Notes under the pieces: generated by a model
What the model saw: the letters and a program-made list of their open reading frames with translations, nothing else
Told to the model about the DNA's origin: nothing
Database searches by the model: none
DNA from: Geosiphon pyriformis
Taxonomy: Eukaryota > Glomeromycota > Glomeromycetes > Archaeosporales > Geosiphonaceae
NCBI GenBank assembly: GCA_016748015.1
Contig: JAAOMT010000659.1
Coordinates: 446,241-510,240 of the forward strand
Direction of reading: 5' to 3'
Length of the DNA stretch: 64,000 bases
Part shown: piece after piece, positions 1 through 64,000 of the stretch
How the letters are laid out: each line of letters starts with the position of its first letter
How positions within the stretch are numbered: the first letter of the stretch is position 1
Program-made: the position numbers and the translations under genes

Positions 1-1949
1 GACCAATCTGTTGGGATTGTTAATGTCTCCAAATATTGTTTGAGATTGTTGTAGTTTTCAGGGTTCATTGTTTGTTGTTTTGATGCTGTTAATTCAGATG
101 GGTGTTGGTTTTGTTTTCTAATCTTGCCTCATTCTTGAGAAACAATCAACGTTGGTGTGGAGTTTTCCTGGTTTGTGGTGTACGATGTATTGGTAATTAG
201 CTAAAAATCCTGTTCATTGGGTTTGTTTTGCGTTCAGCTGGGTGTTTTTGTTTTGAAGCCATTTAAGTCCAATATTATCAGTGATAATATCAAATTTTTT
301 GGGTCTGAGGTAAAGGTTGAAGTGATGTAGGGCCCAGATTACTGCTGCAGTTTCTAATTCTGTTGTGGGGTAGTTCTTTTTGGCTGGCTTTAATGTTCTA
401 CTAGCATAAACAATTACTCGCTCATTTCCATTGTCATCTAACTGTGATAGGATGGCACCAAAGGCAGTATAAGAGGCGTTAGTTGCTAACTGGAATTGGT
501 TGCTGAAATCTGGGTAGGCGAGGATTGGAGCTGTTGTGAGTTTTTCCTTAAGTATCTCGAAGGCATTTTGGTGTTCTTCTGTCCATTTGTATTCAACATT
601 TTTAATAGTGAGCTGGTTGAAGAGTTTCGTAATTTCTGAGAATTCTTTGATGAATTTTCGGTAATAGGATGCTAATTCAATAAATCCTCTTAATTCTGTG
701 GTATTTTGTGGAGTCTTAAAGTTCTTGACAGTACTGATTTTTCCGGGGTCTGGTTTAATTCCATCTTTGCTAACAATGTGACCAAGAAAAGCTAAACTTG
801 TTTTTCCGAAGTAGCATTTTTTAATGTTCAATTTCAATCCTGCTTTCCATAATCGTTGAAAAACTTCTCGCAGGTGACTTAAATGTAGCTCGAAAGATGG
901 TGAATAAACATTAGTGTCATCAAGATAAACTACTACTGATTTCCAAAGAAGGTCTTTGTAAACAACATCCATGAGTCTTTGGAATGTTGCTGGTGCATTG
1001 CATAATCCGAAAGGCATTACATTGAATTCATAATTTCCTCCTTGAGTGGTGAATGCTGTTTTGAAGCAGTCTTTGGGATCCATAGCAACTTGCTAGTATC
1101 CACTCTCTAAATCTAATGTCAAAAAGTATTTGGACTTTCCAAGGGCATCCAACATGTCATCAATTCGGGGAAGAGGGTAGGCATCCCCAATGATGACACT
1201 GTTGAGTTGTCAGTAATCAACACAAAATCGTATCTTTCCATTTTTCTTTTTAACTAGAACTACAGGTGAGGCCCATGGGCTCATTGATGGTTGAATAAGT
1301 CTATTGTTAAGCATCTGTTGTACTTCTTCTTGGATAAATTGGTGACTTTCTAGAGCAACTCGGTAGACTTGTTGTTGCCTGGGTTTGGCATCTCCTGTAT
1401 AGATTTGGTGTTGAACCAAATCAGTTCTTCCTAAGTCATTGTTGTTTTCAGTGAAGATATCAGCAAATTCTGCAATTAGTTCTTTGAACTGGATTTGTTG
1501 TTGTAGTTCAAGTTGTCCCATGTTGATTTGAGATAGTTTTTTCATGACAACATGGTAGTTTTCAGAGCTAAGGTTTGGGTTGATTTTCAGTAGTGAATGT
1601 CCAATAATTTCAGGAAAATTGGGGACTGTTTGGGGTAATTCTTGTTGAAATATATTACTGTGAATAACTCCAATTTCTAAATTATTTAATAAAATTATGG
1701 AGTAATTATTGGGGTTGTAAAAAGTAACTCGGACTTTCTTTGTTCTTTCTGGAATATAAATGTTTGGGATCAAAATATTATGTTCCAAGCAGACTTGATC
1801 ATTGGACTCAAAAATTTGTTGTGTGGTTGTCGGCTTTGTGCAAGTGTAGATTTCCAGATATTCTCCAAAGGGTGAGATGGTAATTGGTTGTGGAAGTCTG
1901 AGAATCTGGTGGGATTTGTTCTGTGTGTTAAGAGCTATATTAACTAGAA
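1..1949 (-). pseudogene. Element A reverse transcriptase-RNase H
   Basis: After a connector of about 150 residues, the RT fingers begin with P-W-A-S-P-V-V-L-V-K-K-K-N-G-K-I-R-F-C-V-D-Y, followed by a TGA at 1210. The palm contains the T-L-D-L motif, a Trp-to-stop TAG at 1093 in S-G-Y-W-Q, and the catalytic Y-L-D-D at 927-916. RNase H follows (Y-A-S-R-T-L, T-E-L-E and T-D-N motifs), but its first catalytic Asp (normally T-D-A-S) reads T-N-A-S, a G-to-A change. A TGA at 214 is followed by the RNase H-integrase linker, which runs off the window. The copy is enzymatically dead as written but structurally almost complete. Confidence 0.88.
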
Positions 1950-2349
1950 CTGTAAATTGTCCAGTTGAACCAAAACCTTGGGTTCCTCTATCGCTTTTTC
2001 CTAATTGTTTTCTTTGATTAACTAGTTGCAAACCCGAAATGTTGATTAAGGGTAAGTAAATAGCTTGGGCAATTTTTTCAGCATGTTCGATCTTGAATGG
2101 TTTGTCAATTTCATTTTGAAGCATCACTGTTATGTCTCCAGTATATCCAGCATCGATAATTCCTTCTCTGACATTGATTTCTTTGCTTGCCAGAGAGGAC
2201 CGGAAAGCGATTTGAACCATTGCTCCTGATGGGATTTCGAGTGCAATTTTGAGGTTGATTTTTGTGAGAGATTTGGGTTTGAGAACAAGAGTATCTTTGC
2301 CTGGATATCTTAGGTCATATCCAGCATTAATTTCGTGTGTCTTTTAGGG
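1950..2349 (-). pseudogene. Element A dUTPase domain (dUTP diphosphatase)
   Basis: dUTPase hydrolyses dUTP to dUMP and pyrophosphate, keeping uracil out of DNA; in a retroelement it would act during reverse transcription. All five motifs of the trimeric family are visible in order: N-A-G-Y-D-L (motif 1, about 2330-2312), P-S-G-A-M-V-Q-I-A-F-R-S-S-L-A (motif 2), G-I-I-D-A-G-Y-T-G-D-I (motif 3, with the catalytic Asp and Tyr), K-I-A-Q-A (motif 4) and R-G-x-Q-G-F-G-S-T-G (motif 5, about 1989-1961). Only a TAA at 2344, just before motif 1, breaks it. It sits between the cysteine module and reverse transcriptase in the same frame. dUTPase-containing Metaviridae have been described from basidiomycetes (from memory); the domain order here should be compared with them. 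Confidence 0.9.
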
Positions 2350-3984
2350 TTTTATTTCTTGTCCATTGTTGTTGAAGTATTTAAGTTGTAAGACAGGCTG
2401 ATTTTCAATAAGATAGATAGGTGTTGTTTCAATTTCTTTCATTTCTTCAGGTTCTCCAAATTCAATTTCATTCTCATCATTCTCACTGGGCAAGGGAATA
2501 CTAAAAGCATAGCATTCAGGACACTACTGTTCATTGCAAGGCATAATGCATTCTTCACATAGCCTAATGTTCATTTGCTCTAATCGTTGAATTTGAGCTT
2601 CTTGGGTCAGGTAGATGTGACTTGCAATTTGGTGGTAGACTTCTACTTTATCTTCATAATTGAATCCAGCTAATTCCATAGTGTATTCAATGTATTCTGC
2701 TTCTTTCATTTGACAAACATCTTCTTTGGTAGCTCCATTAATTAATGCCATTGCTAAATCAAAAATCATCTCGGCATCATAAGGGTAGTGATAAAGTTTG
2801 TTGAAAGCACTATTATATGCTGTATTAAAGGGTGTTCCTCTTTTTACTTTTTCTGAAATTGATAAAGCATATTGACAGGTCTGATCGCAGATGCCTCCTT
2901 TTATTGCTACATCAATCCAATTGCATTCTTCTGGTAGCATATCTCCACAAGTCAAACAAGGGGTGTTGTCCCATTTTCCACTCCTTTTTATTAGATGGCC
3001 CCATCGCTCTCTGTGGCAAGCCTTGCAGTAATAAAAAGTATGATTCTCATATTTTTTTTCAGGTGAAATGCAGGCTCCCATTGACGATAGTTTCTTGTGG
3101 CAGTCCTTACATTTAAGGGGAATATAGAGGCGTTGTTTTCTTGGTTCGGGTTTTAAGTAAGGTATATTCCATCCAGAGGTTTCAGGTTTAGTGTGTGGGG
3201 TAAAATGTTTTTGTTCTGTTTCATCAGCCCAGTTGGACGTTGATCCAAGAGCCATGAATGTTTCGATTATTGGTTTTTCTTCTTCTGGTTCAAATTTAAA
3301 AGCTGGGGCTTTTTCAGAGCGTTTGTTGAATGTACCACAAATGGCAGGTACTCGGGCATGTTGTCCTTGGTAGAAAATTGTTAACTCTTGTGTTTCCCAA
3401 TTCAGATTAGCATTGGCTTTTTGAAGCCAATCATTTCCGACGAGAGCTTGATACTGAAGTGCGTCCATTACAAGAACTTTGACTGAAATGGTGATTCCAT
3501 CAAGAGTGAATAGAAAATTGTCAATTTCTCCTACTGGTGTCTTTTTCATGCCATCGGCAGTGACGATTACTGTTTGAGCTGGTCAGTCAACATTTCTTTT
3601 CAACTGTTGCATTAACTGGTAGGTAATAATGCTTCCAGCAGATCCACTGTCTAGGATCAAGCGAATTGGCTTTCCTTCTACTTCAGCTTCTGCATACATT
3701 GCAGTGATAGCTTTTTGCTCATTAGCTGCTGCATTGCTAAGCAAGAATGGTGATTCATTTGCTTCAAATTCAAAAGGAAAGATATCAGAGAGATTGGCGT
3801 TTTCAGCAATTCGGGCTGGTGGAATAGTAGTGTGGTTATGAGAAGGGTTTCGTTGTTGTTGTGCTGCAACTCTATCTTCCAAGGGTGCAGTATGGTGAAA
3901 ATCCTGTTCTTCCAGCATTGTTAAATAACTGGGTTGAGTGTGGTAATGGTTGGATCTTGGTTGAGTGGTATTTCGGAGAACCAA
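2350..3984 (-). pseudogene. Element A protease and CxxC-rich module
   Basis: This continues the gag frame. A retroviral-type aspartic protease has its D-S-G triad at 3651-3643 inside L-I-L-D-S-G-S-A-G-S. The frame breaks at 3580 (TGA) and resumes with the rest of the protease fold. There follows an unusual module (about 3115-2870) with CxxC pairs: C-K-D-C, C-K-A-C, C-L-T-C and C-D-Q-T-C, plus single cysteines, the look of two or three zinc ribbons. A second group (C-E-E-C, then C-P-E-C across the TAG at 2524) lies just before dUTPase. I know of no named domain for this insert. The same cysteines recur in element C, so it was under selection in the family. A role in nucleic-acid binding is a guess. 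Confidence 0.72.
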
Positions 3985-5004
3985 TTGGTTGTTCGAATTG
4001 ATTCTACTGTTGTTTACATGGTATCGGTTTTGTGGTGTAAATTGATTTTGTGTAATCAGTCTTCGAGCAGATACTTGATAATGTTGTGTGGGTGGTTGCT
4101 GGTATTGCTGTTGGATTGGTTGTGGGGCAGGCTGATAATAGTTATTTTGGTATTGGGGTCTTGGTAAATAGTAAGCTGGTGGTGATGGTTGATAATAAGA
4201 TTACTGTAGTGGAGAGTAACGTTAATTACCCCTATTTTGTTGGTCTCGTTGCAGCTTTCTGCAATCTCTTTTCCAGTGACCAGAGATTCCACAGTAATGG
4301 CAATTCTGGGGCTGGTTATTGGAAAGTGGTGTAAAGTTATTTTGATTTCATCTTTGGGATGGTTGATATCTTTGGGGCTGTTGTTGTTGTTGGTTGGTAA
4401 AATAGTTTTCAACCTTCTTTGTGAGTTGGTCAATTTTTTCTTCAGCTGCTGAGCTGGGTTCTCCAATTGTCAAATTTACAAGTTTTGTATGATTGGCTTC
4501 TTCCATGGCCATTTCGTATCTTTTCGTATGCTGTATGGCAGAGTTTAAATCTTCTGGCACGTGTGGGCAAACCTTTTTAATTAGTTTATCTTTTAGACCA
4601 GCGATAAATTGATCCAAGATTTGAGCATCGGAATAATAATTGTTTGTCTCGAGTTGGCAAATCTGTCTGAGAAGTTTGTTGAATTTCTCAATATAAGTCA
4701 TAACGGATTTGGAGGGTTCTTGTTTGATATTTCGAAAACGATTGCGAAGAGTGATGGAGGTATTATTGTCAGTGAACTGTTCAAGGAAGGCTGCTTTGAA
4801 AGCATTCCAATCATTGAATGGAGCGGCAAGGTTTTCAAACCATTCTCCTGCTGTTCTTTTGAGAAAGTAGGGAATTGTTCTTAACATTCTGGCAGCATTT
4901 CATTCATTTGCATCTTCAGCTTTAGTAACTTGGTCAAGCCATTCTTGGGGACTGGTCTCAATATCTTCTCCATTGAATTCAGGAATTTTTGCGATGTATG
5001 CTGT
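3985..5004 (-). pseudogene. Element A Gag with CCHC zinc knuckle
   Basis: This is the capsid/nucleocapsid part of element A. The Retrotrans_gag-like region (roughly 4887-4470) has the usual W-F-x-N-L, F-x-x-x-F and L-x-x-x-R-F-R pattern and helical C-terminal half. It is followed by a Gln/Asn/Pro/Tyr-rich tail and one CCHC knuckle at 4302-4261 (C-x2-C-x4-H-x4-C, all four ligands present). The frame carries stops at 4900 (TGA), 4348 (TGA), 4222 (TAA) and 4201 (TAA). Each can come from a Trp, Arg or Gln codon by a single C-to-T or G-to-A change. The frame runs straight on into protease, so Gag and Pol would be one polyprotein. The extreme N terminus is lost at the adapter join at 5005. Confidence 0.82.
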
Positions 5005-5023
5005 CTGTCTCTTATACACATCT
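5005..5023 (+). other. Tn5 mosaic end (Nextera adapter) in the assembly
   Basis: CTGTCTCTTATACACATCT is a perfect 19-of-19 match to the hyperactive Tn5 mosaic end used in tagmentation libraries. It lies between the element A leader (5024-5080) and the gag frame (5004 downwards). Chance occurrence in 64 kb is negligible, and no Tn5 transposase or IS50 surrounds it. It is best read as untrimmed adapter or a chimeric read built into the contig, so contiguity across this point is unproven. Confidence 0.95.
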
Positions 5024-5080
5024 GTTGGAGTATTTGGGGTGGTTCTTGAATATTGCTTTAATTTGTTTTTGCTGTGTTAT

Positions 5081-5098
5081 TTTTGTGGGAGAGCACCA
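5081..5098 (-). other. Element A primer-binding site
   Basis: On the minus strand TGGTGCTCTCCCACAAAA starts two bases after the LTR end (..GTAACA TT TGG). It begins with TGG, complementary to a tRNA 3' CCA. It shares TGGTGCTC with the sites of the other Gypsy families here. I could not name the tRNA. Confidence 0.7.
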
Positions 5099-5100
5099 AA

Positions 5101-6065
5101 TGTTACCAGAGGTTTTTGGTTTCTTTTCTGTAATGTTGTTGATACTTATTTGCTGTGAATTCACGTTTTCTGGATGTGGTTGAACCTCCAATAACTGAAT
5201 TTATCTTCAAATTATCTCCTATAATTTGAACTGCTGGGCTTATAAGTAGAATAGCCAATTCTGTGCCAGTTGCTTTATGTAGTTACATTGTAGTAAACAT
5301 CAACTCTTTCCTAGGAATTGCTTATCTGGAAGCTCACAAAAAAAATGTGTAGTTACTTTGCTGTGAAAGTCAACTCTTCTACAGGAATCTCATCTGTAGG
5401 TTACCCTAATGATTATGATAAGAAAATAAAAGAAAATAGAAGAAATGTAAAAGAAATGGAATTTTATCAAGGAAAACGTTTTCTATCCAGATCTGGAGTC
5501 ACTAACAGTTTACTGAAATTGGTAGCTAATCAATTTCAAAATGTTAGTTGGGTTTTGAGGATTTTCCAAGTGCAATAATTTAAAGAGTTTGGTTTTTTGA
5601 ATTATTTGATATTTATTTTTTTTTGCATATATAGGAATGGTTTTTAAGTGATAAATCTAAAGTAAGATACATTTTCTCGAAGAGAGAAGCTCTTCTTTTA
5701 TACAACTTGTTGTAACACTATTCTATGAACTTGAACTTTGCTATTTTCTACAATTTCGCTGAACTAAAGATACATTTTGGCGAACTACAAGTTATTTTGG
5801 TGAACTATTAGATATTTCGGTGAACTATCAATTATTTCTACAAATTTCTACAAATTTCAGCAAACTTCTGAATGTTACATAGTTCAGGGTATTGCATAAT
5901 TGATCATCGCAATTAGGTTACATTTGTGTTGTGTACAATTTGAGTTATTAATTAAATGATAATTTCGGACATTTTTTTTTTTTTTTTGCTAATGTAATAA
6001 GTGATCATTTAAAACAATAATATATGCTAATTAATGATAGAAATTATAAGATAATTTCATGCTAA
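5101..6065 (-). repeat. LTR of element A (5' LTR, truncated about 30 bp)
   Basis: On the plus strand it begins TGTTACCAG at 5101 next to the primer-binding site. The same sequence recurs at 60699-61651 in element E, where the far end reads CTGATAACA, so the intact LTR has TGTTACCAG...CTGGTAACA inverted ends. Here homology to the E copy stops at about 6065, before that end, and integrase sequence of element B begins within a few bases. It contains a fourfold 20-bp tandem repeat and a 16-base T run near 5973. Confidence 0.82.
5761..5841 (-). repeat. Fourfold ~20-bp tandem repeat in LTR-A
   Basis: Units begin with GAACTA at 5761, 5782, 5802 and 5822 (spacing 21, 20, 20) and end in ATTT(T/C). 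The decayed LTR of element E keeps the same array near 61365-61445. It lies in the middle of the LTR and could hold repeated regulatory sites, which is inference. Confidence 0.75.
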
Positions 6066-6948
6066 ATAATATCTCTAATTTCGTTTGGTAACATCGTTCA
6101 TAGAGCAGATAAAAGGGTTTATAACTTGTTATGTCATGATTCACAGTTCTATAGGTGAACAAAGCTGAAGGCAATACTTTGTCCCATAGGTTGGTTTTTT
6201 CACTGGTTTTGGCTAGGGTTTCACATAGTGTTCTATTGAAACGTTCTACTAGGCCATTTGTTTGGGGGTAATAAGAGGAAGAGAGTTTATGACATATTCC
6301 CATTTTTCTGCAAAGTTCTTCAACCAGTGTACTGAGAAAAGCTTTTCCTCTGTCAGATAAAAGTTCTTTGGGGCAGCCATAGCAACAAATGATATCTTCA
6401 TAAATGAAATTGGCAATTGAGACTGCTGTTTGATCTGGGGTGGTTCTTGCTTCTACCCACTTTGTAAGATAGTCAGTAGCTGTGATAATGTATCTGTTGC
6501 CATCAGAAGTTACTGTTAAAGGTCCAACAACATCTATACCAATTCTGTCAAATGGTTGACCAACAGAGATTGGATGGATATTTTTCTTGCAATTGGGTTT
6601 TCCTCTTCTTTGGCAGGTATCACAGATTTTAATGTATTCAGCAATGTCTTTTCCCAAGGTAGGCCAATAATAGTGAGCTAAAGTTTTCTGAATTGTTTTT
6701 GTTTTTCCAAAGTGTCCAGCTAATAGATTAGTGTGCATATTGTAGATCACAATTTCTCTTTCTTCAAATCTAATGACTCTCTGGGGGTGGTCAGAATCTT
6801 TTTTATTTCTTTTATATAACTGGTTCTGGCAAATCAAATAGAAATTTGATTGTTTGTGCAAATGTTCTCTTTGCTGTCGAGTATAGTCCGGCAGGTATTG
6901 TCCTTTACCCAAAAATTCTATTAAGACAGAGTAGTTGTCCAAGTCCAT
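6066..6948 (-). pseudogene. Element B integrase, C-terminally truncated
   Basis: Integrase inserts the cDNA copy into the host genome. The N-terminal HHCC zinc finger is present (H-T-N-L-L-A-G-H, then C-D-T-C). The DDE core is complete: G-I-D-V-V-G-P-L for the first Asp, L-L-S-D-R-G-K-A-F for the second, and Q-T-N-G-L-V-E-R-F-N for the Glu. The frame is open from the ATG at 6948. Homology to integrase ends soon after Y-L-L-Y-E-R, and the last dozen residues read into LTR-A, so the GPY/F-type C-terminal region is gone. Integrase is in a different frame from upstream RNase H because of small indels at about 7184 and in the linker 7100-6950, which also carries several stops. Confidence 0.88.
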
Positions 6949-7180
6949 TATTGTGTTTGTTTGTGGAGGAGTTACAAATAATTAAGTTGGTTTGGTTTGA
7001 GAGGGTTTTGCTATTACTGGATGATAAGTCTGGAGAGAGTGTCGGTGTTTTGATGATTAGCTCCTTTGTGGTGTTGAATGTCATAGTCGAATTCATCCAA
7101 GTAGAGTATCCAGCGAGTTATCCATTTATGTTCCAGGTTTCTTTTGTTGCATAGCCAAACCAAAGCTTGATGATCTGTTA

Positions 7181-9715
7181 TTACCAAAATTTTACACCTT
7201 TAAGATATTTGTTCCAATAGCTGGTAGCCCAAACTACTGCTAAGCATTCTTGCTCTGTGACTGAGTAGTTCTTTTCTGCTGATGTGAGAGTTCTACTGGC
7301 ATATGCTACAGCATGTTCCCTGTCATCTTTGTCTTTCTGGAAAAGAACAGCACCAAGTTTATAGCCAGATGCATCAGTATGGAGGATAAAAGGTTGATCC
7401 AGATTAGGTTGCATGAGGATGGGTTCTGTAACCAGTTTTTCTTTCAGAATTTCAAATGCTTTTTGTTGATGAGTGTTTCAGTGATAATTGATGTTTTTCC
7501 TAAGTAGCTGATTGAAAGGAGCAGCGATTTTGGAGAAATCCTTGACAAACTTGCGATAATAAGAGGCCAAACCAAGAAAAGAGTGTAGTTCATAAATATT
7601 CATTGGTTGTTTAATGTTTTGAACTTTTTCAATTTTGGCTAGATCAGGGAAGATTCCATTTTTTGTAATAAAATGACCAAGGAACTGGGTGGATTGATGT
7701 TCAAAGAATGATTTGATTGGATTGATCTTAAGGCCAGCATTTCTAAGGAGGTCAAAAACCTTTTGCAAATGTTCAAGGTGTTCATTCCAGGTTTTTGAGT
7801 ATACCATTGTGTCGTCCAAGTAGACTAAAACAAAGTTTTCTTTTACTGATTCAAATACTTTGTCCATTAAGCGTTGAAAAGTGGGAGGAGCATTTGTGAG
7901 ACCAAAAGGCATAACTGTGAATTCATAGGTGCCATACTTGGTGATGAAGGCAGTTTTCTTTCTGCTTTCTAGATCCATCTCTACTTGCCAGAATCCAGCA
8001 GTTAAGTCAATGGTTGAGAAGAAAGTGGCACCATGGAATTGGTCTAGCATTGCATCAATCTTGGGAAGTGGGTACATATTTCTTTCAGTAATGACATTTA
8101 ATTGGTGATAGTCAACACAAAAGCATAGGGTTCCTCTTTTCTTGGATACCACTACAACTGGGAATGTCCATTCACTCTTGGTTTCTTGTATGAATCCAAG
8201 GGTTTTCATTCGGGTTATTTCTTTTTTAATAAACTCATTATTGTACCGGTTGGATTGATAGGGCTTCAAATGGATAGGGCAAGTTTCTTTGGTGATGATG
8301 ATGTGTTGTATCACATGTGTACATCCAGGAGGTTCACCTTCTTTTGAAACAACTGGGCTGTTTCTAGCCAGCAGGTTTTCAATGTCTATCTTTCTTTCTT
8401 CTGGAAAGGGTTCTCTTTGTTCTACAACCAGTGATTGGATTTCAGGTGGTTTGTTTTCAAAGAACTTTTGGACTTCTTTTATTTCCTCATGGAGTATCAA
8501 GCTGATTGGTTTCCAATCTTTGTAATAGATCAGGCAGAACATGCATTCATTGCTAGGAGAATACAATAGTTTGTCGCACCAGCACCGGGCACAAGAACCA
8601 TGCCACCAATAACTGTATTTGGCTTTCTTGCCTGGCTTTCTGTCAAAAGTTTTTCTGAGCATGTCATAATAAGACCAGCAGATCAGCTTGCCATTGACAA
8701 TGATTTCTTCTTTATCTACCTTGACATTATCCAATGGTTTGCCATTGCTGGTGAAGATGGTATAGGCGAGTTCAGCAGTTTCTTCTTGTTCTTCTTGTTC
8801 TTCTTGTTCTTCTTCTTCCTCACTTTTTTCATCATCTGATTTGTCTGATTCATTTTCTTCTGGGCTCTGCTTGGATACTGGGGGAGTTGTCCAATGGCGA
8901 CATTTAACCACAATGGGTTTCTCACCACATCTAATGATTAGTTTACAGAGTTCATAATCAAGCAAAGCTTTTGCTTTCTTGAGCCATTCATTGCCAACAA
9001 TGATGGTGTATTCTTTTGCTTCAGATACTTCCATATCAGTTTCAATGCTGATGCCATTGATGCGGACAGAAATAGCTTTGGCTATGCCAAGCCCTTTCTT
9101 CTTATCACCATGCACATTGGTCATTGGTCGTGTGGATGGTTCATCAATTTTTCTGCCAATTGCTTCAAGAAAGTGTTTAACAATAACACTAACAGATAAT
9201 CCACTGTCTAGAATCAAATCAATGAAATAGCCAGCCACTTGGGCTTTGCAAATTAGAGGAGTGACATTGCTATTGTCAGCAAGTCCAGCTTAGTGAAGGT
9301 ATTTGTTGGTTTTGGGTGTCTTTTTCTTTGGAATCAGAGATTTGTGAAAATCTTTTCTAAATTGTGAATGGGTCATCAATTGGCCAAAGGTTATATGTGC
9401 TGGGGTTTCCATGAGATCTTTGACAACAGAATAGAGGTCGGATTTTTGTACTATTTCTGGGGATTCTAACTTTGGAGGGTTCTTGAAAACTTTGGCTTTT
9501 GGGGGCTCATTGTTGTCAGCAGTTGATGTAGAAGCTTTATTGGGATCCAGAACAAAATCAACTTTGGCTTTTTTCTTCTTTCTTGTGGATTCAGAGAGGT
9601 TGGTTGCTAGTTCATCCATGTTATGGTCATCATTAGTTAAGTTAAAAGCATAAAAGGGGTTTTTTTCTGGTTGACTTGCACTCTCACCCTTTGAAGGTGT
9701 GCCTACCAGTTTAAA
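7181..9715 (-). pseudogene. Element B Pol: protease, cysteine cluster, RT, RNase H
   Basis: The Pol frame is entered by a -1 shift at 9715-9709. A lysine-rich, probably nuclear-targeting linker (K-K-K-K-A-K near 9575) comes first. A TAA at 9290 precedes the protease, whose active site is L-I-L-D-S-G near 9205. An acidic stretch of EEQ repeats (8825-8760) follows, then a cysteine cluster C-A-R-C-W-C...C-M-F-C (8590-8540). RT follows with R-K-K-T-A-F, M-P-F-G-L-T-N-A-P and the catalytic Y-L-D-D at 7822-7811. A Trp-to-stop TGA at 7478 leads into RNase H (H-T-D-A-S-G, Y-A-S-R-T-L), lost by a one-base deletion near 7184 within a T run. There is no dUTPase between protease and RT, unlike family A/C. 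Confidence 0.88.
9703..9715 (-). promoter_or_regulatory. Predicted -1 ribosomal frameshift site (UUUAAAC)
   Basis: The end of gag reads TCT TTA AAC TGG TAG. TTTAAAC (9715-9709) is a canonical X-XXY-YYZ slippery heptamer in the correct register, two codons before the gag stop (9705-9703). Slipping back one base gives TTT AAA CTG GTA GGC, which is exactly the pol frame. Nine bases downstream, CACCTT-CAA-AGGGTG can form a 6-bp stem (one G-U pair) with a 3-base loop, a possible but weak stimulator. Confidence 0.75.
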
Positions 9716-11285
9716 GACTGATAAACAGTGGCTTTAACTAGGGGATCCTCTCCAAAGAAATTGATGTTGGCATGATTGGGTCTTTGGTTGGGCACATTGT
9801 TGTTGTTGGGTCTGTTGTTCTGAGCATCATTGTTTCTGAGAACTGGTGGAGGCAGTGGAGGATTGTTGCAATCTCTTAAAAAGTGTCCAGTTAATCCACA
9901 GCAATAGCATACAAGTGGGCCATGATTTTGTTGTCTTTGATAAAGTGGTTGCTGGGGCTGATTGAAGTGTGGTTCAAATTTGGGTCTTTGTGGTTGTTGA
10001 TTTTTTCTGACTGCTTGGGCTAAGAGTTCTAATAACTGGGCAAAATTTGCTGTGAGTCTGTTTATTAACTGTTTATTTGGATTTTGAGTGTGAGTGATAA
10101 AAGAAGTAGCAGCCATTTGAGGGGCAGAAGCCATGACAGAAGCAAGAGCAAAAACTGGTAGTGTGGATCCCAAGTGCATCCTTTGGTTATCTTCAATTCT
10201 TTGTGCTAATTCAATGGCCATATCCATGGTGGGATTATCTTTCAGGGCCAGGAGGGACCAAAGAGCATATGATAGATCAGTTCTCAATCCTTTTGTGAAG
10301 GAGTGAATTTTTTGCTCTTCTGTCCAATTTTTTCTAGAGTCTACACGTTTGATTAGCTTTTTAATAGCCTTGGCATATTCAGTCACTACTTCTCCAAGAC
10401 CTTGGGTTCTTCTTTCCAATTCCATGTGCCATTTGGATATTAATATTGGGGTTCTGAACTTGGCCTCAAATCAGGTAGTGAAAGAGGTATTTTCTTCTCT
10501 AGCATTAATTGGTGTCCATCTGATTATTCTGTGTTGAGCATTGGCATCTGTTTCTTGTAAGAACCAGGTAGCAGGAGAGCCTTAGAAGTAGCCACCAACG
10601 ATTTGAAACTTGTATTCTTCATCATACTGGTTGGCTGTGACAGCTCTCTCAAAATCATCCAACCATTTAATTGAATCTTGTGTATCACCTCTAAATAGTA
10701 GTAGTGGGATATTGTTTCTTCTTCCTAGAGCAGTTTGTATATCTTGGAGGGTGGCCAGAATGTTTGCTTGCATGGGGTCATTAGCCATTGGTTCAGGGGT
10801 AACTGTTTGTGTAGACGAGTCTGATTCACTTGATAAAAGGTCAAAAACAGGGGCAGTTTGGTAACTTTCTTCTTCTGTTTCAAAGGGAGTTTTAGTTGCT
10901 TGATAAGCAGCAATCCAAATGTAGATTTGATGATTCAGATATTCAAAATTAGGAGGCTGTTGTTTAAAGGTTGCAGAATATAAGAGTTGATTGATACTGT
11001 TGTTTCTTTTTTCAAAGTCATTTTTAAAATAAGCTTGGTCAAAGTAATAGATCATATAAGCTATGTAGGTTTCAGCTGAATGCTCGTTCAGAAACCAGTT
11101 CCAAAAGTTTTGAAATTGTTTACTGGATTGTTCTTCAAGGGGGAAACAGATCAAGCAGGAGGGCAGAGGATTAAGTTCAATGAAATCTAGATCGTTTCTG
11201 TTGTGTGCTACAAAGTGTTCTTCTGATTGCTGTGGCAGATATGAGTAATCACCAATACAATGAGGGAATAAGTGAATTTTGACAA
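9703..11285 (-). pseudogene. Element B Gag with CCHC zinc knuckle
   Basis: The Gag frame is interrupted by stops at 10582 (TAA) and 10471 (TGA). The capsid region follows the second break (W-H-M-E-L-E-R-R-T-Q, K-L-I-K-R-V, F-T-K-G-L-R-T-D-L). The nucleocapsid has one knuckle, C-Y-C-C-G-L-T-G-H-F-L-R-D-C, near 9910-9869, between Pro/Gln- and Asn-rich tails. The frame is open upstream through the leader into the primer-binding site, with no ATG until well inside the protein, so the start codon is unclear: it was mutated, or initiation is unusual. Gag ends at the TAG at 9703 within the frameshift signal. Confidence 0.8.
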
Positions 11286-11302
11286 TCTCACAGGGAGCAC
11301 TA
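11286..11302 (-). other. Element B primer-binding site
   Basis: TAGTGCTCCCTGTGAGA on the minus strand, six bases after the LTR end. It differs by two bases from the TGGTGCTCCCTGTGAGG site at 13132-13116; the second base is a G-to-A change in the first triplet. This suggests families B and C are primed by the same tRNA. Confidence 0.6.
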
Positions 11303-11308
11303 CTTTTA

Positions 11309-11963
11309 TGTTATGGGTTGGAGTAATAAGCTAACAAATAGCAAGGGAGAACAGTATTGTATAGTGATGGAAATAAACAAAGAGGGAATTACAATAAGAA
11401 AGCGAATTGAATAAGTAGGAATTCAATGTGCATGATCAGTCTCATAAAAATCACAGTTGCTAATTTTTTCTTAAATCTGAAGGTAGAGAAATAGTCCGTG
11501 ATTGTTAACAAGATAACACTGCTGCTATTATTCTATGCCTCAACTCGGTGATTCTTAGAATCAATAACAGGTATCATTGTGCTTTTCAATTGTTTCTTTA
11601 TTCAATGAATTACAAGAGCAAGCCAATTGCTTCTTAGGCTAATTCTAACAAATACAAATCAAGAAGGGGAAAAGATAAGGTATGTAAATGCCAACAAGTA
11701 GATACTTGAAGATAAGGAAAGGGAAATAAGCAATTATGAGAGGAAGTAATTGATATTGTTTTATTTCATTACTTTGATCATGTCTTTCTACAGCTAAGGG
11801 AATCATCACTTATATAGCTATCTAAAGTGGTCAACAACCAGATCAACGGTCAGACCATTGATCAGGTCAACGATCACTATCTAAAAATAGGGTGGCTAAT
11901 TATATGACATCAGTGGCTAATATATGTGATAACTAATAAAAACTATGGGTTTCAACCATAACA
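11309..11963 (-). repeat. 5' LTR of element B
   Basis: 655 bp bounded by TGTTATGGGTTG at 11309 and CAACCATAACA at 11963, good inverted ends with one extra G. It adjoins the primer-binding site and gag leader of B on one side and decayed LINE sequence on the other, so B appears to have inserted into that LINE. No partner copy is present because the 3' end of B is missing. It is unlike LTR-A and the C-type LTRs. Confidence 0.75.
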
Positions 11964-12459
11964 CTATCTTTAAGTTTTATACAAAGTCAACAATTTTTTT
12001 ACTTATAGTCTTGGCACAACTAAAAATATATACAGCCTCCAAATACTATTTCTTAAACACAAAATTTTTATACAAAATAGTATAAATGATATTATTAAAT
12101 ACATATAAAAAAAGCATTTGTAAAACACAAGACAATAACAAGTTCAAACTTAATATAGAACTTTATTAAACCAAATGATTTAAGCAAATTTTTGTGAACA
12201 ACAAAATCTATTTTGTATATAAAAAAATGATTATAAAGTTCTATATTCTCATAATGAAAACACAATACATTAAGATATTTCTTATTATATAAGCATTTAT
12301 AAACAGCAACAGACAAATAACAATATAAAGTTTTTATAAAATATAAATGCAAATTAGTAATAAGTTTATTTGTAAACCAAAAATCATATACAAATTAAGA
12401 TACTAAACTAATAATGTCTAAATTCAATCTATATTTTTAATTATGTTTTCATTAACCAC
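11964..12459 (-). mobile_element. Decayed LINE ORF2 C-terminal remnant
   Basis: An open stretch at 12352-12095 reads like the C terminus of the LINE at 35809-42660. Its L-Y-F-I-K-T-L-Y-C-Y-L-S-V-A pattern matches S-Y-F-M-K-A-L-H-H-W-L-S-V-A there, followed by the same hydrophobic spacing. Sequence downstream to 11964 matches nucleotides equivalent to about 42160-42260 of that LINE. Most differences are C-to-T or G-to-A. It is cut by the LTR of B at 11963 and by a C-type LTR at 12460. Confidence 0.7.
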
Positions 12460-13115
12460 TGTTACTTATAAAGAAAAACAGATATAGAAAATAGTAGACC
12501 AATAAGGAAGTAGTAGTTAACACATGAGCACATTGCTCAAAAAATTATAACATATTGCTTAGGAATGTGAGCAATCTTGTAGAACATAAATTTATATATA
12601 TATAGCAGTAGTATTAAAAGCTAAAAAATAAGTCAATTAGACTCAAAGTCAAGAAAACTGAGAATTAGTAGAACTTTTAAAGTCAATTAGACTTGCAAGT
12701 CATAATTATTAAATACTCTTCTTTCAAAAGATAAAATACTATAACTTAAAATAAAATTACTCTCATATTAATGAAATTATCTATTATCTTTAAATCCATG
12801 TTATTATCTACTACTTAACCTGCTGGCACAATAGCTCTTAATCACGACTATTAACAAAACACTTATTTCTTTATTTTTTTTTATTTTTTATTTTTTTCTT
12901 TTGTTGTTTACTAAATTGATTAAAAAAATTAAGCACTAAGTTATTAACATCAAGAATTGCTTGGTAAAAAACCTTTGCGAGTAGATAGAGCATGTAAAAG
13001 AATTATGGATTACTTATTAAAGAAGTATTGGCCATTAAGCTAAAGAAAAAAATTGACAGAATTGTGATTCTGAGAAGCTACGAATAAACAACTATTAAAT
13101 CTCTGTTGGATTATA
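12460..13115 (+). repeat. C-type LTR, plus orientation, 3'-truncated
   Basis: It starts TGTTACTTATAAAG like the LTRs of element C and carries the same landmarks (CAGTAGTATTAAAAG, a T-rich TTTATTTTT block, GGCCATTAAGCT). It ends in ATTATAC at 13115, where it meets the primer-binding site of the oppositely oriented LTR at 13135-13943. Those two LTRs are the arms of a large inverted repeat. This copy lacks its last 150 or so bases. Confidence 0.82.
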
Positions 13116-13132
13116 CCTCACAGGGAGCACCA
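13116..13132 (-). other. Primer-binding site of the solo C-type LTR
   Basis: TGGTGCTCCCTGTGAGG on the minus strand, directly inside the LTR end (GTAACA TT TGG). It is followed only by GTATAAT before the sequence turns into the inverted LTR copy, so nothing of the element body is left. Confidence 0.75.
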
Positions 13133-13134
13133 AA

Positions 13135-13943
13135 TGTTACAGATGATTATTTGGAGTCTTAAAGCAAATAACAAACTTGTAACTTGGTGCTCAATTAATA
13201 TAATATTGTTGGTAATATCTGAAGGTGTTGTTTGTCTAAAGGTTTTGGTTAAGTTCTTTGTATAATAAACAGAAATTCAATAATTGTTTATTTGTAGCTT
13301 CCCAAAATCACAATTCTGTCAATTTTTTTTTTCAGCTTAATGGCTGGTACTCTTTTAGTAAGTAATTCATAATTTTTTTACATGTTCTATCCACTTGCAG
13401 AAGTCTTTTACTAGGCAATTTTTGACATTAATAACTCAGTACTTAATCCTTTTAATCAATTTAGTAAACAACAAAATAAAAAAAAATAAAATAAAAAAAA
13501 TAAAAAAAAATAAAAAAATAAGTGTCCTGTCAATAGCCATAATTAAAAGCTATTGTGCTAGCAGGTTAAATAGTGGATAATAACATAGATTTAAGGATAA
13601 TGAATAATTTTATTAATATAAGAGTGATTTTAATTCAAGTTATAATATTTTATTTTTTGAAGGAAGAGTATTTAATAATTATGATCTGTGAGTCTAATTG
13701 ACTCTAAAAGTTCTACTAACTCTTAGTCTTCTTGACTTTGAGCTTAATTGACTTATTTTCTAGCTTCTGATACTACTACTATATATACATAAATTTATGT
13801 TCTATGAGATTGCTCATATTCCTGAACAATATGTTATGATTTCTTGAACAATATTCACATTGCTGAGCAATGTACTCATGTGCTAACTACTACTCCTTTA
13901 TTGGTCTATTATTTTCTATATTTGTTTTTCTTTATGAATAACA
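13135..13943 (-). repeat. C-type LTR, minus orientation, full length
   Basis: 809 bp with TGTTACAGATG at 13135 and ATGAATAACA at 13943. Its reverse complement matches 12460-13115 over the whole length of that copy, mostly with transitions. It keeps the 3' portion missing from the partner. A (TAAAAAAA)n-like A-rich tract lies near 13480-13520. Confidence 0.85.
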
Positions 13944-16200
13944 TCATATTAAACTTAAGTTTAATTTTTTAATAAACATAATAAACAGTCTTAAAAACAT
14001 TTTAAACAAAATGATAAATATTTTTAGATATTGCAAATATATTATTAATTATAAAAAATATAAATTAATTATTGAATTATATAATAAAAATTTATTAATA
14101 TAATTTAAAAATTATTAATTTTGTATTTTTATGTAGTTATCTAAAATATATTAATATAATATTTATAAATAAATAGACAAATAATGTTATTTTTTTGGTT
14201 TTTTAAAATAATTAAAATTTACATAATTGCTTTTAAAAAATCTGTATAATTATATAATTTTTTAAGTAAATAATTTAAAATAATCAAAAATAATATAAAA
14301 ACTAAATTAATTTTGTATTATGTAAATTATTAAATCAATTAAATTAAACTTTAAAATTTAAATTATATACTTTTTTAAAATAATATTATATAATACAAAA
14401 TAAATATTAATTAAAAAAAACTTGGATTTTGTTTAAAATATACATAAATATTTATGTTAATTCAGAAAAAATAAAATTGTTTAATTTTGTTAATAAGTAT
14501 TTATAATTATTTAGTTTTTTTAAATAAGAAAAAAATTGATTAAATAAATTTTTTAACAAATTTAAATTTATTATGTATTAGATTTAAGACTTATAAAACA
14601 TAATTTATTATAAAAAAAATATTAATACAAAGTTTTTATTAAAAATAAAAGTATTAATATTTTATATAATTAAAATTTTTATTAATATAAATTTAAATAA
14701 ATAGCAATTAATAATTAAGTTATAAATAATAAATTATATAAATAATATAATTTAAGTAGAAAATAATTTTTTAAAGTTTGATTTTATATTAGAAAAAATC
14801 TGTTAAGATTTTAAGTACATATTTTTTAAAAATTATAATATAAAAAATAAAAATATTGATTTTTATAAATTATATAACAATAAATAAAAAACAGATACAA
14901 ATAATAAATTATTAAAATTAATACAATATATATAATACTTAGTAAAAAATTAGATATTTTGATTAATAATACTATTAATTTTGGTATTGTTTATAAATTT
15001 TAAAAAGTTAGATATTAAAGTTGTATTATTTAAAAATAATAACTTATCTATTATAAAAAAAAATTGTTTTCAAAAATTCTATAAATATAATGCAAAAAAT
15101 TTTGATATAAAAATAAAATATAAGATAGAAATAATCTTAATATTTTATATCTAATTTTTTATTAATAAATATAAATTATTATTTGAATTGGTTAAACTAT
15201 TATTTTGTCTGTTTTAAGTTATTAAAATTGATTAGAACTTTGAATTTTTAAAATAATATATAAAATATAGTTTTAATTAGTTCAAATAATTGATTATGTA
15301 TTATAAATTTATAAACTATATTTAATTTAAAATTAATATTGTTATATTGTATTAAGTAATAGTTAAATTACGTTTATTATTACATAATAACAATAAAAAA
15401 TTAAATTATAAAATAATAATAAAATTTTAATTGATAACACAAAATAAAATAAAAATTTATATTAAATTCAAGTTAAATTTAATTTATAATATTATATAAT
15501 ATAATTTTTAATTAGTTTAATAGATTTGGTAAATATTTAATTTATTAATTTAATTTGGTTTAATTTAAAATAATATTATAAAAAATAAAATTGTTTACCA
15601 AGTTTTTATATTATTTTCAAATTTATAATATATTATAATAATTTTTTTATAGTTTAATATAGATTAATTAATTTTTATAATACACATTGCATTTTTGCCT
15701 TTATCATATTGTTGCTTTATTTATCATAGAATGTAGGTTTTGATGGCTTTTTGGCTCTTGATAATTAAGGTATTTATAAAAAATTGTTAATGTTTTTTTG
15801 CTTGGATATTACTATTAAAAAAAAGTTTAAATAATTATTGAGTTATTTTAGTTCTTTTTTGTTATTAAATTTTTAAATTTTTAATATTTAGGTATTGAAT
15901 TTTTTTAATATTTATAATTGTACACATTTTTTTGATAATTCTAAATAAATACTATTATTAAAGCTTATTAAATTTTATAACATCTATTTTTAATAAAAAA
16001 CATTGTTTTTTAAATTTTTTGTTAAAATAATAACAAATATTATTTTTATTCATTTAATAATAATAAAACCTGTTATTTTTTATGATTTTTTATTTTATTA
16101 AATTGTAAAAAGTTATTCATTAGATCATTCCTAAAATTATTATTTTTTATATCACAGTATAAGAATATGTCTAAAATCGTAAAATTTAACTTTTAGCCTA
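13944..16200. other. AT desert without recognisable genes
   Basis: About 2.2 kb of almost pure A/T with no sustained open frame, RNA gene or recognisable repeat. It may be transposon DNA decayed beyond recognition. GC content rises sharply at about 16190, just before the aminopeptidase gene. Confidence 0.8.
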
Positions 16201-16291
16201 AATATAAATGTATTTAACCTAATGAATTACACGTGAAAATCGAAGTTATACTATTTGATGTGGATCTCGAGCGATTTTCCGTCTTTAAAAA

Positions 16292-18338
16292 ATGGCACTT
16301 CCAAAACTCACTAGTGTCTCTACACTCGAGACTTCTGGTTATGATGGGGCTGTCATAATTTTTTCAGATATTAAAAGCATACAGCCCCCAAATGCAAGAG
16401 TTTCATATGCAGCTACTATACAACATTATGCCTCTATTGACAAGAGCTTTGGTGAGGAGGTAATTCTTATAGCTGACGTTAATGCACCTGGTGGTAGGCT
16501 GGTTTTGGCTCCAACTGGAAGTTTGAACGACGACGTTGATGATGTTAGAAGGTTTTTTGGTGAGCTTCTCCTTCTCTCTTCACGCCCGGAGTTTTTTTTT
16601 CGAAGTTTTCTTTTACCCACCTTAAATGCTAGACGTTGCCAACAAAGCCACAAAGCGCGCTATCACAGCAGGAATACGTAAACCACTCTTTTATTTCGCT
16701 GACCCGCCTTTGGAAAACAATGAACAATATGAGAAATTTGTTCAAGTTACTCTTTTGGGTGCATTGGATGCCGCTTTTCAACAGTTAACTTTTCGCGAAC
16801 ATAGTGCAAAAATCGGAAAACCATGGAGACAAATAGATGAGATTGGAATCGTACTGGAAGGTTTGCTTGATTCATCAGAAGTGTCAGATAGCTTGTTTAA
16901 AACAGTCATTGCAATCGAGGAGGGAAAGAGAGTGGTCAAAGGTGAGGTAATCTTTTTACCTTTATCAGAAATTGATCTTGTAATAAGCTTTGCATTTCTT
17001 TTAGACCTTGGATCCCCCGACCCCGAGCGCATGTCTCCTTTAAATTTTACGAATTACGTAAGGGAAACCTTTGAGGATTGTGAAAACATCCATGTCACGG
17101 TAATTGATGATTTGAGCGTTATTGCGCAAGAGTATCCCTTATTATACGCTGTAACAAGAGCATCACTTCCTGGTTTGTGCTAATTATTTTTACCTGGAAT
17201 TTTCTCAATTTCTCATTAATAATTTAATTCTTTTAATAGTGAAAAGACATCACCCACGAGTTGTTAAACTTGAATATAAGTCACCCGAACAATCCAAAGT
17301 AAAAGAAAAGTTAAGTGCCTGCACTCGTTTTTCTATTGGTCATATAAATTTCAATCTTCAATTCAGATTTTTCTCATAGTCTCTTCTTCGTTGGCAAGGG
17401 GGTTACCTATGATACCGGTGGCGCTGATATCAAAGCGGGGGGTCACATGCGAGGTTTGAATTTTATTACTAAATTTTCCGCATCTTTTAACGTAAATATG
17501 TTTAACACTATCTTTAGGGATGTCACGAGATAAATGTGGTGCTGCTACGGTGGCAGGATTTTTAAAGACAGTTTCAAAATTGAATCCTGAAAATATTAAT
17601 GTGACAGGAGCTCTTGCACTCGTTAGAAACAGTGTTGGTTCCGATTCATATGTTAGTGATGAGGTGATTTATTCCAGAGCTGGGGTGCGTGGTACGTAAC
17701 GATGAAACATCTTTTATTTTGTTTGTGATTATGTAAAAGGTCAAGTTAAATTTACGATATTCACCAAGCTTATCATTTCACATCGGAATTCAGTTTTGGT
17801 CGGTAATACCGATGCTGAAGGCCGCATGGTTATGACCGATTTGCTAGCAGAATTCAAAGATCTCGCCTTGAATAGCAATTCGAATATCCCATCGCGACTC
17901 TTCACAGTCGCCACATTGACAGGGCACGCTTGGATAGCATGTGGTACATATGGTGTAACTCTTGACAATGGCCCCGCTAGAAAAGCAGGGATAAGTGATC
18001 GTGTTGCTCGTGCAGGCCATATTTGGGGTGATCCTTTTGAAATATCCACTTTGCGTCGAGATGATTATAAATTTGTTGAGCCTGGTAGTAATCGCGAAGA
18101 TGTGGTACAAGCCAATGATCGCCCATCTACTCAAACCTCCAGAGGGCATCAATTTCCCGCTGCCTTTATGATCATTGCCTCCGGCTTAAACAATAATAGT
18201 TTGAAGGCGCCAAAAGAAAAGCAACTTTGCTATACCCATTTAGATATTGCGGGTAATTCTGAAGTTTCGGCAGAGGGCTTAAGTCTGGGAACAGTAACAG
18301 GATATCCTATCACTGCTTTGGCAGGAGCATTTTTGTAA
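16292..18338 (+). CDS. Leucyl aminopeptidase, M17 family, six exons
   Basis: Predicted cytosolic metallo-aminopeptidase that removes N-terminal residues from peptides, using two divalent metals. Exons 16292-16559, 16633-17172, 17240-17309, 17380-17453, 17518-17691 and 17794-18338 join in frame to 556 residues; all introns are GT-AG and 64-102 nt. The catalytic core is complete: G-K-G-V-T-Y-D-T-G-G-A-D-I-K (metal-binding Lys and Asp, catalytic Lys), M-S-R-D-K-C-G-A-A (metal Asp) and the family signature N-T-D-A-E-G-R (metal Asp and Glu, catalytic Arg), spaced as in bovine LAP. The first ATG after a CACGTG box (16230) is taken as start; no signal peptide is seen. The sequence resembles the NPEPL1/worm LAP-1 branch more than bacterial PepA, from memory. 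Confidence 0.93.
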
Positions 18339-18787
18339 CAGAATATTTATAGTTTAGGACTTATGTTATGTATTCCTGATCTTAGTAAAAAAAAATACAG
18401 TTTCGCAATGTTGATTAGGCTGATTTATATTTTCGATTATTTATTAGCATGATGCTGAAGGATAAAAATATATGGGACGAAAAAAAGCAATAACTCATTA
18501 TTCGTTTTCATATGAAGTTATCAACATTATGCTAATCAAGATTTACTATTTTGAGCATTATCAGGACAATCCCAGAATCCCCGAATGATTATAACTATAA
18601 CCGAAACCTCAAGAATAAGGACAGTATTTCACCTTATTCATTTCGTCGTGGCTTTCATAGTGACCATGCGACAGTTAATCATTTGCTATTTATTTTTAAG
18701 AATATATTAAGGTTTTTAAGAATAGATAGGATTGTGGATGGTAGGCAATTAGTAAAGCGACTTTTCCTTATTCCAGTGCTGACTGGT
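18339..18787. other. Convergent intergenic region
   Basis: It lies between the 3' ends of the aminopeptidase and RPS2 genes and holds only 3' UTR-like AT-rich sequence. An open frame at 18551-18832 (plus) overlaps the last exon of RPS2 and has no recognisable features. Confidence 0.6.
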
Positions 18788-19961
18788 TTATGTTCTTTTT
18801 TTTTCTTGCCCCTTCTGTTTAAATTAGAATAAAAGTATTAGAACATATAAATTGGTAAACAAATATTTCCTAATGATACTCACAGCCAAAATATCGCTAA
18901 ATTCTTGGAAGGGGGAAGGCTCGAATTTGGTATCTATCCACAAGTCAGGTGTCAGGAAGGCGTAGGTGTTGCCAATAGCGGCGAAAGTAGCCTTGACAAA
19001 ATTGCCCAAAGTACGGGTAGAACCGCGGGAAGTGGTATAACAGTCGGTGATACCAGCAAGTTGTAAAAGCTTCTTTGGGGTAGGAGCCGCGACAATTCCA
19101 GTACCACGTGGTGCAGGGACGAGGCGACAGATAACAGACCCACATCTTCCAGTAACTTTCGAAGGAACAGTGTGCGGTTCACCTAGGGAAGAGCCCCAAT
19201 AACCACGTCGAACCGGGATGACGGAGAGCTTAGCAAGGATGATCGCACCACGTATTGCAGTCGCTACTTCCTTTGAGCATTTTACCCCAAGCCCTACATG
19301 CCCATTGGAATCACCAATAACAACGAAAGCCTATATGATAAGGGATTGAATGTTAAGACTTGGGTACGCGAGTTCATTGAATTGATTCAAGATTCTTGAT
19401 TGGCACCTTAAATCGAGTCCGTTGACCAGCACGGGTTTGCTTCTGAACCGGCATTATTTTCATGACCTCATCCTTCAATTTAGGAAGGAAGTGATCTACA
19501 ATTTGGTACTCTTTGATTGGCAGGGAAAAGAGATAGATTTGCTCAATGTCCTTTATTTTCCCTTCTTTTACAAGACGCCCAAGTTTGGTTACTGGCACCC
19601 TATGAAGATGACCAGAAAAAATGTGTAATTGAATCGTAAAAAGTTTATAACACGATAATATAGATCATCAATTCACCATTCTTTTTCATCCTCTTTACGA
19701 GCACCGCGACGGCCCCGACCCCGTCCACGACCACGTCCTCTGTCACCACCGCGACCACGTCCGAAACCACCACGTCCTATGCATAATGTTTTAACATATT
19801 ATTTAAAAGGGTGAATATTTTTTAGAATAAGGGATATTTGTTATATTAAGCAAGCAGAAGGGTTTTAACTTCAAGAAATATTGCTAATCTTATCCGAATC
19901 ACATTCTATATATAAAACGAAACTTACCCCCACGACTATCGGCCGGTGCTGAGTCAGCCAT
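18788..19961 (-). CDS. RPS2: 40S ribosomal protein uS5 (S2), five exons
   Basis: Component of the small ribosomal subunit near the mRNA entry channel. Exons on the minus strand: 19961-19928, 19776-19677, 19599-19407, 19330-18884 and 18814-18788, totalling 266 residues with all splice junctions in frame. It has the eukaryotic uS5 layout: an Arg/Gly repeat N terminus, [12 protein letters not shown], the S5 double-stranded RNA-binding region ([17 protein letters not shown]), the A-P-R-G-T-G-I-V motif and a short basic tail ending E-K-K-R-T. The Arg/Gly-rich block is encoded in exon 2. The first exon codes only 11 residues. The tail exon is nine codons including the stop. A CCAAT-containing element shared with RPL24 lies upstream at 20238. 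Confidence 0.95.
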
Positions 19962-20237
19962 TTGCTGTCAGTTTAGAGTATTTTTATTATTAGTTGTGTG
20001 TCAAGAAGTAAAATATTTAGAGACACCTTCCAAAGTAGGAAATTATTTTTACAAAATGAAAATTTCAAACTTCCCAACTAAAGAGCTCGAGCTAGTATGA
20101 ATGATATTAAGGATGGATTGATACTCACATAATCTTTTTAAGTTTGGATAAACCTTTGGTTGGGTGGAGGATCGAAAGAAAGAAAATTATTTCACAATTC
20201 TTTTGTCTTTATTCGAGTTACCCCACTAATGGCTCAC

Positions 20238-20248
20238 TCCTGATTGGT
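20238..20248 (-). promoter_or_regulatory. CCAAT-type element upstream of RPS2
   Basis: ACCAATCAGGA on the minus strand, 277 bp upstream of the RPS2 ATG. The identical 11-mer lies upstream of RPL24 at 29001-29011, in the same orientation relative to its gene. It contains the core CCAAT bound by Hap/NF-Y complexes. Confidence 0.5.
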
Positions 20249-20948
20249 AAATATCGAGATCTCTAATCAAGTGACCAAAAATGAATCTTGAAGAACGTAA
20301 AAAAAATACAATTCATCATTTCACTAATATATTTTTATTTGACAAACCTCATTAATCACTCACTTAAAAAATAAAATCATTGTAACATCACCTTCAAAAA
20401 AAATAAAAATATGTTAAATATATTTTTTTAAGCTACAAATATATATATATATATATATATATTATCCAAGTTATTTTATTATTATAAATAATGATTAATT
20501 ATAATTACAATTCATAACATCACTTAAAATTTAATTTATCACAAAAAACATTAAATTTTTTTAAAATATTAATCAAATTATTGTATAAATAGATAATGAT
20601 TTTTATAATTAATAATATAATTAATTTTTTATATCAATAATAGTTTTAATTTATTTTTATGTATTAATTTTTTATATGCAATCTTTCTTCATAAAATTAC
20701 ATTTTTTCTGATTTTTAATTTAATGTTTTAATTGAATTTTATTTTTTTATATTATTAATATATTTTTTAAAGTATTTTAATTTTTTAATTTTGAATCTGA
20801 TATAATTGATTTTAATAAATATGTTTTTAGATAAATAAAGTATATTAAATAATATTTTTTAATAAATATACATTTGTAATTATAATATTAATTTAAAACA
20901 AAGTTTTTTAATTTTAATACTATTTCAAATGCAAAAATAATAACAAGT

Positions 20949-20949
20949 A

Positions 20950-20991
<42 letters not shown>
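20949..20991 (+). repeat. (AAT)n microsatellite
   Basis: Fourteen uninterrupted AAT/ATA units within an AT-rich spacer. Confidence 0.9.
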
Positions 20992-21608
20992 CTAATTAAA
21001 TATTTTTAATGCTAAAATTTCAACAAATTTTTTGTTTTATCAGTTGGTTTCATAAATTATTTAATGCATATTTTATAATTTAAAAACTTAATCTATATTC
21101 AGACAGTATTTTACAATATTATGCAAATAAAATAAATATTAAATACCTTAGATTATGTTAACTAATAAACAATAAAACAATATTAAAAATATTAAAATCA
21201 AAATTAACCAATAACAAAAGTTTATTACAGTTAATAAAATTTATAGTTTTGCCATATTATTATAATAAAATCTTTTTAATAACTATTTTAAACAGTTAAA
21301 AATTTAAGACCACTTTTTATTTTATTGTATTTTATATTGCCAAAATATTTAAAAACTGTTAAATATCAATTTTAAAAATTGTTTTATTGTTTAAAAAAAT
21401 TATATATATATTAAATATAAAGATAATAATTTGTGTAATTATAAAAATACATTTAATTTTTTTGGTACCTATAAATTATTTATAATTCACGTTTTTTTTA
21501 TTATGTTAATTAATTCAAATTTTTGATTCCAATTTTTTTTTTTTTACTTTTTTTTATGAAATTTTGAAAATGGGTTTTAATTAATGTGTAATTCAAAATT
21601 TTTTTTTC

Positions 21609-21609
21609 A

Positions 21610-21643
<34 letters not shown>
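21609..21643. repeat. AAT/ATT perfect palindrome
   Basis: A run of AAT units turns directly into ATT units and back to AA, giving a self-complementary stretch of about 35 bases that could extrude as a hairpin. Confidence 0.75.
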
Positions 21644-22126
21644 ACAAATTTGATAAATTTATATTTAAAAATTCCTTGTAAAAAAAATGATTATAATAAA
21701 TAATAACATTATCTTTAAACTCAAAATTCTTTACCATAAAACAGTTGTTTTTATATAACAAAAAGTTAATTTAGAGTATTTGACTTGATCTGTTAAGTAC
21801 GTTGAAAACTTTAAAATTTTGAGTAAAATTAATCAAAATTGATTTTCATCATTACTAAATATTTTATTTATTTATTTCCCGATATTTAAGAAACTCTGAT
21901 TATTTATTTTTCGACAAACTCGCACACAATCAAAACTAGCCAATTAAGGCCTTTATTATCTTCTTATAAGGAAATCTATGAAGAAGTACTTCAAATTAAA
22001 AAAAAAAACAATTAAGCTATTACATGTAATTATTTTACACTAATAAAGGGGATTAATAGAAAATTTCCAATTGTTTTTCTATCAACCAATCTATTAATAT
22101 TCAAGAATTTGACAAGATAAAAAAAT

Positions 22127-22542
22127 TTAAAGAATTTTAACAAATCCTTGAATCAATAAACACAAAACGGTTCCAAATACAAGTTTATAAATCATTTCGA
22201 CTCTCTTGGCGCCACTGCTAGGCGACGGCGCGGGGAAGCTATCTCCATCTGAGGGTGATGGTGAGGCTTTATTTGTTGAGGTACTGACAGTGGTACTTGA
22301 GGAATTTTTTCCATTTGAACCAGAATTTTCTTCAGCATTAGAACTAGAGTTCGAGTTTTTATCAGTAGAGTTGGAACTGAGAGTTGTATTTCCACTTGAA
22401 ATTGTGCTATTTCCACCGTTTTTATTGGTATTTGTCGTATTTGAATTTATAGTTGAATTGTTGGAGACGTTATCTTTTGAGGAAGAGGAAGAGGAAGAAG
22501 TAGAAGTAGAAGTAGAAGTAGTATCATTTCCTTTGTTGTTGC

Positions 22543-22573
<31 letters not shown>

Positions 22574-22744
22574 AGTATTAGTATTAGTATTAGTATTAGT
22601 ATTAGTATTAGCAGCATCTTTTCCGCTATTGCTGCTTGTATTGTTAGAGGATGGCTCAGCTGCGTTGGTAGTTGGCGAAAGTATTAGAGCAGTTGCAATC
22701 AGGAGAAAAAGGTTTAAAGAAAGAAGGAAAGTTGACGAACGCAT
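22127..22744 (-). CDS. Ser/Thr/Asn-rich secreted, probably GPI-anchored protein
   Basis: Uninterrupted 205-residue ORF. It has an N-terminal signal peptide (M-R-S-S-T-F then a Leu/Ile-rich core, cleavage likely after N-A-A near residue 29). The central 130 residues are almost only Asn, Ser, Thr and Gly, with (Asn-Thr)n and poly-Asn runs and many N-x-S/T sequons. A small Pro/Ser segment (P-S-P-S, A-P-S-P-S-S-G-A) is followed by a C-terminal hydrophobic helix ending at the stop, the layout of a GPI-attachment signal with the omega site near S-S-G. This fits a heavily glycosylated cell-wall or plasma-membrane mannoprotein. Function is unknown and low complexity prevents family assignment. The Asn/Thr runs are encoded by GTT- and ATTAGT-type microsatellites (22540-22612), so length is probably polymorphic. 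Confidence 0.78.
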
Positions 22745-23349
22745 CTTGTGATTTTGTCTAATAAAATCTGTTTTAATGTTTATTTCAAAAGAAATTTCTA
22801 AAGGTTATGAAAAAAAATTTATATTCAAAAACTTGAAAAAAGAGGATCCTTTAAATATCTTTCTTGTACTTTTTCACCGTTCAGGATCTGTTTCAAATTA
22901 AAAATATTTTGCCAACTCATTTATTTAGAAAGTTGAACACGACCTTGTCTTAATCTATTATAAATATAATTGCTCATTTTTTTGAAAGTTTTTCGATGAG
23001 GAAATGAAAAAAATGTATTAACCATGTACGCACGCTATCACTAAAATTGATTCGTGCGTGTTTACCTCCTCCAAATCTATTTTTAAAATGAATTTTTTTT
23101 AGATTACCAAAAAACGTGAAATATTGCTTGTAAAAGGAAACACCGCATTAAGCGATAATATCATAATTTTTGAGTTTCACAATGGGCGTCATCTTATTTG
23201 TAAGGTATAATCTATTCCCAATAACCTCGTTTCAGGCAATGTAGATGTAACGCCATGAAACTATGCCCAGTAAAGATCTTTCCTAAAAATAGCCTGCTGC
23301 ACAAATTTTTGTAATTTTCGAGAAAACATCTAATTATTTTTCTCGCAAA
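22745..23349. other. Divergent intergenic region
   Basis: It holds the 5' flanks of the GPI-protein gene (minus) and the XPF gene (plus). It is AT-rich, and I see no RNA gene, repeat or clear motif. Confidence 0.6.
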
Positions 23350-26300
23350 ATGTCTCTCTTACTACAATATCAAAAACAAATTCTCAGCGAACTTTTACTC
23401 GAAGATGGCTTATTGTTATTATCTAGAGGCCTCAGACTTCATGAAATCACTTGTTTTTTTATCAAAATGTTTTGCAAGCCAGAATGCTTAGTTCTATTGC
23501 TAAACCTTTCCCCAAAGGAGGAACAGAGTGTAAAAGAGAGGTTGGCTGAATTGGGTATCACTGACCCAGGTCTCAGGGTCATTACTAATAACACTCCACC
23601 AGATGAAAGGTTTGTGTCTATGGCAAGACTAGTCTTTTGAGACGTTGGGAGAGGAGTACTTGTAAAGAAATATTGACCTGCTACGATATAGATTTGTGAT
23701 AATGAACCAAAATAGTCTGTATAATCTCTGATTATATCATTCTCAATAAAATCCCGTAAAAAAATGACCAAACAAAATCATTTTCTCAATTGCTTCCAAT
23801 CTTACAAATGTTCAAGGTTGAGATATTTGATTTGTCAACCGATTATTTCATAATCAGACGCGATTTTCTTATGAAATTATCGTGTTGCCATAACCCATGA
23901 CCCATTCAGACGCCCTATTTATTTAGCTGGCGGCATTCTTTCGATTACCTCTCGAATCCTCATCGTCGATCTATTAACCAAAAATATCCCTACCAATTTG
24001 ATCACTGGTATTTTGGTGTTTCATGCAGAAAGGTAAAGAATTATCGGTTTTTACAGATATGAAAACTAATTTTTAAGAAAATCAATGAAAAAAATGATCA
24101 AATATGACTCTATTCAAAGAGTCACGGAAACTTCTACAGAAGCTTTTATCCTGAGAATTTATCGCCAAGAAAATGAGGTATCATGATTAAAGAACCTGAG
24201 CATCTCTTCGATTTGGAATTGTTGGGAATAATTGATATAGATTCGCTGCGTAAAGAAATAATATTAATATCTTGAGAAAAACCAAAATTGCTTACTTTCA
24301 GCTTGGATTCATCAAAGCCTTTTCTGACTCTCCCGAATCATTTTCGATGGGTTTATCTCCCCTTCAAACTGCTTTGCGCTTTCTTAACCTACGCAAAGTA
24401 TTCTTGTGGCCACGGTAGAGTTTCGTCATCATTTTTCCTCTTAAATCTTTTACATTATCTTCCACTCCTCATTATTCGATTAAACGGGGATCCTAGTTTC
24501 CATGTCACCATTCAGCAAGATCTGGAGGAACAACCTGCGGAAGTAATTGAGGTACAACAGACATTGTCGGAAGCAATGATTGGAATACAAGGAGGGATTA
24601 TTGAATGTATGGATGCCTGTTTATCCGAAATCAGACGATCGAATCGTTGGGTAATATTAAATTGAGGGAAAAAATCAAACATTTATAATATTTTCATATT
24701 CAACATTTTCAATTTTCATAGATTGATATTGATGAATTCACTGTTGAGGATGCAATGGCTAAATCCTTTGATCAAATTGTCCGCATGCAACTTGACCCAT
24801 TTTGGCATCGTGTTAGTCAAAAAACCAAGCAATTAGTCGGAGATCTCACTGCATTAAGGAAACTCCTATCGTAAGTGATTGTATATCTCTTCCTTACCCT
24901 CCTTCAATCGAATTTCCTGATAAACATCTCTTTTTATTATTTTTTAAAATAGATATCTTGTCAGTTATGATTGTGTTACCTTTAATAGTTTTCTAGAAAC
25001 AATATTGGCTGGTAACATTACAACATCACCTTTTAGTCAAAAACAAACATCACCTTGGCTGTTTATGGATTCTGCAAATACAGTCTTTGCCGTAAGTATC
25101 ATTTGTTTAATATATTTTTGTTACTTAAAATCTCTTCACAATATAACAAAATCATCAGCTTGCCAAGCAACGTGTATATGTGCGAATACCTGTGGAAGAG
25201 GAACTTCATGATCAACAATCTAAAAAATTCGACTTGCCACCTGGTATTTCCCCAGTGCTAGAAGAACAACCGAAATGGAAATTATTAGTGGATATAATGA
25301 ATGAGATTGAACATGAAATTGAACTTTCCGCCCAATCAAAATCTTTAGGTAATACTTTGGATTTAAATTTATGTCAAATTTTGCCCAAATCTCAAATACC
25401 GGTTCCTTCTTTTCAAATAGATCACGATGACAGTACTATTCTCATTATGACGGAAAACGAGAGAACCTGCGTCCAATTACGGGAGTATCTTTCAACCAGA
25501 CTAGATAGTCTTGAAAAAACACAAGGCAGAGGGTGGCCAATGCTCAAACGTTTGTTAAAAAATTATTTTAAGTGGAAAAGTGGGATCGCAATGGTTAGCA
25601 GAAGTTTGCAGCAAACTATTCCTACTAAATCTACCTTAGAAAACGGGAACAAATCTGAATTTGGTAATATGCAATCAAGTATGCCATCCATTTGTTACTA
25701 ATGTCAACACCGGTAACTAATATGTCATTCTGTCTTGGGAAAAGCCATAAATAAGGCAAAAACAGCCAGTTATCAACGCGGGCAGCAACCACCTAACAAA
25801 CGTAGACGTGTTCGTGGAGGGTCTGTAGCAGCTGCCATTGGTTCAACTCGTCCTACTCTCACCACTACCATTACTCCCTTAGCTATCGAAGAAGAAGTTA
25901 AAGAAATCGCTAAATAGTATACCACATTTATACCTTCATTAAGCATGTTCACCTTAATTTTGTCCGAATAAGTTGCTTACTATTATTTCAATCTAATTTT
26001 TGGAGTATCGATTCGGGATTTTCAGCTGCTCAAATTGAGCAAGATGAAAATTCAGCGCAATCAACCACCTCTACCGCGATATCCCAAGAATCTTATGATG
26101 ATTGTGACGAATCAGACACTGGTTTATCTTCACAGTTCTTCGGTTTAATCCCAAAATCATCTTTGGTCGTGATTCGACCATATTCTGGTGAGGCAGATGA
26201 TAGAATGTTGCATGAGTTGAAACCCAGATTCATCATAATATATTGTCCGGATCCTGCATTCGTGAGACGAATAGAGGTGAGGAACTGTTGAACCTGTTTA

Positions 26301-27744
26301 ATTTGGAAATTTTCGAAATCATCAATAATTTCAAAATTAGGTCTACAAAGCCACTAACCCTGGTATGGCTGTGCGGGTTTATTTTATGATTTATGAGAAC
26401 TCGGTTGAAGAACAGCGTTATCTGACGTCTATAAGAAAAGAGAAGGAGGCTTTTGAGAGGCTTATTCGCGAAAAATCGGCAAGAATCTTTTGTACCATCC
26501 TTTGCAATGAGTCTCATTACTTTTGATGATTACAAAAGATTCTGAGAATGGCTTATTTTTAAACAACAAGGGAATGGCTTTGTCGATAGGCTCAATGGGC
26601 GTTACATTTGCGGTGCCAGCTGAACGAACAATCAACACGCGTATTGCGGGGGGCCGATTGATCGAAGGAACTTTATCAAAATCCAAGGTAACATTATTCG
26701 GGACAATAATAATTCAGACAGCAGTTTTTTATCTTTGATTTATTCTTTCACAAAATTATTTGGCTTCATTAGATCATCATTGATGTTCGTGAATTCCGAA
26801 GCGCACTTCCATCTATTATACATGCTTACGGCGTGGAAATCTTTCCATGTACATTGCAAGTTGGTGATTACATATTAACGCCATCTATGTGCGTTGAACG
26901 GAAAAGTATCTCAGATTTGATAGGATCTATGATTTCAGGGAGATTGTTGGTATTTTCTTCTCTAATCACATGATTTTAAATTTTCATAGTTAATATACTC
27001 TCTTGAATTTAGATATGCCCAATGTGAAGCAATGTCGATACACTATAAACAGCCGATATTATTGATTGAATTTGATCACAACAAGGCTTTCACCTTAATG
27101 GTATTTCATGGCTCATCGTGCGTTTAGATTCTTATACTTTCCAGATCAATCTCACGTTTGCTGTCGTAAATCGATGGGAATAGGCGGTTTCAGACATTAG
27201 ATCTGATATCGGTGCCAATGATCTATCTTCTAAACTTGTGTTGCTCACCCTAGCTTTTCCACGTCTTAAAATAATATGGTCATCAAGTCCGTACGAGACC
27301 GTCAAAATATTTAAAGATTTAAAGGTAGATTTCCTCCTAAAGAATTTTAAACTTGATTATGGGCGAAATTTAATGAAGTACTCTCTTTCATTAAGCAATC
27401 ACACGATGAACCAGACACGGATAAAGCTATGGCTATCGGCCTCGAGGAAGGTGAACAGATTGAGTCGGCCTACAACCTATCACCCCAAGTATTTTATTGA
27501 TCCTCGAATATATTCATTCAATTTTACACCATTTAAAGCTAACAACACCTGCTTTTTACGTGAATAGGATTTTCTCCGCGCTTTACCCGGCATTACATCC
27601 AAGAATTATAAACGCGTAATGTCCCAAGTTGAAAATATTAAGGAATTAAGTGAAATGCCACCCAAAGATTTACAGACATTAATCGGACAAGAAAATGGGA
27701 AAGAGCTATACGAATTCTTCCGTAAGGACGTACGGGCAATATGA
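23350..27744 (+). CDS. RAD1: DNA repair endonuclease XPF/Rad1, about 17 exons
   Basis: Large subunit of the XPF-ERCC1 (Rad1-Rad10) structure-specific nuclease, which makes the 5' cut in nucleotide excision repair. Exons in frame: 23350-23609, 23910-24032, 24120-24177, 24302-24414, 24497-24650, 24722-24870, 24953-25091, 25159-25663, 25745-25916, 26006-26276, 26341-about 26478/26491, then to 26687, 26773-26945, 27013-27100, 27184-27324, 27396-27488 and 27568-27744; roughly 960-980 residues. The N-terminal half is the inactive helicase-like domain. The linker has N-K-R-R-R-V-R-G-G. The nuclease core has D-V-R-E-F-R-S, G-D-Y-I-L and V-E-R-K-S-I-S-D-L (catalytic ERK). The C terminus has the helix-hairpin-helix F-L-R-A-L-P-G-I-T. 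Around 26478-26547 the frame changes with no ordinary GT-AG intron: a GC-AG intron (26479-26546), a very short one, or a sequence error are possible. Confidence 0.92.
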
Positions 27745-28033
27745 ATTGGAGTAGTGAAACACTATCAGTTAAATTTTCACCTATGATTCATATTTTTCTT
27801 GAAAAAATTGAAAAAAGTTCAACTGGTAGTAAACGAAAATCATCTATTTGACGGAGAAATGAATGATCAAACTAAATCATATTTTGTGTTCTGATAGACG
27901 TATTATATTTAAAAATGAATCTCAATTTCTAATATACTCCCATAATCATATTTGACAATAAAAAATTGGTAACAGGATCGGGAAGGTTTGGATTCTTTGA
28001 AAAGTATATTGCAATGTGATGGTTAGAATTTGA

Positions 28034-28902
28034 TTAACGAGTTTTGGTAGCAACTTTTCCTTGAGCACCACGCGCTTGTTGTTTCGAGATCTTTGGCTGT
28101 CCGCGCGAAGAAGCCACCGCAGCCTATATAAAGGGAATCATCAATGAATAGTTTCATTTATCTTCAAAAAAATAAAACACGCATAATCATTCGCAAATTA
28201 AACAAACTTTTGCTTTGTCAGCTTTCCTTTTTGACTGTTCAGCTTTCTTTTTTTCTTTTGCTTCACGTAATGCAGCCTGACGAGCCGCTTCACGCACTTC
28301 TGGTTTCTGATTACGTTTCGCACGTATCGCCTCCCAAGAAGCACCGACAATAGCACGTTGATGTTTTACTGTACGACGTGTACGTTTTTTGGCTACTTCC
28401 TCGGTGATACCTTTGCGGTGCATACGACGATAAACCGTTGTCCAGCTGATCTTTCGTGGATTCTTCCGTTGAAGGAATAGGGACTCGGTTTTGGAGCCGA
28501 CAAAACGGAACACCTTAAGTTATACATGATTTCCCGAGAATGAGAGAGCAGTTTTCAGAAATATTAAAAATCAAATATTAAGTTTCGTTTCTATCTTTCA
28601 TCAAGAAAAATACAGCTTCTTAATAAAGTCTTCTTCGTAAAGGAGAACATTAATATAATGATGTTTCATTCCTCATAATTAGGGAGGTAAAAACACTCCC
28701 TCCAATAAACACACCCTATTATCTGTCCGGACATAAAGTTTCCCCTTGCCCGGATAGATCTTGAAGCCTGAGAAGGAATCGATTTCGATCCTAAATTTTG
28801 AAATTATTCGCAAGTTTTAATAGAAATTTGCAAAAGTGCTGTCAAACATCCTCTTTTGAGCAGAAAGTCAAATTAACAATGAAAGATTTATACGCACTTC
28901 AT
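28034..28902 (-). CDS. RPL24: 60S ribosomal protein eL24, four exons with 5-nt first exon
   Basis: Component of the large ribosomal subunit at the intersubunit face. Exons on the minus strand: 28902-28898 (ATGAA only), 28790-28715, 28513-28208 and 28123-28034, giving 158 residues in frame. The eL24 core is clear: [14 protein letters not shown], then [40 protein letters not shown], and the K/A-rich C terminus ending V-A-T-K-T-R. The start follows from the N-terminal M-K-I-E-I-D-S-F expected in the family and a good donor (GTGCGT) right after ATGAA. A CCAAT-type 11-mer shared with RPS2 lies about 100 bp upstream. Confidence 0.93.
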
Positions 28903-29087
28903 TTCAAGCGAAATGTGTGTAGGAATGAAGAAATATTTTGAGAACAGATATTGATCCAACTTATTTTTTTCACTGGTCAGATGTTAACCCAAAGAATGCT
29001 TCCTGATTGGTTATAGAGGAAGGTTGATCATGATAAAATTAGACTATTAGAAGGAACAACGTTTTGCTTTTCAAAAATTTTTAAAAA
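28903..29087. promoter_or_regulatory. Bidirectional promoter RPL24/ABD1
   Basis: Only 185 bp separate the divergent start codons, so promoter elements must be shared or interleaved. It includes ACCAATCAGGA (minus strand, 29011-29001), identical to the element upstream of RPS2. Confidence 0.55.
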
Positions 29088-30704
29088 ATGAGCAACCCAA
29101 ACCGCTCCTCGAACCGTTCTAAAAGAAAGCATGATGAAGATGGTTTTTCAGATTCTACGCCAAACCATAATTTCTCTCGTCCGCAAAACAGGCACCATTC
29201 CAAAAACAACCAGTTTTCCCACCCTTCTCCCTCAGTCTATTCAACCTCCTCGACCGTTGAATTTGAGGCAAGGCCTGGCTATAATAGGGGTGCTCGTGAA
29301 ATACCTTCCCAATCCCACTCTAATTTGCCTCCCCGCAAAGCTCTCAAAAATCATGCAGCCTCAACTCCACATGACAACACTGCCGTAGTTGCCCAACATT
29401 ATAATAGTAAACCTGACGTTGGAATTGCCCTTCGAAATCTATCTAGCATAGTTTTTTTGAGAAAGTTTAATAATTGGGTTAAAAGTGTGCTAATTGGACG
29501 ATATGCACAACGTGGAATCACAGTGCTGGATATGGGATGTGGCAAGGGTGGTGATTTGCTCAAATGGAACAAGGCCAATATTGCTCGGTTGATTGGGATA
29601 GGCAGGCATCTCAGTTTTACTCTACAAAGTTAATTTTTATTTTCTTCTGATCATAAAATGTGATTTTTAGATCTTGCTCAAGTATCAATTGAACATGCTC
29701 GTCAACGCTGGAATGAAATGAGAGGTATGAAAAAAGGAATCAATCCTCAAGGCAGCATTTGTCTTTTGAAATAAGAATCTTGCTAACAAGAGAGCTTTCA
29801 CAATTAGTTCGAAAATTTGCAGCCGAATTTCATACTCTGGACTGTTTCTCGGTATGGCTTCACCAATCTCTCAAAGTAACATTTGGCAGATTTGGTCTCA
29901 CTAAATTTTAATGTCATCTATTTAGTATCCAATTTCTACTAAAATTGCCCGTAATGAAGAATTTGATGTTGTTAGCATGCAATTTTGCTTGCACTACTCT
30001 TATGAATCCGAAGAGAAGGCACGAATGGCCTTAAAGAATATCACAGTCAACCTAAAACGAGGTGGAATTTTTCTTGGAACTTTACCAGATTCTAACTGGA
30101 TAGTGTATGTCATCTCATGAACCTTATATTGTTATTTGCATGGGTCACAACATTCATATCCAAGCAATTCTAGGAAAAAACTAAAAAACCTTCCATCGAA
30201 TACACTTGAATTTGGGAATTCTATTTATTCTATACGATTTGAGCAAAAAGAGGAGTACCCGGAATTTGGGCATAAGTATTGGTTCGATCTCAAAGAAGCC
30301 ATATCAAATTGTCCAGAATATTTGGTTCGATTTGCTCACTTTGAACAGTAAGTTTCTAAAGCTCAATAAATTAATCAATTCTGTTGACTCTTTTTTTCTA
30401 AATATATCGAATTCTTTAGGCTAGCTAGTGAATATGGGTTGAGATTAATTTACAAAAAAAGGTTTCACGATTTGTACGACGAGGCCAAGGAAGAATCAGT
30501 ATTCCGCGATCTTTTATATTCAATGCGAGTGATCAACCCAAACATGGGTGAGATGTCAGAGGAGGAATGGGAAGCTGTTGGTTAGTTTTTTTGAAGCCAT
30601 TTTCTGTGATATTTTGCCACCTTGTTAATATTCATGATCTTTGATTTTGTTTAATGGGATTCATAGGCATATATATTGGATTTGCTTTTGAGAAAGTGCG
30701 ATAA
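29088..30704 (+). CDS. ABD1: mRNA cap guanine-N7 methyltransferase, seven exons
   Basis: Nuclear enzyme that transfers a methyl group from S-adenosylmethionine to the N7 of the cap guanine. Exons 29088-29601, 29671-29724, 29823-29851, 29926-30104, 30174-30347, 30420-30580 and 30667-30704 give 382 residues in frame. A basic, Ser/Asn-rich N terminus of about 110 residues precedes the catalytic domain: F-N-N-W-V-K-S cap-site helix, [15 protein letters not shown] (SAM motif I), I-G-I-D-L-A (motif II Asp), [11 protein letters not shown] (catalytic-pocket motif), [20 protein letters not shown], and the C-terminal [15 protein letters not shown]. The first intron appears to be GC-AG: using it restores I-G-I-D-L-A, whereas the nearest GT donor adds ten residues inside the SAM-binding motif. 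Confidence 0.94.
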
Positions 30705-31069
30705 TTTTCACCAGGTTGGGTGAAGCATTCGATGTAAATTGCCTTCTTGGATCTGTATTTGTATAGATTGAGAACTTTAGATTAAGTAATAAAAATTATA
30801 GTAAATATGAGTATGTTGTACACTTAGTAGCCCGCAAAATGTGACGATCTTTGTCGTTTCCTAGTATTTAACTGTTCATAGTTAGTACAATTCTAAATAT
30901 CACATTAAAAACTATGATTTACCGATGATCTTTTGATTCACTGAAATAGCTGTGTGACCTTTAGCAAACAGTAAAATTAGAAAATTAAGCTCGGAAATAA
31001 GCTTGTTCAGTTTATGCCTTGTACCATCCCTTTCTTTTGTTATTTAGACTGAACCACAAATTTGTATAG
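30705..31069. other. Intergenic region ABD1-MGM1
   Basis: Tandem spacer of 365 bp with the 3' end of ABD1 and the promoter of MGM1. It is AT-rich, and no other feature is recognised. Confidence 0.6.
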
Positions 31070-34000
31070 ATGGTTGCCCAGAATTTCAGGCATTTGGCAG
31101 CTCAAGGTCGATTCTTGCACACTTTTGGCTACACTCGCTACTTTCTTGCCAGCCCTATATCTCGTCATACCTCAAAGGATAGTAAATTAGCATTCCCAGG
31201 GAGTCAAAAGGGACGAGCTTACTCGTCCGCTGCTGCCACTAGTTTGCTCTTGGGACACAATTATCGCCCTTCTATCATCTATAAAAAACGCCGCCCAGCT
31301 TTAGCTGTTACAAAATTTCAAGTTCGTGACCTCAGTTTCACAACAATTCCTAGATTTATCTTTCATGCTATGCGAATTCCAGTGGCTGGCGTGACCGCTG
31401 GAGCAGCTGGCTTGACTTATGCAAACTATAAATTAGGGGGTATGAATAAAATTTGTCTATATCAAATGAATTCTTAATGAATCTGCATTATAATCTCTTT
31501 TCTTTCTATGTTTGGTTGAAAATATAGACATTGCCAATAAATCACAGAATTGGTTGAATTCTGTAACAGACGGAATAAAATCTACTTTTGGGGCTTTGGG
31601 TGATGGAATCAGTTTTGATCTTCCAAAACTTGATTTGCGATTGCCAGAATTCTTTTCAAATTTGTTTTCGCCTAGCAACTCCAATGCGTCAGTTCTGCCC
31701 AATAAACTTCAAATGGATTCAGATCGACCTCGATTTATTAAAAAAGAGGATGAAAATTCAAATGATAGTGGCTCTTCAGAAAAAAGTGGTAATGGGATGG
31801 TAGTAGCTGCAGCCACTGGTACGGCTGCTTTGTTTGATAGGGAGGAGGGTGAAGAAGAGGAGGAAGAAACGGAATCCTCGAACGCCCGACGCCTTGGTGG
31901 TGCTCATGATGATCAATTTATGTTGCTTACCAGGAAATTGATCGAGGTTCGAAATATTCTAATGAGCATTGATCATAACGAAGCACTTCGACTACCGAGC
32001 ATCGTAGTGATTGGGAGCCAGAGCTCGGGCAAGAGTTCTGTGCTTGAAGCTATTGTGGGTCATGAATTTCTTCCAAAGTAAGCCACTCTCATTTAAGAGG
32101 TCCCTGAACAGATGATCCATATTTTTAACTAGGCTCTTTATTGTAGAGGGTCAAATATGGTTACACGTAGACCAATTGAACTAACTTTAATCCATACTCC
32201 CAAGTCAAAAGAGGACTACGGGGAATTTCCGCAACTTGGCTTAGGAAAAATACATGATTTTAAGCATATTCAACAAACGCTTCGAGACCTTAACTTAGCT
32301 GTACCTGAATCAGAATGCGTTTCCAACAAACCCATCGAACTACGCATTTATTCCTCCAATGTCCCTGATTTGACCTTAATCGATTTGCCTGGATATATTC
32401 AGATCAACAACAAAAATCAACCAGAAACCCTGAAAGATAAAATTTTCGAGTTATGTGAACAATATATTAAAGAGCCCAACATAATATTAGCGGTCTGTAG
32501 TGCTGATGTGGATCTTGCCAATTCAGAGGCATTGAAAGCAGGTCGTAAGGTAGATCCCTTGGGCCTTCGGACAATTGGTGTGATTACAAAAATGGACTTG
32601 GTTGAGCCAGAGGTGGGTGCCGGTATATTACGTAATACGGACTATCCTTTGCATTTGGGTTATATTGGTGTTGTATGCAAATCACCCGCAACCACGAGTG
32701 GCCAAAAGAACATTAGTTCTGCGCTGATTCGTAATGAAGAACAATTCTTTCGGAGTAATTACGTATATAGTCAGCGTGGGATTGAGGTAGGAACTGCTAC
32801 TTTAAGACGAAAATTGATGGAGGTCTTGGAAGAAAGCATGGCAAAGTCATTATTCTCAATTGTTGGTGCTGTTCAAACCGAATTGGAAGAGGCACGATAT
32901 CAGTTCAAAGTCGAGTATAATGACCGGTAGGCGAAGATTTTATTATTGTGAGTAGCCTCTCGTTGCACAATAGGATTTTTACCTTTTTTTTTGTAGGAGG
33001 ATTACAGCAGAATCTTATGTTGCCGAAACAATCGACAGTATTAAACATAACTTTAAGGACTTTGCACACTCTTTCGGAAAACCTCAAGTGCGACATGAAG
33101 TTCGAACAATGCTGGAACAAAGGGTATTGGATCTCTGTGCCGAATTGTATTGGACTGATCCCAAAATCACAGAGCTCCCCAAAGTTTCTGTAGACGATCT
33201 CTATTGGCAATACAAGTTAGATATGTGTTCGGCAGCCCTCACAAAAAGCGGAATAGGCCGCACAAGTACTCAGCTTGTGGTTGACGTTTTGATGGCCAAT
33301 ATGGAAAGGCTTGCTGGAATGGATCCATTAAGCAATCATCCTGCTACTAGCCGAGAAGTTTTAAATTTCAGCAATGAAATATTACGCAACAAGTTTCACA
33401 CAACAGCAGATCAAGTTGAAAATTGCGTTAAGCCTTACAAATATGAAGTTGAGTGCTCGGAACAAGAATGGGCGGAAGGTGTCAAAAGATCCATTAACCT
33501 TGTTGAAAAAGAATTGGATTATTGTGAAAAGGCTTTAAAAAACATTAAAAACACTATTGGGAAAAGAAAGTTGAAGGCAGCCATAAAATATATTTTGGAT
33601 GCAGAAAAAGAACGTACAATTAAAGCCCGAAATATTTCTCATCATGTTCAAGAAAGCGAAGCCATTGATAGCAGTTATTCAGTATCATCTTCACCTCTTG
33701 TCTCGTCATCAGTGAGTGAGGAAGTGGATTATATGGAAACCAATCGATTACATTTTAATCCCAAATTACTTGAAAAGGCACGTGAGTCTATCTTCTTACG
33801 CGACCGCTCAATCATACTCAAGTATCGGCTGGCAGCGTTAAAATCTCGACAGTGCAAATCTCCCGAGAACAAACAATACTGTCCCGAGGCTTTTTTAAAC
33901 ATGGTTGCTGAAAAGCTCACCTATACTGCAGTAATGTTTATACAAGTGGAATTGTTGAACGAATTTTTCTTCCAATTTCCCCGTGAAGTAGACAATCGAC

Positions 34001-34263
34001 TTGTTTACGATCTTGACCGGAAACAAGTTTTGGCATTTGCGAAAGAGAATCCTCACATAAGAAAACATTTAGAAGTGCAAGAGAGAAAGAGAAAACTCGA
34101 AGAAGTAAGCAATCTATATTTTTTCTTACGATTGTTTATGTTTAGTTTTTAACCATTCTGTGCAATTTGTTAGGTGATGGATAAGCTAAATTATTTGGTA
34201 AGGCGGCAGCGAGATATGGAGGGAAAAACTAAGCAATATAATAGAAAAGGGTCAGGATATTAA
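31070..34263 (+). CDS. MGM1: Mitochondrial dynamin-like GTPase Mgm1/OPA1, five exons
   Basis: Inner-membrane GTPase that drives inner-membrane fusion and cristae shaping. Exons 31070-31439, 31528-32077, 32147-32926, 32997-34104 and 34174-34263 give 965 residues in frame. The N terminus is Arg/Ser-rich, as in mitochondrial targeting signals. A hydrophobic segment follows ([16 protein letters not shown]), where the rhomboid protease Pcp1 cuts orthologues. The G domain is complete: G-S-Q-S-S-G-K-S-S (P-loop), switch I after [17 protein letters not shown] and T-K-M-D. Middle and GED-like regions fill the C-terminal half. An acidic (E-E-G-E-E-E-E-E) loop lies before the G domain, and a Ser-rich insert near 33660-33730 splits the helical stalk. 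The last exon codes 29 basic residues. Confidence 0.94.
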
Positions 34264-35797
34264 TAGGATAACTTAATAATACATAATTTAGGTCATGTCC
34301 CATCAGACATACTCATGTATAGCAAAATAAATTTTTCAGAACAATGCGAATTTAGCACAACTCTCGTGAATACACGATATCCCTAATTTTCATAATTAGT
34401 AATGATGATCACGAATAACATGTCTTTCATCGAATCGAGTTCAAGTTGCTTGTGCAAGTATTCAATTGCTAGTTAATAACATTTGAGAGTGTCTTTAGAA
34501 ATTGAATACGAAAAATTTTTAGATTTAAAATTATTTTTTAGATAGAATTATACATTGGGAAAAGATTAATTTAATAATGAAGAACTAGGCGTTGAAAATA
34601 AGTTTTAGCATTATTTATTTATTAAAAAATTATATTATATTTATTTAGGTTATATTATATTTTAAAAAATTCTAGTATTAATATTATTTACAAAGTTTTA
34701 TTTTGTAAAACATATTGGTATCAAAATAAAAATTTATTTTGGTTAAACACAATAAAACTAATTATAATTTTATAAATAAGCTGTAAACAATTAATATAAT
34801 TTTGGGTTTTATGTAACTGTTTTATTTTATATTTAATATTTTTAAATGTATATTTTGATTTAATTTTTTATTGCTATTTAATTATATATGTATATATTAA
34901 TGTTTTTGTTTGTATTATATTATATATTTATTATAATTTTACAATATATTAATATTAATATTAATAAACATGTACTTATTTTCAATTATTAAATTAGTTT
35001 TTAAATATATTTATTTTTAAACCAATTAATAAAAATTTAATAATTGCAAATATTGTTTTAAATTAATATTTTATTAAATTAAATTTGACTTATCAATATT
35101 ATTTTTTAATTTTAGATAAAAAAACAAAACAAATTAAAATTTATTAAATTATTATAATATGATAAGCTAATTTGCAAATTGATAAATTTTTATTAACTTT
35201 ATATTTAAGTAAATATATATATAAATTTATTATGTTTAAATTCAATAATATATATACATAATTAATTGTTTAAATCACAATTTTATATTTTGTACATAAT
35301 TAAAAAATTAGTTTTTTTTGTTTTAATATTTAAGGCAATTAGTTTTTATGTTAATAAGTAAAACTTTAAATATTAATTCTTTTATTTTTATTTTTATTTT
35401 TTTAATTATTAAAATATTATAAATAATTTATTAATTAAATATTTTTAATTTTGTTATATCTTAAAAACTATAAAATACTTATATTTTTTTCTTGGTAAAT
35501 TTTCAAATTTTCAAAAGATAATAAAAAGTAAACAAAATATTTTTAGACTTTAATTATAGCTTTAGTAAAAAAATTTAATTAAATTTTACAGCTGTTTTTT
35601 AATAATAATAAAATGTTTACATGTTTTTTTATATGCTATTTTAAGTAAATTATATATACTAATTAATAATTAAAAATAACAAGTTTTCATAAACACAAAC
35701 TTTATTTTATAAAATTTTACTTTTAAATTTTATATTTATTTAAAAAATTATTAAATTAACTTATCTTTTTTGCTAAATTAATTCATTTACAACATAT
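34264..35797. other. AT desert downstream of MGM1
   Basis: After about 150 bp of 3' flank the sequence becomes almost pure A/T with no coding frame or recognisable repeat. It resembles the stretches 13944-16200 and 42672-43795 in composition. Confidence 0.75.
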
Positions 35798-35808
35798 AAT
35801 ATTATTTA
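35798..35808. repeat. Target-site duplication, left copy
   Basis: AATATTATTTA immediately before the 5' end of the LINE; the exact copy follows its A-rich tail at 42661-42671. AT richness weakens it, but both copies sit flush with the element ends. Confidence 0.7.
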
Positions 35809-35967
35809 AAAAAAATAAAAAATAAACTCTTTTTCTTCTTTATCCCAAATTCCTAAAAAAGAGTCATATTTTGAAAGTAGTTTTTTGTTTTTCACTTGCT
35901 GTACCTCAACATTTCTCTTATAAATAATCTCTTTATTGTGGACTTGGAAGCTGCTTCTGGCAGTAGT

Positions 35968-37845
35968 ATGTCGAATAAGAAAGCTCCTGTTGGTGCTTCT
36001 TCTGGTTTTGTTGGTGGTTCCTCCTCTCAAAAAAAAAGAATTTCCCTTTGCCATATGGATCAGTCTGGTAATAGAAACAAAGCTGCTTTGGCCAAATCTA
36101 TTTCTGGTGGGAGTCAATACTCGGATATGGAAAGTGATTCTGGTGACAGTGTTGCTGGTGGCATCTTGGCTGGTGGTAATGATGGTTCTCTTCTTGGCTC
36201 GGCTGCAACTATGTTTAAGACAAAGAGAGTTAAGAATAATTTGGACTGTGGCTCCCCTCTTGGTTCGTTAGATTACAACATAGATGATGATGATGGCGGT
36301 CCTCTCCCCTCTCCTCTTGGTATTCCTTTAGAAAAAATGTGGTTGGATCCCAAGATTGTTAAATCTCAAGTGGAAGTTGCTGTTAAGAAATCCTTTGCAT
36401 TAGATATTAATCTCTTGGCTGTGGAAGACAAATCGGTGACTGTAAAAACTCAATTGATCAGAAAATTGTTTTTAAAAATCAACGGTTTTGGGGGGACCAC
36501 TACCCTCTCAAATTTTGAAGGGATCATCAGATCGACGTTTACTTCATCAGAGAGCATGGAAAAGACCGCATCATTGGCCAAAAAAAATAACATCATAGTA
36601 AACAGCGATCTTAAGAGACAAGGAATTCACTCAGATCGGGCCATAGTAATCAAGGAAATTTCCATGGACATGCCAAAGGAAATAATCATTGCCGTAGTAT
36701 CCGAATATGGTCAGATAGTGTCTATCAAAGTCCAGTTAATTGGGCTATGGCAGAAGGCTGTGGTGGAGTTTGCTGAATCTAGCCAGGCTGATCTGTTGGC
36801 ATCAAAATGGTCTTTCCTAATTGGGAAAGATTCTGTGCATGTGGCCAAGACTGTGGGAGATCGTGAGACATGGGCTTTTAGGGATCAATTCAGGGTGCTT
36901 CTGTTCACTTTGCCAGTGGGAACGACAGCTCATGACCTTGAGAATCTTTTGGAAGGGGCTGGTGGGAAAACTTGTGTCATCAATCATTTATTGGAGACTA
37001 GCAACAGAACACACTGTGCTGTGGTATGTTTTGAATCTGATGAAGCTATGGAATCAGCCTTTCACACAGAGCCAATCTTGGGTGGAGTGAAACTCTCATG
37101 GGCTAGGTTGAATTTGGTTCGCTGTGAACGGTATGAGAAGTTTGGTCATTCTGCCTTGGAATGTGATGCTGAGGTTGCATCAGATTCTCAGTCACACAAA
37201 TCTTTTAAAAAGCCTGCTAACTTGGATACTCGTCTCCAGTTGGCCAAATTATATGCTAAAAAGAAGGTTTCGATCTCTTGTCCTGTCGCTTTTGGAGGCA
37301 AATCCTGGGCCCAAGTGGTCTCAGTTGCTTCGGTCTCTTATGTTTCTCTTGATGGCTCTGGTTCTGGTTCTTTGCTCTTTGGTGCTTTAAGTTCTGGTAA
37401 TACCCCTCCTCCTCCCTCTATGGTTGATGCCCCCTTGGGTGTACGTTTGGCACATTTGGAACACTCTGTAGAGCTTTTATCTGATCAAATTTCGAACATT
37501 CTTCTTCATTTTGACAATCTCAGTTTGGTGCCTTTAGTTTCTCCTTCTAATATGATTCCTCTGGTGGATACTCTTCAACCGTCTGTCTCTGGTTCTCTCA
37601 TGGTGGCTAACTCTGACTTGGATTCCAACATGGTGTTAGACATTCCTTTGACTCAATCCATTTCTTTTCCTTCTGGCAATGATAATTCTCAATTGGGTCA
37701 TAGCAGTTCCAAGATGCTGACTTCTAAAATTAGTGTTTTAGAATCAAAGTTGGTTGCTCTCGATGCCTCCATTGGTTCGATTTTGGCGAAGTTAGAGCAA
37801 ATGTGTGCTGGTTCGGGTCCTCTGGTCCTTTCCTCATCTCAATGA
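35968..37845 (+). CDS. LINE ORF1 nucleic-acid-binding protein
   Basis: Open frame of 625 residues starting M-S-N-K-K-A-P-V-G (first ATG in the frame). The N terminus is Gly/Ser-rich, with an acidic run (D-D-D-D-G-G-P-L-P-S-P) near residue 110. Two RRM-like halves follow, one with V-V-S-E-Y-G-Q-I-V-S-I-K-V, the next with F-R-V-L-L-F-T-L-P-V-G-T-T. Then comes a zinc-knuckle remnant C-E-R-Y-E-K-F-G-H-S-A-L-E-C, where the second Cys of C-x2-C-x4-H-x4-C is Tyr (TGT to TAT, a G-to-A change). The C terminus has a predicted coiled coil (L-E-H-S-V-E-L-L and K-I-S-V-L-E-S-K-L-V-A-L). ORF1 proteins bind element RNA and chaperone its reverse transcription. The stop overlaps the ORF2 start as ATGA. Confidence 0.82.
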   Translation: MSNKKAPVGASSGFVGGSSSQKKRISLCHMDQSGNRNKAALAKSISGGSQYSDMESDSGDSVAGGILAGGNDGSLLGSAATMFKTKRVKNNLDCGSPLGSLDYNIDDDDGGPLPSPLGIPLEKMWLDPKIVKSQVEVAVKKSFALDINLLAVEDKSVTVKTQLIRKLFLKINGFGGTTTLSNFEGIIRSTFTSSESMEKTASLAKKNNIIVNSDLKRQGIHSDRAIVIKEISMDMPKEIIIAVVSEYGQIVSIKVQLIGLWQKAVVEFAESSQADLLASKWSFLIGKDSVHVAKTVGDRETWAFRDQFRVLLFTLPVGTTAHDLENLLEGAGGKTCVINHLLETSNRTHCAVVCFESDEAMESAFHTEPILGGVKLSWARLNLVRCERYEKFGHSALECDAEVASDSQSHKSFKKPANLDTRLQLAKLYAKKKVSISCPVAFGGKSWAQVVSVASVSYVSLDGSGSGSLLFGALSSGNTPPPPSMVDAPLGVRLAHLEHSVELLSDQISNILLHFDNLSLVPLVSPSNMIPLVDTLQPSVSGSLMVANSDLDSNMVLDIPLTQSISFPSGNDNSQLGHSSSKMLTSKISVLESKLVALDASIGSILAKLEQMCAGSGPLVLSSSQ

Positions 37846-40800
37846 CCAGTTATATTTGGAAAATTGCCATGTGCAATGTTAGGGGTATGAACAATCCTAC
37901 AAAACAGGAGGATATTATTTGTTGGCATAAAAAAATGAACAATGTGATTTCAATTGTTATTGAGACTAAGTTGAAAGATGGGGTTTGCCCTTGGATTATG
38001 AATAAGTTTGTTGGCATCCAGGTTTTTACTTCTGGTTTGAGTTCTGGTCACATGGATTCTGGGGTCGCAATCATTATGAACAATTTCTTGGCTCGGCATG
38101 TGTGTAATGTGTTAGACATTCCTGGCCGGTTTCTCTCTATTAAGCTTCTCTTCAAAAATAAGCTGTCTGTGTCAATTTTGGGGCTATATGCTGGATCATT
38201 TTTGGCAGTACATTTCTCTCAGGCAGATGATATCAATTCTTTGATCGCAAGGACAGTAAATGAGTTTTCCTTCATCATCTTGGGTGGTGACTTCAATGAA
38301 GATGGTTCTTACAAAAGTGCCAGCTTAAGAAAATGCTTTGATTTGGGTTTGGTCAACTCTTTGAATGGAAGCATGTTTGGAAAGGAAGCTACGTGGAATA
38401 ATTCTCATGGGGTGGCTAAAATTATTGATTATGTGTTTGTGTCGTCAAGTCTTGTTAACGCAATTTTGGGTCATAATGTATCTGGTGTCGAAGAGTATTT
38501 TAACACTGATCATAAAGCCGTTTCTGTTTCCGTGGGTCTTGGTGGTTTGCTGAATGTGCAGTTGAACTCATTGCATAATCAGATGAATAAAGATCGCTGG
38601 AAGTACAATTTTGCAAATGCTGATGATGCCAATTGGATCAAGTTTAAAGAGGATACTTCAGCAAATGCTGCCATGTTCCATGATGAATTTTATGCTGCCA
38701 AGATATGTTTGGACCTGGACACAATGTGGAGTCACCTTTGCCAAGTGGTGTGTTTGTCGGCTGAAAACGTTTTCAAAAAAAAATAGTTTAAGAGTTTTGA
38801 CAGTGTTTATAATAGAGTATTATCTAGATTTCACAAATTAGAACTTTTGGTGTCAAAGATTGTCAAAGCCTCTCATCTGGTCTCTCATGAAGAATTTATT
38901 TCTCTACTTGACACATAGAAGGGAATTGATACTGCTAATGCTTCTGTTGTGGAGTCTCTCTTTCTTTTAGGTTCTCATTTTGATACCATTCATTCAGCTT
39001 TGGCCAAGATAAGGAAATCTTACCGTTCATCTAAGTTGTCAGAGTCAAACCGTGCAAAAGAATCTCAGATCAAGTTGGCAATTGACAAAAAAATGGAGAG
39101 TTTTGAGTTGAACAAAGGTCATACTGTACGTAGTGTTTTGGAATGACCCTTCCACAAGGTGGTTTTAGATCATTTGGTGGTAGGGGATGAAATGGTGTTG
39201 GATCCTGCTCCTGTGAAGTCTAAGGTGGATGAAATTATGGAAGGCTAGACTAGAAAGTGAAGGGTGGTGCTTGACGTTAATAATGAGTGGTTTCGCCAGT
39301 ATCGTCCTTTGGGTTATGTTTTTGATGAAGCTTTTTCTGGTGTAATGGGTTTGATCAACTTCAACGAATTGTTTGGGATTGTTTCCAACCTGCCAGATGG
39401 CAAAGCTGCTGGCCTTTTGGATATTTCAAATGAGCTTTGGAAACATTGCAATGTTTCAGTCCTTAATATGCTCTTGGTGCTTTTGAACTCTTGTCTGTCT
39501 AAGAAATCTGTCCTTGGCCCTTGGAGAGAAGCTTGGGTTTCGATGATTCCCAAACCATATGAATGGGAGAATGTTCTTACAAATACTCATCCTATTGCAC
39601 TAATTGAGACAGCTCGCAAGATTCTCTCCAAAATACTCTCAGACAAGATTTCTTCAGCATGCAGCACTCATGATGTCCTTCGTGATAACAATTTTTTGGT
39701 TTTGAAAGATACAACGACACAGTCCCCCATTTTTGCAGTTGGTTCGGTTGTTGAAGATGCCCTGGAAAAGAACAGAGAGCTTTGGCTGGTCTTGCAGAAT
39801 ATGAAAAAGGCGTATAATTCAGTTGGCTGGGAGCATTTGGAGAAGTGTTTGGTCAGAATTAAAATGTGTAACAAGTTTATTCGGTTTTTTGGTGGCATTC
39901 ACAGAGGTTGCACTAATCGAGTCATGACAGATTTTGGTTTAACAGATGGTTATTGTGTCCATGATGGTTTAGATCAGGGAGAGGTTTTTTTCCCTCTCCT
40001 GTGGCGCATTTTTTATGATCCCCTTTTGTGCGAAGTCAAGCGTCAGAAGAGTGTCTGTGGGTATAGGCTAATTTCTCATTTTGTTTCCAAAAGTGGTTGT
40101 GTTGAATCACAAGCTGGGCTTTCTTCCTATTTTGCCGCTGGCACCTTTGTTGATGATACAATTTAGATGGGCAGTAGTCAGAGTGCAACTCAACACATTT
40201 TGAACATTGCTAGTGAGTTTTTTCGGATTAATAACATCTCAATAAACAATGACAAAACAGTAGCTATTCCTATCAATTGTAAAGTTAGAAATTCCGCTCT
40301 TTTTATTAGTGGTTCTCCTATCTCTGTTGCCAAAAAAGGTGAATCCCATCAGTATCTGGGCATATTTCTGTCAACTGAAGGCCTTTTCAAACCCAGTTTA
40401 GCTAAGGTGTATTCAGATGTTTGTTTCTTTACAAATTTGGTTCTTAAAAAGGCTATCTCTGATAAGCAGTTCTTATATTTGGTTTCAGTGGTTCTTCAAC
40501 CTATAATTAGCTACAGAACACAATTTAGCTTTGTTCCTATAGGCATTTGCAACAAGTGAGATGCTATAATTTGTAAGAGCCTGAAGCTTAAATCTGGACT
40601 TCCACTCGATTTTCCTAGTGATTCAATTTACCACCCCTCCTTTTATGGTTTAAGATCTTTCTTGCAAATTCAGTCTGAAGGCAAGATTGCTTCTCTTATT
40701 AATTTTGCCAACTCTGGTGGGATTGTGGGTCGTTTGTTCTCTCATAGGTCTCATAACCTGCAGGTTTTATGTTGGCACCCTATTCATCTGTTGAGTTTTC

Positions 40801-42530
40801 TTGTTTGCATTTGTGTTAGTGCCTCTAATAATTTTTTGGCAGGTTTGGTTTATGTGCTTTATAATTGCAAATTGTTCTTGGGTAGATCCTTTCCCAATTC
40901 CTTTCGTGCTGATAGTGGAATGCCCATGTCAACTGTTTTGGGTGAATCAGTGTTTTCTAGGTGTCTCCCCTCACTTTGGCAGTATGGGGTGGTCTTTGAA
41001 GACCAACTTCATGATCATTATGGTACTGTCTTTGATTGGTCTACATTTAAGCGATGGAAGAAACTCGACCCCCATGGCCCTATTCCTAAGTAGTTCAGAC
41101 TTTCTGCTGTGTTTCTTGCTGGAGAGGATTTCTCTTCTGCCTGCATCCCTCTTCTTGCTAATATTGGTCCCTTGAACATTCTGGGTTTCTCTGGTTTTGT
41201 GTCTGTCTGCAATCGTCTTTCACAAGTCAATGCAAGGGTGTTATCAGTTTACACTGATGAGTCATTGAGAAATTTGGGTACAGTTGGCTGTGAAGTGGGT
41301 GCTGCGGCCTTTTTCGAGAACATTGGTATAGGTTTGGGTGTTGGCGTGTCTGGGTTGATGTCATCTACTATGGCTGAGTTACAGGCAATTGCATTGGCTC
41401 TCGAGTGTGTTCCTGTTTTTAGTAATGTACATTTATTTTCGGATAGTCAGTCTGCTTTGGATGCTTGCAAATCGGAATTGGGTTTGATGGTTCCTGATTT
41501 CCATAATCGGTGTTGGGTTGAGCGTTGGCACATTGCCAACGTCATATACAGTAAGGGCCTAAAAGTTACCTGGCACAAAATCAAAGGTCATTCTGGGATT
41601 TCGGGAAACGAGCATGCTGATGTAATTGCCGGTGCTGTTTCTGTTTCTGACTGGTTTTTTTCTCTTCGCCTGGATGAACACTTTTTGATGGCTGATGGCA
41701 ATGTTGTCTCTGGCAATTCAAGGCACTTCGTCTGTGACACTTTTTGTGCCATGTGTCATGCACGTTGGAAGGTGAGATCTGGTTCTAAATTTTTGCCTGT
41801 CGACTTGTGTGCTAATGTTGATTGGTTCCGCTCTTCTTTGGTGTGGCATCCTGATTTGCATATGGCTACTGGTTTCACTAGCAAGATTTCGGCTAATGCG
41901 CGCTCTTATTTTATGAAGGCTTTACATCATTGGTTGTCTGTGGCTATTCGAAAACAGCTTTATAATAGACTTTATCCCAGTATGTTGTGTCTATATTGTG
42001 GTAATGTAGAGATGTTGGATCATGTTTTTTCTTGTAAGGTCAATGATTCTGCTCGGCGTCAGTTGTTAAATTCTTACATGAACACTTGGAAAACACTTTC
42101 TGGTTCTTCTGTCTCTTCTTCAGTTTTGTTGCAGTTGTTGTCGTCTTGTGTTTCAGGGTCCTTAGTATCCATGGCCCTCCATAAGGGTTTTGTTTTTGAT
42201 GAATAGTTTGGTGAAGCTGTCTCTGTCTTCCATAATTCCAAGGTGGCATGTTTGGAGGTTGTTAATTTTGTGCGTTCTCTTGGCCTTGCTTTTAGAGATG
42301 AGATCTGATTGATTTGGGCCAAACACCATGCCTATATGGAAAAGCATGGACTGATTCCTTTGGATGGTTCGTCTTCTACTTCAGTCTCTGGTTTGACTTC
42401 ATGGCTTTCCGCTGGTGTGGTTGATTTGCTTGGTATTAATAAAGCTTTTGGTGTGTATTTTGGTTTTCACAAGTTTTGTATGTTTTTTTCTGGCATTGGT
42501 GATTCAGCTTCTGTCTATATAGCTGCGTAG
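37842..42530 (+). pseudogene. LINE ORF2: endonuclease, RT, RNase H (ten nonsense codons)
   Basis: One continuous frame (codon start divisible by 3) from the ATG at 37842 to the TAG at 42528. The APE-type endonuclease has C-N-V-R-G, E-T-K-L, G-G-D-F-N-E-D, I-D-Y-V-F-V-S and T-D-H-K. RT (from about 39330) has D-G-K-A-A-G-L, G-L-D-Q-G-E motif B and the catalytic F-V-D-D at 40146-40157. RNase H has Y-T-D, A-E-L-Q-A, S-D-S-Q-S-A and G-N-E-H-A-D. The end carries C-L-Y-C-G-N-V-E-M-L-D-H-V-F-S-C. Premature stops lie at 38784, 38916, 39144, 39246, 39258, 40164 (just after F-V-D-D-T-I), 40557, 41091, 42204 and 42306; all are TAG or TGA. The usual Gly in the RNase H motif Y-T-D-G-S is Glu, again G-to-A. 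Confidence 0.88.
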
Positions 42531-42660
42531 TGTTGTCCTGACTGGCCCAAGTGGCTGGTCACGTGTAGAAAGTGCATGATTCACGCCTAGTTTAGATCAT
42601 TTCTTTGATGTATAGTGCTAGGTTGTGTGTAGACCTCACTCGTTAAATAAAATAAAAAAA

Positions 42661-42671
42661 AATATTATTTA
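42661..42671. repeat. Target-site duplication, right copy
   Basis: AATATTATTTA directly after the A-rich LINE tail, identical to 35798-35808. Confidence 0.7.
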
Positions 42672-43795
42672 TATCATAGTTTTATATTCAATTATATATA
42701 AAAACATATTAATAATTAGGAAGCTTTAAAATAAACTTAATAAGTTTTCTTTTAATTTTATAAGTAATTATATCTTTTTATAAATTACAGATTATACTTA
42801 TATAATATTACTATTTTCTAAAACATTATATAGCTTTTGTAATATTTTTATATACTCTCAAGAATATATAGTTACAAAACAATACTTTGTTGCTAATAAT
42901 ACTTATATTATTTTCAAATATAATTGAAAAAATAAATATAATGTTTTTAAAAAACTAGTATTAAAAAATTAACAATAAAAAACAACAATTTGTTTAATAA
43001 ACTATTTTTTACTATATATAAATAATTATTTAAAGCTAATGAATTCTAATATTTAATAATTTATAATATCAAACATAATTATAAGCTATTTAATAATATT
43101 GCTAAATATTTTATTATTCAATAACTTAAATTTAAACAAAAAGTATTAATTTTATAAATTTTAAGTATAAACATTGTACTAAAGACAATTTTAATAATAT
43201 TACAACCAAAAAATTTTAAACAATATATAACTTCAAAAACTATTTATAATAAATAAACATATTTTTAAAAAATAAACTCAATTAATTTAGATTTTAATTA
43301 CATTTTTTATAATTAAAAATATTTTTAATGAATAAATTTGAGAATATTTTTTAAGTATTTTAAATTGCTTTAAACAAAATATTGCTCATTAAAAATTATC
43401 TATTTAATAAAATTTATCTCAATTTAAAATTGTTGAAAATATTTTTTTTAAATTTAAATACATATATATAAAATTTGTAAAAAACAAAGCCATAATATTC
43501 AAATTTGCTTATAATGAAATGTTTTTTAATTTTAGAATATTATAAATTACTTAAGACATAATAAAAAATTAATATATATAATTTATATTCAATTTTATAT
43601 AAGAAAAATTTTATTTTATTTTATTTTAATTAAATTAATATTTATTAGAATTATTAATAAATAAATATTAAAATTCTATATATATTAATATTATGTATTG
43701 TAAGTTAATTTAACAAAAAAAATAAGTCAATTTAATAATTTTTTATATTATTATTTTAAAATTTTATTTATTTATATAAAATATTTTATTATTAT
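42672..43795. other. AT desert between LINEs
   Basis: Almost pure A/T with no coding frame. By position it could hold the lost 3' end of Gypsy D, into which LINE F inserted, but I cannot recognise it. Confidence 0.65.
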
Positions 43796-45250
43796 TAAAT
43801 ATTTAACAAATAAAGTCCAACAGCTATCTAGTATATCAAACCAAACTAAGTGGTTCAAACTAAATACCATTTATGCTTTTATTATATGTGACTAGTTATT
43901 CAAGTCAGACAAAACAATACTAAATATTTATACCAATATATGTATCTCTGTCTAAACCAGAAAAGAAAGAGTATTGTTTATGTCTACCAAAACTAATTGC
44001 AAAAAACTTTACTATATCAAGCAATTAAACTATTTTATTTAATAATATAAATACTATACAACAAGACAAATCTGAAATTATGCCATTATTTTTAACCAAT
44101 TCAGCTTTTTCCATGTTTATTTTATGCTTCAATCTTATGAGTTATATCTTAATCTAATGCAATTTCATCAAATATTTTATATATTCAACAAGAGCAGAAA
44201 CCACCTTCACTTTTTTATCAAAAATTATAACAGTTTCAACATACCAGTTTTTTAGCACAAACATTTTGCAAATTGCCATATACAAACTCATATTTAATAA
44301 ACACTAAAAAAGTGTTTACAGAACAACAGAGAAAGACAAACAGTAAGCATCTACTAATAATATATATTTCTTAAAAGCTTCTACCAAAATATCTTCTTGA
44401 ATACTATTATTATTAGCACAAGCAAAAACATGATCAGATAATTTTACTTTACCATACAATAAATACAGCACATTAAAATATAATTTATTATACAATCTCT
44501 TTTTAACTATTATTAGTAATTATCTATATACAGTCTTTATTAAGTAAGTATATATATATATTTATAGACTTTCTACTAGTAAACTTAAAGAACATATGCA
44601 AGTTAAGATGCCAGACTCTTATAATAGCTAACCAATATATCTTTCTAATTAGCACACTTATAATTACATCAAAACCAGAGCCAGTCTTTTATTAAACACA
44701 ACAAACAAACTTGTACAAATTATAAACAAAATAACAAGTATTGCCAAATACAGCCATATTCTTAGTTATTATAAAATGTTCTTGAATTCCAATTGGCAGA
44801 TAAAAAAAAGAATAAACAGTCTCATCTACTATTTTATTAGCTTAAATATTGTCCAAAATATCTAAATAATCTTTAATTTTTACTTATGTAACAGAAAAAT
44901 TTTATTTTTTAATTAAATTAGCAATATGTTTTCTTTTTATTCAACACTAATTATAAAAGTTTGATGCAGCAAAAAACTCTTAAAAACATATGTATTAATA
45001 GCAAATTGGTTATTCAGATATAAAACCACTAAACAAAAAAATAGAATACACTTTAAAAACAGTATAATAGCTTGTAACTTGGTCATTATAGAAGACAAAA
45101 AACCACACCTTTTAATACCAAAACCTGTATTCATAACTAAAAAGTAAACAGTTGTCTCACTAGCTATTTCAGTAAAACCAATATATTTTAAAAAACTGTT
45201 TGTGTAAACTTTAACAGAATCTGACCAAATCTTAAACAAGTCTCTTTTGC
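43796..45250 (-). mobile_element. Decayed LINE F, 3' part (RNase H to tail)
   Basis: Minus-strand relative of the LINE at 35809-42660. The tail and 3' UTR start at about 43796 and match positions 42520-42650 of that LINE. Upstream, 44937-45239 still reads like its RNase H (V-Y-T-N-S-F-L-K-Y, M-T-K-L-Q-A-I, L-N-N-Q-F-A-I-N). Differences are overwhelmingly C-to-T and G-to-A. The element is interrupted at 45250 by element C and resumes at 55309. Confidence 0.8.
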
Positions 45251-46184
45251 TGTTATTTATAGAAAGTAAAAGTATTATATAGTTAGAAAAATAGCCAATC
45301 AGAAATAAGCATAGTAACAGAAAAATTGCAGAATTTCAGAATTTCAGAATTCCAGAATTTTTTGTAAAGAATTGCAGAATTTCAGAATTCCTCTAAAAAA
45401 ATTGCAGGATTCCAGGAATTTTGTATAATACTAATTATATATATATAGCAGTAGTATTAAAAGTAAGAAAAGCAGAATTTGGTTCAGTTTCAGTTTAGTA
45501 TCCTCTTTTTTATTTATTAATTAACTCTTACTTTACAAATAGTTAATATCTACTAAAATAAATTTATCAACAAAATATCAAATAAAACATATTTATTATT
45601 ATCCAATCTATGTTATTATCATTTGTTTAAGCATCTAACCACTCTTCTATTTATTAACACTTTATATTGATAACATTTAACACTTAATTATACTGAAACA
45701 ATAGTTCTTAATCACAGCTATTAACAGAATACTAATTTTTTTTTATTTTTTTTTATTTCTCTTTTTTATTTTTATTTTTTATTTTTTATTTTGTTGTTGA
45801 TTTACTAACTGATTAAAAAGAATTAATATACAGAATATTAACATTAAGATATAGTACTAATAAAAAACCCAGGAATAAGAGTAAATACTCGAAATTAAGA
45901 ATAGTTTACCAAAAAATACTGGCCATTAAGCTGAGAAAAAAATTGATAAAATATAGATATTTCAAGAAGCAATGAACACCAAAGCATACCAACTTAAGGG
46001 TTGGAAAAGAAACTAAAACATTATAAAAGAATATTACTATTGAATCTCTGTTCATTATACAAAAGACTCAACTAAAACTTTTATATATGAAAACTTTCAG
46101 ATATTACCAACACCATACAAACTATTGAGCAACAAATTATGAGTTTGTTATTTATTCCAACTATTCAAATAATCACTTATAACA
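45251..46184 (+). repeat. Element C 5' LTR
   Basis: TGTTATTTATAG at 45251 to ACTTATAACA at 46184, 934 bp, clearly the same as 54328-55308. It has a CCAATCAG box at about 45294, GAATTTCAGAATTCC-type short repeats (45320-45420) and a T-rich TTTATTTTT block near 45740-45790. The end abuts the primer-binding site. Confidence 0.88.
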
Positions 46185-46186
46185 TT

Positions 46187-46203
46187 TGGTGCTTTCTGTG
46201 AGG
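46187..46203 (+). other. Element C primer-binding site
   Basis: TGGTGCTTTCTGTGAGG, two bases after the LTR. It equals the site at 13132-13116 apart from two C-to-T changes. Confidence 0.78.
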
Positions 46204-48375
46204 TATAATTTAGCAAAGAACCAGCATTAATAGCAATTATTCAAAACAGTAGCAGAATCAGAAATAACAAGAACAAACTATTTGGGATTTACAAAAGCTT
46301 TTTTCCAATACTATCAATCTTATTTAGGATTAACAAATAACCATTGGCCAACAGAATTAACTTTCAATTTCTACATTAATAAAAGAATTAAATCTTACTT
46401 AGAAAACCAAAAAAATCCAGAAGTAGCACTCACCAATTTTTATAATAAATTATTTTAAAGCACTATGCTTCCACAAAATTATTTGTTTGTGCCAATAATC
46501 ACAAAAATCAAAAGAAAAGTTGAAAAATACACCAGACAAAAATTTCTTATTATTTTTGTAGACAATAACAAAAGAAAATTACAAATACCAGCAAAAACAC
46601 CAAGAAACATATAACTATTTACATAGAAAAAACCAAGAGTAGTTTTATCTATTTACCTATTATATCATCATATACCAAGAAATACTATTAACATAATATT
46701 AGCAGACATGTTCACATCAACTACAAAATTACTATTAACAAGAATAGCATTTCAAAGCTAACAAAAAAAAGCCAATTTATTAAGAACTTATAATGATTAC
46801 TTTAAAAGATTCAAGTTATAATTACCAACACCATTAAAATTTTGATTACCACCATTTCAACTTGATTTTAGAGCTAGTCTGTAAAAAATAACTGACTCAG
46901 AAAAAAAGAAAAATAAAGATCAGAAATTTAATTATTAAAATCTGATTTTAAAAAACATGAAAATTCAAACTCTAATTATTTAAGTCTAACAAAACCTGAA
47001 TAATTTAAACTCAGCTCTTATTATTTCTTAAAACTTATCTCCAGTAATTATAATTAATTTACCACCAGTTGCACTAATTACTAAACCACAACAACAGCTA
47101 CAACTACTATCATCACAACAACAACCAATTGCAACACCAATGACATATATATCAATTGTCAAATTAGAAAAATTCAGTAGTGAGAAAAACAATGTTCAAG
47201 TTTGATTAAATAACATCACCAAAGTCATTACCACCAATAATTAAAACAATGCCAAAGCTCTTTAAGCCATTCCATATTTTTTTCAGAATACTGCTAACTT
47301 ATAGTATTAAAGCTTGATCCAGAAATCCCAAAACTTCAACAAATTTAAAACTGAATTTTTAAGATATTTTAGCAATAACAACAGCATTAATCACTTGGCA
47401 ATGGTATTTATTACTATTAAACAAAGTGACATAGAAGCAGTTACTACTTATCTAAGATGTTTCCATAGAAATCTGTGTTAAATATAAACAATTAATGTGA
47501 ATTACTTTATAGCACCACAGATTTTGAACCAGTTTATTTATTTATTACATCCACAAACATTTTAAGACACAGTCACTTATGCTAGAGATTTTGAATTGGC
47601 TGAGCTAAAAGCCAATCACACTCAAACCATTAATCTAATAATAAATAGATTATTTGACTTGAACTCCAAGTTAAAAAAATTCAGTAATTTAATCAATCAG
47701 AAATTGGAAGGATACTTAGTTAACAATTAAGCAATATATTAATCTTCACAATATTACAACAATCCAGAAACTTTCAACCAGTTCCAAAATCAGTTGTGTT
47801 CTTTTTCATCATCAATTCATCAATCATGGTTGCAAGAGATGTGTATCTGTCACAATTGTGATAAACAAGATTATATAAGAGTTAATTGCCATGCCAGAAT
47901 TAATAATTAATGATTGAAAAATCAATATTAAAACTTTGATCACCAATTTTAAATTCCAAATTATTAATTAAGTCAAAGATTATATCAACCTTATTTCATT
48001 CTACTGATACAATAAGCAATATATTTATTGCCAATTTATTAGTCTTCAGCACCAGTAATATATTAACTACAGCCACAGATCATCTATCAACTCCAACTAT
48101 TTTAAATACTACCACAAGATTCAGCTCAAATAACACCTAAAAACCAGAGACCAAGAATTATTCATACTCAACAAAACTAGAAATTAGCAATGGTTATGTA
48201 CCAATTGATCTCCAGTTTATTGAGTTAATCATTAGAATCACATCAGCAGAGTTTGAGAACTGAGTACAACCAAAACCCAAATTTCCAGAACTATTTAAGT
48301 TTCTTGGTTACTCCAGAAGATATTCAACTCAACAAATAAAAACTCAATCAAATCCAACTACTTACCAACAATATT
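46204..48375 (+). pseudogene. Element C Gag remnant with broken zinc knuckle
   Basis: No long frame survives, but a nucleocapsid motif near 47842-47883 reads C-H-N-C-D-K-Q-D-Y-I-R-V-N-C, where the His ligand of C-x2-C-x4-H-x4-C has become Tyr, a C-to-T change. Gln/Asn/Pro-rich stretches upstream and downstream match the composition of element A Gag. Stops are frequent throughout. Confidence 0.7.
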
Positions 48376-48378
48376 CCA

Positions 48379-49400
48379 TTGGCAATTATTACAAAGGACA
48401 AATTACTCATCACAATATTCCTTTTTAAAATAAAAACCCCATTAGAAATTCTATTATTTAGTGGAACTGCTTTTAATACTAAACCAATTACCATAATATA
48501 CATTGATACAAAAGTCAACAGCCACCCTATTAAGCTAATTCTTGATAGTGGTTCAGCTGGCAGTATTATTACACAATAACTCATGAACCAATTAAGTTAC
48601 TGAGTTAATTATGTTGTCAGTACCAGAATTATTATTACTAATGAAATGCTAAAAATGCCCATTGGTAAGATTAATAACTTTCTGTTCAAAGTCAATGGCA
48701 TCAAAGTGTTAATCAAAGTGTTGGTAATAGAAGCCATGCAGTATTAAGCTCTAGTTGGTAATAACTGGCTGTCTAAGACCAACACTGTACTTAACTGAAA
48801 TACCCAAGAATTACAACTGAGCCAGAATGATCAGAATATTTGGGTATTAGCCACTTGTGAATATTTTAAGACCACCACTAACAAGCAACCACTAATTAAG
48901 TTTGAGAAAAAAAAAGTAAACAAGTCTACTTAGGAAGCCTACCAAGTCTTCTGGCCTGATAATAATTATAACAATCTATTACTAATACCTACATAGAAAA
49001 AAAAGGTAAAAGAAAAAAAAAAAAAAAAACATTCTAAGCAATCATCTCTATATATATCTTATATACTACCAATCTAAAACAATCAACTTATTGCTGATTC
49101 AAATTAATTTGTGTTGATTGTGACAAGAAATTGTCAACAATGGGTGTATGCTGTGACAATAATAAGGAATGACCAACAACAACCAAGTTCTACTATTGAC
49201 TATGCATTCTAAAACATTTTGAATAACCAAAAAGACAAGAAAAATGGGACAACAAATCATGTCTTGCTTGTAAAAAAATTCTGTTAGACAAAGAAATATG
49301 GAATGATATTTTTGGTCATAGAAGAATATGCAATAAATTGTGTTAGTACATAATTTTAATTAGTAATTAGATAAGAAAAAAACACCAATAAACACTATCT
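48379..49400 (+). pseudogene. Element C protease and CxxC module remnant
   Basis: The open segment 48379-48579 ends with the protease active site L-I-L-D-S-G-S-A-G-S-I-I-T, identical to element A. Downstream (about 49110-49350) the cysteine module persists: C-V-D-C-D-K-K-L-S-T-M-G-V-C, later W-D-N-K-S-C-L-A-C. It aligns with C-K-D-C-H-K-K-L-S-S-M-G-A-C and W-D-N-T-P-C-L-T-C of A. Stops and a likely frameshift separate the pieces. Confidence 0.75.
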
Positions 49401-49804
49401 GAAAAAGAGCTGTAAAATGTTTAGACAGTTGTCCATATGATGATAACAAAATTTGGTAAATAACAATTGTCAAAATCAAAGACACATCTTCAAAAGAAAT
49501 CAAAACAATTAAAAACAACTTACCAAAACCTGAAAAGATTATTTAGATTCTAAACCCCAATATTATTCTTAATTTTATAGATCTAAAATAATTTTATGAA
49601 CACTACTAGAAATTAGCACTCACTAGAAAAAAGCAAGAGCAATGTTTAGAACAGCTCAATACTCACCTATGTAACCATTGTTTAATTTCATGTAATTTTC
49701 AGTATTGTAATAATTGTGATATTATTTATAATCTACCATTACACATAATCTATTTAATCCTTAAAAAAGAAGAACTAATTAGTAAGTATACAACAAAATC
49801 AAAA

Positions 49805-50400
49805 TTGAAATTCAATTATGATTTAGATATTAATAATAATAACAAAAATGGTTCCAATTCTATTCAATATGGCAATAACAACAACAATTCAAACTCTGAT
49901 TATAACTCTAAACAATATATTGTGCTCTCAGATCTGTTAATAGAGCAGAAACTAAAATGGTTTAGTGATAATGAAGAAGGTATTATGCCAGAACATGTGC
50001 ATGATACTGATGCAGAGTTTGATTTTAAATATCTGAAAAAAATGGCCATCAAATTAGAATCACATTCACACATCAACATTGATCTGAAAATAGCATTGGA
50101 AATTCCAACAACAATGGTTTAATTAGCATTTAAATCTAGTTTAATAAAAAAAAAATCAACATTAGAGGAGGAATAATTGACACAGAATATATAGAAAATA
50201 TTATTGCAATACTACAAAATAATTCAGAAAAATCATATATAATTGAACCAAATAAAAAAATAGCACAGGCAATATTTCTATTTTTAGTAAAAATAGCTCA
50301 ATTAGTAACAGTAAAAACAAGAAAAAAATTAAGAATCACAGCCAGAAAGAAAAATGGATTCAGATCAATGAGTAGAATAGACATACTAGTTAATATGACA
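49805..50400 (+). pseudogene. Element C dUTPase remnant
   Basis: The segment 49805-50122 ends I-N-I-D-L-K-I-A-L-E-I-P, matching the start of the element A dUTPase up to motif 2. After a stop and frame change, G-G-I-I-D-T-E-Y-I-E-N-I (motif 3), K-I-A-Q-A-I-F (motif 4) and N-G-F-R-S-M-S-R (a ruined motif 5) follow in order to about 50385. dUTPase is therefore ancestral to both A and C. Confidence 0.78.
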
Positions 50401-50929
50401 GAAAAAAAACCATTAATAAAAGAAAAATTATTTTTACCAATTAATTAATTTTCATTTTATTATATGTTAGTAATAAAGAAAAAAGTAAGGAATCAGCTCC
50501 AGATTTTTGAAGTAGAACCAATTATTTGTGAATCAGGAAAAATTGAAATTACCAATTTCTACCTACTAGCCAAAAACAACAAAACATCAAAATTCTCATC
50601 TATAATACAACTAAAGATACTATTAAAATACCAAATAGTACTACTATTGAATACTTAAGTGCTAAAGTTGAGAACCAATCACCAAACATCATTTCAGATT
50701 TTCTACAACTGTGTAGATATGTGAATATTATATTACAAATCATATATAAATAAGAAAAATGTTATTTGCTCCAATTAGAACAATTAAATTAAATAAACTT
50801 GGGAAACTTAAATCTACTTTAACATATACAGCTCAAAATGCTACTCAATAATTTTATCAACATCTTTGCCAGTAAAAACAAATTTGACAAAACTAATATT
50901 ATCTAGCATTAAATCAAAACTGGAGATAC

Positions 50930-52150
50930 TATACTAATTAAACAACAAGCATATTAAGTACTATTAGCAAGTCATGAAATCATTTAACAAGAAATTAACA
51001 GAATATTAGACAATAAATTAATTCAATCATTAATGAATTCATGGTTATTACCAATAGTATTTGTTTAGAAGAAGAATAGAAAAATTCACTTTTGTGTAAA
51101 TTATAGAAAACTTAATAGTATAATTCATAGAGATAGCTATTCAACTCCACAGATTCAAAAATTATTTGATGCATTTGAAAGAAAAAAATGGTTTTCAATA
51201 TTGGATCTAAACAGTAGTTACTAGCAAATAGCCATGAATTCAGTTGACAAAAAAAAACAGCATTCACAACCAAAAAAAAGAATTTTAAATTCAATGTTAT
51301 GCCATTCAGCTTAATAAATGTGCCAGCCACTTTTTAATGGCTTATAAAAATTGTTTATACTGAATTACTATAAAAATCAGTAGTAGTATACTTGGATAAC
51401 ACCAATGTATTTTTAAAAACATTTGATGATTATTTTTACTATTTCCAACAAGTGTTTAAAAAACTAAAAAAAGTAGAACTAAAGTTAAATGCTACAAAGT
51501 GTTTCTTTGGAAAAACTGAGCTCAAGTTTTTGGGACATATTTGTAAGTAAAAATAGCATTAAAACGGACTCAAATAAGATTGAGATTGTTAAGAACTTTT
51601 CAGTACCAACAAATTTCACAGAATTAAGAACATTCTTAAGATTTGTTAGATACTATTGTCATTTTATCCAAAACTTTTTCAAACTGGCTTAACTATCTTA
51701 CCAGCTTCAAGCAAAGAATGTAAAATATGAATGGACTGAAACTTAACAAGAAGTTTTTGACATTTTGAGAAAAAAGCTTATTCAAGCACCAGTACTGATC
51801 TATTTAGATCACAACAAATCATTTATTATCACTATTGATGCATCAGATCAAGCATTGGGAACTATACTATCACAAAAAGGACCAGATAGAAAAGAATACT
51901 TAATAACATATGCCAGTTAAAGCTTAAGTCCAGCTGAAAAAAACTATGAAACTTTAGCATTAGAACATTTGGCTATTTATTGGGCTATTATTAAATAGAA
52001 GAAATACTTGAGTTAAAAGTTTGATGTGTATATTAATCACAAAAAATTGACATTAATTCAGAAGCAAAAATTTGAAAACAACTACCAAATAAGATAAAAA
52101 ATAAAACTTTTACCATTTAATTATACAATACATTATAAAAAGGAAAAAGA
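50930..52150 (+). pseudogene. Element C RT-RNase H remnant
   Basis: RT pieces include S-W-L-L-P-I-V-F-V (fingers), M-P-F-S-L-I-N-V-P-A-T-F and Y-L-D-N-T-N-V-F at 51388-51411, where the second Asp of Y-L-D-D is Asn (G-to-A). Further on come F-L-G-H-I-like sequence and R-T-F-L-R-F-V-R-Y-Y. RNase H follows (T-I-D-A-S-D, Y-A-S, A-E-K-N-Y-E-T-L-A-L-E). Several in-frame stops remain. Confidence 0.8.
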
Positions 52151-52289
52151 AAACGGAAATGCTAATGGTTTGTCACAAATAAGACAAAAATAAGAATATT
52201 TTAACCCAAAAATATTACAAAAATAAATATACAAAAATATTAACAACTTTAATATTATATTAATACTCATTAGTTCAAGAAAAAATTAT

Positions 52290-53600
52290 CTTAAAAAGAA
52301 CAAAACAACATAAAAAAGCCAGCAAAATATTTTATTATTTACCAAAATATATTATATTAGAAGAACAGAAAATATCCAAATCAGTTACTTAAAGTTATTA
52401 CAAAACCAAAAAAAAAACAATATTATTTAACATGCACTTAGATTTAACAGCAGAACATCTTTATAAAAAAGCAACCATAAAAAAAACCAGAAAAAGATAT
52501 TATTGGCCATTCATATATTCAGATATCATACAATACATGCAAAATTGTGATGCTTGTTAAAAAAGAAGAAAAACAAAACCCAGTAAACCATTAAAACTAA
52601 TTAAAGTGAGGCAACTATTTAATCAAATTGGAATTGACTTAGTCAAATTATTAACAATAATCAGCAAAAGCAATTAATACATAGCAATAACTATGGACTA
52701 TTTCACAAAATAGCCAGAAGCAAAAGCAATCCAAAAAGGTAATGCAGAATCCATAGCCAAATTTTTCTATCAAGCTTTGATTTGTCAACACAGATATCCA
52801 AAAAAATTATTATCAAATCAAAGAACTTACTTTGTAAATAGAATATTAACAGAATTAAGTCAAAAATTTAGAATTAAAAGATTATTATTATTATTATATT
52901 ATCCACAAACAAATGGCTTAGTAGAAAAATTTAATAAAACATTGTATGAAGCAATAGTAAAAATCAACCAAGAAAACTAGAATAAATGAAATGTGCTTAT
53001 ACTATTAGTACTACTTGCTTATTAGACAATAAAACAAGATACCACACAAACAACATCATTTGAACTTGTTTATAGTAGAACAGCAATATTACCAGTTGAG
53101 ATAAACATCAACATATATTCAATAGAACCAATAACAAAAGCCAGCTTCCAAAGAACATTGCTAAGAAAAACATATAAACTAATAGAAATATTGGAAAATA
53201 AAAGATAAAAAGCAGCTAATAACATTCAAAAGTTACAAAAAAAACAAAAAAAACAACATAATAATCAATTACCAAACAAACTAGTTGAATTCAAGATTGG
53301 AAACAAAGTATTTTTATATTATACCAAAGCAGAAAAACAATGGGGTAAAAAATTTGATCCCAAATAGGATGAACTATTTTACATTGAAGAAATTCTAGAA
53401 AATGGAAATTATAAACTAAGATGAAACAACAAAATTTTAGCTAAAACAGCATATAGAGATCGACTAAAACCATATCACAATATAGCATTATCATTTACCA
53501 ATAATATTTTACAATTGAAAGTACAAAAAATACTAGTCAAACCAAATAAGATTCCATAAAATTTAGAACCAATTATCATTATCAAAGCAAATACATTGAA
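52290..53600 (+). pseudogene. Element C integrase remnant
   Basis: Contains the HHCC region (H-L-D-L-T-A-E-H-L, then C-D-A-C), the core first Asp (I-G-I-D-L-V-K), L-L-S-N-Q-R-T-Y-F where the second catalytic Asp is Asn, and Q-T-N-G-L-V-E-K-F-N-K-T (catalytic Glu). A GPY/F-like end follows (F-Y-I-E-E-I-L-E-N-G-N-Y-K-L-R). The section 52777-52980 is open. It matches the integrase of element E more closely than that of B. Confidence 0.82.
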
Positions 53601-54312
53601 GTAATCTACCATAACAGTATATAAAAAACCAGCATATATAACAAAAACAACAAAAAAAGATAGAAATTACTAACAACATCCACTTATTTGTACAACAAAT
53701 ATTACAACTGATTTAATAACAGAAATTAAGCCTAGAAATTACTATTAATAAAAACATAATTCAATACAAGAATAAAAAAATAACATGAAAAAACTAAACT
53801 AACAAGTAATATTTTAAACACTACAATTCTGAAAACACTATAAATAAGATAATAAAAAGATAGAAAAGACATTGAAAGATCTAAGAATACTAATATCAGA
53901 AGAAAAATTGATTTAAAAAATTAAAATCAATAGATACAATAAAATCCAAAAAATTTTTGTTACTATTAGTTGAGACAACAATTAAGTATTAAAAACTTAT
54001 ACACTAATAAAACAAAAAAGAAATTTGATTCAACTTAATTACAACAAATTAAACAACTTGTCAAAAAAAACAATTTATTTACATACACAAAAACTATTTA
54101 CTGACTACAGATGGGATTTTAAGACAGACCAAAAATATTACTACATCCAACAATGGATATTATAATTATTAATTAGTTAGAAAAATTAACCAATATCCAA
54201 TTTAAAAAATTACAAACCAAAATTACAAAAGCTATTTTGGAGAAAGAAGTTATAGAGTTAATCTAAGAGAGAAATCTAAAAAGTTTAGAAAATTTTGATA
54301 AAACTTAATATT

Positions 54313-54324
54313 AAAAAGAAGGAA
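54313..54324 (+). other. Element C polypurine tract
   Basis: AAAAAGAAGGAA, three bases before the TG of the 3' LTR, is the expected primer for plus-strand DNA synthesis. Element E has a comparable AAGGAAAAAA at its LTR edge. Confidence 0.7.
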
Positions 54325-54327
54325 TAA

Positions 54328-55308
54328 TGTTACTTATAAAAAGTAAGAGTATTATATAGTTGGAAAAATAGCCAATCAGAAATAAGCATAGTAACAAAGG
54401 AATTTCAAGATTTCTTTGAAGGAATTGCAGAATTTCAAAATTTCAGAATTCCAGAATTTTTTGTAAAAAATTGCAGGATTTCAAAATCCCAGAATTTTAG
54501 AATTTCTTTAAAGGAATTGCAAAATTCCAGAAATCTTGTATAACACCAACTATATATATATAGCAGTAGTATTAAAAGCAAAAAAAACAGAATTTGGTTC
54601 AATTTCAGTTTAACATCCCCTTTTTTATCTATTAATTAATTCTTACTTTACAGATAATTAATATCTACCAAAGTAAATTCATTAACAAAATATTAAATAA
54701 AACATACTTATTATTATTTAATTTATATTATTATTGTTTGTTTGAGCATTTAACTACTCTTTTATTTATCAACATTTTATGTTAATAACATCTAATATTT
54801 AATTATGCTAGAACAATAACTCTTAATTACAACTATTAACAGGATATTAATTTCTTCTTTTTTTTTATTTTTTTTTATTTTTTATTTTTATTTTTTTTTA
54901 TTTTTTTTTATTTATTTATTTTGTTGTTTATTTACTAACTGATTAAAAAGAATTAATGTACAGACATTAAGATATAATACTAATAAAAGATCCAGAAATA
55001 AAGGTAGACACTCGGAATTGAGGATAGCTTACCAGAAGATACTGGCCACCAAGCTAAAAAAGAAATTGATGAAATATAGATATTCTAAGAAGTGACAAAC
55101 ACCAAAGTATACCAACTCAAAAGTTGGGAAAAAAAACTAGAACATTACAAAAGAATATTATCATTGAATCTTTGTTTATTATATAAAGAATTCAACTAAA
55201 ATTTTCAAATACAAAAATCTTTAGATATTACCAATACTATACAAGCTATTAAACACTAAGTTACAAGTTTGTTATTTATTTCAACCATTCAAATAATTAC
55301 TTGTAACA
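54328..55308 (+). repeat. Element C 3' LTR
   Basis: TGTTACTTATAA at 54328 to ACTTGTAACA at 55308, 981 bp. It is longer than the 5' copy, partly through expansion of the T-rich tract near 54855-54920. It includes the CCAATCAG box at about 54372. Confidence 0.88.
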
Positions 55309-57840
55309 TTGTACATTAAAAAACTCTTTAAATCTCAAAATATTCAGACCAAATAATCTACTAATATTAACAGAATTAACCACCAAAGAATTCTTATTAA
55401 TCAAAAATTCAGACACTAACTTGAATCAATAAGGCACAAGATTTCTTAAATCCAATTTTTTCTATTAATGAAATGTTTTCCAACTTATCACATTTCTTTT
55501 TTTGTTTAGAAGTTTGTTATCAAAAGCAACTCCAAACTACTTTAAAAAAAGAACAGAGCTATAATACAAAGACTTTTCCAAAATGTCGAATATTAAAAAT
55601 TTATCAGAACTACAAAATACATTAGACAAGTTGTTTACCAAAAATAAATTATTGTCCAAAAGAATTTTTACTACTTTAGCCAAAAAATTGTTTATTAGAC
55701 TAATATGTAACTTAATAGAAAACTGCAAAGAATTCAAAAAAAACCACCTCAAAATCTGCAAATTTAAGAATCTATTTTCAAACAAATGTCCAAAAATGCT
55801 CAATACATTAAAAAAAACAATCAATAAAGCCATTTTTTTTTTAAACTATACTTGTTTAAAAGACTTCAGACTATACAAAAATAAATAATACAAAGCCTTA
55901 CTGGAAAAATTATATAGCAAACTAGTCTTAACTTTAAGACTTTTTTTAATTATTATATCTTATTTATAATATATATTTGACAAAACAAAATTAAACTGTA
56001 ATCAATAGCTAATTATAAGCTACAAAACAGCCAAGACCAAATAAGAAAATTGTTTATTCATAATTACTTTCTTTAATATTACATTAGAAAAAAATCTAAT
56101 ATTAACATAAACTTAAGCCAAATTAGGCTTAAAAAGACTTTTAATTGACAAAAAAATTTCCAAGTACCTGTGTAATTTATTTTTTTTAGCAATTGAAATT
56201 GGCAAACTACTAATTATTAATAGAAATAGCCACTGTTTTTTTATTATTAATTAAGATATTATTAATATCAAAGAACTTATTAGCAATATTCAAAATATAT
56301 TGAAAAAAAGTTTGGCTATTCTTAACTCAAATTGTATTATTAACAAAGGCATCAGTAGCAAAAAATAATGTTTTTTTTCTAATAGCCTCAATTTTGCCAA
56401 TTTTGATTACAAATTTTATATTAATTTGGTATTTATATAAGTACTTATGTCTCTTGACTTTACACAAAAGTAAATCATAAAAAATTCTTTAAAGAAAAAA
56501 AAAAAAATCTTATTCTGATCTAATCTATTATGTATCTTGTAATTATCTAAAAGTCTAAAATCAGTTATTATTCTATTAATCTGATTCTTATATATATTGG
56601 CAAAAAACTCAATAAATTGATTACACATTTTAATGTGCTATAAACTAGCTTTCAAATAATATCATTTTACTAAATTATAAGTTTTGTGTATATATTACAA
56701 AACCAACCAAAGTTTTTTATTCTTCTTTAGTACATCTTTGACAACCAATTCAATGACAAAAATAGAAGACCAAATTGAAGTATTCTTTAATACTGAAAAG
56801 TTATTACTGTAAAGAACATTAAATTTGTTATATATTGAGAATATTCAATTAAAAAAGATCTTTAACAGAATTTTTCTAACAGTTTTGATTAATGTGATAG
56901 GCTGAGTATTTGTTAAAATTTTATTTTATTTATAAAATTTGAGAATTATTAAAACTTATGCTTTCTTCCAAAGAACTGAAACCATATTCAAAGTTAAACA
57001 CAAATTCAACAACTTCAAAAAACATTTTAACATCTTTATTACTATAATGTTTTTACAGTTTATTTGGAATTCTTAACAATTCAGCAGTTTTGTCATCTGA
57101 TAAATTATTAATCATCAAAGTTAGTTTTTCTATATCAATTTTTTTTATTGCACCAGAAAAAACATTATGATTAACATAATTTAAAAACATATATTGATGA
57201 GACCAAAGCTCAAGTATTCTTAAGAATATTAACCATTTTTTTATTTATTCTTTTATAATTTTATTAACTCTAAGCTTTATTTTATTAGACTCTATAACTA
57301 ATTCATCTTTTATTATCAGATAATCCAAAACAACTTTGTAAAAAAACTGTTTTAAAATATTTTTTATTATCTGTTTCTTGTTAGAGCAGAAATTTTCCAT
57401 ATATCAGTTAATTGCTTTCTAAATAGCTATGTTTTTAAATGACTTTAATTGATAATACTTGAATTTTTGATAATTTTTCTTAACCAATAACAAATGCTTA
57501 ATAATATTTGTTAATTTTACATTATTTTGAATTATACAGGCAATTTTAAATGCTTTAATACTATTAATGGTTGACCAAACTTTGACAAAATGATCAAATT
57601 CTAACAGATTTTTAGAATTCTATTTTTTTACAATTTTAGCAATAAGCAGTTTTAACTTGAAAATTTTGACAATTGTTTGTTTTTTAAGCAATTATATTTA
57701 TTATACCAATGTTTAAAGAATATCACATTAGCAAATTGTACTAAAGCTTCTCTTAACATTTTCTATATTATATCTAAATTATCACAATATTCTGTTTTTT
57801 TGAACACATTTGACACTACCAATAACTTGTTAAAAAAACA
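55309..57840 (-). mobile_element. Decayed LINE F, 5' part (RT, 5'-truncated)
   Basis: It continues LINE F beyond element C. On the minus strand the RT reads through stops: D-D-K-T-A-E-L-L near 57120, N-N-F-S-V-L-K-N-T-S-I-W-S near 56800, and the open block 56628-56416 starting M-C-N-Q-F-I-E-F-F (M-C-N-K-F-I-R-F-F in the young LINE). Similarity extends to about 57840, equivalent to position 38660 of the young LINE, so the endonuclease and ORF1 are missing, a typical 5' truncation. Beyond it lies integrase of Gypsy D. Confidence 0.82.
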
Positions 57841-60698
57841 CTCTTTAAATTATCATAATTCACAATTCTATAAGCAAACAAAGCTAAAAACAGTATTTTG
57901 TCTTATAAGTTTGTTTTTTTATTGGTTTTGGTTAGAATTTTACATAATGTTCTATTAAAATGTTTTACTAAGTTATTTGTTTAAGAGTAATAAAGAGAAA
58001 AAAGTTTATAGCATATTTTTATTTTTCTACAAAGTTCTTTAATCAGTGTACTAAAAAAAGCTTTTTTTCTATTAAATAAAAGTTCTTTGAAACAGCCATA
58101 ATGACAAATAATATTTTTATAAATAAAGTTAATAATAAAGACTACTATTTGATCTGAGATGGCTTTTGTTTCTATCTATTTTGTAAAATAGTTGATAGCT
58201 GTAATAATGTATCTATTGCTATCAGAAATTATGGTTAAAAGTTTAACAACATCTATACTAATTCTGTTAAATAGTTGACCAACAAAAATTAAATAGATGT
58301 TTTTTTTGCAATTGAGATTTCTTTTTTTTTGACAGGTATTACAAATTTTAATGTACTTAGCAATGTCTTTTTCCAAAATAGGCCAATAATAGCAAGTAAG
58401 TATTTTCTGAATTGTTTTAGTTTTTTTAAAGTGTTTAGCTAATGAATTAATATACATATTATAAATCACAATTTTTTTTTTAAATTTGATAACTTTCTAA
58501 AAGCAGTTTGAATGTTTTCTGTTTTTTTTGTAAGATTGGTTTTGGTAAATCAAATAAAAATTTGATTGTTTTTACAATTGTTTTTTTGCTATTGAGTATA
58601 GTCTGGTGGATATTTTTTTTTGCTTAAATATTCTATTAAAGTAAAATAGTTGTTCAAGTCTATTATTGTGTTTGTTTGTAAAAAAGTTACTAATAATTAA
58701 GTTAGTTTGGTTTGTGAAAATTGTACTGTTACTATATAATAAGTTTAGAAAAAGCATTAGTATTTTAATGATTAGCTCCTTTGCAATATTGTATATTATA
58801 GTTGAATTCATTTAGGTGGAGTATTTAATAAGTAATTTGTTTGTGTTTCAGCTTTTTTTTTTATGCAGCTAAATTAAGGCTTGATAATTTGTTACCATTA
58901 AGAATTTGGTACTAAGAAGATATTTATCTTAATAATTAATAGTTCATATTACTGTTAGGCATTTCTGTTTAATAATTAAGTAGTTTTGTTTTGCTAAAAA
59001 AGTAATCAGCTGGTATAAGTTATAATATGCTTTTTGTCATCTTATTTTTTTGGAAGAGAATAGCATCAAGTCCAAAGCCAGATGTATTAGTATGAAAAAT
59101 AAAAAGTTGGTTCAGATTAGATTGCATAAGAATTGGTTCAGTAACTAGTTTTTTTTTCAAAGTTTTAAAAACTTTTTGTTAATGTGAGCTTCAATAATAA
59201 TTAACAGTTTTTTTGAGTAGTTAATTAAAAAAAAAGGCAATTTTGAAAAAATCTTTGACAAATTTGCAATAATAAAAGGCCAAACCAAGAAAAAAGCATA
59301 ATTTATGAATGTTTATTAATTGTTTAATATTTTGAACTTTTTTAATCTTAATAAAATCAGAGAAAATTTTATTTTTTGTAATAAAATAACCAAAAAACTA
59401 AGTAGATTATTATTCAAAAAAGGATTTAATTGAATTGATTTTGAGACCAGCATTTTTAAGGAGATCAAAAACCTTTTATAAATATTCAAGGTGTTTATTC
59501 CAGATTTTTGAGTATACTATTATGTTATCTAAATAAATTAAAACAAAGTTTTCTTTTATTGATTCAAATACTTTGTCTATTAATTATTAAAAGATAAAAA
59601 AAACATTGATAAGACCAAAAGGCATAACTGTAAATTCATAAGTGTTATACTTAGTAATAAAAACAGTTTTCTTTCTGCTTTCTGAATTCATTTCTACTTG
59701 CCAAAATCCAACAGTTAAATCAATAGTTAAGAAGAAAACAGCACTATTGAATTGATTTAGTATTGCATTAATTTTAAGAAGTAGGTATATGTCTCTTTTA
59801 ATAATAATATTTAATTAGTGGTAGTCAACACAGAAACATAGGATTCTATTTTTTTGGATACCACTACAACTGATAATGCCCATTTACTCTTGGTTTTTGT
59901 ATGAATTCAAGATTTTTTATTCAATTTATTTATTTTTTAATGAACTTATTATTGTAACAGTTAGATTAATAAGACTTCAAATAAATAAAACAAGTTTCTC
60001 TGGTGGTGATAATATATTGTATTACATGAATTTGTTTAGAAGTATTACTTTCTTTTGAGATAATTAGACTATTTCTAGCCAGTAAGTTTTCAATGTTCAC
60101 TTTTTTTTCTTCTGAGAAAAGTTCTTTTTGTTTTACTATTATTAATTGAATTTTTAATAGTTCATTCTCAAAGTATTTTTGTACTTTTTTTATTTTTTCT
60201 CTGGATATTAAGCTAATTGGTTCCCAATCTTTGTAATAGATTAAGCAAAACTTGTATTCATTATTAGAAAAATACAATAATTTATTGTATTAGCACCAAG
60301 CACAAGAGTCATGTTACCAATAGCTGTATTTGGCTTTTTTGTTAAGCTTTTGGTTAAAAATTTTTCTGAATATGTTATAATAAGACCAGGAAATTATTTT
60401 GCCATTTATAATGATTTTTTTTGTTTGCTTTAATATTATTTAATAGCTTGCCATTGCTAATAAAAATAGTATAAACTAGTTCAACAGTTTTTTTTTGTTG
60501 TTTTTTATTTATTTATTTTATCACTTTTTTTATTATTTGATTTATCTGATTGTTTTTTCTCTTGGTTTTGTTTTGATACTAAGGAAGTTGTTTAATAGTA
60601 ATACTTAATTACAATAGATTTTTTATTACATCTAATAATTAGCTTACAAAGTTTATAAATTAATAAAATTTTTGCTTTTTTAAGTCACTTATTGTCAA
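57841..60698 (-). mobile_element. Decayed Ty3/Gypsy D, B-family pol
   Basis: It matches element B from integrase (57846-58810) through RNase H (58900-59200) and RT (59250-59880) to the cysteine cluster and protease (60200-60698), nearly colinearly, with mostly C-to-T/G-to-A differences. The integrase block 58469-58176 and the RT-upstream block 60277-59966 remain open. It is cut by LINE F at the integrase end and by the LTR of element E inside protease at 60698/60699. Gag and LTRs are not in the window. Confidence 0.84.
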
Positions 60699-61651
60699 TA
60701 TTACTAGAGGTTTTTGGTCTTTTTTTTTAAATGTTGTTAATATTTGTTTTCTGTAAATTCACGTTTATTGAAAGTTATTGAATCTCTGATAACTAAATTT
60801 ATCTTTAAATTATTTTTTATAATTTGAACTACTGGGCTTATAAATAGAATGGCCAATTCTGTACCAATTACTTTGTATAGTTACATTTTAGTAAACATCA
60901 ACTTTTTTTTAGAAATTACTTATCTGAAAGCTCACAAAAATGTGTAGTTATTTTGCTGTAAAAGTCAACTCTTCTACAGGAATTTTGTTTATAGACTACC
61001 CTAATAATTATATTAAAAAAATAAAAAAAAATAAAAAAAATGTAAAAGAAGTAAAATTTTGTTAAGGGAATCATTTTCTATCCAAATCTAGAATCATTAA
61101 TAGCTTATTGAAATTGGTAGCTAATCAATTTCAAAAATGTTAGTTGGGTTTCAGGAATTTCAAGTATAATAATTAAAAATTTGGGTTTTTAAATATTTGA
61201 TTTTATTTAATTTTGTAAAGGTATATAAGAGATGATTAATTCTAACTAAGATATTTAAAAGTAAGATACATTTTTTCAAAAAAAAAAGCTCTTTTTTTAT
61301 ACAACTTGTTGTAATACTAGTCTTTGAATTTGCATTTTTTTCTTTGCTATCATTTTAATAAATTAAAGATATATTTTAATAAACTACAAGTTATTTTTAC
61401 AAACTATTAATTATTTTGGTAAACTATCAATTATTTTGGCAAATTTTTGAATATTAAATAGTTCAAAGTATTGTGTAATTTAATTATCTTAATTTCTATA
61501 GTACAAATTGGATTATTAATTGAATAATAATATTCAATAATTTGATTAACTAATAAGTGATAATTGAAATAATAATAATATATCCTAATTAATGATAAAA
61601 ATTATAAAGATAATTTTATGTTAATTACTAGTTAAAATTTTACTGATAACA
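60699..61651 (-). repeat. LTR-A copy, 3' LTR of element E
   Basis: TATTACTAGAGG at 60699 (TGTTACCAGAGG in A) to CTGATAACA at 61651, 953 bp. It aligns along its length with 5101-6065 and keeps the fourfold 20-bp tandem array. A polypurine tract (minus strand AAGGAAAAAA) lies at its inner edge, showing it is the 3' LTR of a minus-strand element to the right. Confidence 0.82.
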
Positions 61652-64000
61652 TAATTTTTTCCTTAAGACTAAGCTCTGTCAAAGTTAAAGCACTATCTGT
61701 AACATTAAGATAGTTGTCCGAAATAATCATGGTAATTTGGTCTGAAAATTGTTAAAATTTCAGTTCTGTGAATTTGCCAATGTATTGAATCTTCATTGGT
61801 TGGAGTATTGAATTTTGTAAGACGTTTTTACAAGTATTAAACAGATTATAAAGTCTAAGTACTGCTTTAAGTTTATAGCAAGTGTTTATTAATCCAACTG
61901 CTGTTTTAAATTTATTGTGAATTTGTTTTTATATAGTTTCAGAAATGAGGTTTGTTGTTGTAAGTTTTAATTTTTGTTCATAAAGTGTTCTTCCAATATG
62001 AAAATATTTATAAATAAAAGTATGTTCATTGTTTTGTTTATTAAAAAATAATAAAAGTTTTTGTTAAGTCATGACATTTAGTAAAATATTAATAAGATTA
62101 AATATAAGATTTTTTTTAAGACTTGTTTTAAAAGTTCTGATAATTGACTTTCTCATGTTTTTTCTATAAGAGTAATAATTTTCAGAATTATTTACTACTG
62201 GTGTTGTAATTTTTTTTTGGATGTAATTAATTTGATTTTTATTAATAATTATAAATAAGTCAGAAAGTATTTTTAAAGCTACATTAATTTTTGAGATATT
62301 TGTTGAATATTTCAAGAAATAATCATAATAAAAGTATCTAAAAACTAAAAATAAAAATTAAAAAGATTTTTGAAAAATAAAGAAAATATTTTTGGATCTA
62401 AAAGTTTTTATATATTTTTGTTTTGGGTATTTTTTGTTGTTGTTTTACTATTTTTATGGCTATATTACTAGAAATATTAAATTAAGTATTCAAGTTTGGT
62501 TGTTGTTCTATTACAACTATTGGTTCTAAATTTTGGAAAATATCTTCAGAATTAATTAAAAAAGAATGTGTACCAATTTGTAAAATTAATGATTTAAATT
62601 GTTTCTGAAATAATAATGTTTCAATTGATCTCTATGTGCAACTTTTGCTGAGACTTTGTCATCAAGTCTTAACTTGTATAATCCATTGCCTAAAACTTTA
62701 TGAATATAGAATAGTCTGTCTTATTTATGATCAAATTTTCTACTCTATTGTTTTTTAGTCTTAGTTTTGTGTAAGAAAACTTTATTTCCAATTTTAAATT
62801 TATTGGTAACTAGTAGCAATTTGTTGTTATGTTATTCTTTTTATTGAGCTTGAAAGTGTTTAATATAAATGCTACTATTTGTTATTTTTTTTCAAAATAC
62901 TGAAAAGGATGTAAACTCTTCATTGAAGTGTTTCTTTTTGATAATTGGTTGTATTGAATATGTTTTTACAGTAAGATTAATTGGTAATATTGCTGTCTTC
63001 TCATAAGTTAGGTCAAATAGTGTGTATTTTGTAGTATCTTGTTTTAGTGTTCTATATGCTAATAGCACTGATGAAATAAAAATATCTTATTTCTGCTTAA
63101 AATCAGTTAAGACTTTGGCTAGTAATTCATACAATGTTCAGTTAAAATGTTTTACAAGTCTATTTGTTTGGAGATAGTATAGTAATAATAGAGGTCTTTT
63201 GATATTAAATTGTTTACAAATTTTTTATATTAAGTTGTTTACAAAATATGTTTTTTGATCAGATAACAGTTCAATTGGGCATTTATGTTTACAAATAATG
63301 TCTTTATAGATGAAATTTGCTACTGATTTGGCATCTGCTCTTTGAATAACTTTGGCTTCAGGCCATTTGATAAGATAGTTTATTGCAACTACAATATAAT
63401 AGTTTTCTTGGTTTATAATAAGTAGTGGTCTAATTAAATTGATACCAACTCTGTCAAAAAATTGTCTAACTTTGATTGGATTTAAAGATTCAGTAGTCAA
63501 ATTTCTCCTTTTTTTTAATAACTATTACATAATTCTATATATTGTCAAATGTTTTGGTATATGTGAGACCAAAAATAATGTTCTAATGTTCTTTGTATAG
63601 TGCTGTTTTTTCTTAGGTGTCCTAATAAAAAATCTGTGTGTATGTTACATAAGATTGTTTTTATTTTATTTTATTGGATTAATCTGAATGAGTTTATTAA
63701 GTTTTGGTAGTTTTGGTAATAGATTTTGTTGTAATACAGAAAATATTGTTTGAATTGGTGTTTTTTAGCTGAAGACCAATTTTTTGGTATATTAAAAGTC
63801 TTCAAGTAGTTTTTGATGTTGTTGTGGTTTTTGGAATCTATTGTTTTATTTGTTGATTGTTTGTTAAGTTTAATAGTTTATTGGTGTTAATTCTAATCTT
63901 GCCTTATTCTAAAAAGACTATCTATATTTGTATGTAATTTTGTTTAGTTTATGGTATATAATATACTTGTAGTCTGTTAGAAAATCAAACCATTAGAATT
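61652..64000 (-). mobile_element. Decayed Ty3/Gypsy E, integrase to 3' LTR, enters from right
   Basis: A-family element on the minus strand. From the right edge: RNase H-integrase linker (matches positions 1-200 of element A), integrase HHCC region, core at 63500-63225 (V-G-I-N-L-I-R-P-L where the first Asp is Asn, and L-L-S-D-Q-K-T-Y-F), GPY/F-like end near 62730-62640 (G-N-G-L-Y-K-L-R-L-D-D-K-V), then a poorly defined 3' region that includes an open stretch at 62315-62064, to the LTR. It shows what the missing integrase end of element A should look like. Confidence 0.8.

Follow-up and report, generated by a model that had tools for sequence, protein, structure and literature searches.

The question raised by this locus is why a Ty3/Gypsy retrotransposon of Geosiphon pyriformis should carry a dUTPase inside its polyprotein, and what the domain does for the element. 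The window, by which we mean the whole stretch of 64,000 nucleotides analysed here, was read together with the G. pyriformis genome (124.7 Mb, 406 contigs). The initial annotation had described a dUTPase with all five motifs embedded in a Ty3/Gypsy polyprotein, and this description was confirmed. The PF00692 search of the ORF at 1210-2343 (minus strand, 377 residues) gave a match well above the cut-off (E 3.3e-19; 69.4 bits against 22), covering positions 12-129 of the 129 in the model, residues 5-128 of the protein and window positions 2331-1960. All five motifs are readable in element A, as AGYDL, RSSLA, GIIDAGYTG, EKIAQA and RGTQGFGSTG, stretches which we take to be motifs 1 to 5. The second-best PDB sequence match of the domain is 1f7d (FIV), a retroviral pol dUTPase (E 1.1e-13).

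The element that harbors this domain, element A, lies on the minus strand and is a member of the Ty3/Gypsy group (Metaviridae), as it has paired LTRs and gag, protease (PR), reverse transcriptase (RT) and RNase H in order. The 5' LTR is located at 5101-6094 and its partner outside the window at L021:4433-5422; BLASTN aligned the two over 994 bases with 95.07% identity. Reading along the element, the gag capsid region (4348-4899; PF03732 E 5.7e-15, PF19259 E 9.6e-8) is followed by a CCHC zinc knuckle (4261-4302; pattern CX2CX4HX4C) and by a Q/P-rich gag tail with the start of the aspartic protease (3583-4200; DSGSAGS), where the PF13650 match (E 1.8e-4) is weak, with 22.6 bits against a cut-off of 24.3, and is interrupted by a stop. 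Next come a cysteine-rich (Cys) module (about 2524-3147), delimited by own-genome search and conserved cysteines, the dUTPase (1951-2343; boundaries from tblastn), a second domain with an RT-proximal linker (1444-1956) and finally RT and RNase H (214-1443; PF00078 E 4.7e-22, PF17919 E 3.5e-35). The order protease, Cys module, dUTPase, RT had been claimed from the letters and stands, with the correction that the pol frame, a single frame from 4200 down to 214, carries in-frame stops at 3585, 2526, 2346, 1212, 1095 and 216, which also interrupt the RT and RNase H region. This copy is therefore broken as it stands. No clear target-site duplication was seen in the flanks inspected.

Element A is nested in element B (6095-11961, minus strand; gag, PR-RT, integrase and an LTR at 11309-11961), whose LTR-like pair (window 11309-11961 and L021:2682-3334, 92.3% identical) encloses it. 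The integrase ORF at 6031-6981 is part of element B. At E <= 1e-3, element B gave no match to the dUTPase, the Cys module or the second domain. At 8534-8593 (minus strand) it has a short Cys-rich stretch before the RT (CARCWCDKLLYSPSNECMFC); by eye, this looks similar to the first such stretch in the metagenomic protein P0045. Large inverted repeats adjoin element B at 12524-13860, with arms of 409 and 242 nt that are 84-85% complementary. Element C (about 45251-55310, plus strand) belongs to another family and has decayed. The two LTRs that flank it are 80.6% identical over 990 columns and gave zero BLASTN matches to the LTRs of A or B at E <= 1e-3. The element retains, all on the plus strand, remnants of the Cys module (49077-49702; 50-54% identity to P0012, two pieces, ten stops), of the dUTPase (49997-50382; 63-71% identity to P0018, two pieces with one stop and a frame change) and of the second domain (50403-50813), and its RT begins at 50841. 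The earlier proposal that a dUTPase also survives, in decayed form, in a family whose LTRs differ from those of A was borne out. Elsewhere in the window, 35881-42206 (plus strand) holds ORFs like those of non-LTR retrotransposons, in which inspection by eye suggests an endonuclease, an RT and an RNase H, and blocks of 10-18% GC (14001-16000, 20001-22000 and 34001-36000) lie beside segments of 33-42% GC.

The Cys module upstream of the dUTPase shows, in the piece from the window, CxxC pairs at residues 13/16, 41/44 and 64/67, a CxxxC pair at 87/91 and cysteines at 197, 200 and 204. All eleven conserved cysteines are also cysteines in P0178, P0045 and P0176, and from this conservation we infer putative zinc sites. 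The structural model has a pLDDT of 67 and a helical middle; it gave no convincing fold match in the PDB, and Pfam had no match over its cut-off in this region. An identification by fold was dropped, as nothing worth naming was among the matches. Stops were present in 51 of the 58 distinct A-family copies of the module and recurred at some positions. Recoding of these TGA-rich stops was considered and set aside, since decay is the simpler reading given the number of copies with stops and the predominance of C>T/G>A changes.

The block formed by the Cys module, the dUTPase, the second domain and the start of the RT is found across the Geosiphon genome. The PF00692 search gave 3181 first-look candidates, and all 150 that were scored exceeded the Pfam cut-off. 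Queries with the dUTPase and the Cys module of element A gave 4016 and 4070 candidates, respectively, and in either case the 150 places that were scored had 83-100% identity; a place found with the dUTPase query sits in an open frame of 2242 codons. Because only scored places count as confirmed, the copy number is at least 150. The Cys module was found upstream in all 50 dUTPase loci inspected (20/20 from PF00692 and 30/30 from the element A query). In the reverse direction, among the best-scoring loci, the dUTPase was found in 30/30 Cys-module loci, always 804 bases downstream. All four parts were present in 73 of 80 loci, which are 77 distinct copies and the best-scoring ones rather than a random sample; six lacked the RT start and one lacked both the second domain and the RT start. 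At least three block families exist in Geosiphon, namely the A-type, the L007-type and the P0012/P0018-type, which includes element C. The L007-type is mostly 36-42% identical to A in the Cys module and 50-56% in the dUTPase. The proposed sharing of dUTPase and Cys module between families with different LTRs was thus confirmed for three Geosiphon families.

Pairwise dN/dS, calculated by dS bin after removal of duplicates, indicated how these domains have been maintained. Between the bin of dS 0.02-0.1 and that of dS 0.4-1.0, the ratio of the A-family dUTPase fell from 0.63 to 0.13 (60 copies; 342 pairs in the last bin), that of the Cys module from 0.62 to 0.13 (58 copies; 105 pairs) and that of the second domain from 0.54 to 0.21 (56 copies; 83 pairs). 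For the RT start, where the 65 copies include some from other families, it fell from 0.73 to 0.08 (508 pairs). The close pairs (dS 0.02-0.1) ranged from 0.50 to 0.73 overall. High values in close pairs and low values in diverged ones suggest that the older differences between lineages were filtered and that the recent ones are mostly decay after insertion. These data demonstrate purifying selection on the dUTPase and the Cys module in the A family. In the L007 family, which is smaller, dUTPase pairs reached 0.34 at dS 0.1-0.2, and one Cys-module bin of 14 pairs at dS 0.4-1.0 gave 0.56, which is at odds with strong constraint.

The second domain was characterized through its predicted structure, in which residues about 12-98 of 171 take a dUTPase fold that is devoid of the five motifs. 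Foldseek comparison of the model (mean pLDDT 68.1) with the PDB listed 50 matches, all of them dUTPases, with a best E of 3.6e-3, none at E <= 0.001, and probabilities of 0.87-1.00. Against VIA, where Z stayed under 8 throughout, 49 of the 50 matches listed were dUTPases and the other was UL82/pp71; against BFVD, many named matches were dUTPases and some were not. At the sequence level, PF00692 matches only residues 5-128 of the 377, no motif was seen by eye in residues 130-300, and profile-profile comparison of the two domains (hhalign) gave a probability of 0.1%, no better than other compared pairs, for which reason sequence homology between them was dropped. It is rather unlikely, in our estimation, that the second domain is a generic beta-fold linker that resembles a dUTPase by chance or through model bias, as the input rows inspected held zero dUTPase-domain residues in the predicted columns, yet dUTPases made up the PDB list and nearly all of the VIA list. 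On the basis of the model, the elements seem to carry an active-looking dUTPase and a dead domain of dUTPase fold in tandem. When the PR-RT linkers of P0182 and P0184, two Gypsy proteins that lack a dUTPase, were compared by hhalign with the Geosiphon domains, 29 columns aligned with the second domain (P 2.2e-4, probability 45%); the probabilities were 1.2% against the dUTPase and 0.1% against the Cys module. We tentatively consider it possible that the PR-RT linker of Ty3/Gypsy elements in general is a catalytically dead dUTPase-fold domain, which Geosiphon and a metagenomic relative carry behind a live-looking dUTPase. If this is true, dUTPase-related folds would be an old structural part of Gypsy pol and not an occasionally captured enzyme, and if the fold holds in other Gypsy elements, a stretch of pol that is unannotated in many eukaryotes would gain an identity.

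The task of an element dUTPase depends on what the host itself provides. Geosiphon has its own dUTPase gene (L082; G000:C262:402100-403300), split into about five exons, with APRSGL and GVIDADYRG; its product is 71% identical to the Arabidopsis dUTPase and 31% to that of element A. It was found by the motif-3 pattern, which matched two places, this gene and a decayed element copy (L083), and the idea that the host had lost its dUTPase and drew on the elements as a source was then dropped. The yeast DUT1 query had returned only element-type places of 31-37% identity (150 scored of 2922 candidates), and the host gene was not among the scored PF00692 places either. The motif-2 pattern had no match despite the APRSGL of the host gene, because an exon ends there. 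Similarly, loss of UNG was considered and dropped, as the E. coli Ung query matched four neighbouring exons on one contig (G000:C271:277704-278369); PF03167 gave one weak match (L084), TDG/Mug-like by eye, and the GQDPYH pattern had no match in the Geosiphon genome. Thymidylate synthase was found by profile. The fact that the host dUTPase and the UNG-type exons were missed at first shows that genes rich in introns escape profile and pattern searches in this genome. As the host has its own dUTPase and UNG-type exons, the element dUTPase adds to the host enzyme and does not replace it, and the cell is likely to be able to excise uracil.

Taken together, we consider it likely, with a probability of about 0.75, that Ty3/Gypsy elements of Geosiphon carry a Cys module, a dUTPase and a pseudo-domain of dUTPase fold between protease and RT, and that the dUTPase limits uracil in the cDNA. 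By analogy with retroviral enzymes, the dUTPase would be packaged with the RT, probably as a trimer, and would cut dUTP to dUMP where the RT copies RNA. Nearly all studied dUTPases are homotrimers, and retroviral dUTPases have been tied to replication in cells low in cellular dUTPase (PMC4531489). Removal of dUTP would leave little uracil in the cDNA and so little for the host UNG to excise. Less certain are the roles of the other two parts: the second domain may be a dead repeat of the dUTPase fold, acting as a scaffold or cap for the assembly of dUTPase and RT, and the Cys module may bind zinc, and perhaps nucleic acid, besides the gag knuckle. Geosiphon, an early-branching fungus that lives in symbiosis with Nostoc, has kept the dUTPase together with a Cys domain and a second dUTPase-like fold in divergent families, within a cell that also has a dUTPase and UNG-type exons of its own; it therefore allows one to test whether reverse transcription outside animals constantly requires that uracil be kept out.

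The initial annotation had suggested that the dUTPase could be a defence where cytosine deamination attacks repeats, and the decay of the copies bears on this. Derived changes were counted where a base was unique to one copy and the nearest copy and two further ones agreed, with no consensus used. C>T or G>A accounted for 1545 of 1847 such changes (84%) in 53 A-family copies and for 339 of 356 (95%) in 10 L007-family copies. The changes occurred at rates of 0.058-0.071 per C or G. All sequence contexts were affected, and CpG sites were hit roughly three to five times as often as the others. Mismatches between paired LTRs were mostly transitions as well (44/45 in A, 50/50 in B and 128/135 in C). 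A deamination-like attack thus appears real; a process similar to RIP, methylation or a bias of the whole genome may lie behind it. One report states that no RIP signatures were found in Gigaspora margarita or in Mucoromycotina (PMC8647823), and the main text of a RIP survey that includes Gigaspora contains neither Geosiphon nor a word beginning with Glomero- (PMC12543289). PF00145 had ten matches in the Geosiphon genome. A dUTPase, however, removes dUTP and cannot undo cytosine deamination in DNA, so that its substrate is not the one at issue. Moreover, dUTPase-bearing copies are themselves hit, with no significant bias between C>T and G>A among copies (chi2 p 0.08 and 0.85), as expected for an attack on double-stranded DNA after integration, and the dUTPase-less element B, a single copy, has transitions only between its LTRs. 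Chemistry, strand balance and element B leave the suggestion unsupported, and we regard protection of the element against deamination as very improbable. A less improbable alternative, which we still hold to be distinctly unlikely, is that the domain has been kept for a non-enzymatic task such as assembly or spacing, and that catalysis is incidental. The second domain keeps its predicted dUTPase fold without catalytic motifs, which indicates that a fold alone can persist at the PR-RT position. In the A family, conservation in the motif columns barely exceeds that in the others (0.931 against 0.918), which we attribute to recent C>T/G>A damage that strikes both. The catalytic Asp of motif 3 is kept in 46 of 60 distinct A-family copies and replaced by Asn in 14, and nine checked residues are intact in a dUTPase domain free of stops in only 14 of these 60 copies and in 7 of 16 copies of the L007 family, so most of the sampled copies are damaged. 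Against a non-enzymatic task, the deviations at the nine residues are single changes of the C>T or G>A kinds seen in the general decay, apart from one gapped copy, and the five motifs are common to families with dUTPases about 50-60% identical, which is hard to explain without catalysis.

The origin of the domain raises a further alternative, that it was taken recently from the host gene described above. The existence of that gene would permit it, but the host enzyme is far closer to Arabidopsis than to element A, and a tree of 33 rows separates the two. The tree placed the 17 Geosiphon element dUTPases with the metagenomic P0045, P0175, P0177 and P0178 in one group (support 98/98), apart from the cellular dUTPases, which P0186 and a chlorovirus join in a group of their own (97/92), and from the retroelement dUTPases P0180, P0181 and P0183. 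Relatives with the same block come from metagenomic sources, which also argues against a recent capture from the host, an event that we find extremely unlikely. In P0178, the Cys module, the dUTPase and the second domain stand in this order between protease and RT. P0045 combines a Cys-rich region with a dUTPase, and P0175 and P0177 start within or after that region; in these three, no second domain was seen by eye. P0180 has the order PR-dUTPase-RT, without a match to the Cys module. P0186 (546 aa) is, by eye, a Copia-like integrase fragment fused to a dUTPase. The earlier view that the dUTPase is not a one-off capture holds insofar as three families share it, but the single supported group makes one old acquisition, followed by inheritance, the simplest reading. 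The dUTPase of element A is 43% identical to 3mbq, which is presumably a Brucella dUTPase, and 36-40% to three phage dUTPases. From these identities and a small sampling, a bacterial or phage source is possible. Among phages, 268 records matched, each at less than 60% identity, and in IMG/VR ten pattern stretches were found, with zero confirmed relatives. Matches to the dUTPase ORF of element A were from Geosiphon pyriformis in 120 of 120 cases (the best 120 of 450), and those to the L007-family relative in 53 of 54.

Mobile elements with dUTPase domains have been reported from several lineages, and the suggestion that the arrangement in Geosiphon may be undescribed holds only in part. Published accounts mention dUTPase among the domains of transposon-derived proteins in Glomeromycotina (PMC11878562), enrichment of PF00692 in Entomophthora muscae (PMC11105155) and dUTPase-bearing Ty3/Gypsy elements in Postia placenta (PosPlaTy3-5), Phanerochaete chrysosporium and Tuber (PMC2864245). 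PosPlaTy3-5, like the Geosiphon elements, is an LTR retrotransposon with the dUTPase between PR and RT; in the Postia families the position of the dUTPase varies, and the authors think of independent acquisition. The Postia, Phanerochaete and Tuber descriptions, as far as that report was available (PMC2864245), do not mention a Cys module or a second dUTPase fold, and by these descriptions the Geosiphon elements are set apart. Juno, Vesta and TelKA of bdelloid rotifers also have the dUTPase between PR and RT, and in Juno an additional Zn knuckle follows it (PMC5408684), whereas in Geosiphon, compared by description, the Cys module precedes the dUTPase, is about 200 residues long and has several CxxC pairs. 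Lentiviruses and betaretroviruses share a trimer-type dUTPase in a retroelement polyprotein, but there it lies after RNase H or between NC and PR, and the accessible part of the source describes no second, motif-less domain (PMC4531489). In the monomeric herpesvirus dUTPase and in UL82/pp71 the motifs are rearranged within one chain, in contrast to Geosiphon, where the first domain holds all five and the second has none. The cellular dUTPase of Geosiphon belongs to the same enzyme family and has the same motifs, and it differs by its introns, its low identity to the element enzyme and its position in the tree. Our literature search, which mostly covered less than the full texts, encountered neither this Cys module nor a second dUTPase fold. 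Gypsy elements with a dUTPase, including some that have it between PR and RT, are already known, and to these the Geosiphon elements add the Cys module and a predicted second dUTPase fold.
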